Shown one piece after another: positions 1 through 64,000 of a DNA stretch of 64,000 nt. A program made the translations under genes and the position numbers. The notes under the pieces are model-generated. The model was not told the DNA's origin and did not search any database. It worked only from the letters and a program-made list of their open reading frames with translations. Each line of letters starts with the position of its first letter. The stretch's first letter is position 1. The stretch is from an uncultured Pirellulaceae bacterium (GTDB lineage: Bacteria > Planctomycetota > Planctomycetia > Pirellulales > Pirellulaceae): assembly GCA_937929805.1 (NCBI GenBank), contig CALFUT010000034.1, positions 62,001-126,000 of the forward strand, in the 5' to 3' direction.

Positions 1-962
1 CGTCGTTTGTAGCCGACTCCGTCCGCCAGTTGCGGCAATGAGGCTTCATCGCACAACATGGCTCCTTCGACAAGAATCGCCAGCAGGCTGCTATCGAGAG
101 GCAGGTTTTCAAACAGTGGTGGAACACTTTGATTGTTTTGGAACCGGAAGCCCTTCAGTTGCTCGGTGAAGCAGATTCGAAGTAGTACAGCGGCCTGCAA
201 GCGAAGCAGTTTCTGCAGCAAACGCGAGTCGATCACTTTGTTGTTCAACAACCCAACGAGGCCATCCACTTCAGACCCTTTGCGGCCTCCGACCGTTGTT
301 TTGACGACTGCCCCTAATTCACTAAGTGACGAAGGCAACTGAACGGCGACTTCATTAGGGTCGATTCCAGAAGCGGTTACTGCTTGGATGCGGCCTCGAT
401 CGACGTTGACGTAAACTCGGCAGCGATTGGATTCTATCTCCAGCAAGCCACATTTGTTTCCGTTGTTCAGCATGTCCAGAACTTCACGCAGTCCGAAACA
501 GGCAAACGTGCCCATCAGGTCAGCATCACCTTGTTCTCCGATAATTTCAGGAACTGCCGACCCATCTTCTTGAGACTGCACGACCATCGATGCGGTTTCA
601 ATCGCATTTCCAACGGTCGTGATCAACAGTTCGCCGGTGTACGGTTTCGGCAGCATGTCGACAACGTTATCGCAATCGACGTATTCGGCGTACGCTTTTT
701 TTCGCAGGGTGGAACTGGCCACAATCGCGATGCGGGCCGTATCAGGGTTCTCTGCCAATTTGCAAGCGACTTCGAAGCCGGTGATGCCAGGCAATTGGTG
801 GTCAAGGATGATCAAGTCCGGGCGCTCATGGGCGGCCTTGTCGAGTCCTTCTTCGGCGGTAGACGCAACAAGGACTCGATAGCCAACGGCACTGAGTTCT
901 CCGTCGACAAGGCGGCGAATGGTGGCGCTATCATCAATGACAAGGACAGTTTTTTCGGACAT
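1..962 (-). CDS. Response regulator with receiver and PATAN/DUF4388-like domain (3' end outside window)
   Basis: The reading frame opens at ATG 962-960 and stays open to the left edge, giving about 320 residues without a stop. Residues 1-120 form a CheY-type receiver: acidic pair D10/D11, probable phospho-acceptor D54 in LIILDHQLPG, and the conserved lysine in MLPKPYTG. After a linker, the stretch with MGTFACFGLREVLDMLNNG, then GLLEIES and VYVNVDRGRIQAV, matches the PATAN (DUF4388) fold known from PatA/PixG-like regulators. It is the last visible gene of the chemosensory operon, 96 bases downstream of cheA, so it is probably a phosphorylated output or adaptor protein. The output process (surface motility, adhesion, development) cannot be read from this sequence. 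Confidence 0.85.
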   Translation of the reverse strand, partial: MSEKTVLVIDDSATIRRLVDGELSAVGYRVLVASTAEEGLDKAAHERPDLIILDHQLPGITGFEVACKLAENPDTARIAIVASSTLRKKAYAEYVDCDNVVDMLPKPYTGELLITTVGNAIETASMVVQSQEDGSAVPEIIGEQGDADLMGTFACFGLREVLDMLNNGNKCGLLEIESNRCRVYVNVDRGRIQAVTASGIDPNEVAVQLPSSLSELGAVVKTTVGGRKGSEVDGLVGLLNNKVIDSRLLQKLLRLQAAVLLRICFTEQLKGFRFQNNQSVPPLFENLPLDSSLLAILVEGAMLCDEASLPQLADGVGYKR

Positions 963-1058
963 GAGTAAACCTGATGTTAAACGTGGTGGATAGGTTGTGA
1001 AACGTGATTAGAAGGTGAGTAATGCAAGATTTAGGTGAGGTGATTTATGTTGGCGAAG

Positions 1059-3854
1059 TCAAACGTCTGCCAGTGTGGCGGTCAGTTTTTCGAGCACTCC
1101 GGTAAGTTGCTCGTCAGTTGCGGGTTTGACCAAGAAGTCGATCGCGCCAGCTTCTTCGGCGCGGTCTTGGAAATCCTGTTCCGCTCTGCCGCTGACGACC
1201 ACCACCGGAATGTGGCTGTGCGGTCCGCGTTGCAGGTCGGCCAGCAGCTCCAGTCCGCCCATCTGAGGCATGTCCAGATCGGTGAAAATGAAGTCAACCG
1301 TTTGTTTGCGCAAACACTCCAGTGCGGCTAGGCCATCTCCCGCTTCGACCGTAACGAAGCCGGCGGCAGAGATTTTGCGTACCAAGTGTTTGCGGGCACT
1401 CAACGAGTCATCGACGACTAGGACTCGTTGCGTACGTGTGTCGGGCGCAAGCTGGGCTGCGCGAGTGGCTTGGTCACCCTGAAAGTGAGCTGCACAGAAG
1501 GTTTGAAGTTGCTCTGAATCCAACAACAATACTGTTTCACTCGTGCCGGATAAGGTGACTCCACAAAACAACGGATGTTGAGCAAGAAAGACCGGTAGTG
1601 AACGGACGACAACTTCTTCCGGGCCAACGATCTCGTCCACAATGAACTCAAACCGCTCCCTTGATTCGTTCGGGTTTTGGAGTGATCGATTGGAGGAACG
1701 CATAACGATACTGTCGTGTGTTGGCTGCTCGAGTGATCCCATGGACAGGACCTCGGCCAAGCGGTGCCCCTTTGATTGGCTGGAAGTTGAACCCTTGCGA
1801 GTGGCCTCCACTGACTGCATCGGTAGTGCGAACAGCTGACCGGCAGTCCGGAAAACGAGCACGTGTTCAATTCCCGATCGTAGTGGAAGCGTGAACCGCA
1901 TGGTGGTTCCTTTTCCTCGGTTGGATGTGATCTCGATTCGGCCATGCATTTTTTCGATGGCAGCGGCAACGACATCCATGCCAACGCCACGTCCTGACAA
2001 CTCGCTGACTTGTGCCGCAGTTGAGAAACCCGGATGGAAGATCAGTTTCGCTAGTTCGCTTTCGGTGGGTGTCGCGTGAGCCGAGATGAGCCCTTTGTCT
2101 CGGGCCCGCTTTCGGACGGCGTCGAAATCAAGGCCATTGCCATCATCGCGGACTTCGATCACGAGCATCTGGCCACTGGATCGTGCGTCGAGGGTGATCA
2201 TGCCAACAGGCGGTTTGCCATTTTTTTTGCGAAGTTCAGATTGCTCGATGCCGTGGCTGACTGCGTTGCGAACGATGTGAATCAGCGGCTCGTACAGCGA
2301 TTCTTGTAGTTCCTTTTCTAAACCGGTTTCGGTTCCAAGCATCTGAACTTGAACTTGCTTGTCTTCGACTTTGGCCGCGTCGCGGGCGGCCCGTTGTAGA
2401 CGCTGGAACAGCCCAGCAACCGGCATCCGTCGCAACTGCATGATTTCCTGACGGAAGTCCCGAACGAACCAAGAGATTGCTTGGTTGTCAGCGCTAATTG
2501 GTTTTTGAAGCGAGCGGAGTTCGCTGCCAAGTTCGGCGATGTCACGAGCGATCTCGGCCACAACAAAATTGTCGGATTGAGAATGGCCGGCGTTGGCATC
2601 ACTAGCAAACCGAAGTCGCGTCGAGCAGCGAGTCAGTTCCTCGTTGACGCGATTGAAATCAGTTTGGTGTTGCTCTCGCCGATTTTTCAAGACGACCAAT
2701 TCAGCCAGCATGTCCATCAAACGATCCAACTGAGCGGCTCGGATGCGAATTGAAGCTTCGTCGCCACCTCCGTCGGCAAGGTTTACTTTTCGTGACGGTG
2801 CTACAGAGGTTTCGACAGTTCCGGAGGGTCCGGAAGGAGTCTTCGCTTTCGAGGCAGGTTCTGCGGAGGGCTCCGACAGGCCATCAATCCGATCGCGAAT
2901 CGTGTCGACAGCATTTAGCAGGAGATCAGGCTCCGCATTGCACTTGTCATTGTCGAACAGCGATTCGAGTTTCGTTTCTAAGTTGTGCAAGAACGTTGCC
3001 AGACCAGACAACCCAACCGTAGCCGAGGCACCCTTGAGGGTGTGAAGCTCGCGACAGAATTGGCGGACGGGCTCAGGTTGATTCGGTTCTGATTCCAATG
3101 CTAGAACGGATCGTTCCATCGACGCAACGCACCCGCCGGCATCATCGAGGTACGCTTCGAGCATTTCATGGTCGGACTGCAGTTGCGAAATTGCTTTTGA
3201 ATCGTCGGCCACGGCAACCGAATTGGCGGCTGATTCATTGTTGTCAGCGAACAATTCCTCCGCCGGTGCTTGAAATTCTGAACTTCCATTTAACTTCGAA
3301 GCCTCCAGCCCGTTGATCGCAGACAGCATCAAATCAATCTGAGAACCGTAGTCCTCTTCCGAATCAGGCTCGTTCGGCGGTGCTTGAGAGGTGGCAAGGG
3401 TGAAGTCGTCAGTGAAGCCATCGCCCCAACAATCTGAGTCGTCCGAATGGCCATCATCGAAAGTGTCGAAGGCATCCAAATACGGTTGCCAATTGGCGCT
3501 CGCAGCAGACATGACGGAGGCAACCGCACTGTCGTCTCCTTCAATACCGAGAATGACACTCAAGTGTTGATCGAGGAAACCCTTTACCTCAGCAGCCAGA
3601 GATTGATTGCTTTCAGAGTCTCGGGTATCTGCGGTGGCAAGTTCAGATAGTTGACTCATCCGTTCGGCTAGGTTGGCAAGCTGAAGCTGCAAGGCATCGC
3701 GAGCGGATTCGGCGAACTTAAGCAGTTGTTCGGTGACGGTCTCGAAGTCGGCATCTTTCGGATCGGTCGCGCGAATTGCGTCCGCGATGATCGTGGAAGG
3801 CGATTTCGCTTCGACCGATTTCGCAGGTTTCTTGTTGGTTTTCTTTTTACTCAT
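1059..3854 (-). CDS. cheA: Hybrid chemotaxis histidine kinase CheA with C-terminal receiver
   Basis: 931 residues. Domains in order: a long acidic N-terminal region (1-220), an Hpt domain with phospho-accepting H271 in RELHTLKGASA, a dimerisation helix near 365-400, a GHKL ATPase (N box HIVRNAVSHG at 526-535, G1 DDGNG at 570-574, GRGVGMDVV near 621), a CheW-like domain (about 660-790), and a receiver at 810-931 with D815/D816, D859 and K910. This is the layout of hybrid CheA proteins in Frz-, Chp- or Wsp-like systems rather than the simple flagellar type. It lies between the MCP gene and the receiver-PATAN gene on one strand, so signal probably flows from MCP/CheW through CheA to the receivers. 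No cheR or cheB is in view. Confidence 0.95.
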   Translation of the reverse strand: MSKKKTNKKPAKSVEAKSPSTIIADAIRATDPKDADFETVTEQLLKFAESARDALQLQLANLAERMSQLSELATADTRDSESNQSLAAEVKGFLDQHLSVILGIEGDDSAVASVMSAASANWQPYLDAFDTFDDGHSDDSDCWGDGFTDDFTLATSQAPPNEPDSEEDYGSQIDLMLSAINGLEASKLNGSSEFQAPAEELFADNNESAANSVAVADDSKAISQLQSDHEMLEAYLDDAGGCVASMERSVLALESEPNQPEPVRQFCRELHTLKGASATVGLSGLATFLHNLETKLESLFDNDKCNAEPDLLLNAVDTIRDRIDGLSEPSAEPASKAKTPSGPSGTVETSVAPSRKVNLADGGGDEASIRIRAAQLDRLMDMLAELVVLKNRREQHQTDFNRVNEELTRCSTRLRFASDANAGHSQSDNFVVAEIARDIAELGSELRSLQKPISADNQAISWFVRDFRQEIMQLRRMPVAGLFQRLQRAARDAAKVEDKQVQVQMLGTETGLEKELQESLYEPLIHIVRNAVSHGIEQSELRKKNGKPPVGMITLDARSSGQMLVIEVRDDGNGLDFDAVRKRARDKGLISAHATPTESELAKLIFHPGFSTAAQVSELSGRGVGMDVVAAAIEKMHGRIEITSNRGKGTTMRFTLPLRSGIEHVLVFRTAGQLFALPMQSVEATRKGSTSSQSKGHRLAEVLSMGSLEQPTHDSIVMRSSNRSLQNPNESRERFEFIVDEIVGPEEVVVRSLPVFLAQHPLFCGVTLSGTSETVLLLDSEQLQTFCAAHFQGDQATRAAQLAPDTRTQRVLVVDDSLSARKHLVRKISAAGFVTVEAGDGLAALECLRKQTVDFIFTDLDMPQMGGLELLADLQRGPHSHIPVVVVSGRAEQDFQDRAEEAGAIDFLVKPATDEQLTGVLEKLTATLADV

Positions 3855-3904
3855 CTGTGCCTGACTAGCCCCGGGTTTGCAAGGTGTTCAACGCCATCGA
3901 ATTC

Positions 3905-5245
3905 TCACGCGGTAACTTCAGAGCCAGCGTTAACGCTCGGAGCTGACGAAAACGACTGCGCTGTGCCGACAGCGGCTTGCTGCTTCAACACGCTGACCGC
4001 CTCATTCAGGCGGCCTCCAGCCTCGCCCATGTTCTTTGCTGTCCAAAGAACACCTTCCGCAACGCCTCGGTTGTTCTTGGAGACCTCGCTGTTGGACGCC
4101 AGTGATTCGACGACCTCTTGAGCAAGAACCAACTGCTTCTGCGTTGCAAACGAAATGTCGTTAACACTGCTGGCCGCTTCGGAAGCCGCGCCGTTGATTT
4201 CTTTCAGTTCGTCAAGCGTTTCCGTTGCCAGCGCAAGTACTTCGTCCAATTGCTGGTGTTCGTCTGAAGCACCAGCGACGGTCTGGCGAGTTTCCAGTTG
4301 AATCGATTCAATGCGAGCCGTGATATCGAGCACCGCTTGAGCGGACTGCTCAGCCAGAGCGCGAACTTCATCCGCAACGACAGCAAATCCGCGGCCGTGT
4401 TCACCCGCTCGAACGGACTCGATCGATGCGTTCAAAGCCAACATGTCGGTGCGAGAGGAAATGGTTCCAATGGTTTCAACAATCGAACCAATTTCGCGAG
4501 TGTGCTGACCAAGAACCGTTAGCTTGCGCTCGCGAACGGAAGAGTCGTTGCGCACTTTCTTCATTTGGTCGATCAGCTTTCCAAACCGACTGAGACTCTG
4601 GTCTGAATGTTCACGGACGACACCGGACGAAGAAACGGCCGATTTCACGTTTTGATAAACCTGTTCGATCTGCATGGCGATTTTATTCACCAACGAGGTG
4701 GTGGTCGTGATTGCCTGAGACTGCTGTTCGACGCCGCCCACGAGTTTTTCTGTGTTGCGATGAAGCTCTTTGCTGTTGGTAATCGACTGCTGAACATCTT
4801 CGCCCAAAGATCGAGATAAACGCTCAAACAGGTTTTGCAGTTGGCTGAATGTGCTGCCCGATTGATCTGACGCATGCACGCCACTTCGATCGACGGCCGC
4901 CAAGAAACGCCGAATACTTTCAAGTTCTTTCAATGCGTCCGCGTTCGCTCGCCGCCGATCGTTTGCCAATCGTACGAAACGCTCGCCAATGGCGGTGATT
5001 TCCGCAGCACCGCCGCTTGGAATCGAGTCGACTTGGTCGGGATTCTTGGCGATTTGGGTCAGCCACTGCATGGTTGGTTGGAACTTGACTAGCAGCCAGC
5101 CGAAGCAGCCAATTAGCAGGATGGCCCCTGCGATTAAGCAAGCCGTGCCGGCGGGTGACGTTTCGGCAGTCACGCCATAGGCGATTAAAGCGCCAGCGAT
5201 GGCGCAGATTAAATTGGAGGTTGCAATGGACAGATAGGTACGCAT
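3905..5245 (-). CDS. Methyl-accepting chemotaxis protein without an obvious sensor domain
   Basis: 446 residues. Two hydrophobic segments lie within the first 55 residues (about 8-25 and 34-53) with almost nothing between them, so there is no periplasmic ligand-binding domain. The rest is cytoplasmic coiled coil with the conserved MCP hairpin tip (RTDMLALNASIESVRAGEHG followed by GFAVVADEVR, roughly residues 265-300). The C-terminus is alanine- and serine-rich, with no CheR/CheB tethering pentapeptide. It sits directly between cheW and cheA. Such sensorless MCPs usually sense membrane state or internal cues, or receive input from another protein; which one applies here is unknown. The ATG at 5245 gives the membrane-anchored start. 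Confidence 0.93.
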   Translation of the reverse strand: MRTYLSIATSNLICAIAGALIAYGVTAETSPAGTACLIAGAILLIGCFGWLLVKFQPTMQWLTQIAKNPDQVDSIPSGGAAEITAIGERFVRLANDRRRANADALKELESIRRFLAAVDRSGVHASDQSGSTFSQLQNLFERLSRSLGEDVQQSITNSKELHRNTEKLVGGVEQQSQAITTTTSLVNKIAMQIEQVYQNVKSAVSSSGVVREHSDQSLSRFGKLIDQMKKVRNDSSVRERKLTVLGQHTREIGSIVETIGTISSRTDMLALNASIESVRAGEHGRGFAVVADEVRALAEQSAQAVLDITARIESIQLETRQTVAGASDEHQQLDEVLALATETLDELKEINGAASEAASSVNDISFATQKQLVLAQEVVESLASNSEVSKNNRGVAEGVLWTAKNMGEAGGRLNEAVSVLKQQAAVGTAQSFSSAPSVNAGSEVTA

Positions 5246-5299
5246 TGGATTGTTTCACGGAGCTCGAAAAGAGTAATTCGTTTTGGGCGGCAGTTTGAT

Positions 5300-5803
5300 T
5301 CAGCTGACTAGCAGTTCGGTTTCGGTCGTGACACTGTTGTCCCAGAATCGTTTCAACATGCTGTCGGCGTACTGATAAAGTGCTTTGGCATCAAGTATTT
5401 GAACGACTTGGTTCCGATAGGACGCTGATCCGGAAAGAACTTTTGACCATTGATCGTTAGCATTCGAAAAGCTAGAGATCGAAACCTCTAGCGGGGCAAG
5501 GGATATTACCTGATCGATTAACACGCCCCATGGGCCGGGTGGACCGGGCAACGTTAGCAGTTGCTGCTGCGATTCCGAATCGTGTTCGTAGTTGATTTCG
5601 GCTAGGGCACGCAAACTGATCACCGGTATAAAATTGTTGTGCGAATGGCTTATGCCAGTGAGAACCGGATCGCTGTTGGGCACGCTTTGGATTTCAGGTC
5701 GAGGCGAAACACCCTGCACATCAAGGGCCGAAATTCCGTACCACTGATTGTGGCACTGGAAAATGCAGTATTTCTCCGATCCGTTAAAATCAAGTTGTTC
5801 CAT
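5300..5803 (-). CDS. cheW: CheW-like coupling protein
   Basis: About 167 residues from ATG 5803; a TTG two codons upstream is also possible. The sequence fits the CheW fold: an early beta strand KYCIFQCHNQWYGISALDV, then the conserved VLTGISHSHNNFIPVISLR, and later WGVLIDQVISLAPLEV. CheW proteins link MCP tips to the CheA regulatory domain. Its place immediately upstream of the MCP and CheA genes on the same strand supports the role. It is not a CheV, because no receiver is attached. Confidence 0.87.
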   Translation of the reverse strand: MEQLDFNGSEKYCIFQCHNQWYGISALDVQGVSPRPEIQSVPNSDPVLTGISHSHNNFIPVISLRALAEINYEHDSESQQQLLTLPGPPGPWGVLIDQVISLAPLEVSISSFSNANDQWSKVLSGSASYRNQVVQILDAKALYQYADSMLKRFWDNSVTTETELLVS

Positions 5804-5843
5804 GATCAATTCTGTCCAATTGAATTTTTTTGATTGGCGTTGA

Positions 5844-6215
5844 TTATTGATTTAGTTGCTCAGCCAACTGCGCTTTTAGTCGAGCAAGTATTTGCTCGCT
5901 TTCAATCGCAACTTCATCAGCAACGATTTTGGTGCAGAGTCGGCTTTCGGCTACTTGTTGAGTAATGGTAGGACCAGAAGTTGGCTGTTTTGGGGAGCTA
6001 GGCTCTGTTGGCTTCTTGGTGACGAGGTTAGCTTTCGCTTGTCCTTGGGAGAGGCCAATGGAAAGCTCTTGGTGAATTGATTCCAACATCTGACGAGTCG
6101 CAGCGGAGAACGCATCCACGTCTTGCCGCCATTGCGTGACGTCTGTACAGACGGAGAACCGTCCAGTGGAATCACTTGGTCGTGTGAAGTTCGCGTTGTG
6201 TGAATTTGTGTTCAA
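5844..6215 (-). CDS. Small hypothetical protein of the chemosensory operon
   Basis: 123 residues. The only plausible start is TTG 6215, 27 bases after the CheY-like gene; no in-frame ATG precedes the conserved-looking part. The middle is rich in Pro, Ser and Thr, and the C-terminal 40 residues (KIVADEVAIESEQILARLKA) look like an amphipathic helix. No family is recognised. Its position between the CheY-like gene and cheW suggests an accessory scaffold or adaptor for this pathway, but that is inference from context only. Confidence 0.6.
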   Translation of the reverse strand: MNTNSHNANFTRPSDSTGRFSVCTDVTQWRQDVDAFSAATRQMLESIHQELSIGLSQGQAKANLVTKKPTEPSSPKQPTSGPTITQQVAESRLCTKIVADEVAIESEQILARLKAQLAEQLNQ

Positions 6216-6242
6216 GATTGTGCGTCGCCGCCGCTGCCTATG

Positions 6243-6644
6243 TTAAAGGCAGTTTTCGTTTGAATGTGCAGGTGCGGGGTTGAATGAAAGCTGGTCTTTG
6301 ACGGCAGCTACAAGCACCTCGGGTGCCACCGGTTTTTGCAAGTAGGCTCCATATTGTTTGCCCAGCAGTTCTAGTGCGTGCGAACCGCTGCACGTCAAGA
6401 AAATGATTGGCAAGTTCTGGAAATTAACGCCAGCAGATTTCAGTTGTTCGCACACCTCGTATCCATCCAGACCCGGCATCTTGATGTCGAGAATCATCAA
6501 TGAGAAATCGGCGGTCAGCAGGTCGATCGCCTCGTAACCGTTACTGGCACAGGTGACATCGTAGCCAGCATTGACAAGCGATCTTCGTACGGCTTTTCTA
6601 ACCGCTTGGCTGTCATCAACAACCAAGATTTTTGATTCAGACAT
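6243..6644 (-). CDS. Single-domain CheY-like response regulator
   Basis: 133 residues from ATG 6644, preceded by a modest purine-rich GGAAA. The frame continues upstream for 52 more codons, but those residues do not look like part of a receiver. The protein is a stand-alone receiver: D10/D11 acidic pair, D53 acceptor in MILDIKMPGLDGYE, the conserved Thr in FLTCSGS and Lys in YLQKPVAPE. It is the first gene of the minus-strand chemosensory operon and has no output domain, so it would act by protein-protein contact. Confidence 0.92.
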   Translation of the reverse strand: MSESKILVVDDSQAVRKAVRRSLVNAGYDVTCASNGYEAIDLLTADFSLMILDIKMPGLDGYEVCEQLKSAGVNFQNLPIIFLTCSGSHALELLGKQYGAYLQKPVAPEVLVAAVKDQLSFNPAPAHSNENCL

Positions 6645-7376
6645 TTTCCAACGGCCTGTATTGGTGAGCAGGGTATAAGTGCAAAAGCGTTGAGATCGCA
6701 ATGAACGGGCGATCCAACATGGGCCCAGTTTTCGTACACGAACAGGATTGCCCGGTTGGGAGCCTGCCTGAAGTGAGATTCGAATTCCAGATTGAAACAT
6801 ACGCCGCGTTTAAAGGTGCACTCGCGCATTTTCGATTTGAACGGCTAAGATTTCTCAGTCCCGTGAGGCAACCTGACCTTTACGACTGGTTTGCTCAGTC
6901 CAGTTTGCGTTGTCGACGTAAAGCGATTTAAGAGGAATCACCGGTGCCATGCGCAGAATCGGCATATCCGGACTCATGAAAATACCGGCAATCGACTTTG
7001 TTGTCCTTCATTTGGAAAGCTGTGACGTTTGTAACCAGTGAATGGATTGCGGAGATCTCAGCTGCCTGCGCGATAGATCATGTTCTGTCGAATTTGATCG
7101 GAGTGAGGAACAATCCTGCCGTACCGATGGTCCCACCGCACTAGGGGGCATTTCTATGCTGGCTAGAAGTTTTGCTTCGATCGTTCCGGTTGCTCGGACG
7201 ATGATCCACGCAGGTATTGTTGCGACTGTCTACGTTCTGTCGGACAGTTTGCATAAACCGCTTGTTCCACCAATGGCACCTCTGCCGGATGGGGCGAGCG
7301 ATCAGACTTGCTGATCCATCCTTCGTTTTGGCGATGACTGGCCGGAGCGAAGATCAGTAGTGAAAAGGAATTCACG
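6645..7376. other. Divergent intergenic region, 732 bases
   Basis: This lies between the divergently transcribed chemosensory operon (minus) and the BBP7 gene (plus), so promoters for both must be here. Short frames are present but lack family features. A clear ribosome-binding site (AAGGAATT) precedes ATG 7377. I see no tRNA, repeat array or confident promoter hexamers. Confidence 0.5.
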
Positions 7377-8717
7377 ATGAAGTTTCAAACGTATTCACGG
7401 ATCCCGTACGTGGCAATTTTTGCTTTGGCATTGGTGTCAGGTTCGCACGGTGTTTTTGCGCAAGATGCACCCGAGATTGAAGCGTTCATTGAGGGGATCG
7501 ACAACTACGACGACTACAGTGACCCTATAATCTCACGGCCGGACTTAAGCGGTGGTCGCGATCTTCCTCCCAACGAGCTGCCCAGTGCCGATTCGGATGA
7601 CTTTGTTGTGGCTCCAAATTTGGTGCCGGAGCAGGTGAATGAACCAGCCAAAGCAGCAGTTGCCGAAACCAAGAAGGATTCAAACACGAATCCTGACACT
7701 TTCGTCAACGACTATTTCGATGAGCACTACTACACCGACGCCAAGCCTCCCGTTGCCAGGACTTGGGTGCTTGGTATCACGGTCCCTATTTTTGATCGCG
7801 AGTTCGATGGCGATCGATTGTTTTCAGTCAATCCTGCGGACCTAACTCAGACTCTCAGAAGCAATAACGCTGATCCGAACGGAACCAGCGGTATCGATAT
7901 CAACCTCGCGCGGCGAAGTAGCACCGGCTGGGGCTTCGAGGCTCGCTACTGGGGTTTGTATTCATCCGCTGCGACGAGTGTGCTTGGCGGAAATCCGACG
8001 ACGGTGCTGAATGGACTTGGCCAAATCAATGACAATGGCGTTGCGTTGTCCAACACATTCAACACCGCAGATTTTCACCAATTGACTCGCGATTACAGCT
8101 TCAACAACGTTGAACTGAACCTGCTGCGAAACAAGCGGAACTTCGCACCGTTGGGGCGTTGTCTGACAACTGAGCGTTTGTACGGGCTTCGCTTTATGCA
8201 ATTCGACGAGTCATTGGAGTACGCCGGCGTTTCATCGACCAACGCGGTCATTCGATCCGCGTTGAACTCCAGTGTCGAAAATTCGTTGTTCGGTATCCAG
8301 ACCGGATGTCGGGCAGAGTGGCAAGCATTCAGCCGGGCGTCGCTGACCATCGGTGGAAAACTTGGCCTGTTCAATAACCGAGCTCGCACCACCATCGGTG
8401 CGTCTAACCAGGCAGCAAACCTTGACTTCAGTACCCCGGTAGTCAGCAGTGGATCGAATGCTGGGGCAGCCTTTCAATTCGGTGACCGCAAAGATGATTT
8501 AAGCCTGATGGGCGAATTTGATTTGGGTCTCGCCTATCATTTGACGCAGCGATCGCGATTTCGAATCGGATACCGAGTCTTGGGCGTTTCGGAAATCGCC
8601 GATGCAGAGAAAAACATCCCGACTGACTTCACCAACGTCACAGAATTGCAATCCGCCAATACGGATGGCGATCTTGTTCTGCGAGGCGGATACGTTGGAC
8701 TTGAATTCGGATTTTAA
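7377..8717 (+). CDS. BBP7-family outer-membrane beta-barrel protein
   Basis: 446 residues with a signal peptide (hydrophobic IPYVAIFALALVSGSHGVFA, cleavage near residue 29). After an acidic Pro-rich spacer, the remainder is alternating beta-strand sequence. Stretches such as GWGFEARYWGLYS, FNNVELNLLRN, RLYGLRFMQFDESLEY and LTIGGKLGLFNNRA, ending in GGYVGLEFGF, are typical of the planctomycete BBP7 barrel family, and a C-terminal aromatic residue suits an outer-membrane barrel. Substrate or pore function is not known from sequence. It ends 15 bases from the convergent gene at 8733, with a short inverted repeat (TTAAGC...GCTTAA, 8714-8736) across the junction. Confidence 0.85.
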   Translation: MKFQTYSRIPYVAIFALALVSGSHGVFAQDAPEIEAFIEGIDNYDDYSDPIISRPDLSGGRDLPPNELPSADSDDFVVAPNLVPEQVNEPAKAAVAETKKDSNTNPDTFVNDYFDEHYYTDAKPPVARTWVLGITVPIFDREFDGDRLFSVNPADLTQTLRSNNADPNGTSGIDINLARRSSTGWGFEARYWGLYSSAATSVLGGNPTTVLNGLGQINDNGVALSNTFNTADFHQLTRDYSFNNVELNLLRNKRNFAPLGRCLTTERLYGLRFMQFDESLEYAGVSSTNAVIRSALNSSVENSLFGIQTGCRAEWQAFSRASLTIGGKLGLFNNRARTTIGASNQAANLDFSTPVVSSGSNAGAAFQFGDRKDDLSLMGEFDLGLAYHLTQRSRFRIGYRVLGVSEIADAEKNIPTDFTNVTELQSANTDGDLVLRGGYVGLEFGF

Positions 8718-8732
8718 GCTGTGGCATACGGC

Positions 8733-11627
8733 TTAAGGAAACGCGGCCTGCCCATTTGCAATCCTTAGCAACTGCTGGGCTTGTTCATGGTCGGGCTGAA
8801 GTTGGAGTGCGTTCGTAAGAGGCCGAATGGCGGCACGAAATTTCCCTAGCTCGACCAAGCAACGTCCGAAAGAAACGTGGGCCTTAACATTGTCTGGCTG
8901 GAGGCGAGTCACTCGATGGAAGCACCCCGCCGCGTTACTAAACTGGTTGCGATCGATCAACGCATTCCCGATCAGTAGCTGAATCTGAGGATCCGCTGGC
9001 ACTAACGATGCAGCGCTTTGTAACAGCTTGCCTAGTTCGGCAGCCGAAAGTGACTCGCTAAGCTGTTCGGCTTGTGTGAGCATTCGGTCGGCAAGATGGA
9101 TGCCCCGCGACAAATGTGGTAGCGTCTTTAACGCTTGCTTATGAAGATTGGCCGCGGTCGCCAGATCGATGTTAGCAGGGTTTGCAGTATGCTTACCGGC
9201 CCGGACTAGAATCGAACAGGCTTCCCGAATCGCGGATGATTTTTCGTTTGGATCACCATCAAATATCGACTTCGATTTCAGTTCGTCGTTCAGACAGGTT
9301 TCAAGAAACGCTAGGTTGTGAACCTTGTACTGACTTGCTTCGGGGCGATGGATGTCCAATGCAAAACGTTCCAAGACCGGTCGGTCCAGAGAATTGGTCG
9401 CCAGCTCAGCCGGCATGAACGATTCGATCTGATGAAGATCTAGCCATGCCATGCTGCGAATGTCGTCCGACGTTCGCCAACCGTAAGGATGAAGTGACTT
9501 TGCCTTGGCAAGATATTCATCACAAGCTTGATCGTCCCAGTGAATCGGAAGCCCACGTCCAATCAAGTAAATCGAATCGGGTGGTGCGAGCGCCGCATAC
9601 GCGTAGGTGAACTCTTCCGAGAAGGTTTTCAAAATCGTTTGAACCTCTTGCAGACTGCCGTCCAGCGAAACCCATTGGACGAACGTTCCTGAATCTGAAA
9701 GCCGTTCGCCCGCCAAACGGTAGTACTCCGAAGAAAAGAAACCGACATTGCCCGCGTGCCCTGGGCGCGATTTTCCATCACTGACGACGCAGTCGAATGT
9801 TTCGCTCACACGTCTGAGGAAATGGATTCCGTCACCTTGAACAATGGTGGCGTTTGGCAGCGAAGCAAGATCATGATTGTCCTGCGAGAAAATTTCTGAC
9901 GCTTGAATGACCGCCGGAGAAAGTTCGACGCAAGTAACGTTTTCGACCGACGGCTGAGTCGCCAGCTCGCCTGCAAGGATTCCCGTTCCAAGACCAATTG
10001 ATATCGCATTTAGTCGTTTGGGCGATTGGTTGTTGGCCATCGCATGAATAAGCAACGGCAGGTGGGCCAGCATTTTTTGTTTTTCATCAACGCCACCAAG
10101 GTTTTCTCCAATCACGATACCGTCGACGACCATTCGCTGCGACGTAATATCAGGGTTGGCCTGTTCCGTTCCCGCTACGACACTGACGGTCGCGACCGGT
10201 CCTTCACGATAGAAAACGATCTCTTGTCCGGGTGACAATGCGGTCATTCCAATCGGTTGCTGATTCACAAAAAGGTATCCAGCCGCCAAGAAGACGGCAA
10301 CGTTGACGACCAAAAACGAAGGACGCCAGCGCTGCGTAGCGAGGCCGGCCGCGATCGCTGCAATTGCAACCAAGACGATCAATGAGGTTTGCAAACCCAG
10401 AATCGGTATCAGCAAAAATCCGACGATGATCACGCCTGCGATATTTCCCGCAGCGATCGTAGCGTACGTTCGCCCTGTCGCGTCGGCGCTGGCCATTCCC
10501 GACTGCATGAGTATCGACACGGCTGCCGGAAAACTGGCTCCCGTCAAGCAGCTTGGCAGAATCAACAAACCGAAACAGGCAACGAACCTTTTACCAGCGA
10601 CTTCAGATCCTGACGTTGTGTCCATCAACCATCGTTGTCCCTCGCCCGCGACCAATCCGCAGAACACCGCCATCGCCACGAGGGAGGTCAGAGCGACTCC
10701 CAGTTGCAGAAAGCTGAACAGACTTGGTTGCCGCTGGACCGAGAACCAGCCGCAAATCCACGAGCCAAGTGCGACTCCGACTAAGTAGCTGGCCGCAACG
10801 ATCATGAAGCTATGGGTGTCCGTTCCGACCAGCAGAATCAATGCTCGCTGCCAGATAATTTCCATGCTCAACGAAGCGACTCCCGCCAGAAAAATCGCGA
10901 CCAAGATTGGAATCCGCTTAACTGTAGCTGGCGTCTGGGCTGCTGTTTTTACTGTCTCAAGTTCGTTTGAAGGGAGCGCCGGTTCGTCGGCTTGATCGGA
11001 CTTGGACAGAAAAATGCTGACTGCTCCGACCACAATCGCAACCAGTGCCGCAGCCAACAAGGTCGCTGCATGGCCGACGGTTTGAATCAGCCAGAATCCT
11101 GCCAACAATGCGCCTGCAGCGCCGCCAACTGTTTCTGCTGCGTACAACGTTCCAACGGTTTTCGTTGACTCGGTCCCTGTAGATTGGACCAATGTCGGAA
11201 GCACACCGCCAAGCATGATGTTCAATGGCACTAGCACCAAGGCGCCCAAAACCAACAACGCGGCATTTCCGGGCAAGGAAGAAGCGACGAATGGCAGAAG
11301 CGCATCGTCACACAGAAACAAAATCAATCCTTCCAGCACACCAATTCCTGCCAGCAATAACAGCCAGCTCGGTCGAGCCTTGGGCGGTCCTAGCCACTGG
11401 CCCAAGCCACTCGCGGAATCTCGAAAAAGGAATGCACCGATCGCCAATCCGGCCAGCGAAGCCGCGAGCGCAGTTGCGATCGTCAACGAAGAGGTCCCAA
11501 ACCACTGAATCAAGATCCTCGCCCAAACCAATTGTGCCAGCATTCCAACGGCTCCAGCGGCCAGCGCAACGGCAGCGCTTGTGGATCGACGTGCGAAAGG
11601 TTGGGTTGAAGTTGGTTGGCTGGCCAT
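8733..11627 (-). CDS. Membrane-embedded spermidine-synthase-like methyltransferase fold with TPR tail
   Basis: About 964 residues from ATG 11627; a TTG ten codons upstream is less likely. Roughly the first 460 residues are hydrophobic, with a dozen or more membrane segments resembling an MFS-like half. Next comes a spermidine-synthase/SAM-binding Rossmann domain (ISIGLGTGILAGELA, then VTCVELSPAVIQAS, VSDGKSRPGHAG and GTFVQWVSL). The C-terminus contains tetratricopeptide-like repeats (IGNALIDRNQFSNAAGCFHR, VSFGRCLVELGKFRAAIRPL). The fused membrane/spermidine-synthase family is widespread, but its reaction is mostly unproven; aminopropyl transfer should not be assumed. The TPR tail suggests a protein partner. 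It converges with the BBP7 gene. Confidence 0.85.
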   Translation of the reverse strand: MASQPTSTQPFARRSTSAAVALAAGAVGMLAQLVWARILIQWFGTSSLTIATALAASLAGLAIGAFLFRDSASGLGQWLGPPKARPSWLLLLAGIGVLEGLILFLCDDALLPFVASSLPGNAALLVLGALVLVPLNIMLGGVLPTLVQSTGTESTKTVGTLYAAETVGGAAGALLAGFWLIQTVGHAATLLAAALVAIVVGAVSIFLSKSDQADEPALPSNELETVKTAAQTPATVKRIPILVAIFLAGVASLSMEIIWQRALILLVGTDTHSFMIVAASYLVGVALGSWICGWFSVQRQPSLFSFLQLGVALTSLVAMAVFCGLVAGEGQRWLMDTTSGSEVAGKRFVACFGLLILPSCLTGASFPAAVSILMQSGMASADATGRTYATIAAGNIAGVIIVGFLLIPILGLQTSLIVLVAIAAIAAGLATQRWRPSFLVVNVAVFLAAGYLFVNQQPIGMTALSPGQEIVFYREGPVATVSVVAGTEQANPDITSQRMVVDGIVIGENLGGVDEKQKMLAHLPLLIHAMANNQSPKRLNAISIGLGTGILAGELATQPSVENVTCVELSPAVIQASEIFSQDNHDLASLPNATIVQGDGIHFLRRVSETFDCVVSDGKSRPGHAGNVGFFSSEYYRLAGERLSDSGTFVQWVSLDGSLQEVQTILKTFSEEFTYAYAALAPPDSIYLIGRGLPIHWDDQACDEYLAKAKSLHPYGWRTSDDIRSMAWLDLHQIESFMPAELATNSLDRPVLERFALDIHRPEASQYKVHNLAFLETCLNDELKSKSIFDGDPNEKSSAIREACSILVRAGKHTANPANIDLATAANLHKQALKTLPHLSRGIHLADRMLTQAEQLSESLSAAELGKLLQSAASLVPADPQIQLLIGNALIDRNQFSNAAGCFHRVTRLQPDNVKAHVSFGRCLVELGKFRAAIRPLTNALQLQPDHEQAQQLLRIANGQAAFP

Positions 11628-11905
11628 ATTGGTCAGTGTAAGCGAAAGCCGGATCAAATTGAGCGCGACTCATTACCAATCCCGCAAACTTTACCTGACC
11701 CAAATGATTGGCATACAGCATCAGGTTTCGCTGGACGGCAGACGTGGAACTCACTTGCCCGCGAAACAGGTGCATGCAGCGTTTTTATGATAACCGGCTC
11801 AACCCGACGTTCGATAAGGACTCATACGAACCCTACCTTTTCGCGCTTGCAACAAACGGTCTGACGACCTCAAGTTCGAGAAACCCTCAGCGGAAAATCT
11901 GATTG

Positions 11906-13810
11906 ATGAACTCTGGCAGCAAGAAAACGAACTCACACGAATCCATCAACCGCCGAGCCATGCTCAAATCGGCAGCGGCGGCCACCGTCACCGCTGCCGT
12001 ATCAGCAGGATCGGCTCATGGAGCCGGCTGTCGAAACACGAATGGGCCGGGGCCATTGGTTCAGCTTCGCGAGCGTCAGAAAACGAGCGGCAACCCAATT
12101 AAGACTCAGGCCGCGATGGACTACCGCACGTCGCTGGCTCAGTACGGCGGCCGGCTGGCCAGCCCAATCCGCGAGCTGTTCAACACTGCGCAGAAGAAAG
12201 ATTGCGTTCAGTTTGGCGTTCTGGTGATCGGATCGGGTTACGGAGCCTCTGTGACCGCGGCGCGGTTGTCGCAGCGATTGAATCCCAATTATCGAATCGC
12301 GATCTTGGAACGTGGCAAGGAATGGGTACCGGGGACCTTTCCTGACACCTTTGCCGGCTTGAACATGGAGGCTCGATCGATGCTGGCTGGTCCTACGCGA
12401 GGCCAATTGAATCAGCCGTTGGGTTTGTTCAATCTAATGATGAACGATGAAGTCAACATCATGGGCGGCAACGGGCTAGGCGGTGGCTCGTTGATCAATG
12501 CGAGTATTGCGTTGCGTCCTCACAGTGAGGTTTTTCAACAGGAGCGCTGGCCAGTCGCGTTGCGAAATGTTGAGGTTCTCGGCCCGTATTACGATCGGCT
12601 TGCGAAAGCGATGAGTCTTTCACGGACTCCGTTCGATCAAGTGCCAAAAGTTCGTGCTCGCAGGTTGGCGGCCCAGCGATTAAGTTCCAATCCCAACTTT
12701 TTTGACCGGTCGCATGTTTCAGTGATGTACGACTACCGGCATCTGGACAACCAGCTGCGGAATCCACAGGGAATGATCCAGCGTCCGTGCACTCTTTGTG
12801 GCGACTGCATCAACGGCTGTAACGTGGGTGCCAAAAATACTTTGGCGATGAACTATTTGCCGATGGCTCGACACAACGGCACTGAGATGTTCACCCAGGT
12901 GCAGGTGGATTCGATCGAGAAAATGCAGGGCTACTACCGTGTCCACATGACCTACATCGATGACAGCGAAAACAAGATCACGCGACATCCCGTCACCGTG
13001 AACTCGCATATCGTCGTGGTGGGAGCCGGAAGCCCTGGCAGCGCGGCGATCTTGTTGGATTCTCAGACCGATAACTTTCAGTTCTCGCCAAAATTGGGAC
13101 AACATTGGTCGGGCAACGGAGACACGATCGGTTTTGTCACGGGGATGGAGCCCGGTACCAACATCGGAGGCTTTTCAACGTATCCGACCACCAAGCCTCC
13201 TGTTGGGCCAACGGTGCAAACGTCTTTGAACTTTTATCGCGACTTTGACCTTCAAAAAAGGCTACTGATTCAAGATGCCGCCTTGCCTCGGGGCGTTGGG
13301 AACTTGTTTTCCGCATTGCTGCGAGATGTTGATTTGAATAACTCGATGGTGATGCTGGGCATGGGGCACGACGAGGGCAAGGGCCGTTTGATCAAACGGG
13401 ACGGTCGCTGGCAAATCAAGTGGGAAGGTTTGAAAGATAGCGACTATCGCAAAATGGTGTTCAGAGAATTTGAGCGATTGGCAGCGGCTCACGGTGGGCG
13501 TTACAAGCGACTGAAGGCATTCGGCGATAACTTAGTGACCGTTCATCCGCTGGGCGGTTGCGGGATGTCAGACAGTCCTCACGAGGGAGCCGTCAATCAC
13601 TTGGGGCAGGTCTACGACGGATCAGGAGGAGGCTTTGACGATTGTCAGACGGGGCAGGCGGCCGTTCACCACGGTTTGTATGTGGCGGACGCTTCGGTGA
13701 TTCCAACCGCTTTGGGGGTCAACCCCTACATGACGATCGGAGCGTTGGCGGAGCGAACGGCTTATCACATCGTGAACAATCCGAACCATGGGAATCTGTT
13801 TCAGGGATAG
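11906..13810 (+). CDS. Tat-exported GMC-family oxidoreductase (cholesterol-oxidase-like)
   Basis: About 634 residues from ATG 11906; the preceding TTG is also usable. The N-terminus carries NRRAML followed by an Ala-rich hydrophobic stretch, a likely twin-arginine signal. The FAD-binding motif VLVIGSGYGASVTAARL lies near residue 110, a second dinucleotide motif is VVVGAGSPGSAAILL, and the C-terminal catalytic region includes VHPLGGCGMSD and ALGVNPYMTIGALAE. These are hallmarks of GMC oxidoreductases close to cholesterol oxidase. A CTLCGDCINGC segment gives a C-x2-C-x2-C-x3-C spacing, which could bind an iron-sulfur centre. The natural alcohol or sterol substrate is unknown. Export of a folded FAD protein explains the Tat signal. 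Confidence 0.9.
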   Translation: MNSGSKKTNSHESINRRAMLKSAAAATVTAAVSAGSAHGAGCRNTNGPGPLVQLRERQKTSGNPIKTQAAMDYRTSLAQYGGRLASPIRELFNTAQKKDCVQFGVLVIGSGYGASVTAARLSQRLNPNYRIAILERGKEWVPGTFPDTFAGLNMEARSMLAGPTRGQLNQPLGLFNLMMNDEVNIMGGNGLGGGSLINASIALRPHSEVFQQERWPVALRNVEVLGPYYDRLAKAMSLSRTPFDQVPKVRARRLAAQRLSSNPNFFDRSHVSVMYDYRHLDNQLRNPQGMIQRPCTLCGDCINGCNVGAKNTLAMNYLPMARHNGTEMFTQVQVDSIEKMQGYYRVHMTYIDDSENKITRHPVTVNSHIVVVGAGSPGSAAILLDSQTDNFQFSPKLGQHWSGNGDTIGFVTGMEPGTNIGGFSTYPTTKPPVGPTVQTSLNFYRDFDLQKRLLIQDAALPRGVGNLFSALLRDVDLNNSMVMLGMGHDEGKGRLIKRDGRWQIKWEGLKDSDYRKMVFREFERLAAAHGGRYKRLKAFGDNLVTVHPLGGCGMSDSPHEGAVNHLGQVYDGSGGGFDDCQTGQAAVHHGLYVADASVIPTALGVNPYMTIGALAERTAYHIVNNPNHGNLFQG

Positions 13811-13835
13811 GGGACAGCAACAGTAGGCCGCGCAC

Positions 13836-13918
13836 GGAGGGGAAGGCTCCGTCCGCTCCATCGAATCAACACGTGTTGCAGTCGATTTTGGCTCGGGCGG
13901 AGCCTCGCCCTCCCGATC
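13836..13918. repeat. Dispersed palindromic repeat, copy 1
   Basis: Inverted-repeat element: left arm GGAGGGGAAGGCTCCGTCCG, right arm CGGGCGGAGCCTCGCCCTCC, separated by a variable loop. A second copy lies at 61990-62073. Translated, it gives the REGEAPSEP-type peptides I associate with planctomycete genomes. Confidence 0.75.
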
Positions 13919-14311
13919 GTCGCTACCTAAACGAAGATCTACATTCTCGTTCTACCCTCGTGGGTTGAAAGCGACCGCGAAAACGGTCAACAGCGTTTGA
14001 CGGATCGCCATCGAAAGCGTAAAACGTGTGGCTCGATTTGAGAAATCCAGCGATGCCTGCCTGTGAGTGGGCTCCGCGAGGAGGAGCCGTGAATCTGGTC
14101 AGGCCTGAAATATGGAGCAGCCATAAGCGGGGTACTTTTGTGCGGAGCCCTCTCGTTGGCAGGCTTTTTTTGTAATTGAAGAAAAGCCGTTCACCTCGTT
14201 TGGCGTCTAGCCGCAGGCGTCACCGTTATGGAACGAGCGAAACGCGGTCGCCTCCGGCTTGTCGTCAAACAGTTTTATGTAAAAGTCGCGTTGTCCAAGA
14301 GCTTGATTGAT
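13919..14311. other. Intergenic region after the GMC gene
   Basis: The remaining non-coding stretch has a short hairpin (GGCTCC...GGAGCC, 14070-14088) and a T-run at 14164-14170 after GGCAGGC that could help terminate plus-strand transcription. The 14200-14280 part is GC-rich, with short repeated CGC/CGG blocks. No gene is supported. Confidence 0.4.
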
Positions 14312-17300
14312 TTAACTACCATTCACCAGCTCGGCCGCCATGACCTGAATCCCTTTCAGGTCAACTTTTCCTGTTCCCAAAACCGGCAACGCTTCGACGC
14401 GAAGGAAACTGTCGGCCGACGGGATGAACAGGTTCGGAAGCCCGGCGTCGGTCAGTGACTGCCGCATCTCGTCCACGGATTTCTTGTCGGTGGCATACAA
14501 GACGATCAAACGCTCGCCCTTTTTCACGTCAGGCACTGCGGTGACGGCCGCCAATGGCTGATCGTCGGTGTCGTCTTCCGGAGTGTCGTCTAAAAACTTC
14601 GACAGCACTTCTTCGATCTTCACGTGCGGCACCATCTCGCCACCGATCTTGCTAAAACGACTGATTCGTCCGGTGATTTGAATGAACCCATCTTCGTCCA
14701 AAATCGCAACGTCACCGGTTTTGTACCATCCATCCTTCAGTACTTCGGCGGTGGCTTCGGGTTGGTCTAGATAACCTTTCATCACGTTTGGCCCGGTGAT
14801 CCACAGCATGCCGGACTGCCCAGGACCAAGTTCTTTGTCGGAGTCTAGGTCGATGATCTTTGCCGCCACGTTGCAGATCGTGCGACCGACGGTTCCCTCT
14901 TTGGCGTCCACTTGAAACTTGGCGGATGCCTGTCTTGAATGGGGCACATTCACTGCGGTGATCGGTGACAGCTCCGTCGCGCCGTAACCTTCGACAGGAC
15001 GAACGCCGAATTTGTCTTCAAACTGCTGACATAGCTCGGGTGGCAATCGCTCGGCCCCAGCGACCACGATATCCAACGTTTTGAATTGCTCGGGCGTGCA
15101 GCGCCTCAAATAGGATCTCAGGAAAGTGGGCGTCGCTACTAAGATTGTTCCTTGGCACTTTTCGACCAGCTTGCCCACGACTTTTGCATCCAATGGGCTA
15201 AAGTGGTAGCCGACTGCAATGTCGCATGCCAACGGCGTCCACAGCGTGACGGTGTAGCCCATCGCGTGGAAGAATGGCAGCACGCCGATCAGCGAATCGT
15301 TTGAGTTCAGCTGCGCAACCCCGTCGATGCCTTCAATGTTGGTCGCGATGTTTTGCTGCGTCAGCATGACTCCCTTGGGCACGCCCGTCGACCCGGACGT
15401 GTACACAATGGTCATCATGTCGTCGGGTTGCAGCTTGTTCAAACCAAGATTGGAACAAAGCAAGCCGCCCGGCACCGCGTAGGCTTGGAATGCCGCCACG
15501 GCCTTGTCGGCACCCGATACTTTGTCCTTCAAGTCGTCCAGAAACTCGACCTTGCAATCAAGCTCCAGCCCCAGTTTGTCCATCACTTTGCGAGTCGTTA
15601 GGACTCGCTTCAGGCCTGCGTTTTTGATGCAGAAGTTAATTAGCTCCTCCGACAGCGTGTAGTTCAGGTTCACGACCACTCGTTTGTCGACCGAAAGTGC
15701 GACGTTCACGATCGCTCCACCAACGGAGGGTGGAATCAACACGCCGACCCGTTCTTCGCCCACGTCGAGCACATGTTTTCGAAGCAATCGTCTAAGCACC
15801 AAGATCCGGGTCAGCAGCGAGCCGCCGGTTTCCTGCTGTTGAGTCGAATCAGAGATTTTGGTTTTGAACTTCCGGCGTTTGCACGCAGTGATCATGCGAG
15901 CCGCCGGGGCAGCAAATTTTCCTACGCGGTGAGACACAGCTTGGGCTCCCAATCGAGTAACGGCTTGTTGAATTTCAAAAACGTCTGTCGGATCATTAAC
16001 CGGTTCACCGATGTGAATCGAAATGCCTCGACGAAACGAATTGGGCAGTTTCGTGATGGATCGACCGCCCTGATAACTAAAGATGCTTCCCCACAACTCA
16101 TCAAAATACATCGGAATGACCGGCACCGGGTCTTTGGGGTCGTTCATTTTGGTGATGCCGGGCTTGAAGGTGCGAACCTGTCGCGATCGAGAAATGCCTC
16201 CTTCTGGAAACAGCCCAAGATGTTCACCATTTTTGACTGCCGTGCGGGCCGTTTTCAATCCTTCGCGAATTGATTTTGGGCCCCCGGAAATCAAAATCAG
16301 ACCGCAGAATCGAGCCCACGCTCCCGTTAGTTTGCCGGCAAAGTTTCCAGCCCACGCGACGGTGCGAGGAATTCCCGGTACCAACACCAGAATGATGGCT
16401 CCATCCAGCCAGCTGCTGTGATTGGCCGCAAGGATCGCTCCCGAATCTTTTGGAAGGTTTTCTGCTCCGTAAATTCTATTCCGGTAGAGAACCGAAAACA
16501 GGCAGCCGACCGCAAGTCGAGCCATTGGTTTGCCCAGCCGGTAAAGAGAATAGCCAATGACGGGCAACGTCATCAGAGCCATCAACAGAAAGTTCTGCCG
16601 AGCCGTCAGCAGTGGCAGCTTGCCTGACTGGAGGATCACTTTCTTCACGTGCCGGCGATCATCGCTTTCAGGGAATGACGATTCGTACGTCTTCAATGAA
16701 ACGGCTTGGTTGCGTTTGGAACGCTGACTGACGTCTGCCGTTACCAGCGAGTTGATTGCCGCAATCCGTGTGGCGGGATCGTCTTTGGCTTGAGCCACGT
16801 AGTCCGACAGATCAGGAGCCGAATCGACCGCCGTCGCCGTGTCGCCCGCCTCGTCCCAAGCCGCGTTCAGCCGTTGGGTCAACGATTCAATCTGGCGTTT
16901 TTGAGGCTCATTCAGTTCACCGGTTTGCAGACTTGGTGGCAGATTGCCCAGCGATCCTTGGTACGTTGGCCAACCGGTCAGCATGATCAGAAAAGCCATC
17001 ATCGCGATCCCGGAAAACATCAGGCAGTTCGTGGCCGATAGAATCGCGCCGCGGGTGGCGACCGGGCTGCGGTGCTGTAGGTAACTGCTAAGCGGCACAT
17101 CGAAGAACCCGGCACTAATCCCCAAGCCAGCCAGCAGAACGCACGCGATTGCGGTTCCCGCTGACGATTCGCTGCCAAGGAAATCGGCAGGAGCGAAAAA
17201 CAGCAATACGCTGAAGAACGCCATCCCAATGGCTCCCCACGGCACGAGGCCCAGCTCGATGTTGTCCCCCGATGCGAGCCCCGCCAAGACACTGCCCAGG

Positions 17301-18172
17301 CCCACGCCCAGCAACAGCGACACCAGCAGCGGCGTTCGTTCCGATTCGGTGATGCCTCCACTTTGATCCGCGAAAATATCGATGTTCAACTGAGCGAACG
17401 AAGCGATGGCCCAGAAGAAAATGACTCCCAACGCAACACGGAACAACGGTCCGCTTTTGAACAGGCTTGCGATGTCGGCCACATTTTCTCCAGCGAAGTT
17501 CACTGGAAACGTTGCCGACGGACGAGCCGCAGGCATCCGTTGGATTAGCAGGCTAACGCCCGTTCCGACAATCGCGATCCCGACCAACACCAACGCCGTT
17601 AACCAGACATTTTCTTGGCCGTGCGTGCCTGCGACATCCGCAAGTTTGCCTCCAACGCCCATCCCAATAACGACGGCCGAAAGCGTGGCCAGATTGAAAA
17701 TCCCATTGCCTTTGCTGATTTCATTTTCACCCAGCAGCTCGGGAATCGTCCCAACCTTTGACGGCGCAAAGAGCGCGCTTTGGGCTCCCATGAAAAACAC
17801 CGCCGCCATCAACAAGAACAGGCTCTGGCAAAGGAGTGCCACAACGCCCAACGCCATGATGATGATTTCTGCGATCTTGCAAGCGACGATGACTTGTCGC
17901 TTGGAGAAACGATCGGCCAGCCAGCCGGCTGGCGAAGCGAACAGAATATACGGCAACACAAAACAGACGGTTCCGAACATCAGAATCTGTCCGTAGTATT
18001 CCGGACCGACGAAGGTCTTGCCCACGCCAATCACGAACCAACGGAAAATGTTGTCGTTGATGGCCGTTAGCCAGTTCGTCCACAAGAGACCTTGGAATCC
18101 GGGCTTCCAAAGATTACTGGTTTCCGCAGTCGCGTCGGCCGCGATGCTGTCTGGGGCAGATGGTGAGGTCAT
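14312..18172 (-). CDS. MFS transporter, acyltransferase and AMP-dependent acyl ligase fusion (Aas/LplT-like)
   Basis: 1286 residues, three modules. Residues about 25-420 are a 12-helix MFS transporter similar to the lysophospholipid flippase LplT. Near 560-760 is a PlsC acyltransferase with NHSSWLDG (the H-x4-D catalytic pair) and FPEGGISRS (the substrate-binding EGxxR-type block). From about 790 is an AMP-forming ligase with IVYTSGSTGVPKGVML, YGATELSP and YKTGDVAILDEDG. In E. coli, LplT and the bifunctional Aas re-import and re-acylate lysophospholipids; here all three activities sit on one chain. A role in membrane lipid repair is inferred from this domain order. The ATG at 18172 is followed by a cytoplasmic leader before the first helix. 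Confidence 0.9.
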   Translation of the reverse strand: MTSPSAPDSIAADATAETSNLWKPGFQGLLWTNWLTAINDNIFRWFVIGVGKTFVGPEYYGQILMFGTVCFVLPYILFASPAGWLADRFSKRQVIVACKIAEIIIMALGVVALLCQSLFLLMAAVFFMGAQSALFAPSKVGTIPELLGENEISKGNGIFNLATLSAVVIGMGVGGKLADVAGTHGQENVWLTALVLVGIAIVGTGVSLLIQRMPAARPSATFPVNFAGENVADIASLFKSGPLFRVALGVIFFWAIASFAQLNIDIFADQSGGITESERTPLLVSLLLGVGLGSVLAGLASGDNIELGLVPWGAIGMAFFSVLLFFAPADFLGSESSAGTAIACVLLAGLGISAGFFDVPLSSYLQHRSPVATRGAILSATNCLMFSGIAMMAFLIMLTGWPTYQGSLGNLPPSLQTGELNEPQKRQIESLTQRLNAAWDEAGDTATAVDSAPDLSDYVAQAKDDPATRIAAINSLVTADVSQRSKRNQAVSLKTYESSFPESDDRRHVKKVILQSGKLPLLTARQNFLLMALMTLPVIGYSLYRLGKPMARLAVGCLFSVLYRNRIYGAENLPKDSGAILAANHSSWLDGAIILVLVPGIPRTVAWAGNFAGKLTGAWARFCGLILISGGPKSIREGLKTARTAVKNGEHLGLFPEGGISRSRQVRTFKPGITKMNDPKDPVPVIPMYFDELWGSIFSYQGGRSITKLPNSFRRGISIHIGEPVNDPTDVFEIQQAVTRLGAQAVSHRVGKFAAPAARMITACKRRKFKTKISDSTQQQETGGSLLTRILVLRRLLRKHVLDVGEERVGVLIPPSVGGAIVNVALSVDKRVVVNLNYTLSEELINFCIKNAGLKRVLTTRKVMDKLGLELDCKVEFLDDLKDKVSGADKAVAAFQAYAVPGGLLCSNLGLNKLQPDDMMTIVYTSGSTGVPKGVMLTQQNIATNIEGIDGVAQLNSNDSLIGVLPFFHAMGYTVTLWTPLACDIAVGYHFSPLDAKVVGKLVEKCQGTILVATPTFLRSYLRRCTPEQFKTLDIVVAGAERLPPELCQQFEDKFGVRPVEGYGATELSPITAVNVPHSRQASAKFQVDAKEGTVGRTICNVAAKIIDLDSDKELGPGQSGMLWITGPNVMKGYLDQPEATAEVLKDGWYKTGDVAILDEDGFIQITGRISRFSKIGGEMVPHVKIEEVLSKFLDDTPEDDTDDQPLAAVTAVPDVKKGERLIVLYATDKKSVDEMRQSLTDAGLPNLFIPSADSFLRVEALPVLGTGKVDLKGIQVMAAELVNGS

Positions 18173-18599
18173 GAAAATCGATCAACTGGTTGGTGCTTTG
18201 TCACAACCTGAAACGCGGATCGGGTTCTCACAGAACCTCGCGTCCTTGCTGCGTCCGTGCTCTGCCATCCGGAACAATTCAGTAGCCGCGAAGCACGAGG
18301 TTGAGATTGTCAGGTGGCAAATTTTCGCTTGTTCGTGGCGAGCTCCGAATCCCCAGAAAACAGGCCTCGCACTCTCATAACATAGCGGGAACCACTGGCT
18401 AAACGCTACCCGTTTAATCTCATTTGCATCACCGAGTTCCGCTTTTGTTGGCGAAAGTCGTCCATGACGCTTCGTATCGCAAATGCTGATTGTGACGGTT
18501 AGCCAGTATTGGCTCAATTCGCGCGAACAAAGGAACGATGACACCTTCTAGGTTAACTTTCGATTTTCGATCTCCTCCTCCCAGTTATCCACACGACGC
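18173..18599. other. Divergent intergenic region, 427 bases
   Basis: This lies between the minus-strand lipid-repair fusion and the plus-strand small membrane protein. A minus frame of about 120 residues spans 18182-18544 but shows no family features, membrane segments or convincing start. I see no structured RNA or repeat. Confidence 0.4.
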
Positions 18600-18938
18600 A
18601 TGCATCGAACCTCCATCATGGCATTGGGTTTTTTCCTGATCTTCTTGGGTGTCCAGTTGAACGTGGTCGAGCGATACGTGATGACGCCTCGTATGGCGAA
18701 TCTAATGTCGGCCGATGGCACTCTCCGGTCGGCGATACGTGAGCCGATCAACAATGTTCGCAACGCGAACACGGCCTACGAATCGCCGTATTATCAGGCG
18801 TCGTACCAGACTCCAACTACCATTTCCTCATTCTCGCCGGCTGCACGAGAAATTCGTCCACCGCGATGGCTGTGCTGGCCCGTCCTGTTCCTTGGAGCCG
18901 TGGTCCTGATCAACGGTTTGACTTTGCGTCGCGGTTAA
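18600..18938 (+). CDS. Small two-helix membrane protein
   Basis: 112 residues from ATG 18600. A hydrophobic segment at residues 6-23 (IMALGFFLIFLGVQLNVVE) and another near the C-terminus (WLCWPVLFLGAVVLINGLTL) flank a soluble loop of about 70 residues rich in Ala, Asn, Ser and Tyr. No enzymatic motif or named family is recognised; it resembles small planctomycete inner-membrane proteins. It stands alone between two minus-strand genes. Confidence 0.65.
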   Translation: MHRTSIMALGFFLIFLGVQLNVVERYVMTPRMANLMSADGTLRSAIREPINNVRNANTAYESPYYQASYQTPTTISSFSPAAREIRPPRWLCWPVLFLGAVVLINGLTLRRG

Positions 18939-19106
18939 GCCGCCACAACAAATCAGCTTTCTGACGAAGCGATAACGCCAGTCCGAAACGTAAACAGATA
19001 TGGTTCTGGTCGCTTATCTGAGGACGTCTAGGCTGGCGTTTTTTTGCGCCGTTTTGGATTGATGCTTTGAGGCTGACAGAACAAGCCCGTTTCCCTGAGC
19101 GTTCCG

Positions 19107-19179
19107 AATACAAGCCCGACGCGCAAGCGAGTGGATCGGGAAGCCCGCTAATCCACTCGCTTGCGCTTCGGGCGTGTAT
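19107..19179. repeat. Dispersed long inverted repeat
   Basis: Two arms of about 27 bases (ACAAGCCCGACGCGCAAGCG onward from 19110, and its near-complement ending at 19179) enclose a 14-base loop. The arm translates as YKPDAQASG, which I recognise as recurrent in planctomycete genomes. Only one copy lies in this window. It sits downstream of the convergent nadE and small membrane protein genes and could form a strong RNA hairpin. Confidence 0.65.
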
Positions 19180-19246
19180 CAGTGAGCAACATCAGAACTT
19201 GCAATTCGAGTTTGTCCTCGCCGGGACGAGTGACGATGCGCGGATT

Positions 19247-21262
19247 CTATCCGTCGAAGGAACCGACTTTCTCTGCCAGTAGTTGCAGTTCCAACTGGTA
19301 TCCTCCTGACAAGATTGGGAACCGGCACCAAGTCTTTGGATCAAGGTTCTTGTCATCCAGATGGAACGAAGGTGCATAACGTTCTCGCTTCCACTGGTTG
19401 CGGCTCCACAGTCGGAAGAAACGCTCGATCCACTGCTGCAACTGCAAGGCACTTTCGGCAGAGAAATCGATCTTCAAGTGTTCGAAAATCTCCAACGGCA
19501 TCAGCTTGTCTCGAATCGCCAAGCATTCAATTTGATCCAGAACCTCGTACGGCATCAAATCATCTTCGTCGGTCTGCTTTTGATCGGGCGGACGAAGTTC
19601 GGCCGTCGGCTGCTGGTCATTGACGGATTTCAACGCGGGGGTTGAGCCAATGTTCAACGGTCCCGCGGTTTCCATCCATCGCAGCCAGTGCCTTAGAAAA
19701 TGCTTGTCGATGCCCGCGATCGGACTCAAGCCACCCGACGTATCGCCGTCCATCGTGGCGTAGCCGACTGCGGCTTCGCTGCGGTTACTGGTTGAAAGCA
19801 GCAGCGCGTTATTCAAGTTGGCCAGCATCCAAACCGCGGGAGATCGGACCCGTGCCTGAATGTTTTGCAGGGTGATGTCGTGCTGGTCCCAGTTGAGCGT
19901 GTGCCCAATCGCGTCGCTAACCACTTGCCGATATCCGTCGACCAACGACTGCACATCGAACTCATAATGAGTCGCACAAAACGCGGCGGCAGTCTCGGCC
20001 GCTGCATTCTTTGTCACCGGGCCGCTGTTGTCGGTCGCTTGATAAACGGTGGTCAAAATTCGAGGCAGCAACGCCTCGAAATTAGCCGGCGGATCATCAG
20101 ACAGAAAAGAGCCTAAGCGTTTGACCGTTTCTTCGTGCCCCAGTTCGGCGGTCGCCAGTTTGATCATCGTCCCGATCAAGGCAACCACGCTGGCCGAGTC
20201 ACAACCGCCACTCAAGGAAACCACGAACCCGCGTGATCGACTCTTGCGAACGTAGTCAAACAATCCCAAACAAACTGCGCGAGTGAATTCTTCTTCCTTG
20301 ACGCTGCTTCCTTCCATCCACAGTTCGGTATACACCTCAGGACGTTTCAGTTGACATGGTGGCCATGTGAACCCGGTCGAAATAACATCGCTCTCATCGC
20401 CATCGACCTCCGGCTCAAAGCTACCCGTTCGAGCCCTTGCCATGCGAGTCGTTTCGACATTCACGATCGCTTCCGTCAGCATGTGCGGACGGTACGAAAG
20501 TCGAGGCCCAACCGCCAGCATCTGACCTCCGGACGCGATCATGGCATCGCCATCGTAAATCGCTCGCCCCGCTTCGTTGCCAACAAGGTTGGCATAAACG
20601 TAGGTGACATTAAACGATCGACTTCCTTCGAGCACGAATCGTTTTCGCACGTCGTGTTTGCCAAACGCGAAATGGCTGGCGCTCGGATTCAGGATCACGT
20701 CGGCACCGCGATCTGACAGACTGGCTCCCGGCCGTTGGCCAACCCACGCGTCCTCGCAGATCTCGAACCCGATTCGGATTCCGCCCACGTCGAATAGCAT
20801 GTCACCGATCGGATACGTTTTGCCATCGATCTCAAGTTCGCCCTGCACTCCTTCGGGCCAAGCCTTAAACCATCGCGGTTCATAATGGATGCCGTCACCG
20901 GCAAGGTGTTGCTTGGCAACGAATCCCAGAATTTCTCCTGCGACCAGCAACGCAACGACGTTGAAGATTCCGCCCGCATACATGACCGGAAGCCCAACCG
21001 AAACGACGATCCCCTTGGTGTCTCCGGTGGCGGCGGTGGCAGGTGTGATTTCGGTCAGCATCCGCCAGGCCAGTTCATGCACGCCGGGCGAGTGAAATGC
21101 GTCTTCGCACCCGTAGCCGGTGATGCAAAGTTCGGGCAGGCACAGAATCGAGATATCTTGCTGTTTCGCGTCGTCGATCGCGGCAAGGATACGATCGCGG
21201 TTTTCTAGCCAAGCCAACGGAGTCTGGTTCAATACTCCGGCAGCAATTTTTATCAATTTCAT
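19247..21262 (-). CDS. nadE: Glutamine-dependent NAD+ synthetase
   Basis: 671 residues from ATG 21262 (MKLIKIAAGVLNQTPL). The open frame runs 53 codons further upstream, but that part is not conserved-looking. Residues 1-300 are a nitrilase-type glutaminase with the Glu-Lys-Cys triad visible in LPELCITGYG, AKQHLAGDG and FEICEDAW. The C-terminal half is the NAD synthetase domain with the ATP-binding SLSGGCDSASVVAL. It amidates deamido-NAD to NAD using glutamine-derived ammonia channelled between the domains. The length matches the long two-domain bacterial form. It appears to be a single-gene unit. Confidence 0.95.
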   Translation of the reverse strand: MKLIKIAAGVLNQTPLAWLENRDRILAAIDDAKQQDISILCLPELCITGYGCEDAFHSPGVHELAWRMLTEITPATAATGDTKGIVVSVGLPVMYAGGIFNVVALLVAGEILGFVAKQHLAGDGIHYEPRWFKAWPEGVQGELEIDGKTYPIGDMLFDVGGIRIGFEICEDAWVGQRPGASLSDRGADVILNPSASHFAFGKHDVRKRFVLEGSRSFNVTYVYANLVGNEAGRAIYDGDAMIASGGQMLAVGPRLSYRPHMLTEAIVNVETTRMARARTGSFEPEVDGDESDVISTGFTWPPCQLKRPEVYTELWMEGSSVKEEEFTRAVCLGLFDYVRKSRSRGFVVSLSGGCDSASVVALIGTMIKLATAELGHEETVKRLGSFLSDDPPANFEALLPRILTTVYQATDNSGPVTKNAAAETAAAFCATHYEFDVQSLVDGYRQVVSDAIGHTLNWDQHDITLQNIQARVRSPAVWMLANLNNALLLSTSNRSEAAVGYATMDGDTSGGLSPIAGIDKHFLRHWLRWMETAGPLNIGSTPALKSVNDQQPTAELRPPDQKQTDEDDLMPYEVLDQIECLAIRDKLMPLEIFEHLKIDFSAESALQLQQWIERFFRLWSRNQWKRERYAPSFHLDDKNLDPKTWCRFPILSGGYQLELQLLAEKVGSFDG

Positions 21263-21486
21263 GCACGTTCTCAGTCGAATAAATGGAACTTTTGGTCGAA
21301 GTGAACAGTTGCTTGACTTACATCTTTCCGTCCTCACAACAACAGACGGCACAACGTTTTGAAAGTTCGCTAGAATAATCAGTGGAATCAGATCGGCGAT
21401 TTTTGATCGCCTCAGTTTCACGCTGCACTATTTTCATCGACGGAGCCGCAATTGGCAATGATCACTAAGACACCGTACCCACCGAG

Positions 21487-22983
21487 TTGGCATTGAGCTT
21501 CGAAGAAAAACGATCGAAAGAACTTTGTATCCGGTGTGGTGCCGTCGTAAGCGTTCCCGTTTCGGAACAAGCGGACGTCTATTGCGTCGATTGTCGTCCG
21601 AGCCCGCCGACTTCCGATTCGGCGACCAATGAGTCAGCAGCACAGAACCCCGTGCCGCTAACCGTTGACGACATTCTGACGATCACCTGTCAGCTTTGTC
21701 GATCTAGTTTGTTGGTCAACCAGTCAAAAGTGGGGACGGAGGTGACTTGCCCCGACTGCCATTCAAAGATCGTCGTCGTGCGACCGAGCAAAAAAAAGAA
21801 ACGTAGCATCGGCAGGCCACAGCCAACAACAAATCGCCGCAGCTTCGATCCTGATGCGGAACTTACGTTAGAGGAACCGTTCGAGCATCCTAAGATTGAC
21901 CTCCCGCCTGACTTGGACGGCCTAGCCGACGCGGGAGATGATCTGCTGTCGGCCCCACTGCCTGAACTTGATCCGATACCAGAGAGTTCCGAACCGTTTG
22001 ACGATTCACTCGATCCGGACGACGATGCCAACCTGTCCACCGGTGATCAGCAGTTGACTCGACGGCAGCGTTACGAGCGAATGCAACAACGTGTGATTTC
22101 CGAAAGTCGTGAACAAATGCGCAAGCGGGCTCGAAAGAAGCTTGCGGCAAAGAAAGCTGGCTCAGACCCCGGTGAGTCCGACGTAAACGATAACACTCCC
22201 CGCCGAAAGAAACGGCGTCGCCGAAGAAAAGGGCAAACCGGCCGTCAAGCTCGTACGCCCGCTTGGTTGCAGCCGGCTTTCGGTTGGCTGCGTCAACGAT
22301 CATTGATTGTTGGTTGGGTACTGGCCGCAGGCTGTTTGAGCGTGCCCTACACTGCGGATGCTCAATGGGGGGCACTGGTGCTGCTGGATAGAACTTGGCA
22401 GATGGCGACCCAATCACCGCCGGTTTTAGATCTGCGTTTGATTGTCAATTTAGTTCTGTTGGCGGTCGGAAGCGTGTTGCTGTACTTTGCGTGCGGTCGA
22501 TCGTTCGCCACGAACGCGGGACTCGAGAGCGACCCTCACAAAAAGTTAGACGTTGAATCGAACGTGCCATCAGAAAACGCGAATCCTTCCCATTGGTTCA
22601 CCACGGTCCATTTCGCGATGGCTTGGCTGTTGGCGGGATTGCCGTTTTTGTACTGGTCCATTCTGGTGGTGCCCGCTCAGTTCCTGATTGTCCCACCACT
22701 GCTGATCGGTGGCTGGCTGAACCGAAGCGCTTGGAAATTTGTTCTTGCGGACGGCTTCGTTCATGCTGGTCAGTCGCGATCAGAACGCCGGCTTTGGAAA
22801 AATGTTTATGGCCAACAGGTTGTTGCGGCAGTGATCGCCATTCCTGCGGTGATGATGATTCGAATGGGAGGCGCATCCTCGGTGATCGGCTGTTTTTTGT
22901 TGGTTGGGATCATGATTGGCATGGCCGGCATTTGTGGCCGCCATTGTCGCCAGCTTTCGAACTCGTTAGAACCTTCGGCATGA
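21487..22983 (+). CDS. Zinc-ribbon membrane protein
   Basis: 498 residues from TTG 21487; no ATG exists upstream in frame or before the first metal site. Two treble-clef-like sites are visible, C14/C17/C33/C36 and C68/C71/C88/C91 (MJ0042-like zinc ribbons). A long acidic then Lys/Arg-rich linker follows (KKRRRRRKGQ near residue 240). The C-terminal half has about six hydrophobic segments. No function is recognised; zinc-ribbon plus membrane architectures are common in planctomycetes. Its stop codon overlaps the start of the next gene (ATGA at 22980-22983), so the two are probably translated together. Confidence 0.75.
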   Translation: MALSFEEKRSKELCIRCGAVVSVPVSEQADVYCVDCRPSPPTSDSATNESAAQNPVPLTVDDILTITCQLCRSSLLVNQSKVGTEVTCPDCHSKIVVVRPSKKKKRSIGRPQPTTNRRSFDPDAELTLEEPFEHPKIDLPPDLDGLADAGDDLLSAPLPELDPIPESSEPFDDSLDPDDDANLSTGDQQLTRRQRYERMQQRVISESREQMRKRARKKLAAKKAGSDPGESDVNDNTPRRKKRRRRRKGQTGRQARTPAWLQPAFGWLRQRSLIVGWVLAAGCLSVPYTADAQWGALVLLDRTWQMATQSPPVLDLRLIVNLVLLAVGSVLLYFACGRSFATNAGLESDPHKKLDVESNVPSENANPSHWFTTVHFAMAWLLAGLPFLYWSILVVPAQFLIVPPLLIGGWLNRSAWKFVLADGFVHAGQSRSERRLWKNVYGQQVVAAVIAIPAVMMIRMGGASSVIGCFLLVGIMIGMAGICGRHCRQLSNSLEPSA

Positions 22984-23285
22984 ATGCGACCAATGATTCC
23001 ATGCAAAATGCTCCCAAGAAAGCACCCGCAAACCGAAACGCGAAACGAGCCCTCTCTGCGATCGCCGAGTATGTCTCACACGTTTTGGCCGCCAGTGCGT
23101 TGACGATGTGGGGTGCGTTGAATCTGGTCGTCAGTTACCGGAACGCCTCAACGGCCGCAACCGAAGCAGGCCCAGCGGACTCGGGTTGGATCACCGTGGC
23201 GTTTGTTTTGCTAACGGCAGTTCTGCCGTTCCTGATCGGACTGAATATGTTCCGCAAAATTTATTCTCAGACGAAAGCTGGCTAG
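22980..23285 (+). CDS. Small membrane protein coupled to the zinc-ribbon protein
   Basis: 101 residues starting at ATG 22980, which overlaps the stop of the preceding gene by four bases. Two hydrophobic helices (VLAASALTMWGALNLVV and ITVAFVLLTAVLPFLIGLNMF) follow a basic, Asn/Ala/Lys-rich leader. Translational coupling suggests the two membrane proteins work together. No family is recognised. Confidence 0.7.
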   Translation: MNATNDSMQNAPKKAPANRNAKRALSAIAEYVSHVLAASALTMWGALNLVVSYRNASTAATEAGPADSGWITVAFVLLTAVLPFLIGLNMFRKIYSQTKAG

Positions 23286-23322
23286 AACATCGGGAGCTGT
23301 TCGCCGGTTTCGCGGTACGAGC

Positions 23323-24045
23323 CTACAACGATTCAAATTGAATGCCGATTGGACTTTTGGTTGAGTTCCAACTGATCGTTGAGTCTTTGCGGATGCCGCC
23401 CCAAGTCCAACAGCAAGTTGTCCTCCAGAGTCGAATTGTCAGTACTTGTCCAACGGTTTCCTGTGACAGGCTTTTGTGAATTTGATTGGAGGCAAGATTG
23501 TCGGGATTGACCGCCACCAATTGTTCAACGTAACCCTGCTTGGCCATGTCTGCGACGGTGAATCTTAGCAACTTTGAGTAAATGCCGCGGCGGCGAAAGT
23601 GCTTGGACACCAACGCTGCAAACAACCACGTTTGATTTTCACCCAGAGAAATTTTTACGCCCAGTTCCTGCTCATTGAAGCAACTGGTGGCGGCCCACAT
23701 GCCGGCGGCCAATCGGTCATCCAGTTTGGCTGCGTAGGCGATCGAGTTGCCGGTGGTGTAACTTCTTTGGAAATAGGTCATCTGCTCGATCAAGCCAATT
23801 TCAGCCTCGTCAACGCAGCGACTGACGGAGAGCGAAGAATCGGCGGATGGAGCAATCGAATCAACGATGGCAGCTTCAGAACTTGTATTCAAGTCAATCG
23901 ATGGATCCGTACACGCTGCAGCAATCGCGATTCGATAGACCACGAATCTTCGCATGCGAAATAGACGTTGTGGAACGATGCGATTGAACAGAATGGCGAT
24001 CGAGAACTTCCATCCGGTCTGTTTGAAATTTTGGATGGCGTTCAT
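23323..24045 (-). CDS. GNAT-family N-acetyltransferase
   Basis: 240 residues from ATG 24045. The central and C-terminal part has the GNAT layout: NSIAYAAKLDDRLAAGMWAA (beta strands 2-3), then acetyl-CoA-binding motif A in WLFAALVSKHFRRRGIYSKL, where RRRGIY takes the place of the R/Q-x-x-G-x-G/A loop, followed by VEQLVAVNPDNLASNQIHKS. The first 60 residues are basic and hydrophobic and do not fit the fold. The substrate is unknown. It converges with the small membrane protein, 37 bases away. Confidence 0.75.
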   Translation of the reverse strand: MNAIQNFKQTGWKFSIAILFNRIVPQRLFRMRRFVVYRIAIAAACTDPSIDLNTSSEAAIVDSIAPSADSSLSVSRCVDEAEIGLIEQMTYFQRSYTTGNSIAYAAKLDDRLAAGMWAATSCFNEQELGVKISLGENQTWLFAALVSKHFRRRGIYSKLLRFTVADMAKQGYVEQLVAVNPDNLASNQIHKSLSQETVGQVLTIRLWRTTCCWTWGGIRKDSTISWNSTKSPIGIQFESL

Positions 24046-24500
24046 GAATTACCGGACAATAAATGACGTTCACGGTCGGGGCCCATACCGCGACGGCGGA
24101 TGCCATGCTCCACGTCGACATGAGCATGTCCGAGGCGAAACGCTGCGAGTCATGCTGCGGCATCGATGGAGTGTTGCTTTTGGCAGAGTGTGCGGCTCAG
24201 AATTCAGTTTTCGGTGGTCACTGGTGTGTGGATCTGAGCGGCGAACATTCGGTGTCTGACGATTGTCACGGTAGTGCGGCGCGATCGGTTTGCCGGTGTT
24301 GTTGGCGGATTGGTTTGAAGCGGCCAGCAACGGTATGAAGATTGGGGAACCACCAATCGCGCGAATCAGCCGAATGTGAGTGCTCGGTCGCCGTTACCCG
24401 GCGGCGAGAATCAGGCATCTGCAGCCTGTCGTCTCAAGCCTGAGGTCCCAGTTGGCTTGCCCGTCGGTCGGGCGTTATACTGGAGGGCGTTAAACGATAT
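24046..24500. other. Intergenic region before the tRNA
   Basis: 455 bases between the GNAT gene and the tRNA. A plus frame at 24063-24338 (91 codons, Cys-rich) has an ATG but no recognisable feature or clear ribosome-binding site. The tRNA promoter should lie in the last 100 bases; I see no unambiguous hexamers. Confidence 0.4.
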
Positions 24501-24574
24501 GGGGCAGTAGCTCAGTTGGTTAGAGCAGGGGACTCATAATCCCTTTGTCGCGGGTTCAAGTCCTGCCTGCCCTA
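24501..24574 (+). tRNA. tRNA with CAT anticodon (Met elongator or lysidine-type Ile2)
   Basis: A full cloverleaf can be drawn: acceptor GGGGCAG (24501-24507) with CTGCCCT (24567-24573, one G-T pair), D arm GCTCAGTTGGTTAGAGC, anticodon stem GGGGA/TCCCT around loop CTCATAA, and T arm GCGGG-TTCAAGT-CCTGC. The discriminator is A and CCA is not encoded. The anticodon at 24535-24537 is CAT. The pattern GACTCATAATC with GTCGC before the T arm resembles bacterial tRNA-Ile2, so lysidine modification and isoleucine identity are possible. It lacks the initiator's unpaired first position. It marks the edge of the accessory island. Confidence 0.93.
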
Positions 24575-24728
24575 TTCGTTTTCTTGCGTTTGTGACTTCC
24601 CTTCTAGCGAATGTCACCCGTTCTCTGCTTTTGTTGCGAGCCAGTGAATGGCGAGGTCACGCATTTACCCCAGTGTGTCAGACTGAAGGCAGTTTGCTCG
24701 TCTTGCCAACACGCTGTGATGGAATCAT

Positions 24729-25385
24729 TCAGCCTAAAGCTAGAAAAGAATGAACCAGCACAATCGAAGTTGCGGAGTGTTGTTGCTCATGTTTAGAGAG
24801 ATATTGCGTCGCCCCCTCAACCCAGTCGTTCGATTCTTGCCATCCAAATTCACTGTTGTATCCAGATTCAGCTTGTGGCTCTTTTTTGAGCTGCGCAGCA
24901 ATCCGTTCGATACAACGATTTCTGTCATTGCAGATTACATATCCGACCATGCCAGCGACTGCGTGCCCGTTGCTATACTTGCCTGACGCAAATCGAAACA
25001 CGCCTTCACGTACATAAAGTCTGGCCAGATCATTTGAGTCACTGCGAATACGTTTGCATTCGATCGCTAGGTAAACTTCTTCGTCCCAGCCGTAGGCTAC
25101 AAAAATGTCAATCAAGCCCAAATCGGTACCGTCATCAACTGCGTCAGACTGTGGTTCTCGCTCAAATCTCATTCGCGGTTTGGGAGTCATTCCACATTTT
25201 ACGACTACCATTTGTTGACGCAACAAGTTTGTGATGCCATCTTCATCAGATTCTTTAGAAACCCGTGGATCAGCTGCAATTGCAGGCCAAGCCGTGTGAA
25301 GAATGCTCAGGGCTTTCTTAAGATACCCTTTTTGGATTCTCAGACGCAAGTTAGTGTTTGGGTTTCCCTTGGTTGGTTGATTCAA
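24729..25385 (-). CDS. PD-(D/E)XK nuclease-like protein, cassette A
   Basis: About 218 residues if translation starts at TTG 25385, four bases after the methyltransferase stop and preceded by GGTGGGG. An ATG at 25436, overlapping the methyltransferase by 47 bases, is the alternative. D93, E109 and K111 (LIDIFVAYG ... YLAIECKRI) form a PD-(D/E)XK-type triad, and an upstream helix has EDGIT. Downstream come REGVFRFASGKY and MVGYV. The same signature occurs in the protein at 40700-41419, so the two are homologues. It has no target-recognition or helicase domain of its own and is transcribed with a large adenine methyltransferase, so the likely role is the cleaving partner of a restriction-like system. 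Cleavage activity is inferred. Confidence 0.7.
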   Translation of the reverse strand: MNQPTKGNPNTNLRLRIQKGYLKKALSILHTAWPAIAADPRVSKESDEDGITNLLRQQMVVVKCGMTPKPRMRFEREPQSDAVDDGTDLGLIDIFVAYGWDEEVYLAIECKRIRSDSNDLARLYVREGVFRFASGKYSNGHAVAGMVGYVICNDRNRCIERIAAQLKKEPQAESGYNSEFGWQESNDWVEGATQYLSKHEQQHSATSIVLVHSFLALG

Positions 25386-25389
25386 GCCG

Positions 25390-28300
25390 CTACCCCACCG
25401 GCTCGAACATTTTGGCGAGCACACTGTCTGCGTCATCTTGAGCACGTGCCCTCGACCAGAACCGACGTTGGTTATGCTTGACGACGATGCAACAGTCACC
25501 ATCGTAGATATGGAGTGAGCGTCGAAGTTTTGCTGTAGACGTCAAGGGAGTATGAAGAAGTTCGGCAAGTCGCTCGCTGGCGTTGAACTGATCCGCAGGC
25601 TTCGTGCCGACCTTTCGGTTTCTTGGTTGGTCAAACTGAATAGCTATGGCAGCCACTTCGTTCAATCCAGTTATGACATCGCAGTTAACAGCAACATCCG
25701 ACCCATCGACATCCGCACGAATTGCCTCAGCCAACGAAGAAGCGTATCGCTTCATATGGTCAATGTCTGCAGGCTTCGCTGCATTTGACTTGGAACCGTG
25801 CCGCACGAAATCTAAGTCGAAAGCGACAACGTCTGCAATGTACTCGCGATCCCAGTCGTCAATTTCAAAGTAATCAAAAACGGCTTGGTCGAGGGACTTG
25901 AAGTCGTCTTTGTCGCCGTGCTTTGCTCTTTGGTCAAATTCTTCGATCAAAAAACGGCACTCATTTTCTGATTTTGGAATCTTAAACGGAAGTCTGTTGA
26001 GATCGTTCTGCTCAGCAATCTGTTTATCAATTCCTAGGCGACTTGACGTAAGGAAGAAAAAATAGGTTGCGAGACTCGAATTCATAATTGCCGAAAATGC
26101 TTTAGCGTGCCACACCTCGGCATCATTGATCGGGACTGCAAAGTAAGACCTTGAGTAAACAAGCTTTTCGCGGCAAATCGCACCCACTAGTCGATCGTCT
26201 TGTAGGCTCTGCTTGACAATGCAAAGGGTCGGGTTGTAGACCCAAGAATCGCGAGGACGCTCGAGTTTCTCGTACGCCATTGCAGGCAAACCTTTTGTCA
26301 CTTGGACCCAGCGATTCAACAGTTGATTCTCAAGTTTTGGCAGCCCTACTATTTCGGTTGGAACATCACTGGACAAATTCCCTTTCATGAATCCACGACA
26401 AAGCTGACTATCAAACATTTGAGTAAAATCAAACAAGCTTTCGCTCCCGCCCAAGCTAGAGATGATCCTAAAATCCCTAGGTGTCCCGTACGCTGCCGCT
26501 TTCATCAAATTGGGCTCAGTCGCCAGCTTGTGAATCGGGAGTTTGTGCACTTTCTCAACATGAAGTTCGATCACTCCGTGGTTGACGAAACTCTCGCTTC
26601 TTTCGACCGATGCAAACGTAACCTTGGCGTTTGGACTCGAAGTTGCGTTTGCACCGACGTAAATAAGTGCCGGTTGTTTTGCTGAAGGAAAAAGTTTCTT
26701 GTCATGCAACGCAGACAAGTTCAGCAAAACTCGTGGCTGAATCGTCATTAGCAACTGCTTCTTTGCTTTCAGCGATTGCTCTTCGTGGCTAAAAAAGTCC
26801 TTTGCGCCAATGATCATCGCGAGACGTGCGTTATCTTCGGCGAAGTCGCAAGCCCGCCATAGAAACGGCTGGTCGGGTGGAGAGCGGAACGGCAGTTCGA
26901 CTGGTGGATCATGGCTCTCGCAATACTCGATGTGCGATTGAGAAGTTTGCTGGCTTTTTGAACGCTTGCCTTTCGGCTTCGTCCAAGGAGGGTTGCCGAC
27001 GACAATGGAAAACTGCTTCTTCTGAAACACTTCTTCTTTTGCGAAAGTCTCTTCGTCGAACGCATCGCCGACGAACAAATTGCGTCCTTTGAGGCTATGG
27101 CGAAACTTGAGCTGGTTGACCGAGGATGGCGACGGATCGAGTTCGAACGCCGTCAGGCAAAGGCTAAACGCGGCGATTTCGATTGCCGTCTCTTCCAGAT
27201 CGACACCATAAAGTTGATTTGCAAGGACATCGCGCACAAGCGTCCTGTTTAGCTTCTCGCCTGCTGCCATTCTACGTGCCACAAGTCGGCGAAACGCTTC
27301 AACGAGAAAAACACCTGAACCGCACGACAGATCTAGCACCTTTGGGTTATCGGTTAACGGTTCCTTAAAAAGTGCGTCATCGAAGATTTGTGAATAAACA
27401 AGATCCACAAGGTTGACCGGCGTGTAATGAGTTCCCCGGTCTTTCGCCAGATCCGGATTCCCGGCATATACAAACCGCTCGTAAATCGAGCTGATTAGCT
27501 CAATCGGTATGACCTCAAAATCATATCGCCAAAAATCAAACGATTGCTGGCCACTGGTCAAGTCTTGTCGAATAACGATGCGTCGCGCGACATCCAATTG
27601 TTCTTTCGTGAATTGGTAACTGTCGCTTTCTTCGTCGGCTTTGGGAGGTGGTGGAAATAGATCTCCATTGAATGTGTCACGCATTCGCAATAAGAACTTC
27701 TCCGTCGCGTCAGGATCTAAAAGGACTTCGCTAAAAGAATCGACTTTTAGGCCACGGAATAGAGCAGGCGGCAAAACTCCTCTGGCCTCTAGGTAGGCCG
27801 TGAACAATGTTCGCAACATTAACCGGTGGGCGGACAGCCATTTACAATCTCGCTCTTGAAGAATTTTTGCGGCAGTTTCCAGATCAGTCGCCAGTTGAGT
27901 GTCGATTCGATCCGCTTTCTTGATCCGCTTGCCAAATTTGGTATCCCAGAATTGGCCGTTCTCAAGACTGATTCGATCAAGCTCGTGCTCTCGGAGTTTC
28001 TTCAAGTCATCTACGGCGGCGGTCAAAAGCTCAGCCGGATGTTTTTTCGAATTGTCATCCAGTGGGGCCGGTGGAAGAAACGCGTTCAAAACTCGCACTG
28101 TCGTAGGAGTAACGACCCAAAGCATTCGTCCCAATCCATGATTCCAAGCCGTTCGATGCCATTCACTTATTTGCTCATTGGATGGTTCGGCAGAAAGGCT
28201 CTTGAAGTAGATGCATGGGGCCCCGTTGATTTCAAAAACGTCTGTGATTCCAAGTTTTTTGGGGTTGAGAACTGCATTGTATCGAAACTTGCGATCGGAA

Positions 28301-28425
28301 TTTCCGGGCTCGTTCAGTTCCTTTTGCCCAAAGATGTTTTGCGCATTTCGCCCTCCATCGGTGTCTTGGGTAAAACCAAGCCCGTGAATCAAATCTTGAT
28401 ATTCGGTGGTGATATTGCGGTCCAT
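25390..28425 (-). CDS. Large N6-adenine DNA methyltransferase, cassette A
   Basis: 1011 residues from ATG 28425 (a TTG sits one codon upstream). SAM-binding motif I is VLDLSCGSGVFLVEAF (about 363-378) and catalytic motif IV is VVGNPPW (about 476-482), preceded by SSIYERFV...GTHYTPVNL, typical of gamma-class N6-adenine methyltransferases such as type I HsdM, type IIG and BREX PglX. The C-terminal 450 residues probably hold target recognition. The first 120 residues resemble a degenerate nuclease-like fold (ITDVFEINGAPCIYFKSLS) without an E-x-K. It lies between an XRE regulator (7 bases upstream) and the nuclease gene (4 bases downstream). The architecture parallels the protein at 41416-44439. 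Confidence 0.88.
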   Translation of the reverse strand: MDRNITTEYQDLIHGLGFTQDTDGGRNAQNIFGQKELNEPGNSDRKFRYNAVLNPKKLGITDVFEINGAPCIYFKSLSAEPSNEQISEWHRTAWNHGLGRMLWVVTPTTVRVLNAFLPPAPLDDNSKKHPAELLTAAVDDLKKLREHELDRISLENGQFWDTKFGKRIKKADRIDTQLATDLETAAKILQERDCKWLSAHRLMLRTLFTAYLEARGVLPPALFRGLKVDSFSEVLLDPDATEKFLLRMRDTFNGDLFPPPPKADEESDSYQFTKEQLDVARRIVIRQDLTSGQQSFDFWRYDFEVIPIELISSIYERFVYAGNPDLAKDRGTHYTPVNLVDLVYSQIFDDALFKEPLTDNPKVLDLSCGSGVFLVEAFRRLVARRMAAGEKLNRTLVRDVLANQLYGVDLEETAIEIAAFSLCLTAFELDPSPSSVNQLKFRHSLKGRNLFVGDAFDEETFAKEEVFQKKQFSIVVGNPPWTKPKGKRSKSQQTSQSHIEYCESHDPPVELPFRSPPDQPFLWRACDFAEDNARLAMIIGAKDFFSHEEQSLKAKKQLLMTIQPRVLLNLSALHDKKLFPSAKQPALIYVGANATSSPNAKVTFASVERSESFVNHGVIELHVEKVHKLPIHKLATEPNLMKAAAYGTPRDFRIISSLGGSESLFDFTQMFDSQLCRGFMKGNLSSDVPTEIVGLPKLENQLLNRWVQVTKGLPAMAYEKLERPRDSWVYNPTLCIVKQSLQDDRLVGAICREKLVYSRSYFAVPINDAEVWHAKAFSAIMNSSLATYFFFLTSSRLGIDKQIAEQNDLNRLPFKIPKSENECRFLIEEFDQRAKHGDKDDFKSLDQAVFDYFEIDDWDREYIADVVAFDLDFVRHGSKSNAAKPADIDHMKRYASSLAEAIRADVDGSDVAVNCDVITGLNEVAAIAIQFDQPRNRKVGTKPADQFNASERLAELLHTPLTSTAKLRRSLHIYDGDCCIVVKHNQRRFWSRARAQDDADSVLAKMFEPVG

Positions 28426-28432
28426 CAATTTA

Positions 28433-28810
28433 TCAAGTCGCTGAAGTTGATTTCTTTTTGCTGGAAGGTTTGAGTCTTCGGCTCAACAGTCTTTCCAGTG
28501 CTTCCCAGTCGTTCCCCGACAAGTTGGACTCTGAGGCACGACGGAGAAACTCTCGTGCTTTCGGGTCTTTCAAGCAGGCCAGTGCTTCAGGCAACAACCC
28601 GCTTAGCCGGAAGTACTCAAGCTCATCTGCGTTGAGAGCTAGAGCGAGGGATTTCACAACATCCCTTGAGAGCTTGCTTGTTGCCTTTCCATTCTCAATT
28701 TTTGAGACGTAAGAGTAGTCGATTGATGCTTCTTTGGCCAAGTCGCGAACCGTCATCTTTGCTGATTCACGATCGTAACGAACTTGTTTTCCGAATCTTG
28801 TGTTTGACAT
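28433..28810 (-). CDS. XRE-family transcriptional regulator of cassette A
   Basis: 125 residues from ATG 28810. The N-terminal helix-turn-helix is clear: VRYDRESAKMTVRDLAKEAS, then IDYSYVSKIENGKATSKL. The C-terminal tail is basic (RRLKPSSKKKS). It stops seven bases before the methyltransferase start, so it is probably the first gene of the operon and may act like the controller protein of restriction-modification systems, delaying nuclease expression until modification is complete. That role is inferred from position. Cassette B has no such gene. Confidence 0.88.
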   Translation of the reverse strand: MSNTRFGKQVRYDRESAKMTVRDLAKEASIDYSYVSKIENGKATSKLSRDVVKSLALALNADELEYFRLSGLLPEALACLKDPKAREFLRRASESNLSGNDWEALERLLSRRLKPSSKKKSTSAT

Positions 28811-28976
28811 CTCGGCACTCTCGATTGCTTTCTCCTTTCTTATTGTATCGGAGTTGTTGAATGCCAGTCAACATCATTCGACGCATGAGGTACCGGCCGC
28901 CCGAATCATGGGCACGTCCAATAACCGTTTCGGTTACATCGACCGAAGCGACATCGTTGGCCGAAACCGCCGTGTC

Positions 28977-29216
28977 TCAAAGTGACCCAATCTCATCCCC
29001 GTTCTTTTCCGCAGCGTTGCCAACGTAGAACCGCAGTGTTGTCTCAATCGATTCGTGACGCATCAGTTTCATTTGCGTCTGCGGCATGACCTTTTGAGTC
29101 CAGCGATCCCCGAAGGAGCGTCTGAAGTCGTGGAAGCGTGCGTATTTGGTTTTGAATCCCGCTGATGAGACCACCGTGCCGCTGGCTTCGCCGATCCGAC
29201 TACCGACAACTGAAAC
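28977..29216 (-). pseudogene. Tyrosine recombinase (integrase) C-terminal remnant
   Basis: About 80 codons retain the catalytic end of a phage-type integrase: RFHDFRRSFGDRW carries the H-x-x-R motif, then LMRHESIETTLRFYV with the second catalytic His and the nucleophile Tyr. The N-terminal core-binding domain and first catalytic Arg are missing. The same frame extends upstream into hipA only as non-homologous sequence. It is probably the relic of the enzyme that mobilised this island next to the tRNA. Confidence 0.8.
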
Positions 29217-29256
29217 CCACTCAGTATTCCGGCGGTGATTCGACTTGCGTCGATGG

Positions 29257-30558
29257 TTATGAAAGATCCAAGCGGAATGTGTCGCGGATTTGTTGTGCGA
29301 CGCGTGCGGGGACGCCGGACGATTCCGCGTGCTGTGTCCATGACCCGACGGCACTCGTGACCTCGTCCACGATCCGTTTCGCTTTCGTTTTCTTGATCCC
29401 GCCCGTACTGGCCAACGCAACTAAATCGTTCAGTTCGAAGTCGTCCCGTTTTCCGTTGATGCTCATTTGGTGCTGGCTGGTCCACGCCCCCGATGGATTG
29501 TACGAGTAGGCGATGTCGTATGCCGGGGACAGTTTCCACTGACCGGCTTTGCCCATCAGAAATGCAATATTCTTCACGTGATCGTCTTGGTTTCTGGCCA
29601 CCACGTTGAACACGGCGCGGCGAAACTGCTGCTGCACTTGCGGTGCGGGTAAGTTAAGTTTCAGCATGGCAGCGATCGCTTGCTCGTAGGAATACGCGCC
29701 TGCTTGGTTGAAATCAAAATGTTCAAGGGCTCCCAAGGTTTGCATGTGCAGTTTTCGATTCGTTTCGGTGCGATCAAATCGTTGGGTCATAAAATGGGCA
29801 CGTCCACCTTCGCGATGAAGTCGACATCGGTTCATCTCGATCCCCGCGTCGAGAGCCATCAAATGATACGCGTACTCGATCAACCCGTAGCCTTGAGGGT
29901 CAGCCATTTCTTTGTCACGGTTGTTGCTGATCCCGTCAAATTTCATCAGCCACTGAGTGAATCCAGCGTCGATATCAACTTGTCCCGAGCGGAACTCACC
30001 CGTTTCTTCATTCCACGCCAGAATGGCTTTCGCCCGGGCTCCGCCGGCAGATGTTCCGACGCGAAGAATGTCTTGGATGGCTTCGGCGTCGTCATTCCCT
30101 GATAACTCACCATGTAGCGATTCGCGGGCATTGAGTACTTTGTTAGCGAGATGGACCAGACGCTCAACTTGCACATTTTGTTTTGGTGATGGTATGCCGG
30201 CTATGGTCGGTTTGAACTCGAGTGCTCCCATGCCGCGCGTGCCGATGTAGCGGAGTCGTTCCACGGGGTTCATGGAGGTTGGAGATCGTCCTTGAGTGGC
30301 AAGCCATGCATCGATCAGGGCGTTGCCAAACTTGTCGGGCAGCGAATCCGCCAACAAGCCCGGAAGTCCTTTGAAGGTTTCTCTGGCAAGCGAGGGAAAC
30401 TCAAAGGTGCCTTCGGCAAGCGGTATGGTTGTCGGGGCGACTTGAATACCGCTGGGTACGAAATCAGGGTGGTACTGAAAAACGGCGATGTCTCGGGTTT
30501 CATCCCACGTGACCGCAGCAATGTCCCTGCCCCACAAAATGACTCGTGCGGTGGTCAT
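29257..30558 (-). CDS. hipA: HipA-type serine/threonine kinase toxin
   Basis: 433 residues from ATG 30558. HipA features are clear: the N-terminal subdomain with GLPGLLADSLPDKFGNALID, the glycine-rich loop GTSAGGARAKAI, the kinase core with the ARNQDDHVKNIAF catalytic loop (Asp and Asn present), and the metal-binding SPAYDIAYS. In E. coli, HipA phosphorylates glutamyl-tRNA synthetase and causes dormancy; the target here may differ. Its start overlaps the stop of hipB (ATGA), the usual coupled antitoxin-toxin order. The length matches full HipA, so it looks intact. Confidence 0.93.
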   Translation of the reverse strand: MTTARVILWGRDIAAVTWDETRDIAVFQYHPDFVPSGIQVAPTTIPLAEGTFEFPSLARETFKGLPGLLADSLPDKFGNALIDAWLATQGRSPTSMNPVERLRYIGTRGMGALEFKPTIAGIPSPKQNVQVERLVHLANKVLNARESLHGELSGNDDAEAIQDILRVGTSAGGARAKAILAWNEETGEFRSGQVDIDAGFTQWLMKFDGISNNRDKEMADPQGYGLIEYAYHLMALDAGIEMNRCRLHREGGRAHFMTQRFDRTETNRKLHMQTLGALEHFDFNQAGAYSYEQAIAAMLKLNLPAPQVQQQFRRAVFNVVARNQDDHVKNIAFLMGKAGQWKLSPAYDIAYSYNPSGAWTSQHQMSINGKRDDFELNDLVALASTGGIKKTKAKRIVDEVTSAVGSWTQHAESSGVPARVAQQIRDTFRLDLS

Positions 30559-30902
30559 TGGTCGCTACCCCATTCCCATTCTTTTGGCTGCTTCGTTGTG
30601 CGAGGGGAGGACGCATGTCTTCGTTCCCGCTTCTTCGCGGCTCGTTCGATCGGGCGAATGTCTGGGCTGGGAAGCAGTGCCAACAGATGCTCCTTCAGGT
30701 TCAGGGCAAGCATGACGCGAATGAACGTGTCGAGAGAAACTCCTTGGCCGTTTTCCATGCGGCTGATAGTCCGCCGGGAAACGCCGGCGGCTTGAGCCAG
30801 CTTCTCTTGGCTGATATTTTTCAGCAGGCGAACGGCCTCGAGCTTTTTGCACAAGTCGCGCTCTAAGGCTTGGCTGCTAAATTGATTGTTTGTTTGAGAC
30901 AT
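30555..30902 (-). CDS. hipB: HipB-type XRE antitoxin and repressor
   Basis: About 115 residues from ATG 30902; ATGs at 30932 and 30941 in the same frame are alternatives, and no start has a strong ribosome-binding site. The helix-turn-helix is typical: KLEAVRLLKNISQEKLAQAA, then GVSRRTISRMENG. A basic tail (RAAKKRERRHASS) follows. It would bind and neutralise HipA and repress its own operon. Repeated TTGATCA boxes lie at and upstream of the start. Confidence 0.9.
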   Translation of the reverse strand: MSQTNNQFSSQALERDLCKKLEAVRLLKNISQEKLAQAAGVSRRTISRMENGQGVSLDTFIRVMLALNLKEHLLALLPSPDIRPIERAAKKRERRHASSPRTTKQPKEWEWGSDQ

Positions 30903-30905
30903 ATC

Positions 30906-31035
30906 TTGATCAGAATTTGATTTTTGGATCATATTGATCATTATATGGCACAAAACTGGTCGGTAGACTGTAGTTTGCGTAAAATGTGACTCAAAATAAT
31001 GCTTTTTAGCATAATTTGATCAATTTATTGATCAA
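30906..31035. promoter_or_regulatory. Operator array upstream of hipBA
   Basis: Palindromic boxes: TTGATCAG at 30906-30913, TGGATCAT at 30925-30932, TTGATCAT at 30934-30941, and two perfect TTGATCAA copies at 31016-31023 and 31028-31035, twelve bases apart. The spacing and position suit a dimeric XRE repressor such as HipB. The distal pair is also 64 bases upstream of the divergent cupin gene. Binding is inferred. Confidence 0.6.
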
Positions 31036-31098
31036 AATATACATTTCTTTTGCAAAGCCTAGACGTGGCAGGCAACCGTTCGTAAGCGAGGTGATTCG

Positions 31099-31455
31099 TT
31101 GAGTTCAAAAACCAAAGCTCAGATCGTGCAGCTGACCGATCTTCCGGGCGTTGAGTGCCCCTGCGGAACGGCTCGTCGTGCTTTTGCTGATCGGGATGAA
31201 GTTCCGGGCACGGTTCACTACACCGAGATTTCTCAGGATGCTCGCGAGCATTACCACCTCAGGCAAACAGAAGTCTATGTGATTCTGGAATGTGACGAAG
31301 GTGCGACGATCCTGTTGGACGGCGAAGCACATCCTGTTAAACCGATGACGTCCATTCTCATTCCGCCTAAAGTTCGGCATCGTGCCGTTGGACGAATGAA
31401 GGTTTTGATCATTTGCTCGCCCAACTTCGATCCACAGGATGAATACTTCGATTGA
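31099..31455 (+). CDS. Small cupin-fold protein
   Basis: 118 residues from TTG 31099, preceded by GAGGTG at 31088-31093; no in-frame ATG is near. The single cupin domain has the metal-binding pattern EHYHLRQTEVYVILECDEG (two His and a Glu) and the second block LIPPKVRHRAVG. The reaction is unknown; many small cupins bind sugars or act as isomerases or dioxygenases. It is divergent from hipBA, at the right edge of the island. Confidence 0.85.
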   Translation: MSSKTKAQIVQLTDLPGVECPCGTARRAFADRDEVPGTVHYTEISQDAREHYHLRQTEVYVILECDEGATILLDGEAHPVKPMTSILIPPKVRHRAVGRMKVLIICSPNFDPQDEYFD

Positions 31456-31657
31456 TGCGATGAACGCTGGTTGGGGATGGCGGAGTTTGGCGGTCGACGT
31501 CAGAATCGGGGATGGTGGAGGCTAACATGGAGGCTGCTGCTGGGCCAAGGCTCGTCCACTTCGCAGTTCTCCCGTCCACCAAAAACCCGTGTTTTGCTTT
31601 TTGAAGCCGGTCGTAGTAGATTTGTTCCGTCCATCCGTCCAAAAAGGGAACGTCACA

Positions 31658-33517
31658 ATGAAATCTTGGCTCTTTGGAAACGCGTGCATCATCGTTGCAC
31701 TGCTGGTGCCAGGCTTGGTCGCCGCTCAGCTTTCGTTCACCGATGGCACCAGCGACTTGCTTTCGGCGGACAATAACTCGGGCTGTGCGATTGGTGTCGC
31801 CGACATGAACGGTGACGGAAAGGATGATATCGTTCGCTTCTATGACAACCAGCGAAGTATGCGAATCGAATATCAGCAGGCTTCTAACGCCCCGTTTACG
31901 ACATTCGATTACGGCAGATTGCCTGCAAGCATCAGCACATGGGCGGTAGCGCTGGCTGACTACGATCACAATGGTTATTGCGATATTGTTGTGGGTGGTG
32001 CGAGCGGTGGCGTTGCTTTGTTGACTGCCGACAACTCGGGAGCCAACTACAGCGACGAAATACTTGACGACCCCATAATCTTTCTGCAGGGTTGCAACTT
32101 TGCTGACATGGACAACGACGGCTGGCTGGATCTCTTTTGCTGTGATGACATCGCCGACAATCACAAATACCGGAACACCGGAAACGGGTCGATGGTTTTG
32201 GATAACGGCTTGATGAATACATCGATCGCCAATGGCGATGCGGGAAACTATGCCACGGTGTGGTCGGATTTTGACAACGATGGCGATGTTGATATGTATT
32301 TGTCGAAATGTCGTCAAGGAAGCAACAACCCAAGTAGTCCTCTGAGAATCAATCGGTTGTTCCGAAACGATGGGAATGGCTTCACCGATGTCGCGGGCTC
32401 GGCTGGCGTCGCGACGGGTGAACAGTCTTGGGCATCTGATTTTGGTGACATCGACAATGACGGCGACATGGACCTAGTGATTATGAATCACACAGGGATT
32501 AGTGCCCTGATGGAAAACGACGGGAATGGTGGGTTCACCGATATCACTGCTCGCGCGGGGTTGGTAGCCGGGTTTCAAGACATTTTTGCACTTCAGGTTG
32601 CATTCCGCGATTTCGATAACGATGGATTTCTAGATATCATCGTGGGAAGTACGTTCAACACGCCGGAACGATTTTTCTTAAACGACGGCGATGGTACTTT
32701 TACATTGATCGATAACCTTTTCCACAACAGCGACGACATTCACTCATTCGCTATCGGTGACTTGAATAGCGATGGATTTCTCGATGTCTACGCCGGCTAT
32801 GGAACGGGCTACAACTCTTCGAGCGACACCGACGACCGAGTTTTTATCAACCATGGCAACAGTAACGGTTACTTTGGCGTTCGGCTGGTTGGCTCAAGCA
32901 GCAACATGAACGGCGTTGGTGCACGCTTGGAGCTTCATGGTTCTTGGGGCAAACAAATCCGCGAAGTTCGCGCGGGTGAGAGCTATGGAATCACGTGCAG
33001 TCTAAATAAGTATTTCGGAATCGGGTCTGCGGATTCGATCGACAAGCTCGTTGTGAAGTGGCCATCTGGTACCGTTGACGAAGTTCTCAACCCAACGCCC
33101 AACACCATGTTGACGTTGACCGAAGGAACCTTTCCACCGGTTCTGGGGGATTTCGACGCTGACGGAGACGTAGACGGAGACGACGTTGATTTCTACATTG
33201 GAAATCTTGACCAGCCGGCGATGCAAGACTTATCGCAGTTGGATTTGAACGGCGACGGCGACGTGACGATCGCGGATCACGACTCGCACGTGACGACTTT
33301 CGTGGTTACGTCCAACGGCGTGACCGGCGCTTTGCTGGGGGATGTCAATCTTGACGGGCCGGTCGACGTTTTAATTGACGCCTTTGCCTTGGTGCAAAAC
33401 TTAGGTTTGAGCGTTACCAGTCGCAGTCAAGGCGATCTTAACGCGGATGGAGTGGTCGACGTGCTTGGCGATGCATTCATTCTGATCTTTCATTTGGGTC
33501 AGTCGAACGCGCCGTAG
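31658..33517 (+). CDS. Secreted FG-GAP/VCBS-repeat protein with ASPIC/UnbV domain and dockerin-like tail
   Basis: 619 residues from ATG 31658, with AAGGGA just upstream and a signal peptide (ACIIVALLVPGLVAAQ). Six or more FG-GAP-like repeats carry calcium-binding motifs such as DMNGDGKDDIV, DYDHNGYCDIV, DFDNDGDVDMYLSK and DIDNDGDMDLVI, predicting a beta-propeller. An ASPIC/UnbV-type region follows (GARLELHGSWGKQIREV ... LVVKWPSGTVDEV). The C-terminus has two dockerin-like segments (DVNLDGPVDVLIDAFALV and DLNADGVVDVLGDAFILI), the same tail type as the protein at 56353-59019. Probably an extracellular protein anchored through this tail; ligand unknown. Confidence 0.88.
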   Translation: MKSWLFGNACIIVALLVPGLVAAQLSFTDGTSDLLSADNNSGCAIGVADMNGDGKDDIVRFYDNQRSMRIEYQQASNAPFTTFDYGRLPASISTWAVALADYDHNGYCDIVVGGASGGVALLTADNSGANYSDEILDDPIIFLQGCNFADMDNDGWLDLFCCDDIADNHKYRNTGNGSMVLDNGLMNTSIANGDAGNYATVWSDFDNDGDVDMYLSKCRQGSNNPSSPLRINRLFRNDGNGFTDVAGSAGVATGEQSWASDFGDIDNDGDMDLVIMNHTGISALMENDGNGGFTDITARAGLVAGFQDIFALQVAFRDFDNDGFLDIIVGSTFNTPERFFLNDGDGTFTLIDNLFHNSDDIHSFAIGDLNSDGFLDVYAGYGTGYNSSSDTDDRVFINHGNSNGYFGVRLVGSSSNMNGVGARLELHGSWGKQIREVRAGESYGITCSLNKYFGIGSADSIDKLVVKWPSGTVDEVLNPTPNTMLTLTEGTFPPVLGDFDADGDVDGDDVDFYIGNLDQPAMQDLSQLDLNGDGDVTIADHDSHVTTFVVTSNGVTGALLGDVNLDGPVDVLIDAFALVQNLGLSVTSRSQGDLNADGVVDVLGDAFILIFHLGQSNAP

Positions 33518-33600
33518 AAAATCGAGTTGAGCGGTAAAGCTGAACCGGTCTCGTGCGTCAGGCGTTTGCCTAGAAACAGAAAAACCTAGCAAGGCACGGT

Positions 33601-36600
33601 TTAGTCGGCTCGAGTGCTTTCCAGCAAGACTTCCAGTTGCTCGCGGAGGTCGGCGATCTCTCGGGGACGCGTGTTGGTGGCCGAGCTTAGCCTGCTGCCG
33701 ATGCTCTGAAAACGGTCCGGAGCATAAAACTGCTCGACCTCGTTTTCCAACGCGGCCAGCCACGCAGGCAGATCGACTCCAACCCCCGTCGTCGACCGAA
33801 GAAACGCCTGAGCTTCTTGCGAGAGTTTTTCAAAAGCACGTTGGGATGATCGTTCCGTGGGGTCAATCATCGCTGGAATAACTTGAGCACGCAGGCGGTC
33901 GATCTGAAGCTGATGCACGAACCGGCCTTCGATGCGGCGACCCACGGATGCCATTTCCATGGAGTATTGCTTGCGAAGGCTTGCGTAAGACGCTTCAAAT
34001 TTGTCGGCTTCCCCGCCCACTTTTTCCAGCAGCGACTTCCGCCACATTCGCGCCACATTGTTTTTTTGTTCGCGAACCAGAATGCGATGGGCCCATGCGA
34101 CGGGCTTCAGCTTCCACGACACCCTGTCGTATCGGGATCGCAATCGCAGGAAGTCGAGCAGCATGTACAACGAACCGCCGTGATCCGACTGGGTCGTCGT
34201 CGTGTTGTAGTCGCGATACTCGTTGTAATTTTCGATGACCGCTTCGAGAATCAGTGTCAAATAAAACGCGGCATTCTTCAATGGGATCTGATTGCCAATG
34301 TCCTCGAACAATCGCGTCTCAATTTCGGCGGGCGGATTGACGCTAACTTCTTCCAGCCAGTCTTTTACACCATGGTGCAAGATGCCTCGAATATTCCCCG
34401 CGTGGAGGAACTGCTGAGTGAATAGCCCGGTGCCGTACTCTTGAATGAAGCTGACAAGCTTGTCCCACGGGCCATTCTCGCGCGAGTCGAAGACTTTTTC
34501 CAAAACGCTTAGGCGAAGCGTTTCACCATGACTTAGCCAGTACGAAAGCGTGGATTCGGTGAGTAACTGGACGCAGTCAAAGAGTTGCGTTTCCTCTTGG
34601 ACGAGTGCGTTGTTCAGATCTTCCGGGTCAGCGTCAAGCAAGTCATCACGCAGTTGCTCGCTGGAACGAATCAGCGAGTGTACCATCGAGGTGTACCCGA
34701 CTTTGAAAAGTTCATCGAACTCGGTCACCGCGCCCTGGCCAATCGGATTGTTGCGTTCCATCGCCAACGCGGTTCGCAGTAGTTCCGTTGTTTCCGCCAA
34801 CAGACCCAGAGCCGGCATTCGCTGCAATAAGTCCAGCAGGTGAGTTTGCAGTGTGCGAGCACAAACGATGCTGCCCGGGTCACCATTTCGGGACAGCGGC
34901 ACGTACAGTAATGGGTATCGGTGAAGGCACTGTACGAATTCATCAAAGTGGTGCTGCACCAGTTTGGGGTCTTCCAGCAGAACGGCGGCGAACACGCTGA
35001 TCAGCTGAGAGTTATCGGTGGCGTATTCGTCGTCTTTCTCGGACGGCAGTGTCCCCTCGGTTGCGTCCAGCTGTTCGTTAAGCGGTTGCCGATCTAGCAA
35101 ATGGCCAATCGCTCTTATGACGGAACCCAATAGCCTGATCGCGCTTTGTGTTTCAATGTTGGCGTGGATGGCTTGTTCGAGCAAAGCTTCCTTGTGAGCC
35201 CGATGCAGATCGTACCGCATCATGGCCTCTTGGCTTGCTCCGGCCGTGGGGATCGCATAGCGGTTGATGGACTCAATCAAGTTGGTCAACTGGTCGCGAT
35301 GTTTAACCGCTTGGTCGAGCCATGAGCGTACGATTTCACGTCGGTTGCGGAGACTTTTTTCGATGGCCGGATTTAAGTCTTCCGATCGAGTCACCGGCAA
35401 CGGCACGGTCGAACTGACTCGCCAAAAACTGGCCACCGTTTCTTGGAACTCCAACCGGTCAAGCACTCGTTCCACTTCCGCCTCGAGTGCGCCGTCCGTT
35501 TCATCATCGCTTTGGCCGAACACATCCCCATCAAATCCGTCGTCGGTCGAATCTGTGTACGTCACATTGTCGTAAGCCGCTTCGTACAAAGAATCGTCAT
35601 CGTCGTCTTCTATTCCTTCGCTGTCATCTACATCCTGCGCGTTTTCATCTTCAGGCAGGCCGAGTCCATTTTTTTGGTCTGGGACGACCAGTAGCCGGAA
35701 GTCAGGCACGTTCCAATGCTGACCGGCGTTGGCCTCGATGTAGTCGTAGAATTTTCTGATTCGATTCCAAATGACGTCTGGATCCAACTGGGCATCCGAA
35801 TCCGTCCCTTTGGCCGCGGCAGGACGCGGATTCTTTTTCGATGCAATCGCTTCCAGCAACGATTCCTTTTGAACGCTAATCCATTGGTCGACCAGCTGGT
35901 GGAACGAGCTGTCTCCCATCTGCAGGGGCACGGTTTCCGCCTGGCTGACCCAATGGACTAGCAACGCGCTTGCTGTTTGGTAGTCGCCGCGGTGCATCAG
36001 CGCAGAAACAACCAGCGAGTACGCCTTAGGCGAATCGAATAGCTGCGCGTGCTGCGACCAGAACGAGATATCACCCGTTTCTGCGCCGCCCTCGTGCCAT
36101 AACTTCAGGGCATCGGCGACCAATTGAGCCGCGTCGAAAATTTCTCGCGGATCGACCGCATCAACCGACGAGACCTCATGTGCCGCAAATTGACGCCACC
36201 ACCGAACCAGTTCCTCAAAGTCAGACCGAATCGATCGGTAAAGCTGATCTTCACTCTTGGCAGCCGCTTCGGACAGCAGTTCTGAGCACACAGCAAAGAT
36301 CCGCTCCATCAGATCAACCAGTTCGAAGACACGATGGTCTCTGACCGTGTTCTCCAACGCCGGGAAAAGGCTGTAGTTGGCATCGAAGCCAAGAATGTTC
36401 CACGGGTCGACGATCGCTCCGCAGTGGATACCCTGCTTGAGCAAGGCAATGGCTTCGGGGACTTTCTGGAGGGCGGTCTGCAAGTCACCTTCCCGGCAAG
36501 CAAGGTGAATCGTGCCCAGCAAGCAATCGATATGGCAGACCATTCGCACCGAAGCGACCGACACACTGTCCAGTTGCTTGATCGCGGCTTCTGGATAACC

Positions 36601-37902
36601 CATTCGTGCAAAGATCGATGCCAGCCGACAATTGACCAACTGATAGGCTCGGCGGTGCGATAGACAGGCGTTCAAATCTTGGCGGGCCGCGCCGAAAGGT
36701 TGTTGGCGAACTTTTAGCTCACCCTGAAGTCGCCGACGATGGCGTTCGGGCAACCGTGCCAGCAGGTCAGTGTAAAATTGGTCGCGGTAACGAGCGATGA
36801 TCGGAAGCAAAGAGGACAGGGTCGTTTCGGAGTCAAATGCGCCCGGGCCACGGCCCGAGACGCCCGCCGCCATTAGGATGGTTCCCGCCAGCACGGCGCC
36901 GGCTTCGGATAACGCTTCGTCGCGGTCGACGGGTTGGTCCGGATCGTCGGCGACTCGATTGACACGGTCCATCAATGCCGCCAGCGTCACGTCATGAATC
37001 ACAAATCGATGGAAGTAGCCATCGTTATCGACTGAATGTTCGTCCCACTGTCCAAAATGATAGTTGGGTCGCTTGTTGGCTGGGTGATCGAAGTCGAATG
37101 CACGCGGATCGATCGCCAATTCTTCAAGCCGATCCGGGGCAAAATGAGCGGCATGCAGAAGGGTGTCGTCGGTTTGAGAGAGGTACTTCAGGGCTCGTTC
37201 GACCACGTCGTGATAGCAACCCGTCGCGAGCCCCGCGCCTTGGACGTAAACCGGAATTGGTCGAATCCATTCTTCCCTGTACGGTTCAACTCGACGCGTC
37301 TCAAGCGTTGCGATCGGACGGTGCCCAAGGTAGTCGTTCAACTTTTCAAATGTGGCGTCGCTCAGCGATCGATCGGTTCGTGCTGCGGTGCCAGTGGTGT
37401 TGATTTCTCGAAGGACGGTTTCGATTGCTCGTGCGATGAAAAAAGAATTGAACAAGAAGTTGGGCGAGCGTCCAAAAATCAGGTCGGCGTGCTGCTGTTG
37501 ATAGCGGGGCAGCAAGTGTTCGAAAACGATTCTGAGCGTTGTGCTTGCTTGCGTAGAATCGCGAAACACGTCGCTTGTTGTTTGAAGTTGATTGAGCCTT
37601 CGCTTCAGTAGGTGATGAACCCTTTGGGCTGCGTAAGGGTGATTGTCTGAAGCAACGTCATCTTCCGTGTCGCTGCCTTTGGCAACGTCTTCTCGCTCGA
37701 TCGTTTCGGCAGCTTGCCCGACATTGTGCGGATCAAGATCGCCGTCCGATTCACATTCAGTGGTCGCCGCTAGTTCGGACGCGAACAGCTGGTCTAACGC
37801 TCGGTAAGTCGAAGCATCATGGTTGCCATCAGAAAAATTGATGTATCCCAGAACCTGATCGGCGCATGCATCCGTCGAGGGTGCTTTGGGTGAATGAGCC
37901 AT
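33601..37902 (-). CDS. Very large hypothetical protein (1433 residues)
   Basis: 1433 residues from ATG 37902, with no signal peptide and no clear membrane segment. Composition is largely helical, with an internal acidic patch around residues 755-800 (DVDDSEGIEDDDDDSLYE). An early Cys/His-poor region mentions no known catalytic motif; RVEPYREEWIRPIPVYVQ and later TPR-like helices (GYPEAAIKQLDSVSVASVRM) are visible. It resembles long planctomycete-specific cytoplasmic proteins, but I cannot assign a function. It stands alone between two plus-strand secreted-protein genes. Confidence 0.75.
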   Translation of the reverse strand: MAHSPKAPSTDACADQVLGYINFSDGNHDASTYRALDQLFASELAATTECESDGDLDPHNVGQAAETIEREDVAKGSDTEDDVASDNHPYAAQRVHHLLKRRLNQLQTTSDVFRDSTQASTTLRIVFEHLLPRYQQQHADLIFGRSPNFLFNSFFIARAIETVLREINTTGTAARTDRSLSDATFEKLNDYLGHRPIATLETRRVEPYREEWIRPIPVYVQGAGLATGCYHDVVERALKYLSQTDDTLLHAAHFAPDRLEELAIDPRAFDFDHPANKRPNYHFGQWDEHSVDNDGYFHRFVIHDVTLAALMDRVNRVADDPDQPVDRDEALSEAGAVLAGTILMAAGVSGRGPGAFDSETTLSSLLPIIARYRDQFYTDLLARLPERHRRRLQGELKVRQQPFGAARQDLNACLSHRRAYQLVNCRLASIFARMGYPEAAIKQLDSVSVASVRMVCHIDCLLGTIHLACREGDLQTALQKVPEAIALLKQGIHCGAIVDPWNILGFDANYSLFPALENTVRDHRVFELVDLMERIFAVCSELLSEAAAKSEDQLYRSIRSDFEELVRWWRQFAAHEVSSVDAVDPREIFDAAQLVADALKLWHEGGAETGDISFWSQHAQLFDSPKAYSLVVSALMHRGDYQTASALLVHWVSQAETVPLQMGDSSFHQLVDQWISVQKESLLEAIASKKNPRPAAAKGTDSDAQLDPDVIWNRIRKFYDYIEANAGQHWNVPDFRLLVVPDQKNGLGLPEDENAQDVDDSEGIEDDDDDSLYEAAYDNVTYTDSTDDGFDGDVFGQSDDETDGALEAEVERVLDRLEFQETVASFWRVSSTVPLPVTRSEDLNPAIEKSLRNRREIVRSWLDQAVKHRDQLTNLIESINRYAIPTAGASQEAMMRYDLHRAHKEALLEQAIHANIETQSAIRLLGSVIRAIGHLLDRQPLNEQLDATEGTLPSEKDDEYATDNSQLISVFAAVLLEDPKLVQHHFDEFVQCLHRYPLLYVPLSRNGDPGSIVCARTLQTHLLDLLQRMPALGLLAETTELLRTALAMERNNPIGQGAVTEFDELFKVGYTSMVHSLIRSSEQLRDDLLDADPEDLNNALVQEETQLFDCVQLLTESTLSYWLSHGETLRLSVLEKVFDSRENGPWDKLVSFIQEYGTGLFTQQFLHAGNIRGILHHGVKDWLEEVSVNPPAEIETRLFEDIGNQIPLKNAAFYLTLILEAVIENYNEYRDYNTTTTQSDHGGSLYMLLDFLRLRSRYDRVSWKLKPVAWAHRILVREQKNNVARMWRKSLLEKVGGEADKFEASYASLRKQYSMEMASVGRRIEGRFVHQLQIDRLRAQVIPAMIDPTERSSQRAFEKLSQEAQAFLRSTTGVGVDLPAWLAALENEVEQFYAPDRFQSIGSRLSSATNTRPREIADLREQLEVLLESTRAD

Positions 37903-38402
37903 GGTGAAAGATACCGCCCGAACTAGTTGAGAAACCGAACTGCCGCCTCAAATACGGTTTTCTGGTCAGACAAACGGCCAAGAAAAGGTGCTCGAAAGTT
38001 GATTCTGACGCCCCTATCGTAAAAATCGGTCGAACAATGGTCTATAGCTGATCCATTATTTCTGACGTACAGATGGAATTGCAGTCAAAGGTAGCAATCG
38101 GTCGATCTGAACAATCTGAACCCGTAGTCTGATTCGGGCTTTTTCAGGTAATTATCCCCAATTTGGGGTGAAACAATTGTCTTTTTAGTCCCTGTGAGGC
38201 GGATTACATCGCAAATCGCCTCAAATGCGGCATTCGGCGGCAACGAGAACCAAAGACCCAATGTTAAACTGATGTTCTGCGGCTATCGTGAAGGGCAGTC
38301 GTGACGTTTTTACATGCTTCTCCAACTGCAAACGGCGACGTAACACACCGCTAGATAAAAAAATTGCATTACCCTATCCGCTCGTCCGGAGTGAATTGAT
38401 TG
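37903..38402. other. Divergent intergenic region, 500 bases
   Basis: This lies between the 1433-residue gene (minus) and the PQQ-propeller gene (plus) and must hold both promoters. It is more AT-rich than its flanks around 38130-38190. GGAG at 38388-38391 is the likely ribosome-binding site for the downstream gene. No repeat or RNA gene is seen. Confidence 0.4.
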
Positions 38403-40166
38403 ATGATCTATCAAAAACTGATTTTGCCTAATCTTCCAAAAATCACCTTCGCTTTTCTTGTGGGCATGGCCATCGTTCCGAGCGATCTGCATGCGCAACG
38501 GGTTCAAGGCGGCAGTGTCCTCGCTTCCGATGCGGTCATCCACCGGGCCGGATTGATGGTTGAGTGGTCTTCTCAAGCGCCAGTCGGAGCCAGCAATCAA
38601 CTGGTTGATTGGGAGCTGATGATTGATGAGAACCAAGCAACGACGACGGTCGAAGTACGTTCGGGTAATCGCCGCGAGGTGATTTCGGAATACGACCGCA
38701 ATGCACTTGGGGAACTTTTGGGGGTTGCCGGCGCTGAGGAACTGGGGCAGGCTCGCAGAGAGCACATGCTGGCCGAGCTTGCGGCGCGAGGGAAAAAAGA
38801 TGTTGAAGTTACGCTTCAAACATTTCAGCAACCTAAAGCAATATTGTTCCTCTTGTCGGACAGCGGCGATGTGACCGCGCTTGACGCCAACACTGGGAAG
38901 ACTCAATGGCTAAGCCGAGTCGGTGCCGGTTCGTCGGAAGGCATCGGGTTGGGGGCAAGCGAGAATTACGTTGCGGTCGTGCGCGGGTCGGTGCTGCACT
39001 GTTTGGAAGCTTCAACCGGAAAAGAGCTGTGGTCCAAAAAGTGTAAGTATGCCGTTGGCTCTTCGCCCGCCGTCACCGAGAAGCACATCATGGTTCCGTT
39101 GACCGACGGTCGGCTAGAACTGTTCCCATTAGAAAGCCAAGGTTTGGGTTCCCATGCCTTGATGGCGTTGGGCGAAGGAACGGCGCAGCCTTTGGTTACC
39201 GCGAGCAGCGTTTCATGGCCAACGATGCGAGGTGAGTTGAATGTGATGATGAGAAACGGGAACACACACGCGATTAGCTATCGGTTGCGTGCAGACGACG
39301 CGATCGTATCGGAAGCAACTTCCGATGGCGAAAACCTTTACGTGGGTTCATTGGATGGTTTTCTCTACGCGATTGATGAAGATCGGGGATCTGTGAATTG
39401 GGCGATTTCCCTAGGCGTCGGCATCTCCGCTTCACCCGTTCCATTGGGCAAGTTTGTGTACGCGATTTCGGGTGATGACGAACTTTACAAAGTGATGGCT
39501 GAGACAGGCGAGCCCGCGCCAGGTTGGGATAAGCCACTCGAAAAAGTCAAACGATACGTGGGAGCCAGCGAACAGAATCTCTATTTGATGGATTCGCAAG
39601 GTGCGTTGGTTGTTGTTGACCGTGATTCCAGATCCATCGTGAACCGGATTGCGGTCGGACAGATTGATCTTGTGTTAAACAACTTTAAGAGCGATCGGTT
39701 GTACATTGCCAGTAAGTCAGGAGTTGTCCAATGTGTTCGCGAAGTTACCAGCGAACGACCGTTTTTCCACGATGATGAAATCGTCGCTCGTACTGAGAAG
39801 TTGAGTTCAAATGAAGGCTCAGGATCCAAGAATGGATCAGGGTCTAAAGACGGCTCAAGTTCCAAGCAAGATTTGGGGTCGAAACAGGGGTCTTCCAATT
39901 CGAATCCGTTTGCGGACTCGGGCGACGAAAACCCATTCGGTTCCGGTGGTGATGATCCCTTCGGCGGTAGCGCGACCAAGGACCAAGGAAGCGCGACCAA
40001 GGATCAAGGCAGCGGCACGAAGGATGAAGGTAGTGGCACGAAGGATAACGGCAGTGGTACCAAGGACGAAGGAAGCGGGACCAAGGGGCAGGATGAAGAC
40101 CCATTTGGCGGCTCATCTGAAGACCCGTTCGGTGGCGCATCGGATGACGATGATCCGTTTGGTTAG
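38403..40166 (+). CDS. Secreted PQQ-like beta-propeller protein with low-complexity tail
   Basis: 587 residues from ATG 38403 (a TTG at 38400 is also possible), with a signal peptide ending near DLHAQ. Residues 150-450 contain several PQQ-type blades: GDVTALDANTGKTQWLSRVG, VLHCLEASTGKELWSKKC, GFLYAIDEDRGSVNWAI and LYKVMAETGEPAPGW. BamB and quinoprotein-like propellers share this pattern, but no quinone-binding disulfide pair is evident, so it is probably a binding scaffold. The last 130 residues are a Gly/Ser/Lys/Asp repeat region with several DPFGG motifs. Confidence 0.85.
   Translation: MIYQKLILPNLPKITFAFLVGMAIVPSDLHAQRVQGGSVLASDAVIHRAGLMVEWSSQAPVGASNQLVDWELMIDENQATTTVEVRSGNRREVISEYDRNALGELLGVAGAEELGQARREHMLAELAARGKKDVEVTLQTFQQPKAILFLLSDSGDVTALDANTGKTQWLSRVGAGSSEGIGLGASENYVAVVRGSVLHCLEASTGKELWSKKCKYAVGSSPAVTEKHIMVPLTDGRLELFPLESQGLGSHALMALGEGTAQPLVTASSVSWPTMRGELNVMMRNGNTHAISYRLRADDAIVSEATSDGENLYVGSLDGFLYAIDEDRGSVNWAISLGVGISASPVPLGKFVYAISGDDELYKVMAETGEPAPGWDKPLEKVKRYVGASEQNLYLMDSQGALVVVDRDSRSIVNRIAVGQIDLVLNNFKSDRLYIASKSGVVQCVREVTSERPFFHDDEIVARTEKLSSNEGSGSKNGSGSKDGSSSKQDLGSKQGSSNSNPFADSGDENPFGSGGDDPFGGSATKDQGSATKDQGSGTKDEGSGTKDNGSGTKDEGSGTKGQDEDPFGGSSEDPFGGASDDDDPFG
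39966..40091 (+). repeat. Six tandem 21-base coding repeats
   Basis: Six in-frame units encode GS[AG]TKD[QEN] (the last is GSGTKGQ), near the end of the PQQ-propeller gene. Units differ at synonymous and third positions, so the array is not brand new. Copy number could vary between strains. Confidence 0.85.
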
Positions 40167-40230
40167 TCTGTCGGAGAAGCGAGGTTTGCGTCTAAATTCT
40201 TCAGGCTTTGTCGCAGGTGCGCTTTTTCAA

Positions 40231-40301
40231 AACGCGGAGTCGCAGAGAGCGCAGAGGATTTCCGCGAATGCGAACTCTGCGTTCTCAGCGTCTGTGCGTT
40301 T
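40231..40301. repeat. Dispersed palindromic repeat at the hsdR breakpoint
   Basis: The left arm, starting AACGCGGAGTCGCAGAGAGC (40231-40257), is nearly complementary to the right arm at 40275-40301 (CTCTGCGTTCTCAGCGTCTG onward). The minus-strand translation gives NAQTLRTQS. A second copy is at 45082-45152. It lies where the hsdR fragment ends. Confidence 0.75.
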
Positions 40302-40321
40302 CTAGATTCTTTTGCATCCGA

Positions 40322-40699
40322 CGTGTGCCAGAACACGCCCGCCTTTCGCGAGCCGGGTTGCACCACGTCGCCGTAGGTGGCTCGGCGTTCGCGGACAACG
40401 TCGTCGTCAGAATCGGCAGCCGCGATCGTGGTGGCGCGGACGGCTTCGCGGACTCCGTGGAACTGATGGTAACCGGCGATCTTTTTGATCAGCGAGTCGC
40501 CATCGTCTTCAAACAGGACGAAGTACCGCATGTAATCCAGAAACAGCTCAGGATCGAAGAAGCCGCGAACGACTTTCTCCAACTGGTATTCCAGCAGCGG
40601 CCGATCGTCTTCGTTCTTGATCGTATTCCACGGCATGAACCGTTCTTTGTTGGCCGTCAGCGAACCGACTCGCGCCGTAATCCCATCGCTGATGACTGG
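40322..40699 (-). pseudogene. hsdR: Type I restriction HsdR internal fragment
   Basis: About 126 codons match the HsdR segment after the nuclease domain: VISDGITARVGSLTANKERF, MPWNTIKNED, FEDDGDSLIKKIAGYHQFH and finally GVFWHT just before the Walker A site. Both the N-terminal PD-(D/E)XK domain and all helicase motifs are missing. The fragment is in frame with, and immediately after, the TAG stop of the nuclease gene at 40700. Downstream it runs into the palindromic repeat. It cannot be a working translocase or nuclease. Confidence 0.85.
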
Positions 40700-41419
40700 C
40701 TATTCACGGTTTAGCCATACATGGCGAAATTCTATGTCGGGCGCAGGATCGCTCGTTTCGAGATAAGAAAAGTTCCTTTCATGGACAGACACATATGTCT
40801 CTTGCGCAAACAGAATCGTGTTCGTACGAGGGCAGACCGAAGGACCTCGCTTGGTTTTGATGCTGTTCGACTTCTCTAACGCGTCACTGAGCTTGGGGAT
40901 TGCTTCGTATCCTGAAGCACAATAGCCAACCATCATCGCCGATAGCATACACCACGCATACTTGCCCTCTACAAACCTGATAATGCCTTCGTTGCAGTAG
41001 TGAACACCAACTGTATGCTTCCTATCAACTGGCTTGCATTCCACAAATAGCCCGTCTTGCGTTCGCCGATAAACTTGGCGTCCCGAATGGCGGATTCCAA
41101 AGACTAAATCGGGCATCGGATCGAGCTGGCTACCATCAAAGCCACGAAGTTTTTCTTCCCGTGTTATTTTCGAGATCAAATCGCCGTTGAAGCCGTCAAC
41201 TTTGTCGGAGTCGAATACGTCATCGAGCAAGACCTCATGCAGCTTCTGAGTGATCGTATCTTCGTACGCATTCTCTAAATCGAACTCAGCTTGGGAAAGT
41301 CCGCGGATATGCGTCCACGCAACCTTGATTGCATCTTCGACAACCAGAACGAATGCGATTGGCAACGGCGGATGCGGAGGTGCGAGTTTCGGTGTTTCTT
41401 GAAACATGCCAAGACTCAT
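40700..41419 (-). CDS. PD-(D/E)XK nuclease-like protein, cassette B
   Basis: 239 residues from ATG 41419, which overlaps the methyltransferase stop (ATGA). D104, E127 and K129 (MPDLVFGI ... GLFVECKPV) form the PD-(D/E)XK triad; upstream is NAYEDTITQKL and downstream NEGIIRFVEGKY and AMMVGYC. All four blocks match the protein at 24729-25385, though overall sequence has diverged. The partner is the adenine methyltransferase directly upstream. A restriction-like nuclease is the simplest reading. It ends at the exact junction with the hsdR fragment. Confidence 0.75.
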   Translation of the reverse strand: MSLGMFQETPKLAPPHPPLPIAFVLVVEDAIKVAWTHIRGLSQAEFDLENAYEDTITQKLHEVLLDDVFDSDKVDGFNGDLISKITREEKLRGFDGSQLDPMPDLVFGIRHSGRQVYRRTQDGLFVECKPVDRKHTVGVHYCNEGIIRFVEGKYAWCMLSAMMVGYCASGYEAIPKLSDALEKSNSIKTKRGPSVCPRTNTILFAQETYVSVHERNFSYLETSDPAPDIEFRHVWLNRE

Positions 41420-44400
41420 TTCGCGCCCTCAAACACAGAGAAGTAGTCGCGAAGGATGTCCGCAGCTAGAAGCCGGGCTCGGCTTGGAGTCCAATATCGG
41501 TATTGGTTTAAAATGCCGACAACGAGTCGACCAGCATCACGGCGAACGATTCGGCTTGCACCAGTCTTCGTTGCGAGTTCAAGCATGGAATCATCGACAA
41601 CGGATTCAGGTGAACCTTCCGCATCAGAACTCGAAATGTATAAGAACAGATAGGCGGCGGAAGTTGGGGCCGCCGTCATGCTAACAGTGATTTCGACGCC
41701 AACTCGTTTGGCGAAGGGGACAAGCAGCCGCTTCAAATGCTTCGTGAAGATTGCCGACTCATCTCGATCAACTCGTGCACTTCCAATTCGACCTATTTCG
41801 TCATGCGGGTTCCGAACTTTGAGCGTGTCAGCAATGACTTGCACATCGCGCGGCTCTAGGCCAAAAATCTCGGCAAAGAATTCGTCAATGTCTTTAAATA
41901 CTGAACTCTCTTCCGCTATTAGACGCTTTGACAGTTTGGCTATTTTCCTCCGCTGTGCCAACGAGAGGTTTTCAAACGGAATTAGCCGACACCGGTCGAA
42001 ATCGGATTTCCGAATAACAGGTCTTTCCGAGCCAACGCTGGCACTTGTGCACAAAAGGTAATACGGCCAAATGTGGCTATGGACGAACAGCTGGAGATAT
42101 CTCGTGAGCGAATCCGCGTCATCATGCCCCTTAGCTGAGTATCCGTAGAAACTCTGGTTGAAAACAGCATCCTGCTGACACAGGAGCGCGTTTCCCATTT
42201 GGCGGTCCGTTCGCAGTGACTGTCGCAACAGTAAGAGCGGTCCCCGATAAACTTGGAGTGGGTCTTCTCCTTCTTCGTCAACTATTCGAGTCTCATCCAA
42301 TGTTGGCAGCTTGAAAGGCTTACACTTAGAAACGTCGACAACGAACTTGCTCTTTAATTCATCCGCCTTTCCGATATCTGGCATACCGTGAAGCAATGAC
42401 GCGTCTGACGGTGGTCGCCTACTACTAACTACGTAGCCTTTACGACTTACAAGGCCCAACGTTGTTTTCCAGTATTCATCAATTTCGGATGACTTTGAAT
42501 TGACGATTTTCCGTGCGACTTGAACGTCCAGACTGGTTCCGATTGTCAGAGTCTTCAATAGCCAAGGCTCAAGTAATACCTCTCCTACGCTCACCGTTCT
42601 CGCTGAGTCCGTGTCAATACGCAACGAACCGACTTTATTCTCTTGCATGTCTGCTTGAGGCGAGATGAACCAGAACTCGTCCTCAGGATGCGGTCTTTTA
42701 TTTTGGGCGAAAATCATCATGAATGGCTGGTCCATGTCCGGCCAAACATTCGATCGTCTCAGATTGGAGCAATTAACGATTCCCGTAAACTTGATGAGGT
42801 TGAAAAGCGACTTTCGAGTGTTCGCTGCAACCTGCCCTTCTTTGAAAAGTGTTCGAGAAGGCATTGCCATGGCAATTCGACCGCTGGGTTTACACCACTG
42901 CGTAGATCGCCAAAGAAACGGTAAGTCCGGAACTCCATCAGGATTTTGATACTCAGCGCCGGCCTGTTCGTCGTAGGCAGCAACTACCAGTTTGCTTACA
43001 GCATTCAACTCGATAGCAAGCTCATCGTCATCACGAATGCGCGTCCACGGCGGGTTAGAGATCACGACATCAAAAGCCCCGTCGAATGACGAATCAACGT
43101 GGCGTCCCAAGCTGCCGATGACGGCGCCGGTATCGCAGTCTTCTTCACGACGATGATTAAAGAGGGTCAAGTCGTCCAAATAGTTAAAGCGAAGCTTCTC
43201 AGGTGGAACTGGTTTGGGATCGAGCTCAATCGCAGTGAGGTAGAGACTTAATGCCGCTAAACGAAGCGCTGAATCACTAATGTCAAAGCCACAGAGTTGC
43301 TGCTCTAATATTCGCCGAATGAGCTTTGTATCCGGACGTTTTCCCGAAGCAATCCAGTGTTCCCGATACAGGCGTCGAAAGGCCAATACTAGAAAAACGC
43401 CTGCCCCGCATGCTGGGTCGAGAACCCTCGCCTTGTGTGGATCAGCGAGTCCATCGAAAACCTCATCAACTATCGTTGTCGCAATGTGACGCGGCGTGTA
43501 ATGAACACTCGTTGCCTCCGATTCGTCTTCTTCCCATTTCCAACTGAAGGCCTCGTAGACTTGGCTGAGTAGGCCAACAGGAACATGGGCGAAGTCGAAT
43601 GTTGCCCAATCGAAACGATGCTGGTAGTCGTCAGAACCAACTGGTTCATGTCCGCGAATTATCGCGGACAGGTTTTGATAGACAATTTTCGAGTCGTTCA
43701 ACCCCTCAAAGAAACTTCTTGTCCCGCCTGTGCTTCCGCGGTCCTTAAATGGAAGGAAATCACCGTTGAATGTTTCATCCAGCCAACGGCTAGTTCGGTA
43801 GGCATTTTCTGCGTTATCAAACCCAGCCTTGATTGAATTAGCGGTCTGACAAATCTTCGGAACGTCCTTGTCCGTGACAATTCCGCGATCGCACAAAAAG
43901 CGAAAGAACAACGCGCGCCCAATGAGCGAAAGCGTATTCTCCCTACCAATCTGCCGCCGTATTCGATCTATGCCAGTACGAAGTAAGCTGAGCATTTCGT
44001 CAAAGACAAGACTCGGCTCGCCAAGGTCGTCGTCTGGCACATTTGCACGAACGAGATTCGCGAAGAAATTGATGGCCTCCGTGGAGTCCGCTTGAAACGT
44101 TCTCCAACTGGGGTCTGTGTCTTCAAGCGAAACTGGCGTTACGTCAAGTAGGCCCGGTTTCACGACAGCGAGATACGCTCGTTCTCCACGGCACGCAACG
44201 TTACGGCTTAGTTTCTTGATTCCCTTGTCCGGATTCGGAGTCGTCGCGAGACGAGACGCATTCACGTAATAGAGGAGGGGGCGATTGCTGCTCTCGATGA
44301 CGCCGTCGGGTCTAAGCTCTTCCCCGTCTTCGACGTTGACCAGATCGAGGTACTCCAATACCTCCGGTCTGGGCGCAGAAAGATCGCGGATGTTTTCGCG

Positions 44401-44439
44401 ATTTACGCCGTATCGTTCGAGTTCAGACGAGACATTCAC
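41416..44439 (-). CDS. Large N6-adenine DNA methyltransferase, cassette B
   Basis: 1007 residues from GTG 44439; no in-frame ATG is nearby. Motif I is VLDPACGAGVFLVLAF (about 339-354) and motif IV is VVISNPPWTRI (about 458-468), preceded by VYEAFSW...SVHYTPRHIA. The N-terminal 110 residues contain RPDGVIESSNRPLLYYVNAS, which looks like a nuclease-fold strand pair with the E-x-K lysine lost. The C-terminal 500 residues probably recognise the target. Length and domain order match the cassette A enzyme at 25390-28425, yet the two are not close copies, so they may recognise different sites. Confidence 0.88.
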   Translation of the reverse strand: MNVSSELERYGVNRENIRDLSAPRPEVLEYLDLVNVEDGEELRPDGVIESSNRPLLYYVNASRLATTPNPDKGIKKLSRNVACRGERAYLAVVKPGLLDVTPVSLEDTDPSWRTFQADSTEAINFFANLVRANVPDDDLGEPSLVFDEMLSLLRTGIDRIRRQIGRENTLSLIGRALFFRFLCDRGIVTDKDVPKICQTANSIKAGFDNAENAYRTSRWLDETFNGDFLPFKDRGSTGGTRSFFEGLNDSKIVYQNLSAIIRGHEPVGSDDYQHRFDWATFDFAHVPVGLLSQVYEAFSWKWEEDESEATSVHYTPRHIATTIVDEVFDGLADPHKARVLDPACGAGVFLVLAFRRLYREHWIASGKRPDTKLIRRILEQQLCGFDISDSALRLAALSLYLTAIELDPKPVPPEKLRFNYLDDLTLFNHRREEDCDTGAVIGSLGRHVDSSFDGAFDVVISNPPWTRIRDDDELAIELNAVSKLVVAAYDEQAGAEYQNPDGVPDLPFLWRSTQWCKPSGRIAMAMPSRTLFKEGQVAANTRKSLFNLIKFTGIVNCSNLRRSNVWPDMDQPFMMIFAQNKRPHPEDEFWFISPQADMQENKVGSLRIDTDSARTVSVGEVLLEPWLLKTLTIGTSLDVQVARKIVNSKSSEIDEYWKTTLGLVSRKGYVVSSRRPPSDASLLHGMPDIGKADELKSKFVVDVSKCKPFKLPTLDETRIVDEEGEDPLQVYRGPLLLLRQSLRTDRQMGNALLCQQDAVFNQSFYGYSAKGHDDADSLTRYLQLFVHSHIWPYYLLCTSASVGSERPVIRKSDFDRCRLIPFENLSLAQRRKIAKLSKRLIAEESSVFKDIDEFFAEIFGLEPRDVQVIADTLKVRNPHDEIGRIGSARVDRDESAIFTKHLKRLLVPFAKRVGVEITVSMTAAPTSAAYLFLYISSSDAEGSPESVVDDSMLELATKTGASRIVRRDAGRLVVGILNQYRYWTPSRARLLAADILRDYFSVFEGAK

Positions 44440-44560
44440 AGTGTTTACCGAAGTTGAGCTTCCTGCGGGCGGTTCAATTCAAAATTGTAGAAAAGAGCTG
44501 TTCTTTCTCCAATCCGGATGCCAGCACAACTGGTGTCGGCGAAAGTCGTGTCAAGTCTGG

Positions 44561-45076
44561 TCACAGGGCAATACACATTTCAAAGAAACTTACCCGACTC
44601 TCGTAAAAACGCCGGTTCAAAGAGACATTGTCGCGGATCGCCGCCTGTAGTTTTTCGGACTCGTGAAATTGAGTGGCTAACTCGCGGGTCAAGCCCTCCA
44701 TCTTTTCGGCGAAGGGGACGCCGTCGTCTTCCACCTCTTCGGCTCCGACGTAGCGACCGGGCGTGAGCACGTAGCCATGTTCGGCGATCTCGTCCAACGT
44801 CGCGCTCTTGCAGAAGCCGGGGATGTCCTCGTAAGCGTCTTTGTCTCGCTTCCACGCATGAAAGGTGCTGACGATCTGCGCGGTGTCTTCGTCGGTGAAG
44901 GCCCGGAGGACTCGGTCCACCATGTAGCCCAACTTGCGGGCGTCGATGAAGAGCACTTCGCCGCTGCGGTCGCGGAAGGCGGCGGCTCCTCGGCCTCGCT
45001 TCTGTTTCGTTTTGGTCAGGAACCAGATGCAGGCCGGTATCTGCGTGTTGGTAAAGAGCTGGCCAGTTGGTGAGGT
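44561..45076 (-). pseudogene. hsdM: HsdM C-terminal fragment, truncated at both ends
   Basis: The frame begins at [18 protein letters not shown] and keeps the HsdM C-terminal region ([58 protein letters not shown]), then loses homology after AAIRDN near 44624. The catalytic NPPF half is absent, and the upstream side is occupied by the palindromic repeat at 45082-45152. It has no start codon of its own within the homologous part. Confidence 0.85.
44721..44833. repeat. 113-base direct repeat of hsdM 3' region, copy 1
   Basis: Bases 44721-44833 and 46356-46468 differ at a single position by my reading. Both encode the HsdM segment from [10 protein letters not shown] to EVEDDGV. Near-identity including silent sites points to recent duplication or gene conversion within the locus. 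Confidence 0.85.
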
Positions 45077-45081
45077 TTTAA

Positions 45082-45152
45082 AACGCGGAGACGCAGAGAG
45101 CGCAGAGGAGATGCGCGTATCAAAGCTCTGCGTCCTCAGCGTCTCTGCGTTT
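45082..45152. repeat. Dispersed palindromic repeat at the hsdM breakpoint
   Basis: Second copy of the element at 40231-40301: arm AACGCGGAGACGCAGAGAGC onward (45082-45108) and its near-complement at 45126-45152. It separates the rhuM stop from the truncated hsdM fragment. Confidence 0.75.
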
Positions 45153-45164
45153 CCAAACATTGCG

Positions 45165-46220
45165 TTAGGCATCGTCGTCTTCCGTTTCATCTGGAGGATT
45201 GAGTTTGCCGATGTCGTCAATGAACTTGTCGAAGTCGCTCGTCGGTTCGGTTGCTTCAATTCGTCGCTGTTCCGATTTGTATTCTTCGTATTGCTCGACG
45301 GCCAAAGCATCCGCGACTCTCTTTTCAACGCTCCCAGCATTCTTCAAAACGGCACGGTCGTTGAAAGTGAGGAAAGCGTCAAGCTTGCCCGCCCATTGCG
45401 CCATCGTCATTGGCTGCCTACGCTTGGCTTGGTCTTCCGCATAGTCAAGATACATTGTCACAATACGGTTTAGATCGTTCAGCTCTTCCTGCGACAGATA
45501 GTTCTTGGCGACTGTCACATCGGTCTTACGAATCTTCCCAGTCGGCGAGTTCTTCCAAGTTTGCAATCCCATGTTTGGTTGGTTTGCATCGGCTCGATCT
45601 TTGATGATCTCAGCGGCCGTCATACCAGTGATCGCCCACTCAAGTTTATTTTGCACGGTCGCAAAAAACTCACGGGAAACCTTCGCATCTTTGTTGTAGT
45701 CGGCGGCGGTCGCGTAAATGTCGGTGATCTTTTGATAGAACCGGCGTTCGGAAGCTCGAATGTCGCGGATGCGTTCGAGCAGTTCGTCAAAGTAGTCTTT
45801 GCCGAATGTTGTCTCGGCGGCTTTGAGCCGGTCATCGTTGAGTACGAAACCCTTGACGAGATACTCACGCAGTGTTTGGGTGGCCCAGCGTCGAAATTGG
45901 ACTCCACGTGAGCTTCGGACGCGGTAGCCGATCGCGAGGATCATGTCGAGGTTGTAGTGCTTGGTTTTGTAGGTTTTTCCGTCTGCGGCAGTTATTAAGT
46001 AATCCTTAATAACTGAATCACCATCGACCTCGGAATCGTCCAAAACATTGCGAATATGCGTGTTTATGTTGGCAACCGATGTTTCAAACAGCTCCGCAAT
46101 CGCTTTCTGGGGCATCCAAACCGTTTGTCCGTCCACCAAAAGCTGGACGCGGGTCGTGCCATCTTCGGTGTCGTAGAACAGGAAGTTTCGATCGGATGGT
46201 GCTGGCAGGTCTTCGGTCAT
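45165..46220 (-). CDS. rhuM: RhuM-family protein
   Basis: 351 residues from ATG 46220, overlapping the hsdM stop (ATGA). It matches the RhuM family: [69 protein letters not shown], ending with a Glu/Asp-rich tail. RhuM genes, named from a Salmonella pathogenicity island, are often embedded in type I restriction loci; their function is unproven, though DNA binding has been suggested by the N-terminal fold. It looks intact, unlike the hsd genes around it. Confidence 0.9.
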
Positions 46221-46355
46221 TTTTTGCCTCCGACGGGTAGCTCAAATCCCAATGCCTTCATGTTTTGGCAGATGGCTTTTTCGAGCTTGGCGGACTCGGC
46301 GAATTGGTCGGCAAGTTCGGTGGTGAGCGTGGCCATCTTGTCTGCAAACGGAACT

Positions 46356-46468
46356 CCGTCGTCTTCCACCTCTTCGGCTCCGATGTAGCGACCGGGCGTG
46401 AGCACGTAGCCATGTTCGGCGATCTCGTCCAACGTCGCGCTCTTGCAGAAGCCGGGGATGTCCTCGTA
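46356..46468. repeat. 113-base direct repeat of hsdM 3' region, copy 2
   Basis: Partner of 44721-44833. It stops at the GTA triplet where the LGGEGQGEGE-coding insertion begins, then similarity resumes at CGCTTCCACGCATGAAAGGT. Confidence 0.85.
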
Positions 46469-46478
46469 GCCAACTTCC

Positions 46479-46520
46479 CCCTCACCCTGACCCTCTCCCC
46501 CAAGGGGGCGAGGGGACGAA
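46479..46520. repeat. Short GC-rich hairpin insertion inside the hsdM remnant
   Basis: CCCTCACCCTGACCCTCTCC followed by CCCAAGGGGGCGAGGGGAC forms an imperfect hairpin. It is absent from the sister copy near 44840, so it was inserted. It encodes the PRPLGGEGQGEGE peptide that I have seen recur in frames of unrelated bacteria. Confidence 0.7.
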
Positions 46521-47036
46521 GTACGCTTCCACGCATGAAAGGTGCTGACGATCTTCGCGGTGTCTTCGTCGCCGTCATAGTCAGCGGGATCGAGGTAGTA
46601 GTCGTCGGTCTTGTCGCGGCGCAGGGATTCGACCTCCTGTTGGCGGATATCGAAGGCGTCGGAGACGTACTTCAGGAAGATCAATCCGAGGACAGCATGT
46701 TTGTAGACGGCCGCGTCGAGGTTGGATCGGAGCTTGTCAGCAGCGGTCCAGAGTTTCTTGTCGAGTTCCTTGAGGAACTGTTGCGGTTTATTCATGCCTC
46801 GGCCATGGGAGTTTTCGATGGGCGCGAAGTTATTGTCTCAGTTGCAACTTCATTCGACAATCAGTGGCATGCCGGAGCGACTAGAGCGACTTTCAAAACC
46901 CGAATTTGGAGTAGCACAGTGGTACCAATTTTGTCATTTAAAAGCAAAAACGATTTAGGCAATCGTTCTACAGCAGGTTTTGAAGTGCTCTCTAGATATC
47001 TGTTGTTTACGAAGCCGGATTCGTTCGATTGACTGC

Positions 47037-49868
47037 TCATCCAACTTTGGTGACCGACACAACTGTGCTGTGGAAAGCCTGCTGACCCGTGATCGGATCA
47101 GGCGCGATGGGCATGATCTGGTTTTGGTTCCAGCCGTTGCCCGTGTTCTGCTTCCACGCAGAAGGATCGCCATTCGATTCGTCTTCCCACCACATGTTGC
47201 GCTGCCAGTCGGGGTCTTGATATGTGATCGGATCGCTGCCGGCTAGATAGCTGCGATCACCCTCGGCGGCGACCAGTTCTTCTTGAGGCGTTTTCTTGCC
47301 TTTGGCCACGTCGGTGTATTGCCAGTGACCACAGCTGTTACTCATCGCGATCGCCGAAGGATGAATTCCAGGCATCGTCACGATGGGGACTCGCATTTTT
47401 CCCGACACGATACGGCCGGTCGCGTCACGGTTGCCGTGCTGCAAGTTTGGCATCTTCTCTTCCAGCATTTGCGAGAAATAGGATGTTAGCTCGATCCAGT
47501 CGCCGTCTTTTAACCCAATCTTTTCTGCGGTTTGCGGATTCATCCAAGCCGGATTGGTGTGGACGATTTCGGCCAACCATTTCAAGTTCATCGTGCGGCC
47601 GTGGTTGTGAACGTTCCACTTGAACGAGGTCATGATCAGCTCGTTGTCGTTCAAGCCCGTGTGTTCAACCGGTTGCATCCAGACCGGCATTTCTTCGATC
47701 TTCTGATCGTGCCCGTCATGTTGAGCCGGTCGGTTCTTGGTTTTGGTCATGCCGCTGGCGGCGATCAAGTCACTGCAGTCATCGTTCATGCCGATCTGGC
47801 TGAGGAACACGCTGCGGATTTCGAACTTGCGGCTGGGCGTCTTGAAGCCGCGAATCGGTTTGCCGTCCATCATGATCCCGATGCCCAGCCCATCCTTGGA
47901 AATCTGATTCGTTTCTGGGTCGACGACGGCTCCGGCCATATCTTCTTCGCTAAGCGGTTGCTTGAACGGTTCGTAGAATGGCTCGCGGGACGTGTCTTCC
48001 CAAAACCCTTCGTCCAACAGGCGATCAAGACCGCCCTTCCCTGTTTCCGGATTTTCCGGAACGCTGGACGCCCACTCTCGCATGAAATCTTCGGTTGAAC
48101 CGTAGTCGTAGGCTTTCTCCATGCCGCCACCGATTTTCCGGGCCAGTTCGGGGAAGAAGTCCCGCACGTCACGGGCTTCGCCAAGCGGTTCAACCATCGG
48201 GGTCCGCAAGCCGACGTACGGCCGCAAGTTGTAACTTCCTCTTGCATCCAAATCCCAGCGTTCCATGTAAGTTGTCCACGGAAGCACGATGTCGGCATAG
48301 TGAGCCGTTTCGTTGTAGAACGGATTGATGCAAATATGGAACGGGATCAATTCCTCGTTGCTTAGCACGTCCTTGGTCAGACTTTCCTCGGGCCACGTCA
48401 GCGGCGAATCGAGGTTGTACGTCATGTAGACATCGATTTCGCCTCGACCTTGCTGCAGGTACAAGTAGATGATTTCGCCGACTCGCATCCGACGCCAAAC
48501 GTTGGCCAACGGGAACTCGGGTGGATCTTCGAGGACGCTCCATGTTTTGGCTTTGGCGGGCATGGGCGGGGTTTTCACGACGGGATCGAGTCCTCCCCAA
48601 GGCGACCAGCACCAGCCGCCCTTTTTGCCGACACTGCCGACGATCGCGTTCAACAACTGGATCGCGCGGTCGTTGTAGAACCCGTTCAGGTGAGCCGAAC
48701 TGCCTCGATTGCACATCGTCGTGGCGGCAGGCGCAGCGGCGGCGAACTCGAGCGCGATGCGGCGGATGTCGGCCGCCGGAACGCCAGAGACTTTCTCGGC
48801 CCACTCGGGCGTGTTGTCTTTTAGGTGCTCTTTCAGTTCGTCGACGCTGCTGGTGGTCCATGTGTTGATGAATTTTTCATCGCAAGCCCCCGCCGTCAGG
48901 ATCGCGTTGGACATCGCAAGTGCCACGGCTCCGTCGGTCCCCGGAAACGGTGCGAACCACTCGTCGCTGGCACCGGCGGTGTTGGACAGTCGCACGTCGA
49001 AGGTCACCATCTTCGCGCCGTTGTTGTAGCGTCCGTTTTGAATGCGATTGGCGAACGGGATGTGGCCCTGATGAGCCTCAAAGGCGTTCGATCCGAAGTT
49101 GAGAATGTACTTGCTGTTTTCAACGTCATTCAGATCCCAATCGCTCTCCCACAAGAAGGACAAATTTGCCGCGCGACGGTTCCCGCTGCACAAACTGCGG
49201 TGCGAAAGCTGGGTTTTGGTGCCAAACGCGTCAAGAAATCGCTTGAGCGCATCCTTTGATCGTTGGCGGCCTTGGTGGAAGGCAAATTTTTCCGGGTGGC
49301 CCGAGTCACGAGTCTCCTTCAGACGGTCAGCGATTTCGGTCAACGCTTCGTCCCACGAGACGCGTTTCCACTTGCCTTCGCCACGCTTGCCAATTCGGCG
49401 CAGCGGATACAGTAGGCGTTCGGGGTGATATTGGTGGTTCAATCCGGCTTGGCCGCGAGCGCAAAGTTTGCCTCGACTGTTTGGATCGTTCGGGTTTCCT
49501 TCCAGCTTGATGATGCGACCATCTTTGACGTGACCAATGATGCCGCAGATAGTGCTGCACAGTTGACACATGCCGGGGACTTTTTTTGTTCCTTTGTACT
49601 TGTCAGGATCCGGCCAGTTTCGTTTGGCGTTGGGCCCCGGAAGCTGGCAGACGCCGGGCGTGTTTTCGCTGCCTGCCGGGTAGTCTTTGCCCTTGAGCCG
49701 CTTCCACTTCTCCATGTCGATGCCCTGAGGCGGTCGCTTTTTCTTTTTCAGCAGATCGGTCGCGTTTTCTTTCTCATCCGCTGACGCCACATTGGCGGCG
49801 GCTGACGCAGAAAGAACAGCGGCACCGAGGGTCAGGAAGCGGCGGCGCGAGGAAACGTTTGTGTTCAT
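47037..49868 (-). CDS. Tat-exported molybdopterin oxidoreductase catalytic subunit
   Basis: 943 residues from ATG 49868. The open frame reaches 49976, but the Tat signal (SSRRRFLTLGAAVLSASAAA) sets the start. An N-terminal [4Fe-4S] site follows: CQLCSTICG then GKLCARGQAG (C-x2-C-x3-C-x27-C). A probable Mo ligand is the Cys in HRSLCSGNRR. Other blocks of Mo-bisPGD enzymes are WDEALTEIADRL, KYILNFGSNAFEAH, VTFDVRLSNTA and DGDWIELTS. It belongs to the DMSO-reductase superfamily near polysulfide, thiosulfate, tetrathionate or arsenate reductases; the substrate is not decidable here. The ferredoxin subunit at 50227-51108 is its partner. Confidence 0.9.
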   Translation of the reverse strand: MNTNVSSRRRFLTLGAAVLSASAAANVASADEKENATDLLKKKKRPPQGIDMEKWKRLKGKDYPAGSENTPGVCQLPGPNAKRNWPDPDKYKGTKKVPGMCQLCSTICGIIGHVKDGRIIKLEGNPNDPNSRGKLCARGQAGLNHQYHPERLLYPLRRIGKRGEGKWKRVSWDEALTEIADRLKETRDSGHPEKFAFHQGRQRSKDALKRFLDAFGTKTQLSHRSLCSGNRRAANLSFLWESDWDLNDVENSKYILNFGSNAFEAHQGHIPFANRIQNGRYNNGAKMVTFDVRLSNTAGASDEWFAPFPGTDGAVALAMSNAILTAGACDEKFINTWTTSSVDELKEHLKDNTPEWAEKVSGVPAADIRRIALEFAAAAPAATTMCNRGSSAHLNGFYNDRAIQLLNAIVGSVGKKGGWCWSPWGGLDPVVKTPPMPAKAKTWSVLEDPPEFPLANVWRRMRVGEIIYLYLQQGRGEIDVYMTYNLDSPLTWPEESLTKDVLSNEELIPFHICINPFYNETAHYADIVLPWTTYMERWDLDARGSYNLRPYVGLRTPMVEPLGEARDVRDFFPELARKIGGGMEKAYDYGSTEDFMREWASSVPENPETGKGGLDRLLDEGFWEDTSREPFYEPFKQPLSEEDMAGAVVDPETNQISKDGLGIGIMMDGKPIRGFKTPSRKFEIRSVFLSQIGMNDDCSDLIAASGMTKTKNRPAQHDGHDQKIEEMPVWMQPVEHTGLNDNELIMTSFKWNVHNHGRTMNLKWLAEIVHTNPAWMNPQTAEKIGLKDGDWIELTSYFSQMLEEKMPNLQHGNRDATGRIVSGKMRVPIVTMPGIHPSAIAMSNSCGHWQYTDVAKGKKTPQEELVAAEGDRSYLAGSDPITYQDPDWQRNMWWEDESNGDPSAWKQNTGNGWNQNQIMPIAPDPITGQQAFHSTVVSVTKVG

Positions 49869-49926
49869 AGTCGTAACAACAGTTGAGGTTGTTGTGATAT
49901 CGAGTGGATTTGGTAGTTGGGTTCGA

Positions 49927-50123
49927 CGGCCCCATCCGGGGCGTGATGTTTGGGCTGTTCGTGTCTCGGGGCTCACGCCCCGAGCTACCGACGAGGACTC
50001 CTCCGGAGCCGTGATGCTCGTTTCGTCGTTGGCACATGTCGCCCCGGACGGGGCCGGCTTTGATAGCTCGGGGCGGCAGCCCCGAGAATATTGAACGAAT
50101 GCCAGCCGCCCCGGATGGGGCCG
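49927..50123. repeat. Array of five short palindromes between the two oxidoreductase subunits
   Basis: Units: GCCCCATCCGGGGC at 49929-49942, CTCGGGGCTCACGCCCCGAG at 49965-49984, GCCCCGGACGGGGC at 50041-50054, CTCGGGGCGGCAGCCCCGAG at 50068-50087 and CGCCCCGGATGGGGC at 50107-50121. Two families alternate. They fill most of the 358 bases between the ferredoxin stop and the catalytic subunit start. Confidence 0.8.
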
Positions 50124-50226
50124 TCGTTGGATCTAGCGGTATCTCATTTGTTTATCCGGTAAAATTCGTGAGCAGATTCAAGTAACGCGGTCGCCGATCG
50201 GTGGCCAATGTCAAAACGACCGGTAA

Positions 50227-51108
50227 TCACTCGTTCGGCTTTTCTTTCCAGTTGTAAATGTTGTAGCTGTCGTTGTTGTACGACTCGCCTTCGCGTGGCA
50301 CACGTGGTTCAAGCTCCGTCGGTCCGTCGCCGGCAAACCACATCCGTGGCTTTGTTTCTTTTTCTGATCGTAACTGAACCAGCGGCAGCGATTGCTCTTT
50401 CGCGGCTGTCATCGCGACAGAGACTTTGGAGTTGGGATCATTCAGGTCGCCAAAGTAAATCGCGTCGGATGGGCAGGTGGTTGCACATGCGGGGTCCATG
50501 CCTTCGTCGATACGGTGGTAGCAGTTGTGGCATTTGACCGCTTGGTTGGCGACCGGGTCGATGTAAATCGCTCCGTAGGGGCAGACGTCGACGCAGGTCG
50601 CGTGGCCACAGCATTTTTCGTAGTCGATGACGACGCTGCCACCTCCGCCCTTGTGCAATGCCCCGCACGGACAGGCTTTGATGCACGGCGCGTCTTCACA
50701 ATGCTGGCACGCCATCGGCAGGAACATTCTGGCGACTTTTGGATACTCGCCCACGTCTTTGTAAAACGTTTGCCGGATGTAGCTGCCCAGCGGCACATCG
50801 TTCTCCGCTTTGCAGGCGACTTCACATCCGTGGCAGCCGATGCAGCGGCGAGTATCAATGAACCAGCCGAATTTCTTGCCGTCCTCTGGAGCCTTCATCC
50901 GGTCCGACCAATAGTCTTCCGGCTGAAACAAGTGGCTAACGTCAACATCGTTTGCGTTGCGTGCCGCATTTGGAGTCATTGCTCCAGCGGCAGTCATGCT
51001 GGCCGCCGCACCAGCCATAAATTCACGACGAGTGGATTCGTTGCCACCATCGGTTTTGGGCAATTCATTGCTTGCGTCGTTCGGGTCGGGGGTCTCTGGT
51101 TGAGTCAT
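50227..51108 (-). CDS. Tat-exported four-cluster ferredoxin subunit
   Basis: 293 residues from ATG 51108. The Tat motif STRREFMAGAAASM lies near residues 25-40. Four iron-sulfur cysteine clusters are visible: CIGCHGCEVAC, CQHCEDAPCIKACPCG, CCGHATCVDVCPYG, and CHNCYHRIDEGMD with CATTCPSD. This matches the electron-transfer subunits of DmsB, PsrB, TtrB and NrfC type. It should pass electrons to or from the molybdopterin subunit downstream. No NrfD/PsrC membrane anchor gene is next to them, so the quinone contact must be elsewhere or absent. Confidence 0.93.
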   Translation of the reverse strand: MTQPETPDPNDASNELPKTDGGNESTRREFMAGAAASMTAAGAMTPNAARNANDVDVSHLFQPEDYWSDRMKAPEDGKKFGWFIDTRRCIGCHGCEVACKAENDVPLGSYIRQTFYKDVGEYPKVARMFLPMACQHCEDAPCIKACPCGALHKGGGGSVVIDYEKCCGHATCVDVCPYGAIYIDPVANQAVKCHNCYHRIDEGMDPACATTCPSDAIYFGDLNDPNSKVSVAMTAAKEQSLPLVQLRSEKETKPRMWFAGDGPTELEPRVPREGESYNNDSYNIYNWKEKPNE

Positions 51109-51281
51109 GCATTCAGCCGCGATCGAGATCGTGAATCAGTTGGACTGCCGATCGTAGCGAAACGTGAGTCCGTGTTCAACGCACATCGGCCAGTTTGGCC
51201 CGTTGAATAATCTCGAGAAGAATCCGACAATCAATCAACTGAAATAAAAATATTGAGCAACTTTTCCCCCTTGGCAATCAA

Positions 51282-51944
51282 ATGTCAGATTCAGACGAAG
51301 TGCGACTGATCAGCGAGTCGGTGATCCCAATCAAGGAACTTAAAGGTTTCTCAAAAGGAGGCCGCGTGCCAAATTCTGCCGGGCCGGGGGATGTCCGTTA
51401 TGTGGTGCAGCTTGCAAAAGCGGATTTTGATGCCGACTTGGAAGAAAAGTTTGGCGCGCTGAGATCTGCGTTTGGGCTCAAGCGAAAGCAACTACAAGTG
51501 GCCGAACCGGACGAGGGATTGGGGGTGATCACAACGCCCGGGTTTGTTTACGAGGTCGCCATTAGCCTGGATGAAAACAAGCCGGGGAAAGTTATTTGGC
51601 GGCGGTGTGTTGTGGGTGTGACGGACCCAGAACTGTTGGCCAGCGAAGCGTTCGCGGAAGTGTTCGGAGGCGAGTTTTCAATTCTTGAGGTTGCGGTGCC
51701 GGGCGGTTTGGATGTCGAGGCGATTGTCGATTGCGTCGAAGAAGCTGATCCGGAAACGGTCAAAATTGATTACGACAAAGACGTGACGTGGTGCGAGATT
51801 GCGTTGACCGATTCGGCAGCCAAGGTGCGTGTTACCAGCGAGGCGATTCGTGTTTCCAGTCGCGGTGAGACATCACCGGCCGAATTGATTGAAGCATACG
51901 CCGAAGTGCAAACTCGGTTTTTGCAGTCGTTGGGGTTGCAGTAG
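51282..51944 (+). CDS. Hypothetical protein
   Basis: 220 residues from ATG 51282. No signal peptide, membrane helix or known motif is seen. The sequence alternates strands and helices, with a Val/Asp-rich middle (VAVPGGLDVEAIVDCVEEAD) and an ordered C-terminal helix (LIEAYAEVQTRFLQSLG). It looks like a real, soluble, single-gene unit, but I do not recognise the family. Confidence 0.6.
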   Translation: MSDSDEVRLISESVIPIKELKGFSKGGRVPNSAGPGDVRYVVQLAKADFDADLEEKFGALRSAFGLKRKQLQVAEPDEGLGVITTPGFVYEVAISLDENKPGKVIWRRCVVGVTDPELLASEAFAEVFGGEFSILEVAVPGGLDVEAIVDCVEEADPETVKIDYDKDVTWCEIALTDSAAKVRVTSEAIRVSSRGETSPAELIEAYAEVQTRFLQSLGLQ

Positions 51945-52047
51945 TTTGAAATGACAAATTCGGAATGCTGTTGGCCGGACGACTGACTCCAAAAGTTAGC
52001 ACTCTCCCCACTGGTGCAGGCTTAGGGAAATTTCTTTTCCGAAGCCA

Positions 52048-52548
52048 TTACTCAGTTGATTCTTCATCGTTTTCTGAAGGCGATTCGTATACTGCAAGGA
52101 TTCGATTAGCGGTTAGAACCGGCAATGCAAAAGGAGGAAGGCCAAGTCTTGTAAGCGTGCTTTGGATTATCTCTCGAATATACGGCCAGCAGTTGTACAG
52201 GCCATTGATCTTTCCAAATGCCTTAACGCATTCATCATCTATTTCGGTAGTACTATCGCCTGAGACTTGATAAACCAGTGTGTGATTGCACCCAATCAGT
52301 GCAATCTGTTCATCACCAGCTTCTTTGCTAATTCGAACCGTGAAATCAATCTCAACCGCAATGCGCGACTCAAGTCGCGTCGAATCAGATTCAACGTGAA
52401 ATCCGATGTCAGCATTTTCGAATGCTTCAGTCGTGCTCTTTTCCGCATGAATGGCGTTAAGGTTTACGCTCGATATTTCGACAATCTTGCTGACCTTTTG
52501 AGCCAGCTTCATTTGGTCAGGCTTTTTAGCATTTTCAGCGTCGGTCAT
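52048..52548 (-). CDS. SecB-like chaperone of a putative toxin-antitoxin module
   Basis: 166 residues from ATG 52548, nine bases after the preceding gene. Beta-strand pairs (IAVEIDFTVRISKEAGD, IALIGCNHTLVYQVSGD) lead into a C-terminal helix and loop, CWPYIREIIQSTLTRLGLPP followed by FALPVL. This is the SecB pattern (aromatic-Pro-x2-RE, then G-x-P-P/L-x-LP). SecB-like proteins outside the export pathway serve as chaperones for antitoxins in TAC modules such as Rv1957. Being the third gene of a tight operon supports that role. Assignment is by pattern, not by close similarity. Confidence 0.65.
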   Translation of the reverse strand: MTDAENAKKPDQMKLAQKVSKIVEISSVNLNAIHAEKSTTEAFENADIGFHVESDSTRLESRIAVEIDFTVRISKEAGDEQIALIGCNHTLVYQVSGDSTTEIDDECVKAFGKINGLYNCWPYIREIIQSTLTRLGLPPFALPVLTANRILAVYESPSENDEESTE

Positions 52549-52557
52549 AGATACGAA

Positions 52558-53262
52558 TTACCCAGCGAGATATGGACTTATTTCGTCGCGTTGAGGGACA
52601 CCTAAAACTTGGTTGTAAAATTTATCGCTAGGAGTAATCACCATTTTTTCCCCGAGTGATTGGAACGTCTTAGGTATGTCTCGGAATTTATCTTCGACGC
52701 CACGCGTGTCGTAGAAAATTTCATGAAACCTAACTTCCACGTTGTTAAACGCCTTTCCGAACTCTTTGCGGTTATGGAAATTGGTCAGGAATCCATTGAT
52801 AACCGAGAGTTCTTCAGCAGTCTTTGCAATGTCAGAATTGACACCGATCAAATTCGATTTCACGAACCAATTTAGAACAGTTGCCCACCCCCAAACGGGC
52901 TTGCGTTCTTCGGTGTATCTGATCGGCTTAGGAAAGCCACTAGGACCTCGAAGGCCGTTTACATATTGGTGGATTTGCTGGCGTTTTTTGCCGAGACGCT
53001 TGCCAATTTGAATTTGTGAAACCAAATCACTTGGATCAACACACAGAATATGACGTGCAAGACCAGATTCCTTAAGTTCAGATAGAACTTCAAAGACTGC
53101 ATCTACAATTGACTCTGCATTACGCTCAAATAGCAACATAACTCGACCGTCGACTGAACTCAGTTGACCGTCATCGCAGCATCCGCCATATACGATGTCC
53201 TCAAGTTGTTCGTTTAACTCGACGTTGTCACAAAACACTATTGAGAACTCAAAGTTCTTCAT
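52558..53262 (-). CDS. DNA-binding antitoxin-like partner
   Basis: About 234 residues from ATG 53262; ATGs at 53268 and 53274 are equally possible and all overlap the upstream gene. The N-terminal 80 residues (FEFSIVFCDNVELNEQLEDI, VYGGCCDDGQL) resemble a HicB-like or degradation-tag-like small fold. Then comes a helix-turn-helix: DLVSQIQIGKRLGKKRQQIH and QYVNGLRGPSGFPKP, ending with WGWATVLNWF. This combination is known next to HicA-like toxins. The C-terminal 90 residues are not recognised. Likely antitoxin and autorepressor. Confidence 0.65.
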   Translation of the reverse strand: MKNFEFSIVFCDNVELNEQLEDIVYGGCCDDGQLSSVDGRVMLLFERNAESIVDAVFEVLSELKESGLARHILCVDPSDLVSQIQIGKRLGKKRQQIHQYVNGLRGPSGFPKPIRYTEERKPVWGWATVLNWFVKSNLIGVNSDIAKTAEELSVINGFLTNFHNRKEFGKAFNNVEVRFHEIFYDTRGVEDKFRDIPKTFQSLGEKMVITPSDKFYNQVLGVPQRDEISPYLAG

Positions 53263-53506
53263 TGCCATCGTCATTCTCGTTTTCTTGATGTGGACAGTTG
53301 TCAATCGCTTTCTTCAATCGCCGTGCGTCGCCAACCGGATTACGTGGTGTACCGTTCACAGAATGGATACATCCCTCTCGCTCGTTGAGAGGGCAGAGAA
53401 GCCGTCCCCAAGCATGCCCTTTCTTTGATAGCTTGACTCTCCAGCCCTTGCTTACGGCATACTCGATGACAGCCTGAAGATGAGGGTCTGGATGTCTGCT
53501 CATCAT
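53249..53506 (-). CDS. HicA-like small toxin
   Basis: 85 residues from ATG 53506 (ATG 53503 also possible), preceded by AGGA; a GTG at 53530 is a weaker option. The core GWRVKLSKKGHAWGRLLC resembles the HicA double-stranded-RNA-binding-like fold with its catalytic His in a Gly-His context. SVNGTPRNPVGDARRLKKAI follows. HicA toxins cleave mRNA. The acidic tail (QENENDDGNEEL) overlaps the start of the next gene. As first gene of the operon it has toxin-first order, as in hicAB. Confidence 0.65.
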   Translation of the reverse strand: MMSRHPDPHLQAVIEYAVSKGWRVKLSKKGHAWGRLLCPLNEREGCIHSVNGTPRNPVGDARRLKKAIDNCPHQENENDDGNEEL

Positions 53507-53714
53507 TGATCCTAGTTCGGCTGTTGACACGGGTCAAGCACAGTGTTTCCAATGAAATGATCAATTCCGCAGGCCCCGTAAACCGGATCTATTATAAGGG
53601 TTGATTCATCAAAAACAGCCGTTTTCGTGGAGCTAGACACTAGCGGATCCCTGGTTATTTCTTCTCAGTGCAGAACTCCCTGCGGCAAAGCCTAATCTTA
53701 ACCCTTCTAACAAC

Positions 53715-53885
53715 TTAGCAGCAAGTCGATTGCCGGCGCTGCCTGCCGCCATCGCTGGGGTTTACTTGTACCTCCTCAAGCTCGGCAATCTTCCGGGCGG
53801 TCTTAATGTGTTCGTCCTTGGCACGTTTGATAGCAGCGCCACGCTTTTCTGCCGCTGCTTCGCGAAGTCGTTTGAGAGCATCCAT
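53715..53885 (-). CDS. Small basic helical peptide, possibly a remnant
   Basis: 56 residues from ATG 53885. The first 38 residues form a charged helix (DALKRLREAAAEKRGAAIKR, then AKDEHIKTARKIAELEE) and the tail is short and basic. Similar Ala/Lys/Arg helices begin longer hypothetical proteins in planctomycetes, so this may be the truncated N-terminus of one. No partner or function is seen. Confidence 0.35.
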   Translation of the reverse strand: MDALKRLREAAAEKRGAAIKRAKDEHIKTARKIAELEEVQVNPSDGGRQRRQSTCC

Positions 53886-54035
53886 GGGAAACAATGAAGC
53901 GGCAATGTTTGAGAGGTTCACCCGCTAATCAACGGGTCCGCACTTAATTTGACAGTGCTCAAAAATTTGTCATTTGTTATTTTCCAATTCTCATTTGTCA
54001 TTGAAGTAAACAATCGGATGACCATCGCCATGCCG

Positions 54036-55097
54036 TTAGTCTTTCGGTTTATCGGCTGATCTTGTTCGCCATTGCCGAAATCCATCCCAAATTCGGCCAG
54101 CCATTTTTCCAGACACTACGTCTTCGGTCACAGTTGGGCGATCGGCGGCGAAGTTGAACCAAACCGCTTTGATGTACGGCTCGCTGGTTTCCGCCAGCAT
54201 TGAGTACAAGCCATTTTCCTGAATCTGGGTCAAGCCCTGACGATAGTGGTTAAGCACTTCTCGATCCAACACCTGCCCGGTGACTCGGACCGTGGTCAAC
54301 GCGCCTTTGGTGACGGTGTTGACGTTGTCTAGCGTGTACATCGTCATCGCGCTGGAGATTTCGAAGAGGTTCACGTCCTCTCGGTCGGCCATCGACTGCA
54401 TGTCGGTCCACAGTCGATTAATTTCAGACTGAGGCAGGATCAGTGCCGGATCGATCGAGGACAATTGTTCGGTGGTTTGTTGAATCGTTTCGGTCAGGCC
54501 TTGCACGCTGATCGGAGGTTTGTCGAAATGATCTGCGGTTTCAGCTGACGTTTTTGCGATCGCATCTAACAGTTCACCGGCGCTGTTGATGGTCGAGTTT
54601 TCGTCGATCACGCTTTCGCGTTTTAATTCTTCGGAAAGTTCGTGCAAGTAAGTTTTGGTTCCGTAAGCAACGTCGCTCACGACCGCCAGCACGGTCAATG
54701 GAGAAACGTGCAGCGTGGCAAGCCCGGCCAAGTCGACGAACGTGCCCACCGTTTTGCGAGCGACAAACTCTTGCGTCATCCCGTCTGCTTCGTCCGGAAC
54801 GGTGTTTGAACCTTGAGTTGTTTCCAATGCTGGAGTTGGGCCGGAAGTTTTGCGTTCGACGCCTCCGACGTCGTTGGCCATCATCTCGATCATCTGCTGT
54901 ACGAAGACGTTGTACGTTTTGGAATCGCGAAACGCTTGCGGGACCAATAACGTGGCCGATTCGTGAATGACTCCGCCCACGGTTGCGGCTGTCGTGCGAA
55001 TGGCTCGCTCGGGCAACGAAAGGCCGTACATAAGGTACTGGTAGACGCTATCAGCGCCGGGGTCAGTTTGTGCGTTTTGTGGTTCGTTCTTTTTCAT
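54036..55097 (-). CDS. Conserved hypothetical protein
   Basis: 353 residues from ATG 55097. No signal peptide. Mostly helical, with Thr/Ala/Ser-rich mildly hydrophobic stretches (TVGTFVDLAGLATLHVSPLT, VLAVVSDVAYG) and a C-terminal Arg/Trp patch (IWDGFRQWRTRSADKPKD). No catalytic motif or known domain is recognised. It is divergent from the YihY-family gene, with about 120 bases between starts, so the two may share a control region. Confidence 0.65.
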   Translation of the reverse strand: MKKNEPQNAQTDPGADSVYQYLMYGLSLPERAIRTTAATVGGVIHESATLLVPQAFRDSKTYNVFVQQMIEMMANDVGGVERKTSGPTPALETTQGSNTVPDEADGMTQEFVARKTVGTFVDLAGLATLHVSPLTVLAVVSDVAYGTKTYLHELSEELKRESVIDENSTINSAGELLDAIAKTSAETADHFDKPPISVQGLTETIQQTTEQLSSIDPALILPQSEINRLWTDMQSMADREDVNLFEISSAMTMYTLDNVNTVTKGALTTVRVTGQVLDREVLNHYRQGLTQIQENGLYSMLAETSEPYIKAVWFNFAADRPTVTEDVVSGKMAGRIWDGFRQWRTRSADKPKD

Positions 55098-55218
55098 GGG
55101 GCGTTGTTCGTGGCAAAAGGGTGTTTATTGGATTTTATTTTGCTGGTGCGCGAAGATTCGGCTTGGCACCAAAATAATGGTCAAAACGTTCTCTTGTTGG
55201 ATTTCATTTCCTGATAAA

Positions 55219-56169
55219 ATGTCGGCTCATACGAAAACTATCGTCACCGACCCATTCATGATCTACAAAATCTGGACACTTCTGAAATCGTCCGCCATCA
55301 TCTGGGGTAAGGCTCAGTCGCCGCGGATGGCGGCAGGTTTGACCTTCTACACGATGCTGTCGCTGGCTCCGCTGTTGCTGATTGCGATCGCGATGGCCGG
55401 TTACTTTTACGATGACGCAGTCGCGCAGGTGGAGTTGCTTGAGCAAGTTCGCAGTCTGACCAATGATTCGGTGGCCGACACGGTTGCCGGCTTGATTAAG
55501 AATGCGACTCGACCGAACTCGGGGCTGTTGGCGGGAACGGTCAGTGTTTTGATTTTGCTGTTCGGTGCGTCGGGTGTGTTTTCGCAGTTGTACGACACGC
55601 TGAACGATATCTGGCATGTGCCGTATGAATCTCGCGCCGGATTTTTGTTCTCGTTGCAAAAGCGATTGATTGGAATCGGAATGGTTTTGCTGGCGGGAGC
55701 TCTGCTGGTCGGCACGTTGATGCTCAGTTCCGCGATCACTTATTTGAACACAATGTTCTCCGGGGACGTGATGGCCTACTGGCTGAACTTGGCTGATCGC
55801 AGCCTTTCTTTCTTGTTGATGCCATTGATCTTCGCGATCATTTTCTGGTTCTTTCCTTCGGCCAAGATCCAATGGAGGGATGTGTGGCCAGCCGGTTTGT
55901 TGACGGCGGCGATCATTGCGAGCAGCCGGTACTTGATCGAGTTGTACTTGCGGTTTTCGTCGACCAGTGAAGTTTATGGAGCAGCGGGATCGTTGGTCGT
56001 GTTGCTGATCTGGGTTTACGCGACGGGCATGATCGTGTTTTACGGAGCCGCATTTAGTCACGCTTGGGCGACGACGTTTGGTTCGCTCAGCGAGTCCGCG
56101 ACGGCCGAGCCGGTGCTTCAAGATGACCGCCCTGCCCTTGTGCCCAAACGGCGTGTGTCGGAGCAGTGA
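55219..56169 (+). CDS. YihY/BrkB-family inner-membrane protein
   Basis: About 316 residues from ATG 55219; ATG 55258 is also possible, and the longer open frame upstream lacks a start-like context. The family pattern is clear: AAGLTFYTMLSLAPLLLIAI, later FGASGVFSQLYDTLNDIW, WFFPSAKIQWRDVWPAGLLT and SLVVLLIWVYATGMIVFYGA, with about six membrane helices. Once called ribonuclease BN, the family is now regarded as membrane proteins of unclear role, perhaps transporters. It is followed by the large beta-helix gene on the same strand. Confidence 0.88.
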   Translation: MSAHTKTIVTDPFMIYKIWTLLKSSAIIWGKAQSPRMAAGLTFYTMLSLAPLLLIAIAMAGYFYDDAVAQVELLEQVRSLTNDSVADTVAGLIKNATRPNSGLLAGTVSVLILLFGASGVFSQLYDTLNDIWHVPYESRAGFLFSLQKRLIGIGMVLLAGALLVGTLMLSSAITYLNTMFSGDVMAYWLNLADRSLSFLLMPLIFAIIFWFFPSAKIQWRDVWPAGLLTAAIIASSRYLIELYLRFSSTSEVYGAAGSLVVLLIWVYATGMIVFYGAAFSHAWATTFGSLSESATAEPVLQDDRPALVPKRRVSEQ

Positions 56170-56352
56170 GTATGTCGGGATCGTCGTGTAAGCTGCGTTG
56201 CACGTGTGGCGATTGTTAGATGATTTGCAAGAATAAAATTGAAAATTTGTTTGGATTGTGGTTGGGAATTAGACATAATACTCGCTTGAGTTACCCATCA
56301 TTTGTCGAAATCAATTGTTGCTGGAGATTCCGTCTTGCAGGCCAAAAGAAAA

Positions 56353-59019
56353 ATGTTACGGCGTGCCAAAGTTCGACTTGGTATGGGGCAAGGGAACCCG
56401 TTGGACTTTCAACAGTTGGAGGCTCGACAAATGCTGGCGTCCGTCACAGTCAGCAATGCAACCGACTTAACCAACGCGGATACAAACTCGATTTCCGCTC
56501 TAATCGCCAACGACGGTGGTGATGGGATTTCTTTGCGTGAAGCGATCGCCGCCAGCAATAACACGGTCGGAGCCGATACGATCTCGTTTGACGGCAGTGT
56601 TTTCACCGGCGGTGCCGCCAGCCTGATCCGATTGACTCAAGGGGAATTGGTCATCACCGAGGAGGCGTCGATCGATGGTTCGACAGCGACCGATGTGGTC
56701 ATCACGGGGGATGCCACCGGTGATGACATCACGGTGCCCGGCACGTTTATCACTGACGTCGCGGCCAGTTTCACCGAGTTCCCTCCGGAACCACTTGATC
56801 TGCTGAATGACAACTCACGAGTGATCCGGTTTTCGGATGCCTCAAGCGAAGCTGACGGCACACTGACGATTTCCAGGTTGACCATCACCGGAGGAAGAAC
56901 GACGCAGCGATCGGATTTCGGGGGAGGGATTTTTGCTGAATCGGGCACGCTTACGCTGATAGACAGCAACGTCAGTGGCAACAGCACCAGTGGTGATGGA
57001 GCGGAAGGCGGCGGGATACGCGGCGAGTTCGTCGCATTGCAAAACAGTAGCGTTACAGGTAACAGCACCAGCGGCTTTAACTCGCACGGTGGAGGCGTGT
57101 CAGCCCGGCACCAAAGCTTCGACTTAACGGCGGTATTGTCATTGACTAATAGCGTCATCAGCGGCAACTGGACCAGCGGTGTTCGTTCAAACGGTGGGGG
57201 CGTGTCGGCCAGCGCCCGCTTTTCTCTGCTTGCTCTATCTCTGACCAATAGCACGATCAGTGGAAATCGTACGTTGGACCAGAATTCCAGCTTCGACCGT
57301 GGGCAAGGTGGGGGAGCAATCGTTACCGGAAGTGTTTTGCTGAACAACAGTTCTATCAGTGACAACACTGCCGCCTCGGCTGGTGGTGGGCTGCGTACGG
57401 CGGGTGGAAACATCGTGGTTGAAAACAACAGCTCAATCAGCGGAAACACCGCAGGCAGTAGCGGAGGAGCCATTTTTACATCTGCATCGGTGGACATCTC
57501 CATTGAGGATAGCCTAATCGCCAATAATGAAGGTTCCAGCGGTGGGGGAATTTGGAATAACGCCGGAAGATTATCGCTGACTAGAACGATCATACGAGAC
57601 AATGAGGCAACCGCGTCGGGTGGTGGAATCACGTCTAACGGTTATCTTTCAATTAACAACAGCAGCATCACGGGAAATGCTGCTGGTTTTGGCGGTGGTG
57701 GATTGGAAATTGGTGGCTATGGGCAAATCGTGAACAGCACGATCAGTGGAAACACCGCAACCAATGGTGGAGGAATTTTTGCTTCGTTTTCTGGCACTCG
57801 AATTGAGCTGACGAACAGCACCGTTACCGACAACACGGCAATCGAAGGTGGAGGTGGAATCGAATCAGACTCCAATCTTTCCATCATCAACTCGATCGTT
57901 GCGGGGAATACAGATGACGACTCGGCACCCGATGTATCGAGATCAGCAACCATCGGCCGCAATTTGGTTGTCGAACACAGTTTGATTGGGGATACAACGG
58001 GATCGGGAATTACGGCGCGCACCGGCAGTCGCAACATTTTGAACCAACCGGCGTTGCTTGGTCCGCTTGCCGATAATGGCGGACCGACGCTGACTCATGC
58101 GTTGCTGACAGGCAGTCCAGCGATCGATGCAGGCAGCGATACGTTTGCCGTGGATGCGGATGGTGTTCCGTTGTTGACGGATCAGCGCGGCAGCGGGTTT
58201 GATCGAATTCAGAACGGAAGAATTGATCTTGGGGCCGTCGAGTCCGACTTTGACGCGGCTGCGATCGCTCCGTACGTCGTGACGGCAACGATTGACGAAG
58301 GCGGCGATCTGGCTCGGCCCGATCTTTGGAGCACTTTGACCATCGTGTTCGATTCCGATGTGACCGTTGCCGCCAATGATCTTTCTCTGATCAATGATTC
58401 ACTGGCCGGTACCGCCGTTGATCTCGCCGGAGTTGGATTTGTTTATGATGCTTCGGCGAACACGGCCACTTGGGATTTCAGCACGCTCGATCCGCTGGAT
58501 CGGGCATTCTATTCGTTTCAGTTGGATAGTGCGTCGATCACGTACGAAGGACTGGCTCTGGATGGCAATGTTGATGGAACAACGGGCGACAACTTCATCG
58601 GTCAGCACTACGTCGCCATCCCGGGCGATACGAATCAGGACGGCGTCGTCGATGTGCTGAACGATGCGTTTGCACTGGTTGGGAATTTAGGTTCGACAAC
58701 CGAACTTGCGTGGGCTGACGGCAACTTCAACGGCGATGGAGTCGTCGATGTGTTGGGCGATGCCTTTGTGCTGGTCGGTAACTTGAATCGAGATGTTCGT
58801 CCGATGATGGCCACAGCTCGATCATCGGTGGCTTCAGTTCCCAGCCGTAGCCCAGTGACGGTTGTGTTTGATAGTCCGTTGGTAGCCTTGGGTGATGCCG
58901 GCGTTCAGGATGAAACGATCCGTGAAACGACGTTGATGACTTCGTCGCTCGAATCTCCCGGGCTGGCATTGGCGGGTGCTCATGAACTTCGGGACGATGT
59001 CTTTGCGAGTGATTTTTGA
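56353..59019 (+). CDS. Giant secreted parallel beta-helix protein with dockerin-like tail
   Basis: About 888 residues from ATG 56353; TTG 56302 is an alternative. The leader PLDFQQLEARQMLASVTVSN is the planctomycete type, rich in basic residues and followed by the mature start. Residues 70-600 carry repeated beta-helix coils (SLTNSVISGNWTSG, NSSISDNTAASAGGGLRTAG, NSTISGNTATNGGGIF), like polymorphic outer-membrane or pectate-lyase-like helices, then the choice-of-anchor type block SPAIDAGSDTFAV. The tail has DTNQDGVVDVLNDAFALVGN and FNGDGVVDVLGDAFVLVGN, dockerin-like calcium motifs. Likely a cell-surface protein. Confidence 0.87.
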   Translation: MLRRAKVRLGMGQGNPLDFQQLEARQMLASVTVSNATDLTNADTNSISALIANDGGDGISLREAIAASNNTVGADTISFDGSVFTGGAASLIRLTQGELVITEEASIDGSTATDVVITGDATGDDITVPGTFITDVAASFTEFPPEPLDLLNDNSRVIRFSDASSEADGTLTISRLTITGGRTTQRSDFGGGIFAESGTLTLIDSNVSGNSTSGDGAEGGGIRGEFVALQNSSVTGNSTSGFNSHGGGVSARHQSFDLTAVLSLTNSVISGNWTSGVRSNGGGVSASARFSLLALSLTNSTISGNRTLDQNSSFDRGQGGGAIVTGSVLLNNSSISDNTAASAGGGLRTAGGNIVVENNSSISGNTAGSSGGAIFTSASVDISIEDSLIANNEGSSGGGIWNNAGRLSLTRTIIRDNEATASGGGITSNGYLSINNSSITGNAAGFGGGGLEIGGYGQIVNSTISGNTATNGGGIFASFSGTRIELTNSTVTDNTAIEGGGGIESDSNLSIINSIVAGNTDDDSAPDVSRSATIGRNLVVEHSLIGDTTGSGITARTGSRNILNQPALLGPLADNGGPTLTHALLTGSPAIDAGSDTFAVDADGVPLLTDQRGSGFDRIQNGRIDLGAVESDFDAAAIAPYVVTATIDEGGDLARPDLWSTLTIVFDSDVTVAANDLSLINDSLAGTAVDLAGVGFVYDASANTATWDFSTLDPLDRAFYSFQLDSASITYEGLALDGNVDGTTGDNFIGQHYVAIPGDTNQDGVVDVLNDAFALVGNLGSTTELAWADGNFNGDGVVDVLGDAFVLVGNLNRDVRPMMATARSSVASVPSRSPVTVVFDSPLVALGDAGVQDETIRETTLMTSSLESPGLALAGAHELRDDVFASDF

Positions 59020-59326
59020 AAATGCCAGTAAACGCAAATGCAAAACTACCGGTTGGGGTCTTTCTATCAAACATCCGGAATCAAAACCGCGTATGAAGTG
59101 ACGGTGTTTCTGGCAGCGATTTCTCAAAGCAAGAACTTTCAAAGCGACGCTGCACTCCGCTGAACAAGCCGGTTTTGCACCATTTGCAACTTGCCAGACG
59201 TGTCTCGATGGTCTGGTTCTGGTTTAAACAGCGTCTGCTCGTTACCATATCGCGTTTTGTATTTCGGGCGAACGGTGAGCATGTCTCGGCGAATCGCCCA
59301 TCCGTTTTTGATAGGGACTGCGGCAC
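59020..59326. other. Intergenic region before ychF
   Basis: 307 bases holding the 3' region of the beta-helix gene and presumably the ychF promoter. Short frames are present but not supported. No strong hairpin or repeat is seen. Confidence 0.4.
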
Positions 59327-60418
59327 ATGGAAGCCGGGATCGTCGGACTGCCCAACGTGGGCAAGAGTACTCTTTTTAATGCGTTGACTTGTTCCAAGTC
59401 GGCCGCCAGCGCGAACTATCCGTTTTGCACGATCGAGCCAAACGAAGGGGTGGTCAGTGTGCCGGATGATCGACTGGAGCGAATCACCAAATACATCACG
59501 CCTCAGAAAGTGATTCCGGCCGCGTTGAAGCTGGTGGATATCGCGGGCATCGTCAAAGGAGCCAGCGAAGGCGAGGGGCTGGGCAATAAGTTCCTTAGCC
59601 ACATTCGCCAAGTCGACGCAATCCTGCAAGTCGTGCGTTGCTTTGAAGATGATGACGTGATCCACGTTAGCGGTGCCGTCGATCCGATCTCGGACATCGA
59701 GATTATCGAGATGGAGTTGATGCTGGCCGATTTGGAAACGCTGCAGAATGCCAAGACGAAGGCCGCCAAGTCCGCTCGTTCGGGCGACAAGGAAGCGATC
59801 CTGCGAGTCTCAGCGATCGAGAAATGTTTGGCTCATTTGGAAACCGAAACGCCGCTTCGCAATCTGGAACTGACCGAGCCCGAAGCGAAGTCGATCCATA
59901 GTTACGGCTTGCTAACAGCCAAGCCGATCCTGTACGTGGCGAACGTTTCCGAGGACGACTTGGAGGGCAAGGATCCGCTCGTGCAAAAAGTCCGCGAACA
60001 TGCCGAAAAGGTCGGAGCGGGCGTGGTTGCGGTTTGTGCCAAAATTGAATCGGAGATTGCGGAACTTGAACCGGAAGATCGTGCAGAAATGCTTGAGGCG
60101 GTCGGGCTGACTGAGCCTGCGTTGTCCGTGCTGGCTCGCGAAGCATATGCAACGCTGGGGTTGCAAAGCTACTTTACCGCCGGAGAGAAAGAAGTCCGGG
60201 CGTGGACGATCAAAGAAGGTGCAACGGGTCCCGAAGCGGCGGGTGTGATCCATACCGATTTCGAGCGTGGGTTTATTCGAGTCGAGGTCTACTCGTTGGA
60301 CGATCTGGAGGCTCATGAAACTGAAGCCGCGATCCGGCAGAACGGGAAGCTGCGGACCGAGGGGAAAAGCTACGTCGTTCAGGACGGAGACATTTGTCAC
60401 TTCCTGTTTAATGTTTGA
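59327..60418 (+). CDS. ychF: YchF/OLA1-family translation-associated ATPase
   Basis: 363 residues from ATG 59327. The P-loop [14 protein letters not shown] sits at residues 7-20, the Walker B/G3 region reads [20 protein letters not shown], and the G4 position has NVSE in place of NKxD, as expected for this family's preference for ATP. The central coiled coil ([20 protein letters not shown]) and C-terminal TGS domain ([26 protein letters not shown]) are present. The length matches E. coli YchF. It binds ribosomes and affects stress and translation. Confidence 0.97.
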
Positions 60419-60458
60419 GCGAAGTTAAAAGAGTACAGTTTACAGGGCACAGAACGCA

Positions 60459-61952
60459 GTGAGTCGCATCGTCAGCAAAAACAAGATTTTCACCGTGGCG
60501 ATCATTCTCGCTTGCTCGATCGTGTTTGCGTGTCGTATCTCAGTTGCTCAATACGCGGGCGCACAGCCAGTGCCGAGTGAATGGAAGACTGGATTCGACT
60601 CAATCAACGGGACGCAGGCCAAGGAATGGCTGTCTGAGATCGCGGGGCCTCAGATGAGAGGTCGTGGCACGGGCCAGTCAGGCTATTCGAACGCCGCGAA
60701 GTTTGTGGCCGGTAAATTGGATGAGTTCGGCATCGAACCGAAAGGTGACAGCGGCACTTATTTTCAGAACCTGCCGATGACTCGCCGGGTCCCCATGATC
60801 GAGCAATGTCGAATTTTGGGCCGAGGGTTTCAGGTGCCGGGTCCGGGAAATTTAGGGTTTGAGCGATACACCGATCGCGGCCAAGTCGTGGGTGAAGCGG
60901 TTCTGTTGGTGTTCGGGCGAGACAGTAAAAACTTACCGGCTGAGTTGAGCCTGCGAGACAAACTAGTTTTTTACGTGGCCGACGAATCGGGTGCGACGTC
61001 GGCTCCAGTAACGATCGCCAAAAAAAGACCCGCAGCCGCGATTCGAATTATTGATGGCGTGCCCGAGTCGATTTCTCAACTTGTGCAATACGGTCGGGCG
61101 ACTCGATCGACCAGCGTTTCCGGAACGATTCGGCGTGAAGCGGCCGAGGCGATGTTCGGCCGGTTGGGAGTCAAGCCGGAAGTGATGAAAGCTCGTGCGG
61201 ACGGGCGGACGTTCATTCAACCGACCAATCAGTCATTGACGATTCAGATGCGAGTCGTTGAGCAAAGCACGACGGTGCCAAATGTGGTGGGTTGGTTGCC
61301 GGGTTCCGATCCAAATTTGCAGCACGAATATATCGTGATGGGGGCTCATCTGGATCATCTGGGTGTGAAGGCCGGTTTTGTTTTTCCGGGAGCGGATGAT
61401 AATGGTTCAGGTTCAACGGCATTGCTAAGTGTGGCGAGGGCGATGACGGTTAACGGCGTGCGACCTAAGCGAAGCGTGTTATTCATGTGGTTCGCCGCGG
61501 AGGAAATTGGGTTGATCGGGTCGAAATATTACTGCAATCATCCGGTGTTGCCGCTGCAGAATATGACCAGCATGTTGAACATTGACATGGTCGGACGGAA
61601 CGAGGAATCGGCATCCGAGCGAGCGACCGACAATGTGGACAGTATCCACTTGATCGGCAGCCGAAAGGGAAGAACCCAGTTGCACCAGTTGATTCAGGAT
61701 GCGAATCGGTACGTTGGCTTTCGGTTCGAGTACGACGAAGAGAGTATTTTTGACCGCAGCGATCAGTACAACTTTTATGCAAAAGGCGTCCCTGTTTCGT
61801 TCCTGTTTGGCGGGTTTCATCCCGATTATCACGAGCCCACTGACACGATCGACAAAATTAATTTTCAGAAGGTCGTCTCGGCTGCTCGGTTATACTATGC
61901 CGCTGCGTTTTTGGTCGCCGACCACGGACGGTTTAGGTTGGTCAAAGAGTAG
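60459..61952 (+). CDS. Secreted M28-family zinc metallopeptidase
   Basis: 497 residues from GTG 60459, with a signal peptide (FTVAIILACSIVFACRISVA). Two-zinc M28 ligands are visible in order: His and Asp in GAHLDHLG, Asp in PGADDNGSGST, the Glu pair in WFAAEEIGLIG, Asp in LNIDMVGRN, and His in DYHEPTDTI. An insert between the signal peptide and the catalytic core (residues 110-260) looks like a PA-type lid domain. Aminopeptidase or carboxypeptidase specificity is not decidable. It follows ychF by 40 bases, though joint function is not expected. Confidence 0.93.
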   Translation: MSRIVSKNKIFTVAIILACSIVFACRISVAQYAGAQPVPSEWKTGFDSINGTQAKEWLSEIAGPQMRGRGTGQSGYSNAAKFVAGKLDEFGIEPKGDSGTYFQNLPMTRRVPMIEQCRILGRGFQVPGPGNLGFERYTDRGQVVGEAVLLVFGRDSKNLPAELSLRDKLVFYVADESGATSAPVTIAKKRPAAAIRIIDGVPESISQLVQYGRATRSTSVSGTIRREAAEAMFGRLGVKPEVMKARADGRTFIQPTNQSLTIQMRVVEQSTTVPNVVGWLPGSDPNLQHEYIVMGAHLDHLGVKAGFVFPGADDNGSGSTALLSVARAMTVNGVRPKRSVLFMWFAAEEIGLIGSKYYCNHPVLPLQNMTSMLNIDMVGRNEESASERATDNVDSIHLIGSRKGRTQLHQLIQDANRYVGFRFEYDEESIFDRSDQYNFYAKGVPVSFLFGGFHPDYHEPTDTIDKINFQKVVSAARLYYAAAFLVADHGRFRLVKE

Positions 61953-61989
61953 AAAAGTGATCGCACCCTAATCAAACTCGTCTTCGAAC

Positions 61990-62073
61990 GCGGGAGGGGA
62001 AGGCTCCGTCCGCCCCGATCGAATGTAACGATTGAACGAAAGGATGTGGCTCGGACGGAGCCTCGCCCTCCCG
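61990..62073. repeat. Dispersed palindromic repeat, copy 2
   Basis: Arms GGGAGGGGAAGGCTCCGTCC and GGACGGAGCCTCGCCCTCCC pair almost perfectly, with a variable loop of about 36 bases. Same element as 13836-13918, 48 kb away. It ends 28 bases before the pseudouridine synthase start. Confidence 0.8.
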
Positions 62074-62100
62074 AAAAAGATGAAAGCTGTATCCTGAAAC

Positions 62101-63024
62101 ATGCCGATCACAACCCACTCTCATACCGTTACCGATGCCCAAGCGGGGCGAGTCGATCTGGTCGTGCGCGATTTGACGGGGCTTTCCCGAAGCAAATTGT
62201 GTGGCCTGTTCGATCACGACTGCGTCACCGTCAACGACGTCGTTTGTGGTGAAACGTCCGTGCGAGTCGCGGCGGGGGATGTGGTTGGAGTCAAATTTGA
62301 TCCTCATCAGGGCTACAAACAAAAGCCCAAGATATGGGAAGACAACGCATTCAAAATTGTGTTCGAGGACGATGACATCGTCGTGGTGAACAAGGAGCCG
62401 GGCGTGCTGGTGACGCCTTCCACGGCCGACGATCAGAACACGTTGATTGACCGAGTGTCAAATTATCTTTCTCGCAAGCACAAGAATGCGACGGCGGGGT
62501 TGGTCCATCGGATGGAACGTGGTGCCAGCGGGCTGATGGTGTTGGCCAAGACCACCGAAGCGTCGACGGCATTGACCAAGCAGTTCCGCGAACAGACGCC
62601 CAACCGCAGTTGCATTGCCGTCGTGATGGGAACGCTGGAGGCGGAAGAAGGCAAGTTCGAGTCATGGCTGGGGACACGCGACAATCTAGATAGCTTTTCG
62701 ATGCAGGAAGGGAAAAGCGGTGGCGGCAAGCACGCGATCACTCGGTATAAATTGCTCAAGCAGCAAGAAGAAACCGCCGTCGTTGAAGTGCAACTGCAAA
62801 CGGCTCGTCGACACCAGCTGCGTGTCCATTTCGCCGAAGCTGGCCACCCGGTCTTGGGTGACAAACGGTACGGCCGTAAGAAAGCGGTCCACGATCGGTG
62901 GAAAAAGCGGCGGCTGGCGATGCATTGCCACTTGCTGAGTTTTTTCCATCCGATCACCGAGCAACCGGTCCAATTCCAGACCAAAATCCCTCAGGCGATT
63001 CGAAAGTTTAGAGCGGGTCCGTGA
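62101..63024 (+). CDS. RluA-family pseudouridine synthase with altered catalytic residue
   Basis: 307 residues from ATG 62101. An S4 RNA-binding domain occupies about 16-66 (GRVDLVVRDLTGLSRSKLCG), then the RluA catalytic domain: VFEDDDIVVVNKEPGVLVTP, LVHRMERGASGLMVLAK, ITRYKLL and TARRHQLRVHFAEAGHPVLG. In active RluA enzymes the HRLD motif supplies the catalytic Asp; here it is HRME, with Glu139 (codon GAA) in that place. The enzyme may be slow, altered or an RNA-binding remnant. Which RNA it acts on is unknown. Confidence 0.88.
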   Translation: MPITTHSHTVTDAQAGRVDLVVRDLTGLSRSKLCGLFDHDCVTVNDVVCGETSVRVAAGDVVGVKFDPHQGYKQKPKIWEDNAFKIVFEDDDIVVVNKEPGVLVTPSTADDQNTLIDRVSNYLSRKHKNATAGLVHRMERGASGLMVLAKTTEASTALTKQFREQTPNRSCIAVVMGTLEAEEGKFESWLGTRDNLDSFSMQEGKSGGGKHAITRYKLLKQQEETAVVEVQLQTARRHQLRVHFAEAGHPVLGDKRYGRKKAVHDRWKKRRLAMHCHLLSFFHPITEQPVQFQTKIPQAIRKFRAGP

Positions 63025-63118
63025 GTCATCGGTTTTTGATTTAATGATTTAACGTCTAGATCTAAGTTCTGATCCCAACCTAATTCCGCACTCCACATTC
63101 CCGATTCTGCATTCTGAC

Positions 63119-64000
63119 ATGGCTGTTCTTCTTCAAGTTCAAAAAGCGTTCAAAAGTTATGGCGATCAGATTCTGCTTGACGGGGCCGAGGCCACGATTA
63201 CCGATGATGTAAAAGTTGGCTTCGTTGGTCGCAATGGGGCAGGAAAGTCGACTTTGCTGAAAGTTCTGCTGGGCGATGAAGAGCTGGACAGCGGGGAAGT
63301 CATTCGGCATCCGCGTTTGCAAGTTGGATACTTGCGACAGCATGACCCGTTTGTTGAAGGCGAGTCCGCGATGGACTTTCTGATGCGAGACAGCGATCAG
63401 CCCGATTGGAAGTGTGGCGAAGTCGCTGGTCAATTTGAATTGAAAGGCGACTGTCTATTTGGCCCGGTCAGTGCGTTGTCGGGCGGTTGGCAAACACGCG
63501 TCAAACTGGCCGCGTTGCTGCTGCACGAGCCGAATTTGTTGCTGCTGGACGAGCCGACCAACTTCTTGGACGTGCGGACTCAGATGTTGTTGGAAACATT
63601 TCTGAAAAGTTTTCGCCAGGCGTGTCTGATTGTCTCGCACGACCGAACGTTCCTAACGGCGACTTGCGATCATACGCTCGATCTTTCCCGTGGCAAGTTG
63701 ACGATGTATCCCGGCAAGATTGGAAAGTTCCTTGAATACCAAGCCGAACAGCGAGAGCAGGCCGTTCGAGAAAATGCTTCGACACTGGCCAAAGCGAAGC
63801 AACTAGAAAAGTTCATTAACTCCAACCGAGCCAACGCGAACACCGCGTCGCAGGCTCGATCTAAGCAGAAGCAGTTGGATCGGCTGAAGCTGAACGAAAT
63901 CGCCGTCGACGAAAAAACGGCCTACATTCAGGCTCCGGTCGTTCAGCCTCGGCAAGGCGCGGTGGTGAGATGCGAGGGTTTGAGCATTGGCTATCCCGAT
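63119..64000 (+). CDS. ABC-F family ATPase (3' end outside window)
   Basis: 294 codons from ATG 63119 to the right edge. Walker A is GRNGAGKSTLLKVL, signature LSGGWQTRVKLAALLL, Walker B LLLLDEPTNFLD and the switch His in IVSHDRTFL. The inter-domain linker helix (ASTLAKAKQLEKFINSNRAN, QARSKQKQLDRL) and the beginning of the second ATPase domain are visible, with no membrane segments. This is the ABC-F architecture (Uup, EttA, Ybit-like translation or ribosome factors). The exact subfamily cannot be set without the second half. Confidence 0.95.
   Translation, partial: MAVLLQVQKAFKSYGDQILLDGAEATITDDVKVGFVGRNGAGKSTLLKVLLGDEELDSGEVIRHPRLQVGYLRQHDPFVEGESAMDFLMRDSDQPDWKCGEVAGQFELKGDCLFGPVSALSGGWQTRVKLAALLLHEPNLLLLDEPTNFLDVRTQMLLETFLKSFRQACLIVSHDRTFLTATCDHTLDLSRGKLTMYPGKIGKFLEYQAEQREQAVRENASTLAKAKQLEKFINSNRANANTASQARSKQKQLDRLKLNEIAVDEKTAYIQAPVVQPRQGAVVRCEGLSIGYPD

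Follow-up and report, generated by a model that had tools for sequence, protein, structure and literature searches.

The window analysed here, a stretch of 64,000 nucleotides from an uncultured Pirellulaceae bacterium (contig CALFUT010000034.1, positions 62,001 to 126,000), contains two gene cassettes, both on the minus strand (24729–28428 and 40700–44439), in which an N6-adenine methyltransferase of approximately 1010 amino acid residues (M) is followed by a small protein of 218 or 239 residues (S). We read these cassettes as members of a restriction-modification (R-M) family whose nuclease has been split off and which probably serves to defend the cell, in compact form, against foreign DNA. 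We consider it rather likely that M–S is an R-M type system at all, and it is plausible that specificity resides in the methyltransferase and cleavage in the small protein.

Gene Organization of the Two Cassettes

In the first cassette, M1 (25390–28428, minus strand; 1012 residues, with a TTG start at 28428 or an ATG start at 28425) is a type IIG-like N6-adenine methyltransferase, which is matched by the Pfam profiles Eco57I (4.6e-15) and N6_Mtase (5.9e-13) and by the PADLOC profile REase_MTase_IIG (6.5e-45). It is separated by 4 nt from S1 (24729–25385, minus strand; 218 residues, TTG start), a predicted PD-(D/E)XK endonuclease in which the catalytic E, D and ExK residues are conserved upon alignment with 14 homologues. 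In the second cassette, M2 (41416–44439, minus strand; 1007 residues, GTG start; Pfam N6_Mtase 7.2e-18) shares an ATGA overlap with S2 (40700–41419, minus strand; 239 residues), also a predicted PD-(D/E)XK endonuclease. M1 and M2 both match the Pfam families N6_Mtase, Eco57I and MmeI_Mtase, and both carry the NPPW motif. A preliminary description of this DNA had reported the two pairs, as well as a set of motifs common to S1 and S2 (EDxIT, D...ECK, EG[VI]xRFxxGKY and MVGY), and both observations were borne out; S1 and S2 align in BLASTP with E = 2e-7 (27% identity over 99 residues).

The same description regarded the cassette as composed of two genes. The M–S pair is real, but the unit usually comprises three genes, and the range then assigned to the first cassette in fact included an HTH regulator (28433–28810, minus strand; 125 residues). 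This XRE/CapH-like protein (Pfam HTH_3 2.8e-9; PADLOC capH 2.9e-9) is encoded by the gene that opens the operon, 4 nt ahead of M1, and an HTH gene of the same kind occupies the same position in the sister locus L038. Upstream of the regulator gene, a consensus scan identified a promoter-like site, TTGACT-18-TACAAT (28842–28871, minus strand), with 10/12 matches, in a region where the number of such sites is not above chance. No regulator was found before M2, and no ACTG-N10-CAGT LexA boxes were present in the upstream stretches read before the window cassettes.

The cassette had, in addition, been considered a repeated one, a term that the relation between the two copies does not sustain. M1 and M2 are 25% identical (BLASTP E = 5e-54) and are separated by the deepest split of the midpoint-rooted family tree; a recent duplication of the cassette was therefore rejected, and the genome holds two independent cassette lineages, 12 kb apart. 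A third, strongly diverged M–S pair is present on another contig of the same genome (locus L049, contig C22, 554–4386).

S as a Predicted PD-(D/E)XK Endonuclease

Among 15 diverse S homologues, Asp97, Glu113, Lys115, Gly132, Phe136, Tyr141, Tyr153, His203 and His216 are invariant, and Glu52, Arg135 and Met150 nearly so. The AlphaFold2 model of S2, built from 45 aligned sequences (mean pLDDT 91.2), displays the core alpha-beta-beta-beta-alpha-beta order of the PD-(D/E)XK fold and has Glu53, Asp104, Glu127 and Lys129 at the catalytic positions of the superfamily, the last three of these being conserved in the 45 S sequences. Foldseek alone retrieved nothing significant for S2 (best E 0.56). Re-alignment of the Foldseek candidates placed OkrAI (Z 8.4 over 149 residues), BamHI (7.8) and BglII (7.4) on top, followed by McrC, NucC, EcoRII and DrdV, among others, with one unrelated protein, Rep15, in this group; the seven best solved matches are all classed as restriction enzymes, at a moderate similarity (Z 8.4 at best) that we count against the R-M reading. 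No sequence relative of S was found among solved structures. Fold and motif together make it likely that S is a nuclease, and the nuclease fold that the preliminary description had assumed was obtained in the prediction and its structural matches, as a PD-(D/E)XK restriction-endonuclease-like fold.

The Methyltransferase M

The nearest folds of the M2 AlphaFold2 model (pLDDT 86.5) are CamA, the best match, BrxX, LlaGI, DrdV, MmeI and type I M subunits, with CamA, BrxX, DrdV, MmeI and BpuSI matching over the whole length. NPPW is invariant in 37 M sequences, and the methyltransferase signature of M is intact. Like the type IIG/IIL enzymes DrdV, BpuSI and MmeI, M combines an N6-adenine methyltransferase and a recognition domain in one long chain; M2 aligns with DrdV from residue 1 through residue 861 (Z 23.5) and also with BpuSI and MmeI.

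Type IIG enzymes carry their own nuclease in the N-terminal domain. In M, by contrast, none of the 37 sequences has E/D-x-K at the expected N-terminal strand (residues 57–59 of M2, a position placed by sequence and predicted strands and not by a structure of the N-terminal domain alone), and nearly all have Y-[LIV]-[VI] there. The M N-terminal domain has no Pfam match; that of the homologue L017 matches residues 7–110 of a type IIG model (E 7.5e-6). Judged by its sequence, this domain may be a dead nuclease. Since it is devoid of the ExK motif, S would replace the in-chain nuclease, and cutting is assigned to a separate protein that type IIG systems do not have. As a search for the in-chain nuclease motif gave none, M–S is not type IIG in the strict sense.

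The recognition region of M shows no visible excess of diversity over the remainder of the protein, and no abrupt swaps were observed in 131 pairs with 70–80% core identity, a range in which the control, the MmeI family of the same phylum, provided too few pairs. There is thus no sign, relative to a control that is too small, of the exchange of specificities that characterizes many R-M families, and we weigh this, with that caveat, against the R-M reading.

The PADLOC 'type IIG' models are the best PADLOC matches of M, so that the methyltransferase half is already on record as a single-chain enzyme. For one of the models, PDLC03623, the only strong matches among 246 planctomycete genomes are M genes of S-bearing genomes; in one of these, G284, M and S are located on separate, truncated contigs. 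None of Pfam, NCBIfam, PADLOC and PHROGs has a family that contains S. The cassette thus matches no named system through S in these libraries, but it does through M alone, so that one of its two halves already goes by another name. Annotation pipelines would see only 'type IIG' or 'N-6 DNA methylase' and overlook what is likely to be the cutting half. It belongs to a widespread unnamed system, present on plasmids and in eight phyla or more, which would illustrate a way of splitting a single-chain restriction enzyme.

Linkage and Distribution of M and S

Profile and pattern searches yielded 72 loci beyond the window, from whole genomes of Planctomycetota, plasmids of alpha-, beta- and gammaproteobacteria, 45 named genome contigs and two IMG/VR contigs. 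Azonexus hydrophilus DSM 23864, Sphingobium sp. SYK-6 and Malonomonas rubra DSM 5091 are among the hosts of copies. Linkage was counted in the 69 uncut loci, L010, L014 and L078 being cut by contig edges, and in all 69 S is directly downstream of an M relative; the occurrence of S homologues away from a methyltransferase, which had been raised as an argument against a joint function, was never observed. The junction is mostly an ATGA or a one-base stop-start overlap (1–4 nt). Conversely, 294 planctomycete genomes contain ten strong matches of the M profile (E 1e-60 or better), all of them in S-bearing genomes. M and S form an obligate two-gene unit. The pairwise identities of M and of S correlate at 0.97 (1830 pairs from 61 systems, the pairs not being independent), according to which the partners appear not to have been shuffled.

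Eleven of the 294 planctomycete genomes, about 4% of the sample, contain the system. A phage origin was rejected, since 50,697 phage records gave no match and IMG/VR contributed just two contigs. In L018, L019, L060, L093 and L094 the M gene is truncated or split although the frame of S is still open, and some copies may thus be decaying or switchable.

Upstream Regulators and the LexA Clade

The regulator slot upstream of M is conserved, and the kind of regulator that fills it follows the tree. The branch of M1 has an XRE/CapH-like protein and an alphaproteobacterial branch a short XRE protein; betaproteobacteria and some plasmids have MerR-like regulators, and LexA fills the slot in a branch composed of Thermodesulfobacteriota, Acidobacteriota, Nitrospinota and Kiritimatiellota. 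In L051–L072, the lexA gene is the first in the M–S operon; lexA fragments are kept at two loci of this branch, and L092, a member of another branch, has its own LexA upstream. The LexA proteins of the clade contain both LexA Pfam domains, align to Escherichia coli LexA at E about 1e-34 and keep the AG cleavage site, the serine of GxSM and the lysine of TLK. The sequence ACTG-N10-CAGT, which has the layout of the LexA box of E. coli, is present within 71 nt of the lexA start in 13 of 17 LexA operons (0.02 expected), the remaining four having near versions of it. In the genomes of L056 and L062, the lexA gene of the operon, placed by coordinates, is the sole LexA match. The combination of AG site, Ser-Lys dyad and LexA box, by which an SOS (LexA) regulon is recognized, was found in the LexA clade; it was not found for the window cassettes.

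The upstream regulator is presumably a repressor and would determine how strongly the operon is expressed. With LexA in this role in one clade, the operon there should therefore rise with DNA damage, and would be SOS-induced. Classical R-M needs the methyltransferase on steadily to protect the host, and a LexA-repressed methyltransferase is odd for such a system and counts against the R-M reading. The LexA branch thereby poses a testable question, namely why methyltransferase and endonuclease should share one DNA-damage switch. A literature search, with most subscription papers outside its scope, returned no LexA-controlled R-M operon and no match to the M–S pair, and the word LexA is absent from a large 2025 review of R-M biology (PMC12707154).

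Comparison With BREX, DISARM and Type I Systems

Over 593 residues the fold of M resembles that of BrxX (Z 25.6), but M–S is devoid of BrxA, B, C, L or Z companions, and no BREX companion genes (BrxC/PglY, PglZ, BrxB and others) were identified between or beside the cassettes among the genes scanned. Against the PglX models M scores 43 bits or less, the cut-offs being 400–900. Membership in BREX, DISARM and MADS was rejected, as only the shared methyltransferase core matches, far below the cut-offs. A related methyltransferase core is also present in type I R-M (HsdM/S/R) and type ISP (LlaGI, LlaBIII) systems, from which M–S differs in having neither an HsdS-like gene nor a motor subunit and in the size of S, only ~230 residues. 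The preliminary description had seen no resemblance to HsdR/HsdS, BREX or DISARM in either half, which holds for BREX and DISARM, but overlooked that HsdM and HsdR fragments adjoin the second cassette.

Proposed Mechanism and Alternative Explanations

We propose that, in an operon with the order regulator–M–S and without an ATP-driven motor, M, type IIG-like and equipped with its own target-recognition domain, would mark the host copies of its site, and S, a separate BamHI-like PD-(D/E)XK endonuclease made by translational coupling from the same transcript, would cut DNA without the mark, M–S in this way restricting unmarked DNA. S would probably be brought to, or licensed at, the site of M, although we see the chances that S depends on M for its site as evenly balanced. 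In the LexA clade, damage triggers could be, for example, foreign DNA being cut or the cutting of under-methylated host DNA. A more specific, and for us only tentative, version is that of a split type IIG family whose cutting arm is now a separate BamHI-like protein and whose LexA clade would be the first R-M type operon wired directly into SOS, so that damage would turn on both enzymes at once, either to protect the cell by feedback from cutting its own DNA or to kill it.

In its working, M–S would most resemble a controller-bearing type II system. It shares with such systems a regulator, a methyltransferase and a separate, predicted PD-(D/E)XK endonuclease of ~220 residues, as separate M and R genes and a small HTH regulator in one operon (no regulator was found for cassette 2), and the order regulator–M–R is that of C-protein systems such as BamHI and PvuII (PMC12707154). 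The predicted structure of S resembles those of OkrAI and BamHI, and its closest folds are homodimeric type IIP enzymes. M–S could then be an ordinary type II system in which a BamHI-like S dimer reads and cuts its own palindrome, M only protects and the two proteins never meet. We hold this to be somewhat unlikely, given that M is twice the usual size of a type II methyltransferase and has a type IIG build, with a recognition domain and an extra C-terminal domain, and that deeply diverged S proteins keep a common set of residues beyond the active site, while independent type II endonucleases tend to have little in common. M–S also differs from type II systems with a C protein and a BamHI-like endonuclease in the ~1000 residues of M, in regulators that are XRE, MerR-like or LexA, and in S, which is one conserved family in many phyla and has no sequence relative among solved proteins.

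For the LexA clade, we also considered a damage-triggered suicide or abortive-infection module, normally silent, in which SOS would cause M and S to be made at the same time and to destroy DNA, perhaps with S cutting methylated instead of unmethylated sites. A cleavable LexA as the first gene, the LexA box at the promoter and an M–S overlap that leaves no delay between modification and cutting agree with it, and it is retained for this clade because classical R-M would not put the methyltransferase under damage control; it seems improbable to us, LexA being confined to one clade and L092; in the majority of members, the two window copies among them, the regulator is of another kind or none was found. 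Slightly more improbable still is a function outside defence, as an epigenetic or DNA-repair module formed by an orphan-like methyltransferase and a repair nuclease. CamA, to which M is structurally closest, is an orphan regulatory methyltransferase, and LexA regulation in one clade would suit such a role, but the patchy distribution (11/294 planctomycete genomes), the plasmid copies, the location in damaged R-M loci and the several broken copies listed above are typical of defence genes.

Genomic Neighbourhood

Cassette 2 is lodged in the middle of a broken type I R-M locus (window 40163–46795), with an hsdR piece at 40163–40636 and hsdM pieces from both termini at 46217–46795 and within 44561–45340; a RhuM-family gene (PADLOC PDC-S05) is located between the hsdM pieces. 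Plasmid copies of M–S adjoin AbiE, SIR2, DarT and other genes. We count these defence-rich settings in favour of the R-M reading.

Cassette 1 is adjoined (window 28977–30953) by a HipA kinase toxin with an HTH partner, a HipA/HipB-like pair, and by a tyrosine-recombinase (integrase) fragment. Between the two cassettes, an open frame of 1433 residues (window 33601–37902) has no Pfam match. In L046, a second methyltransferase, of the N6_N4_Mtase kind (1264–3129), overlaps the start of M by 4 nt.
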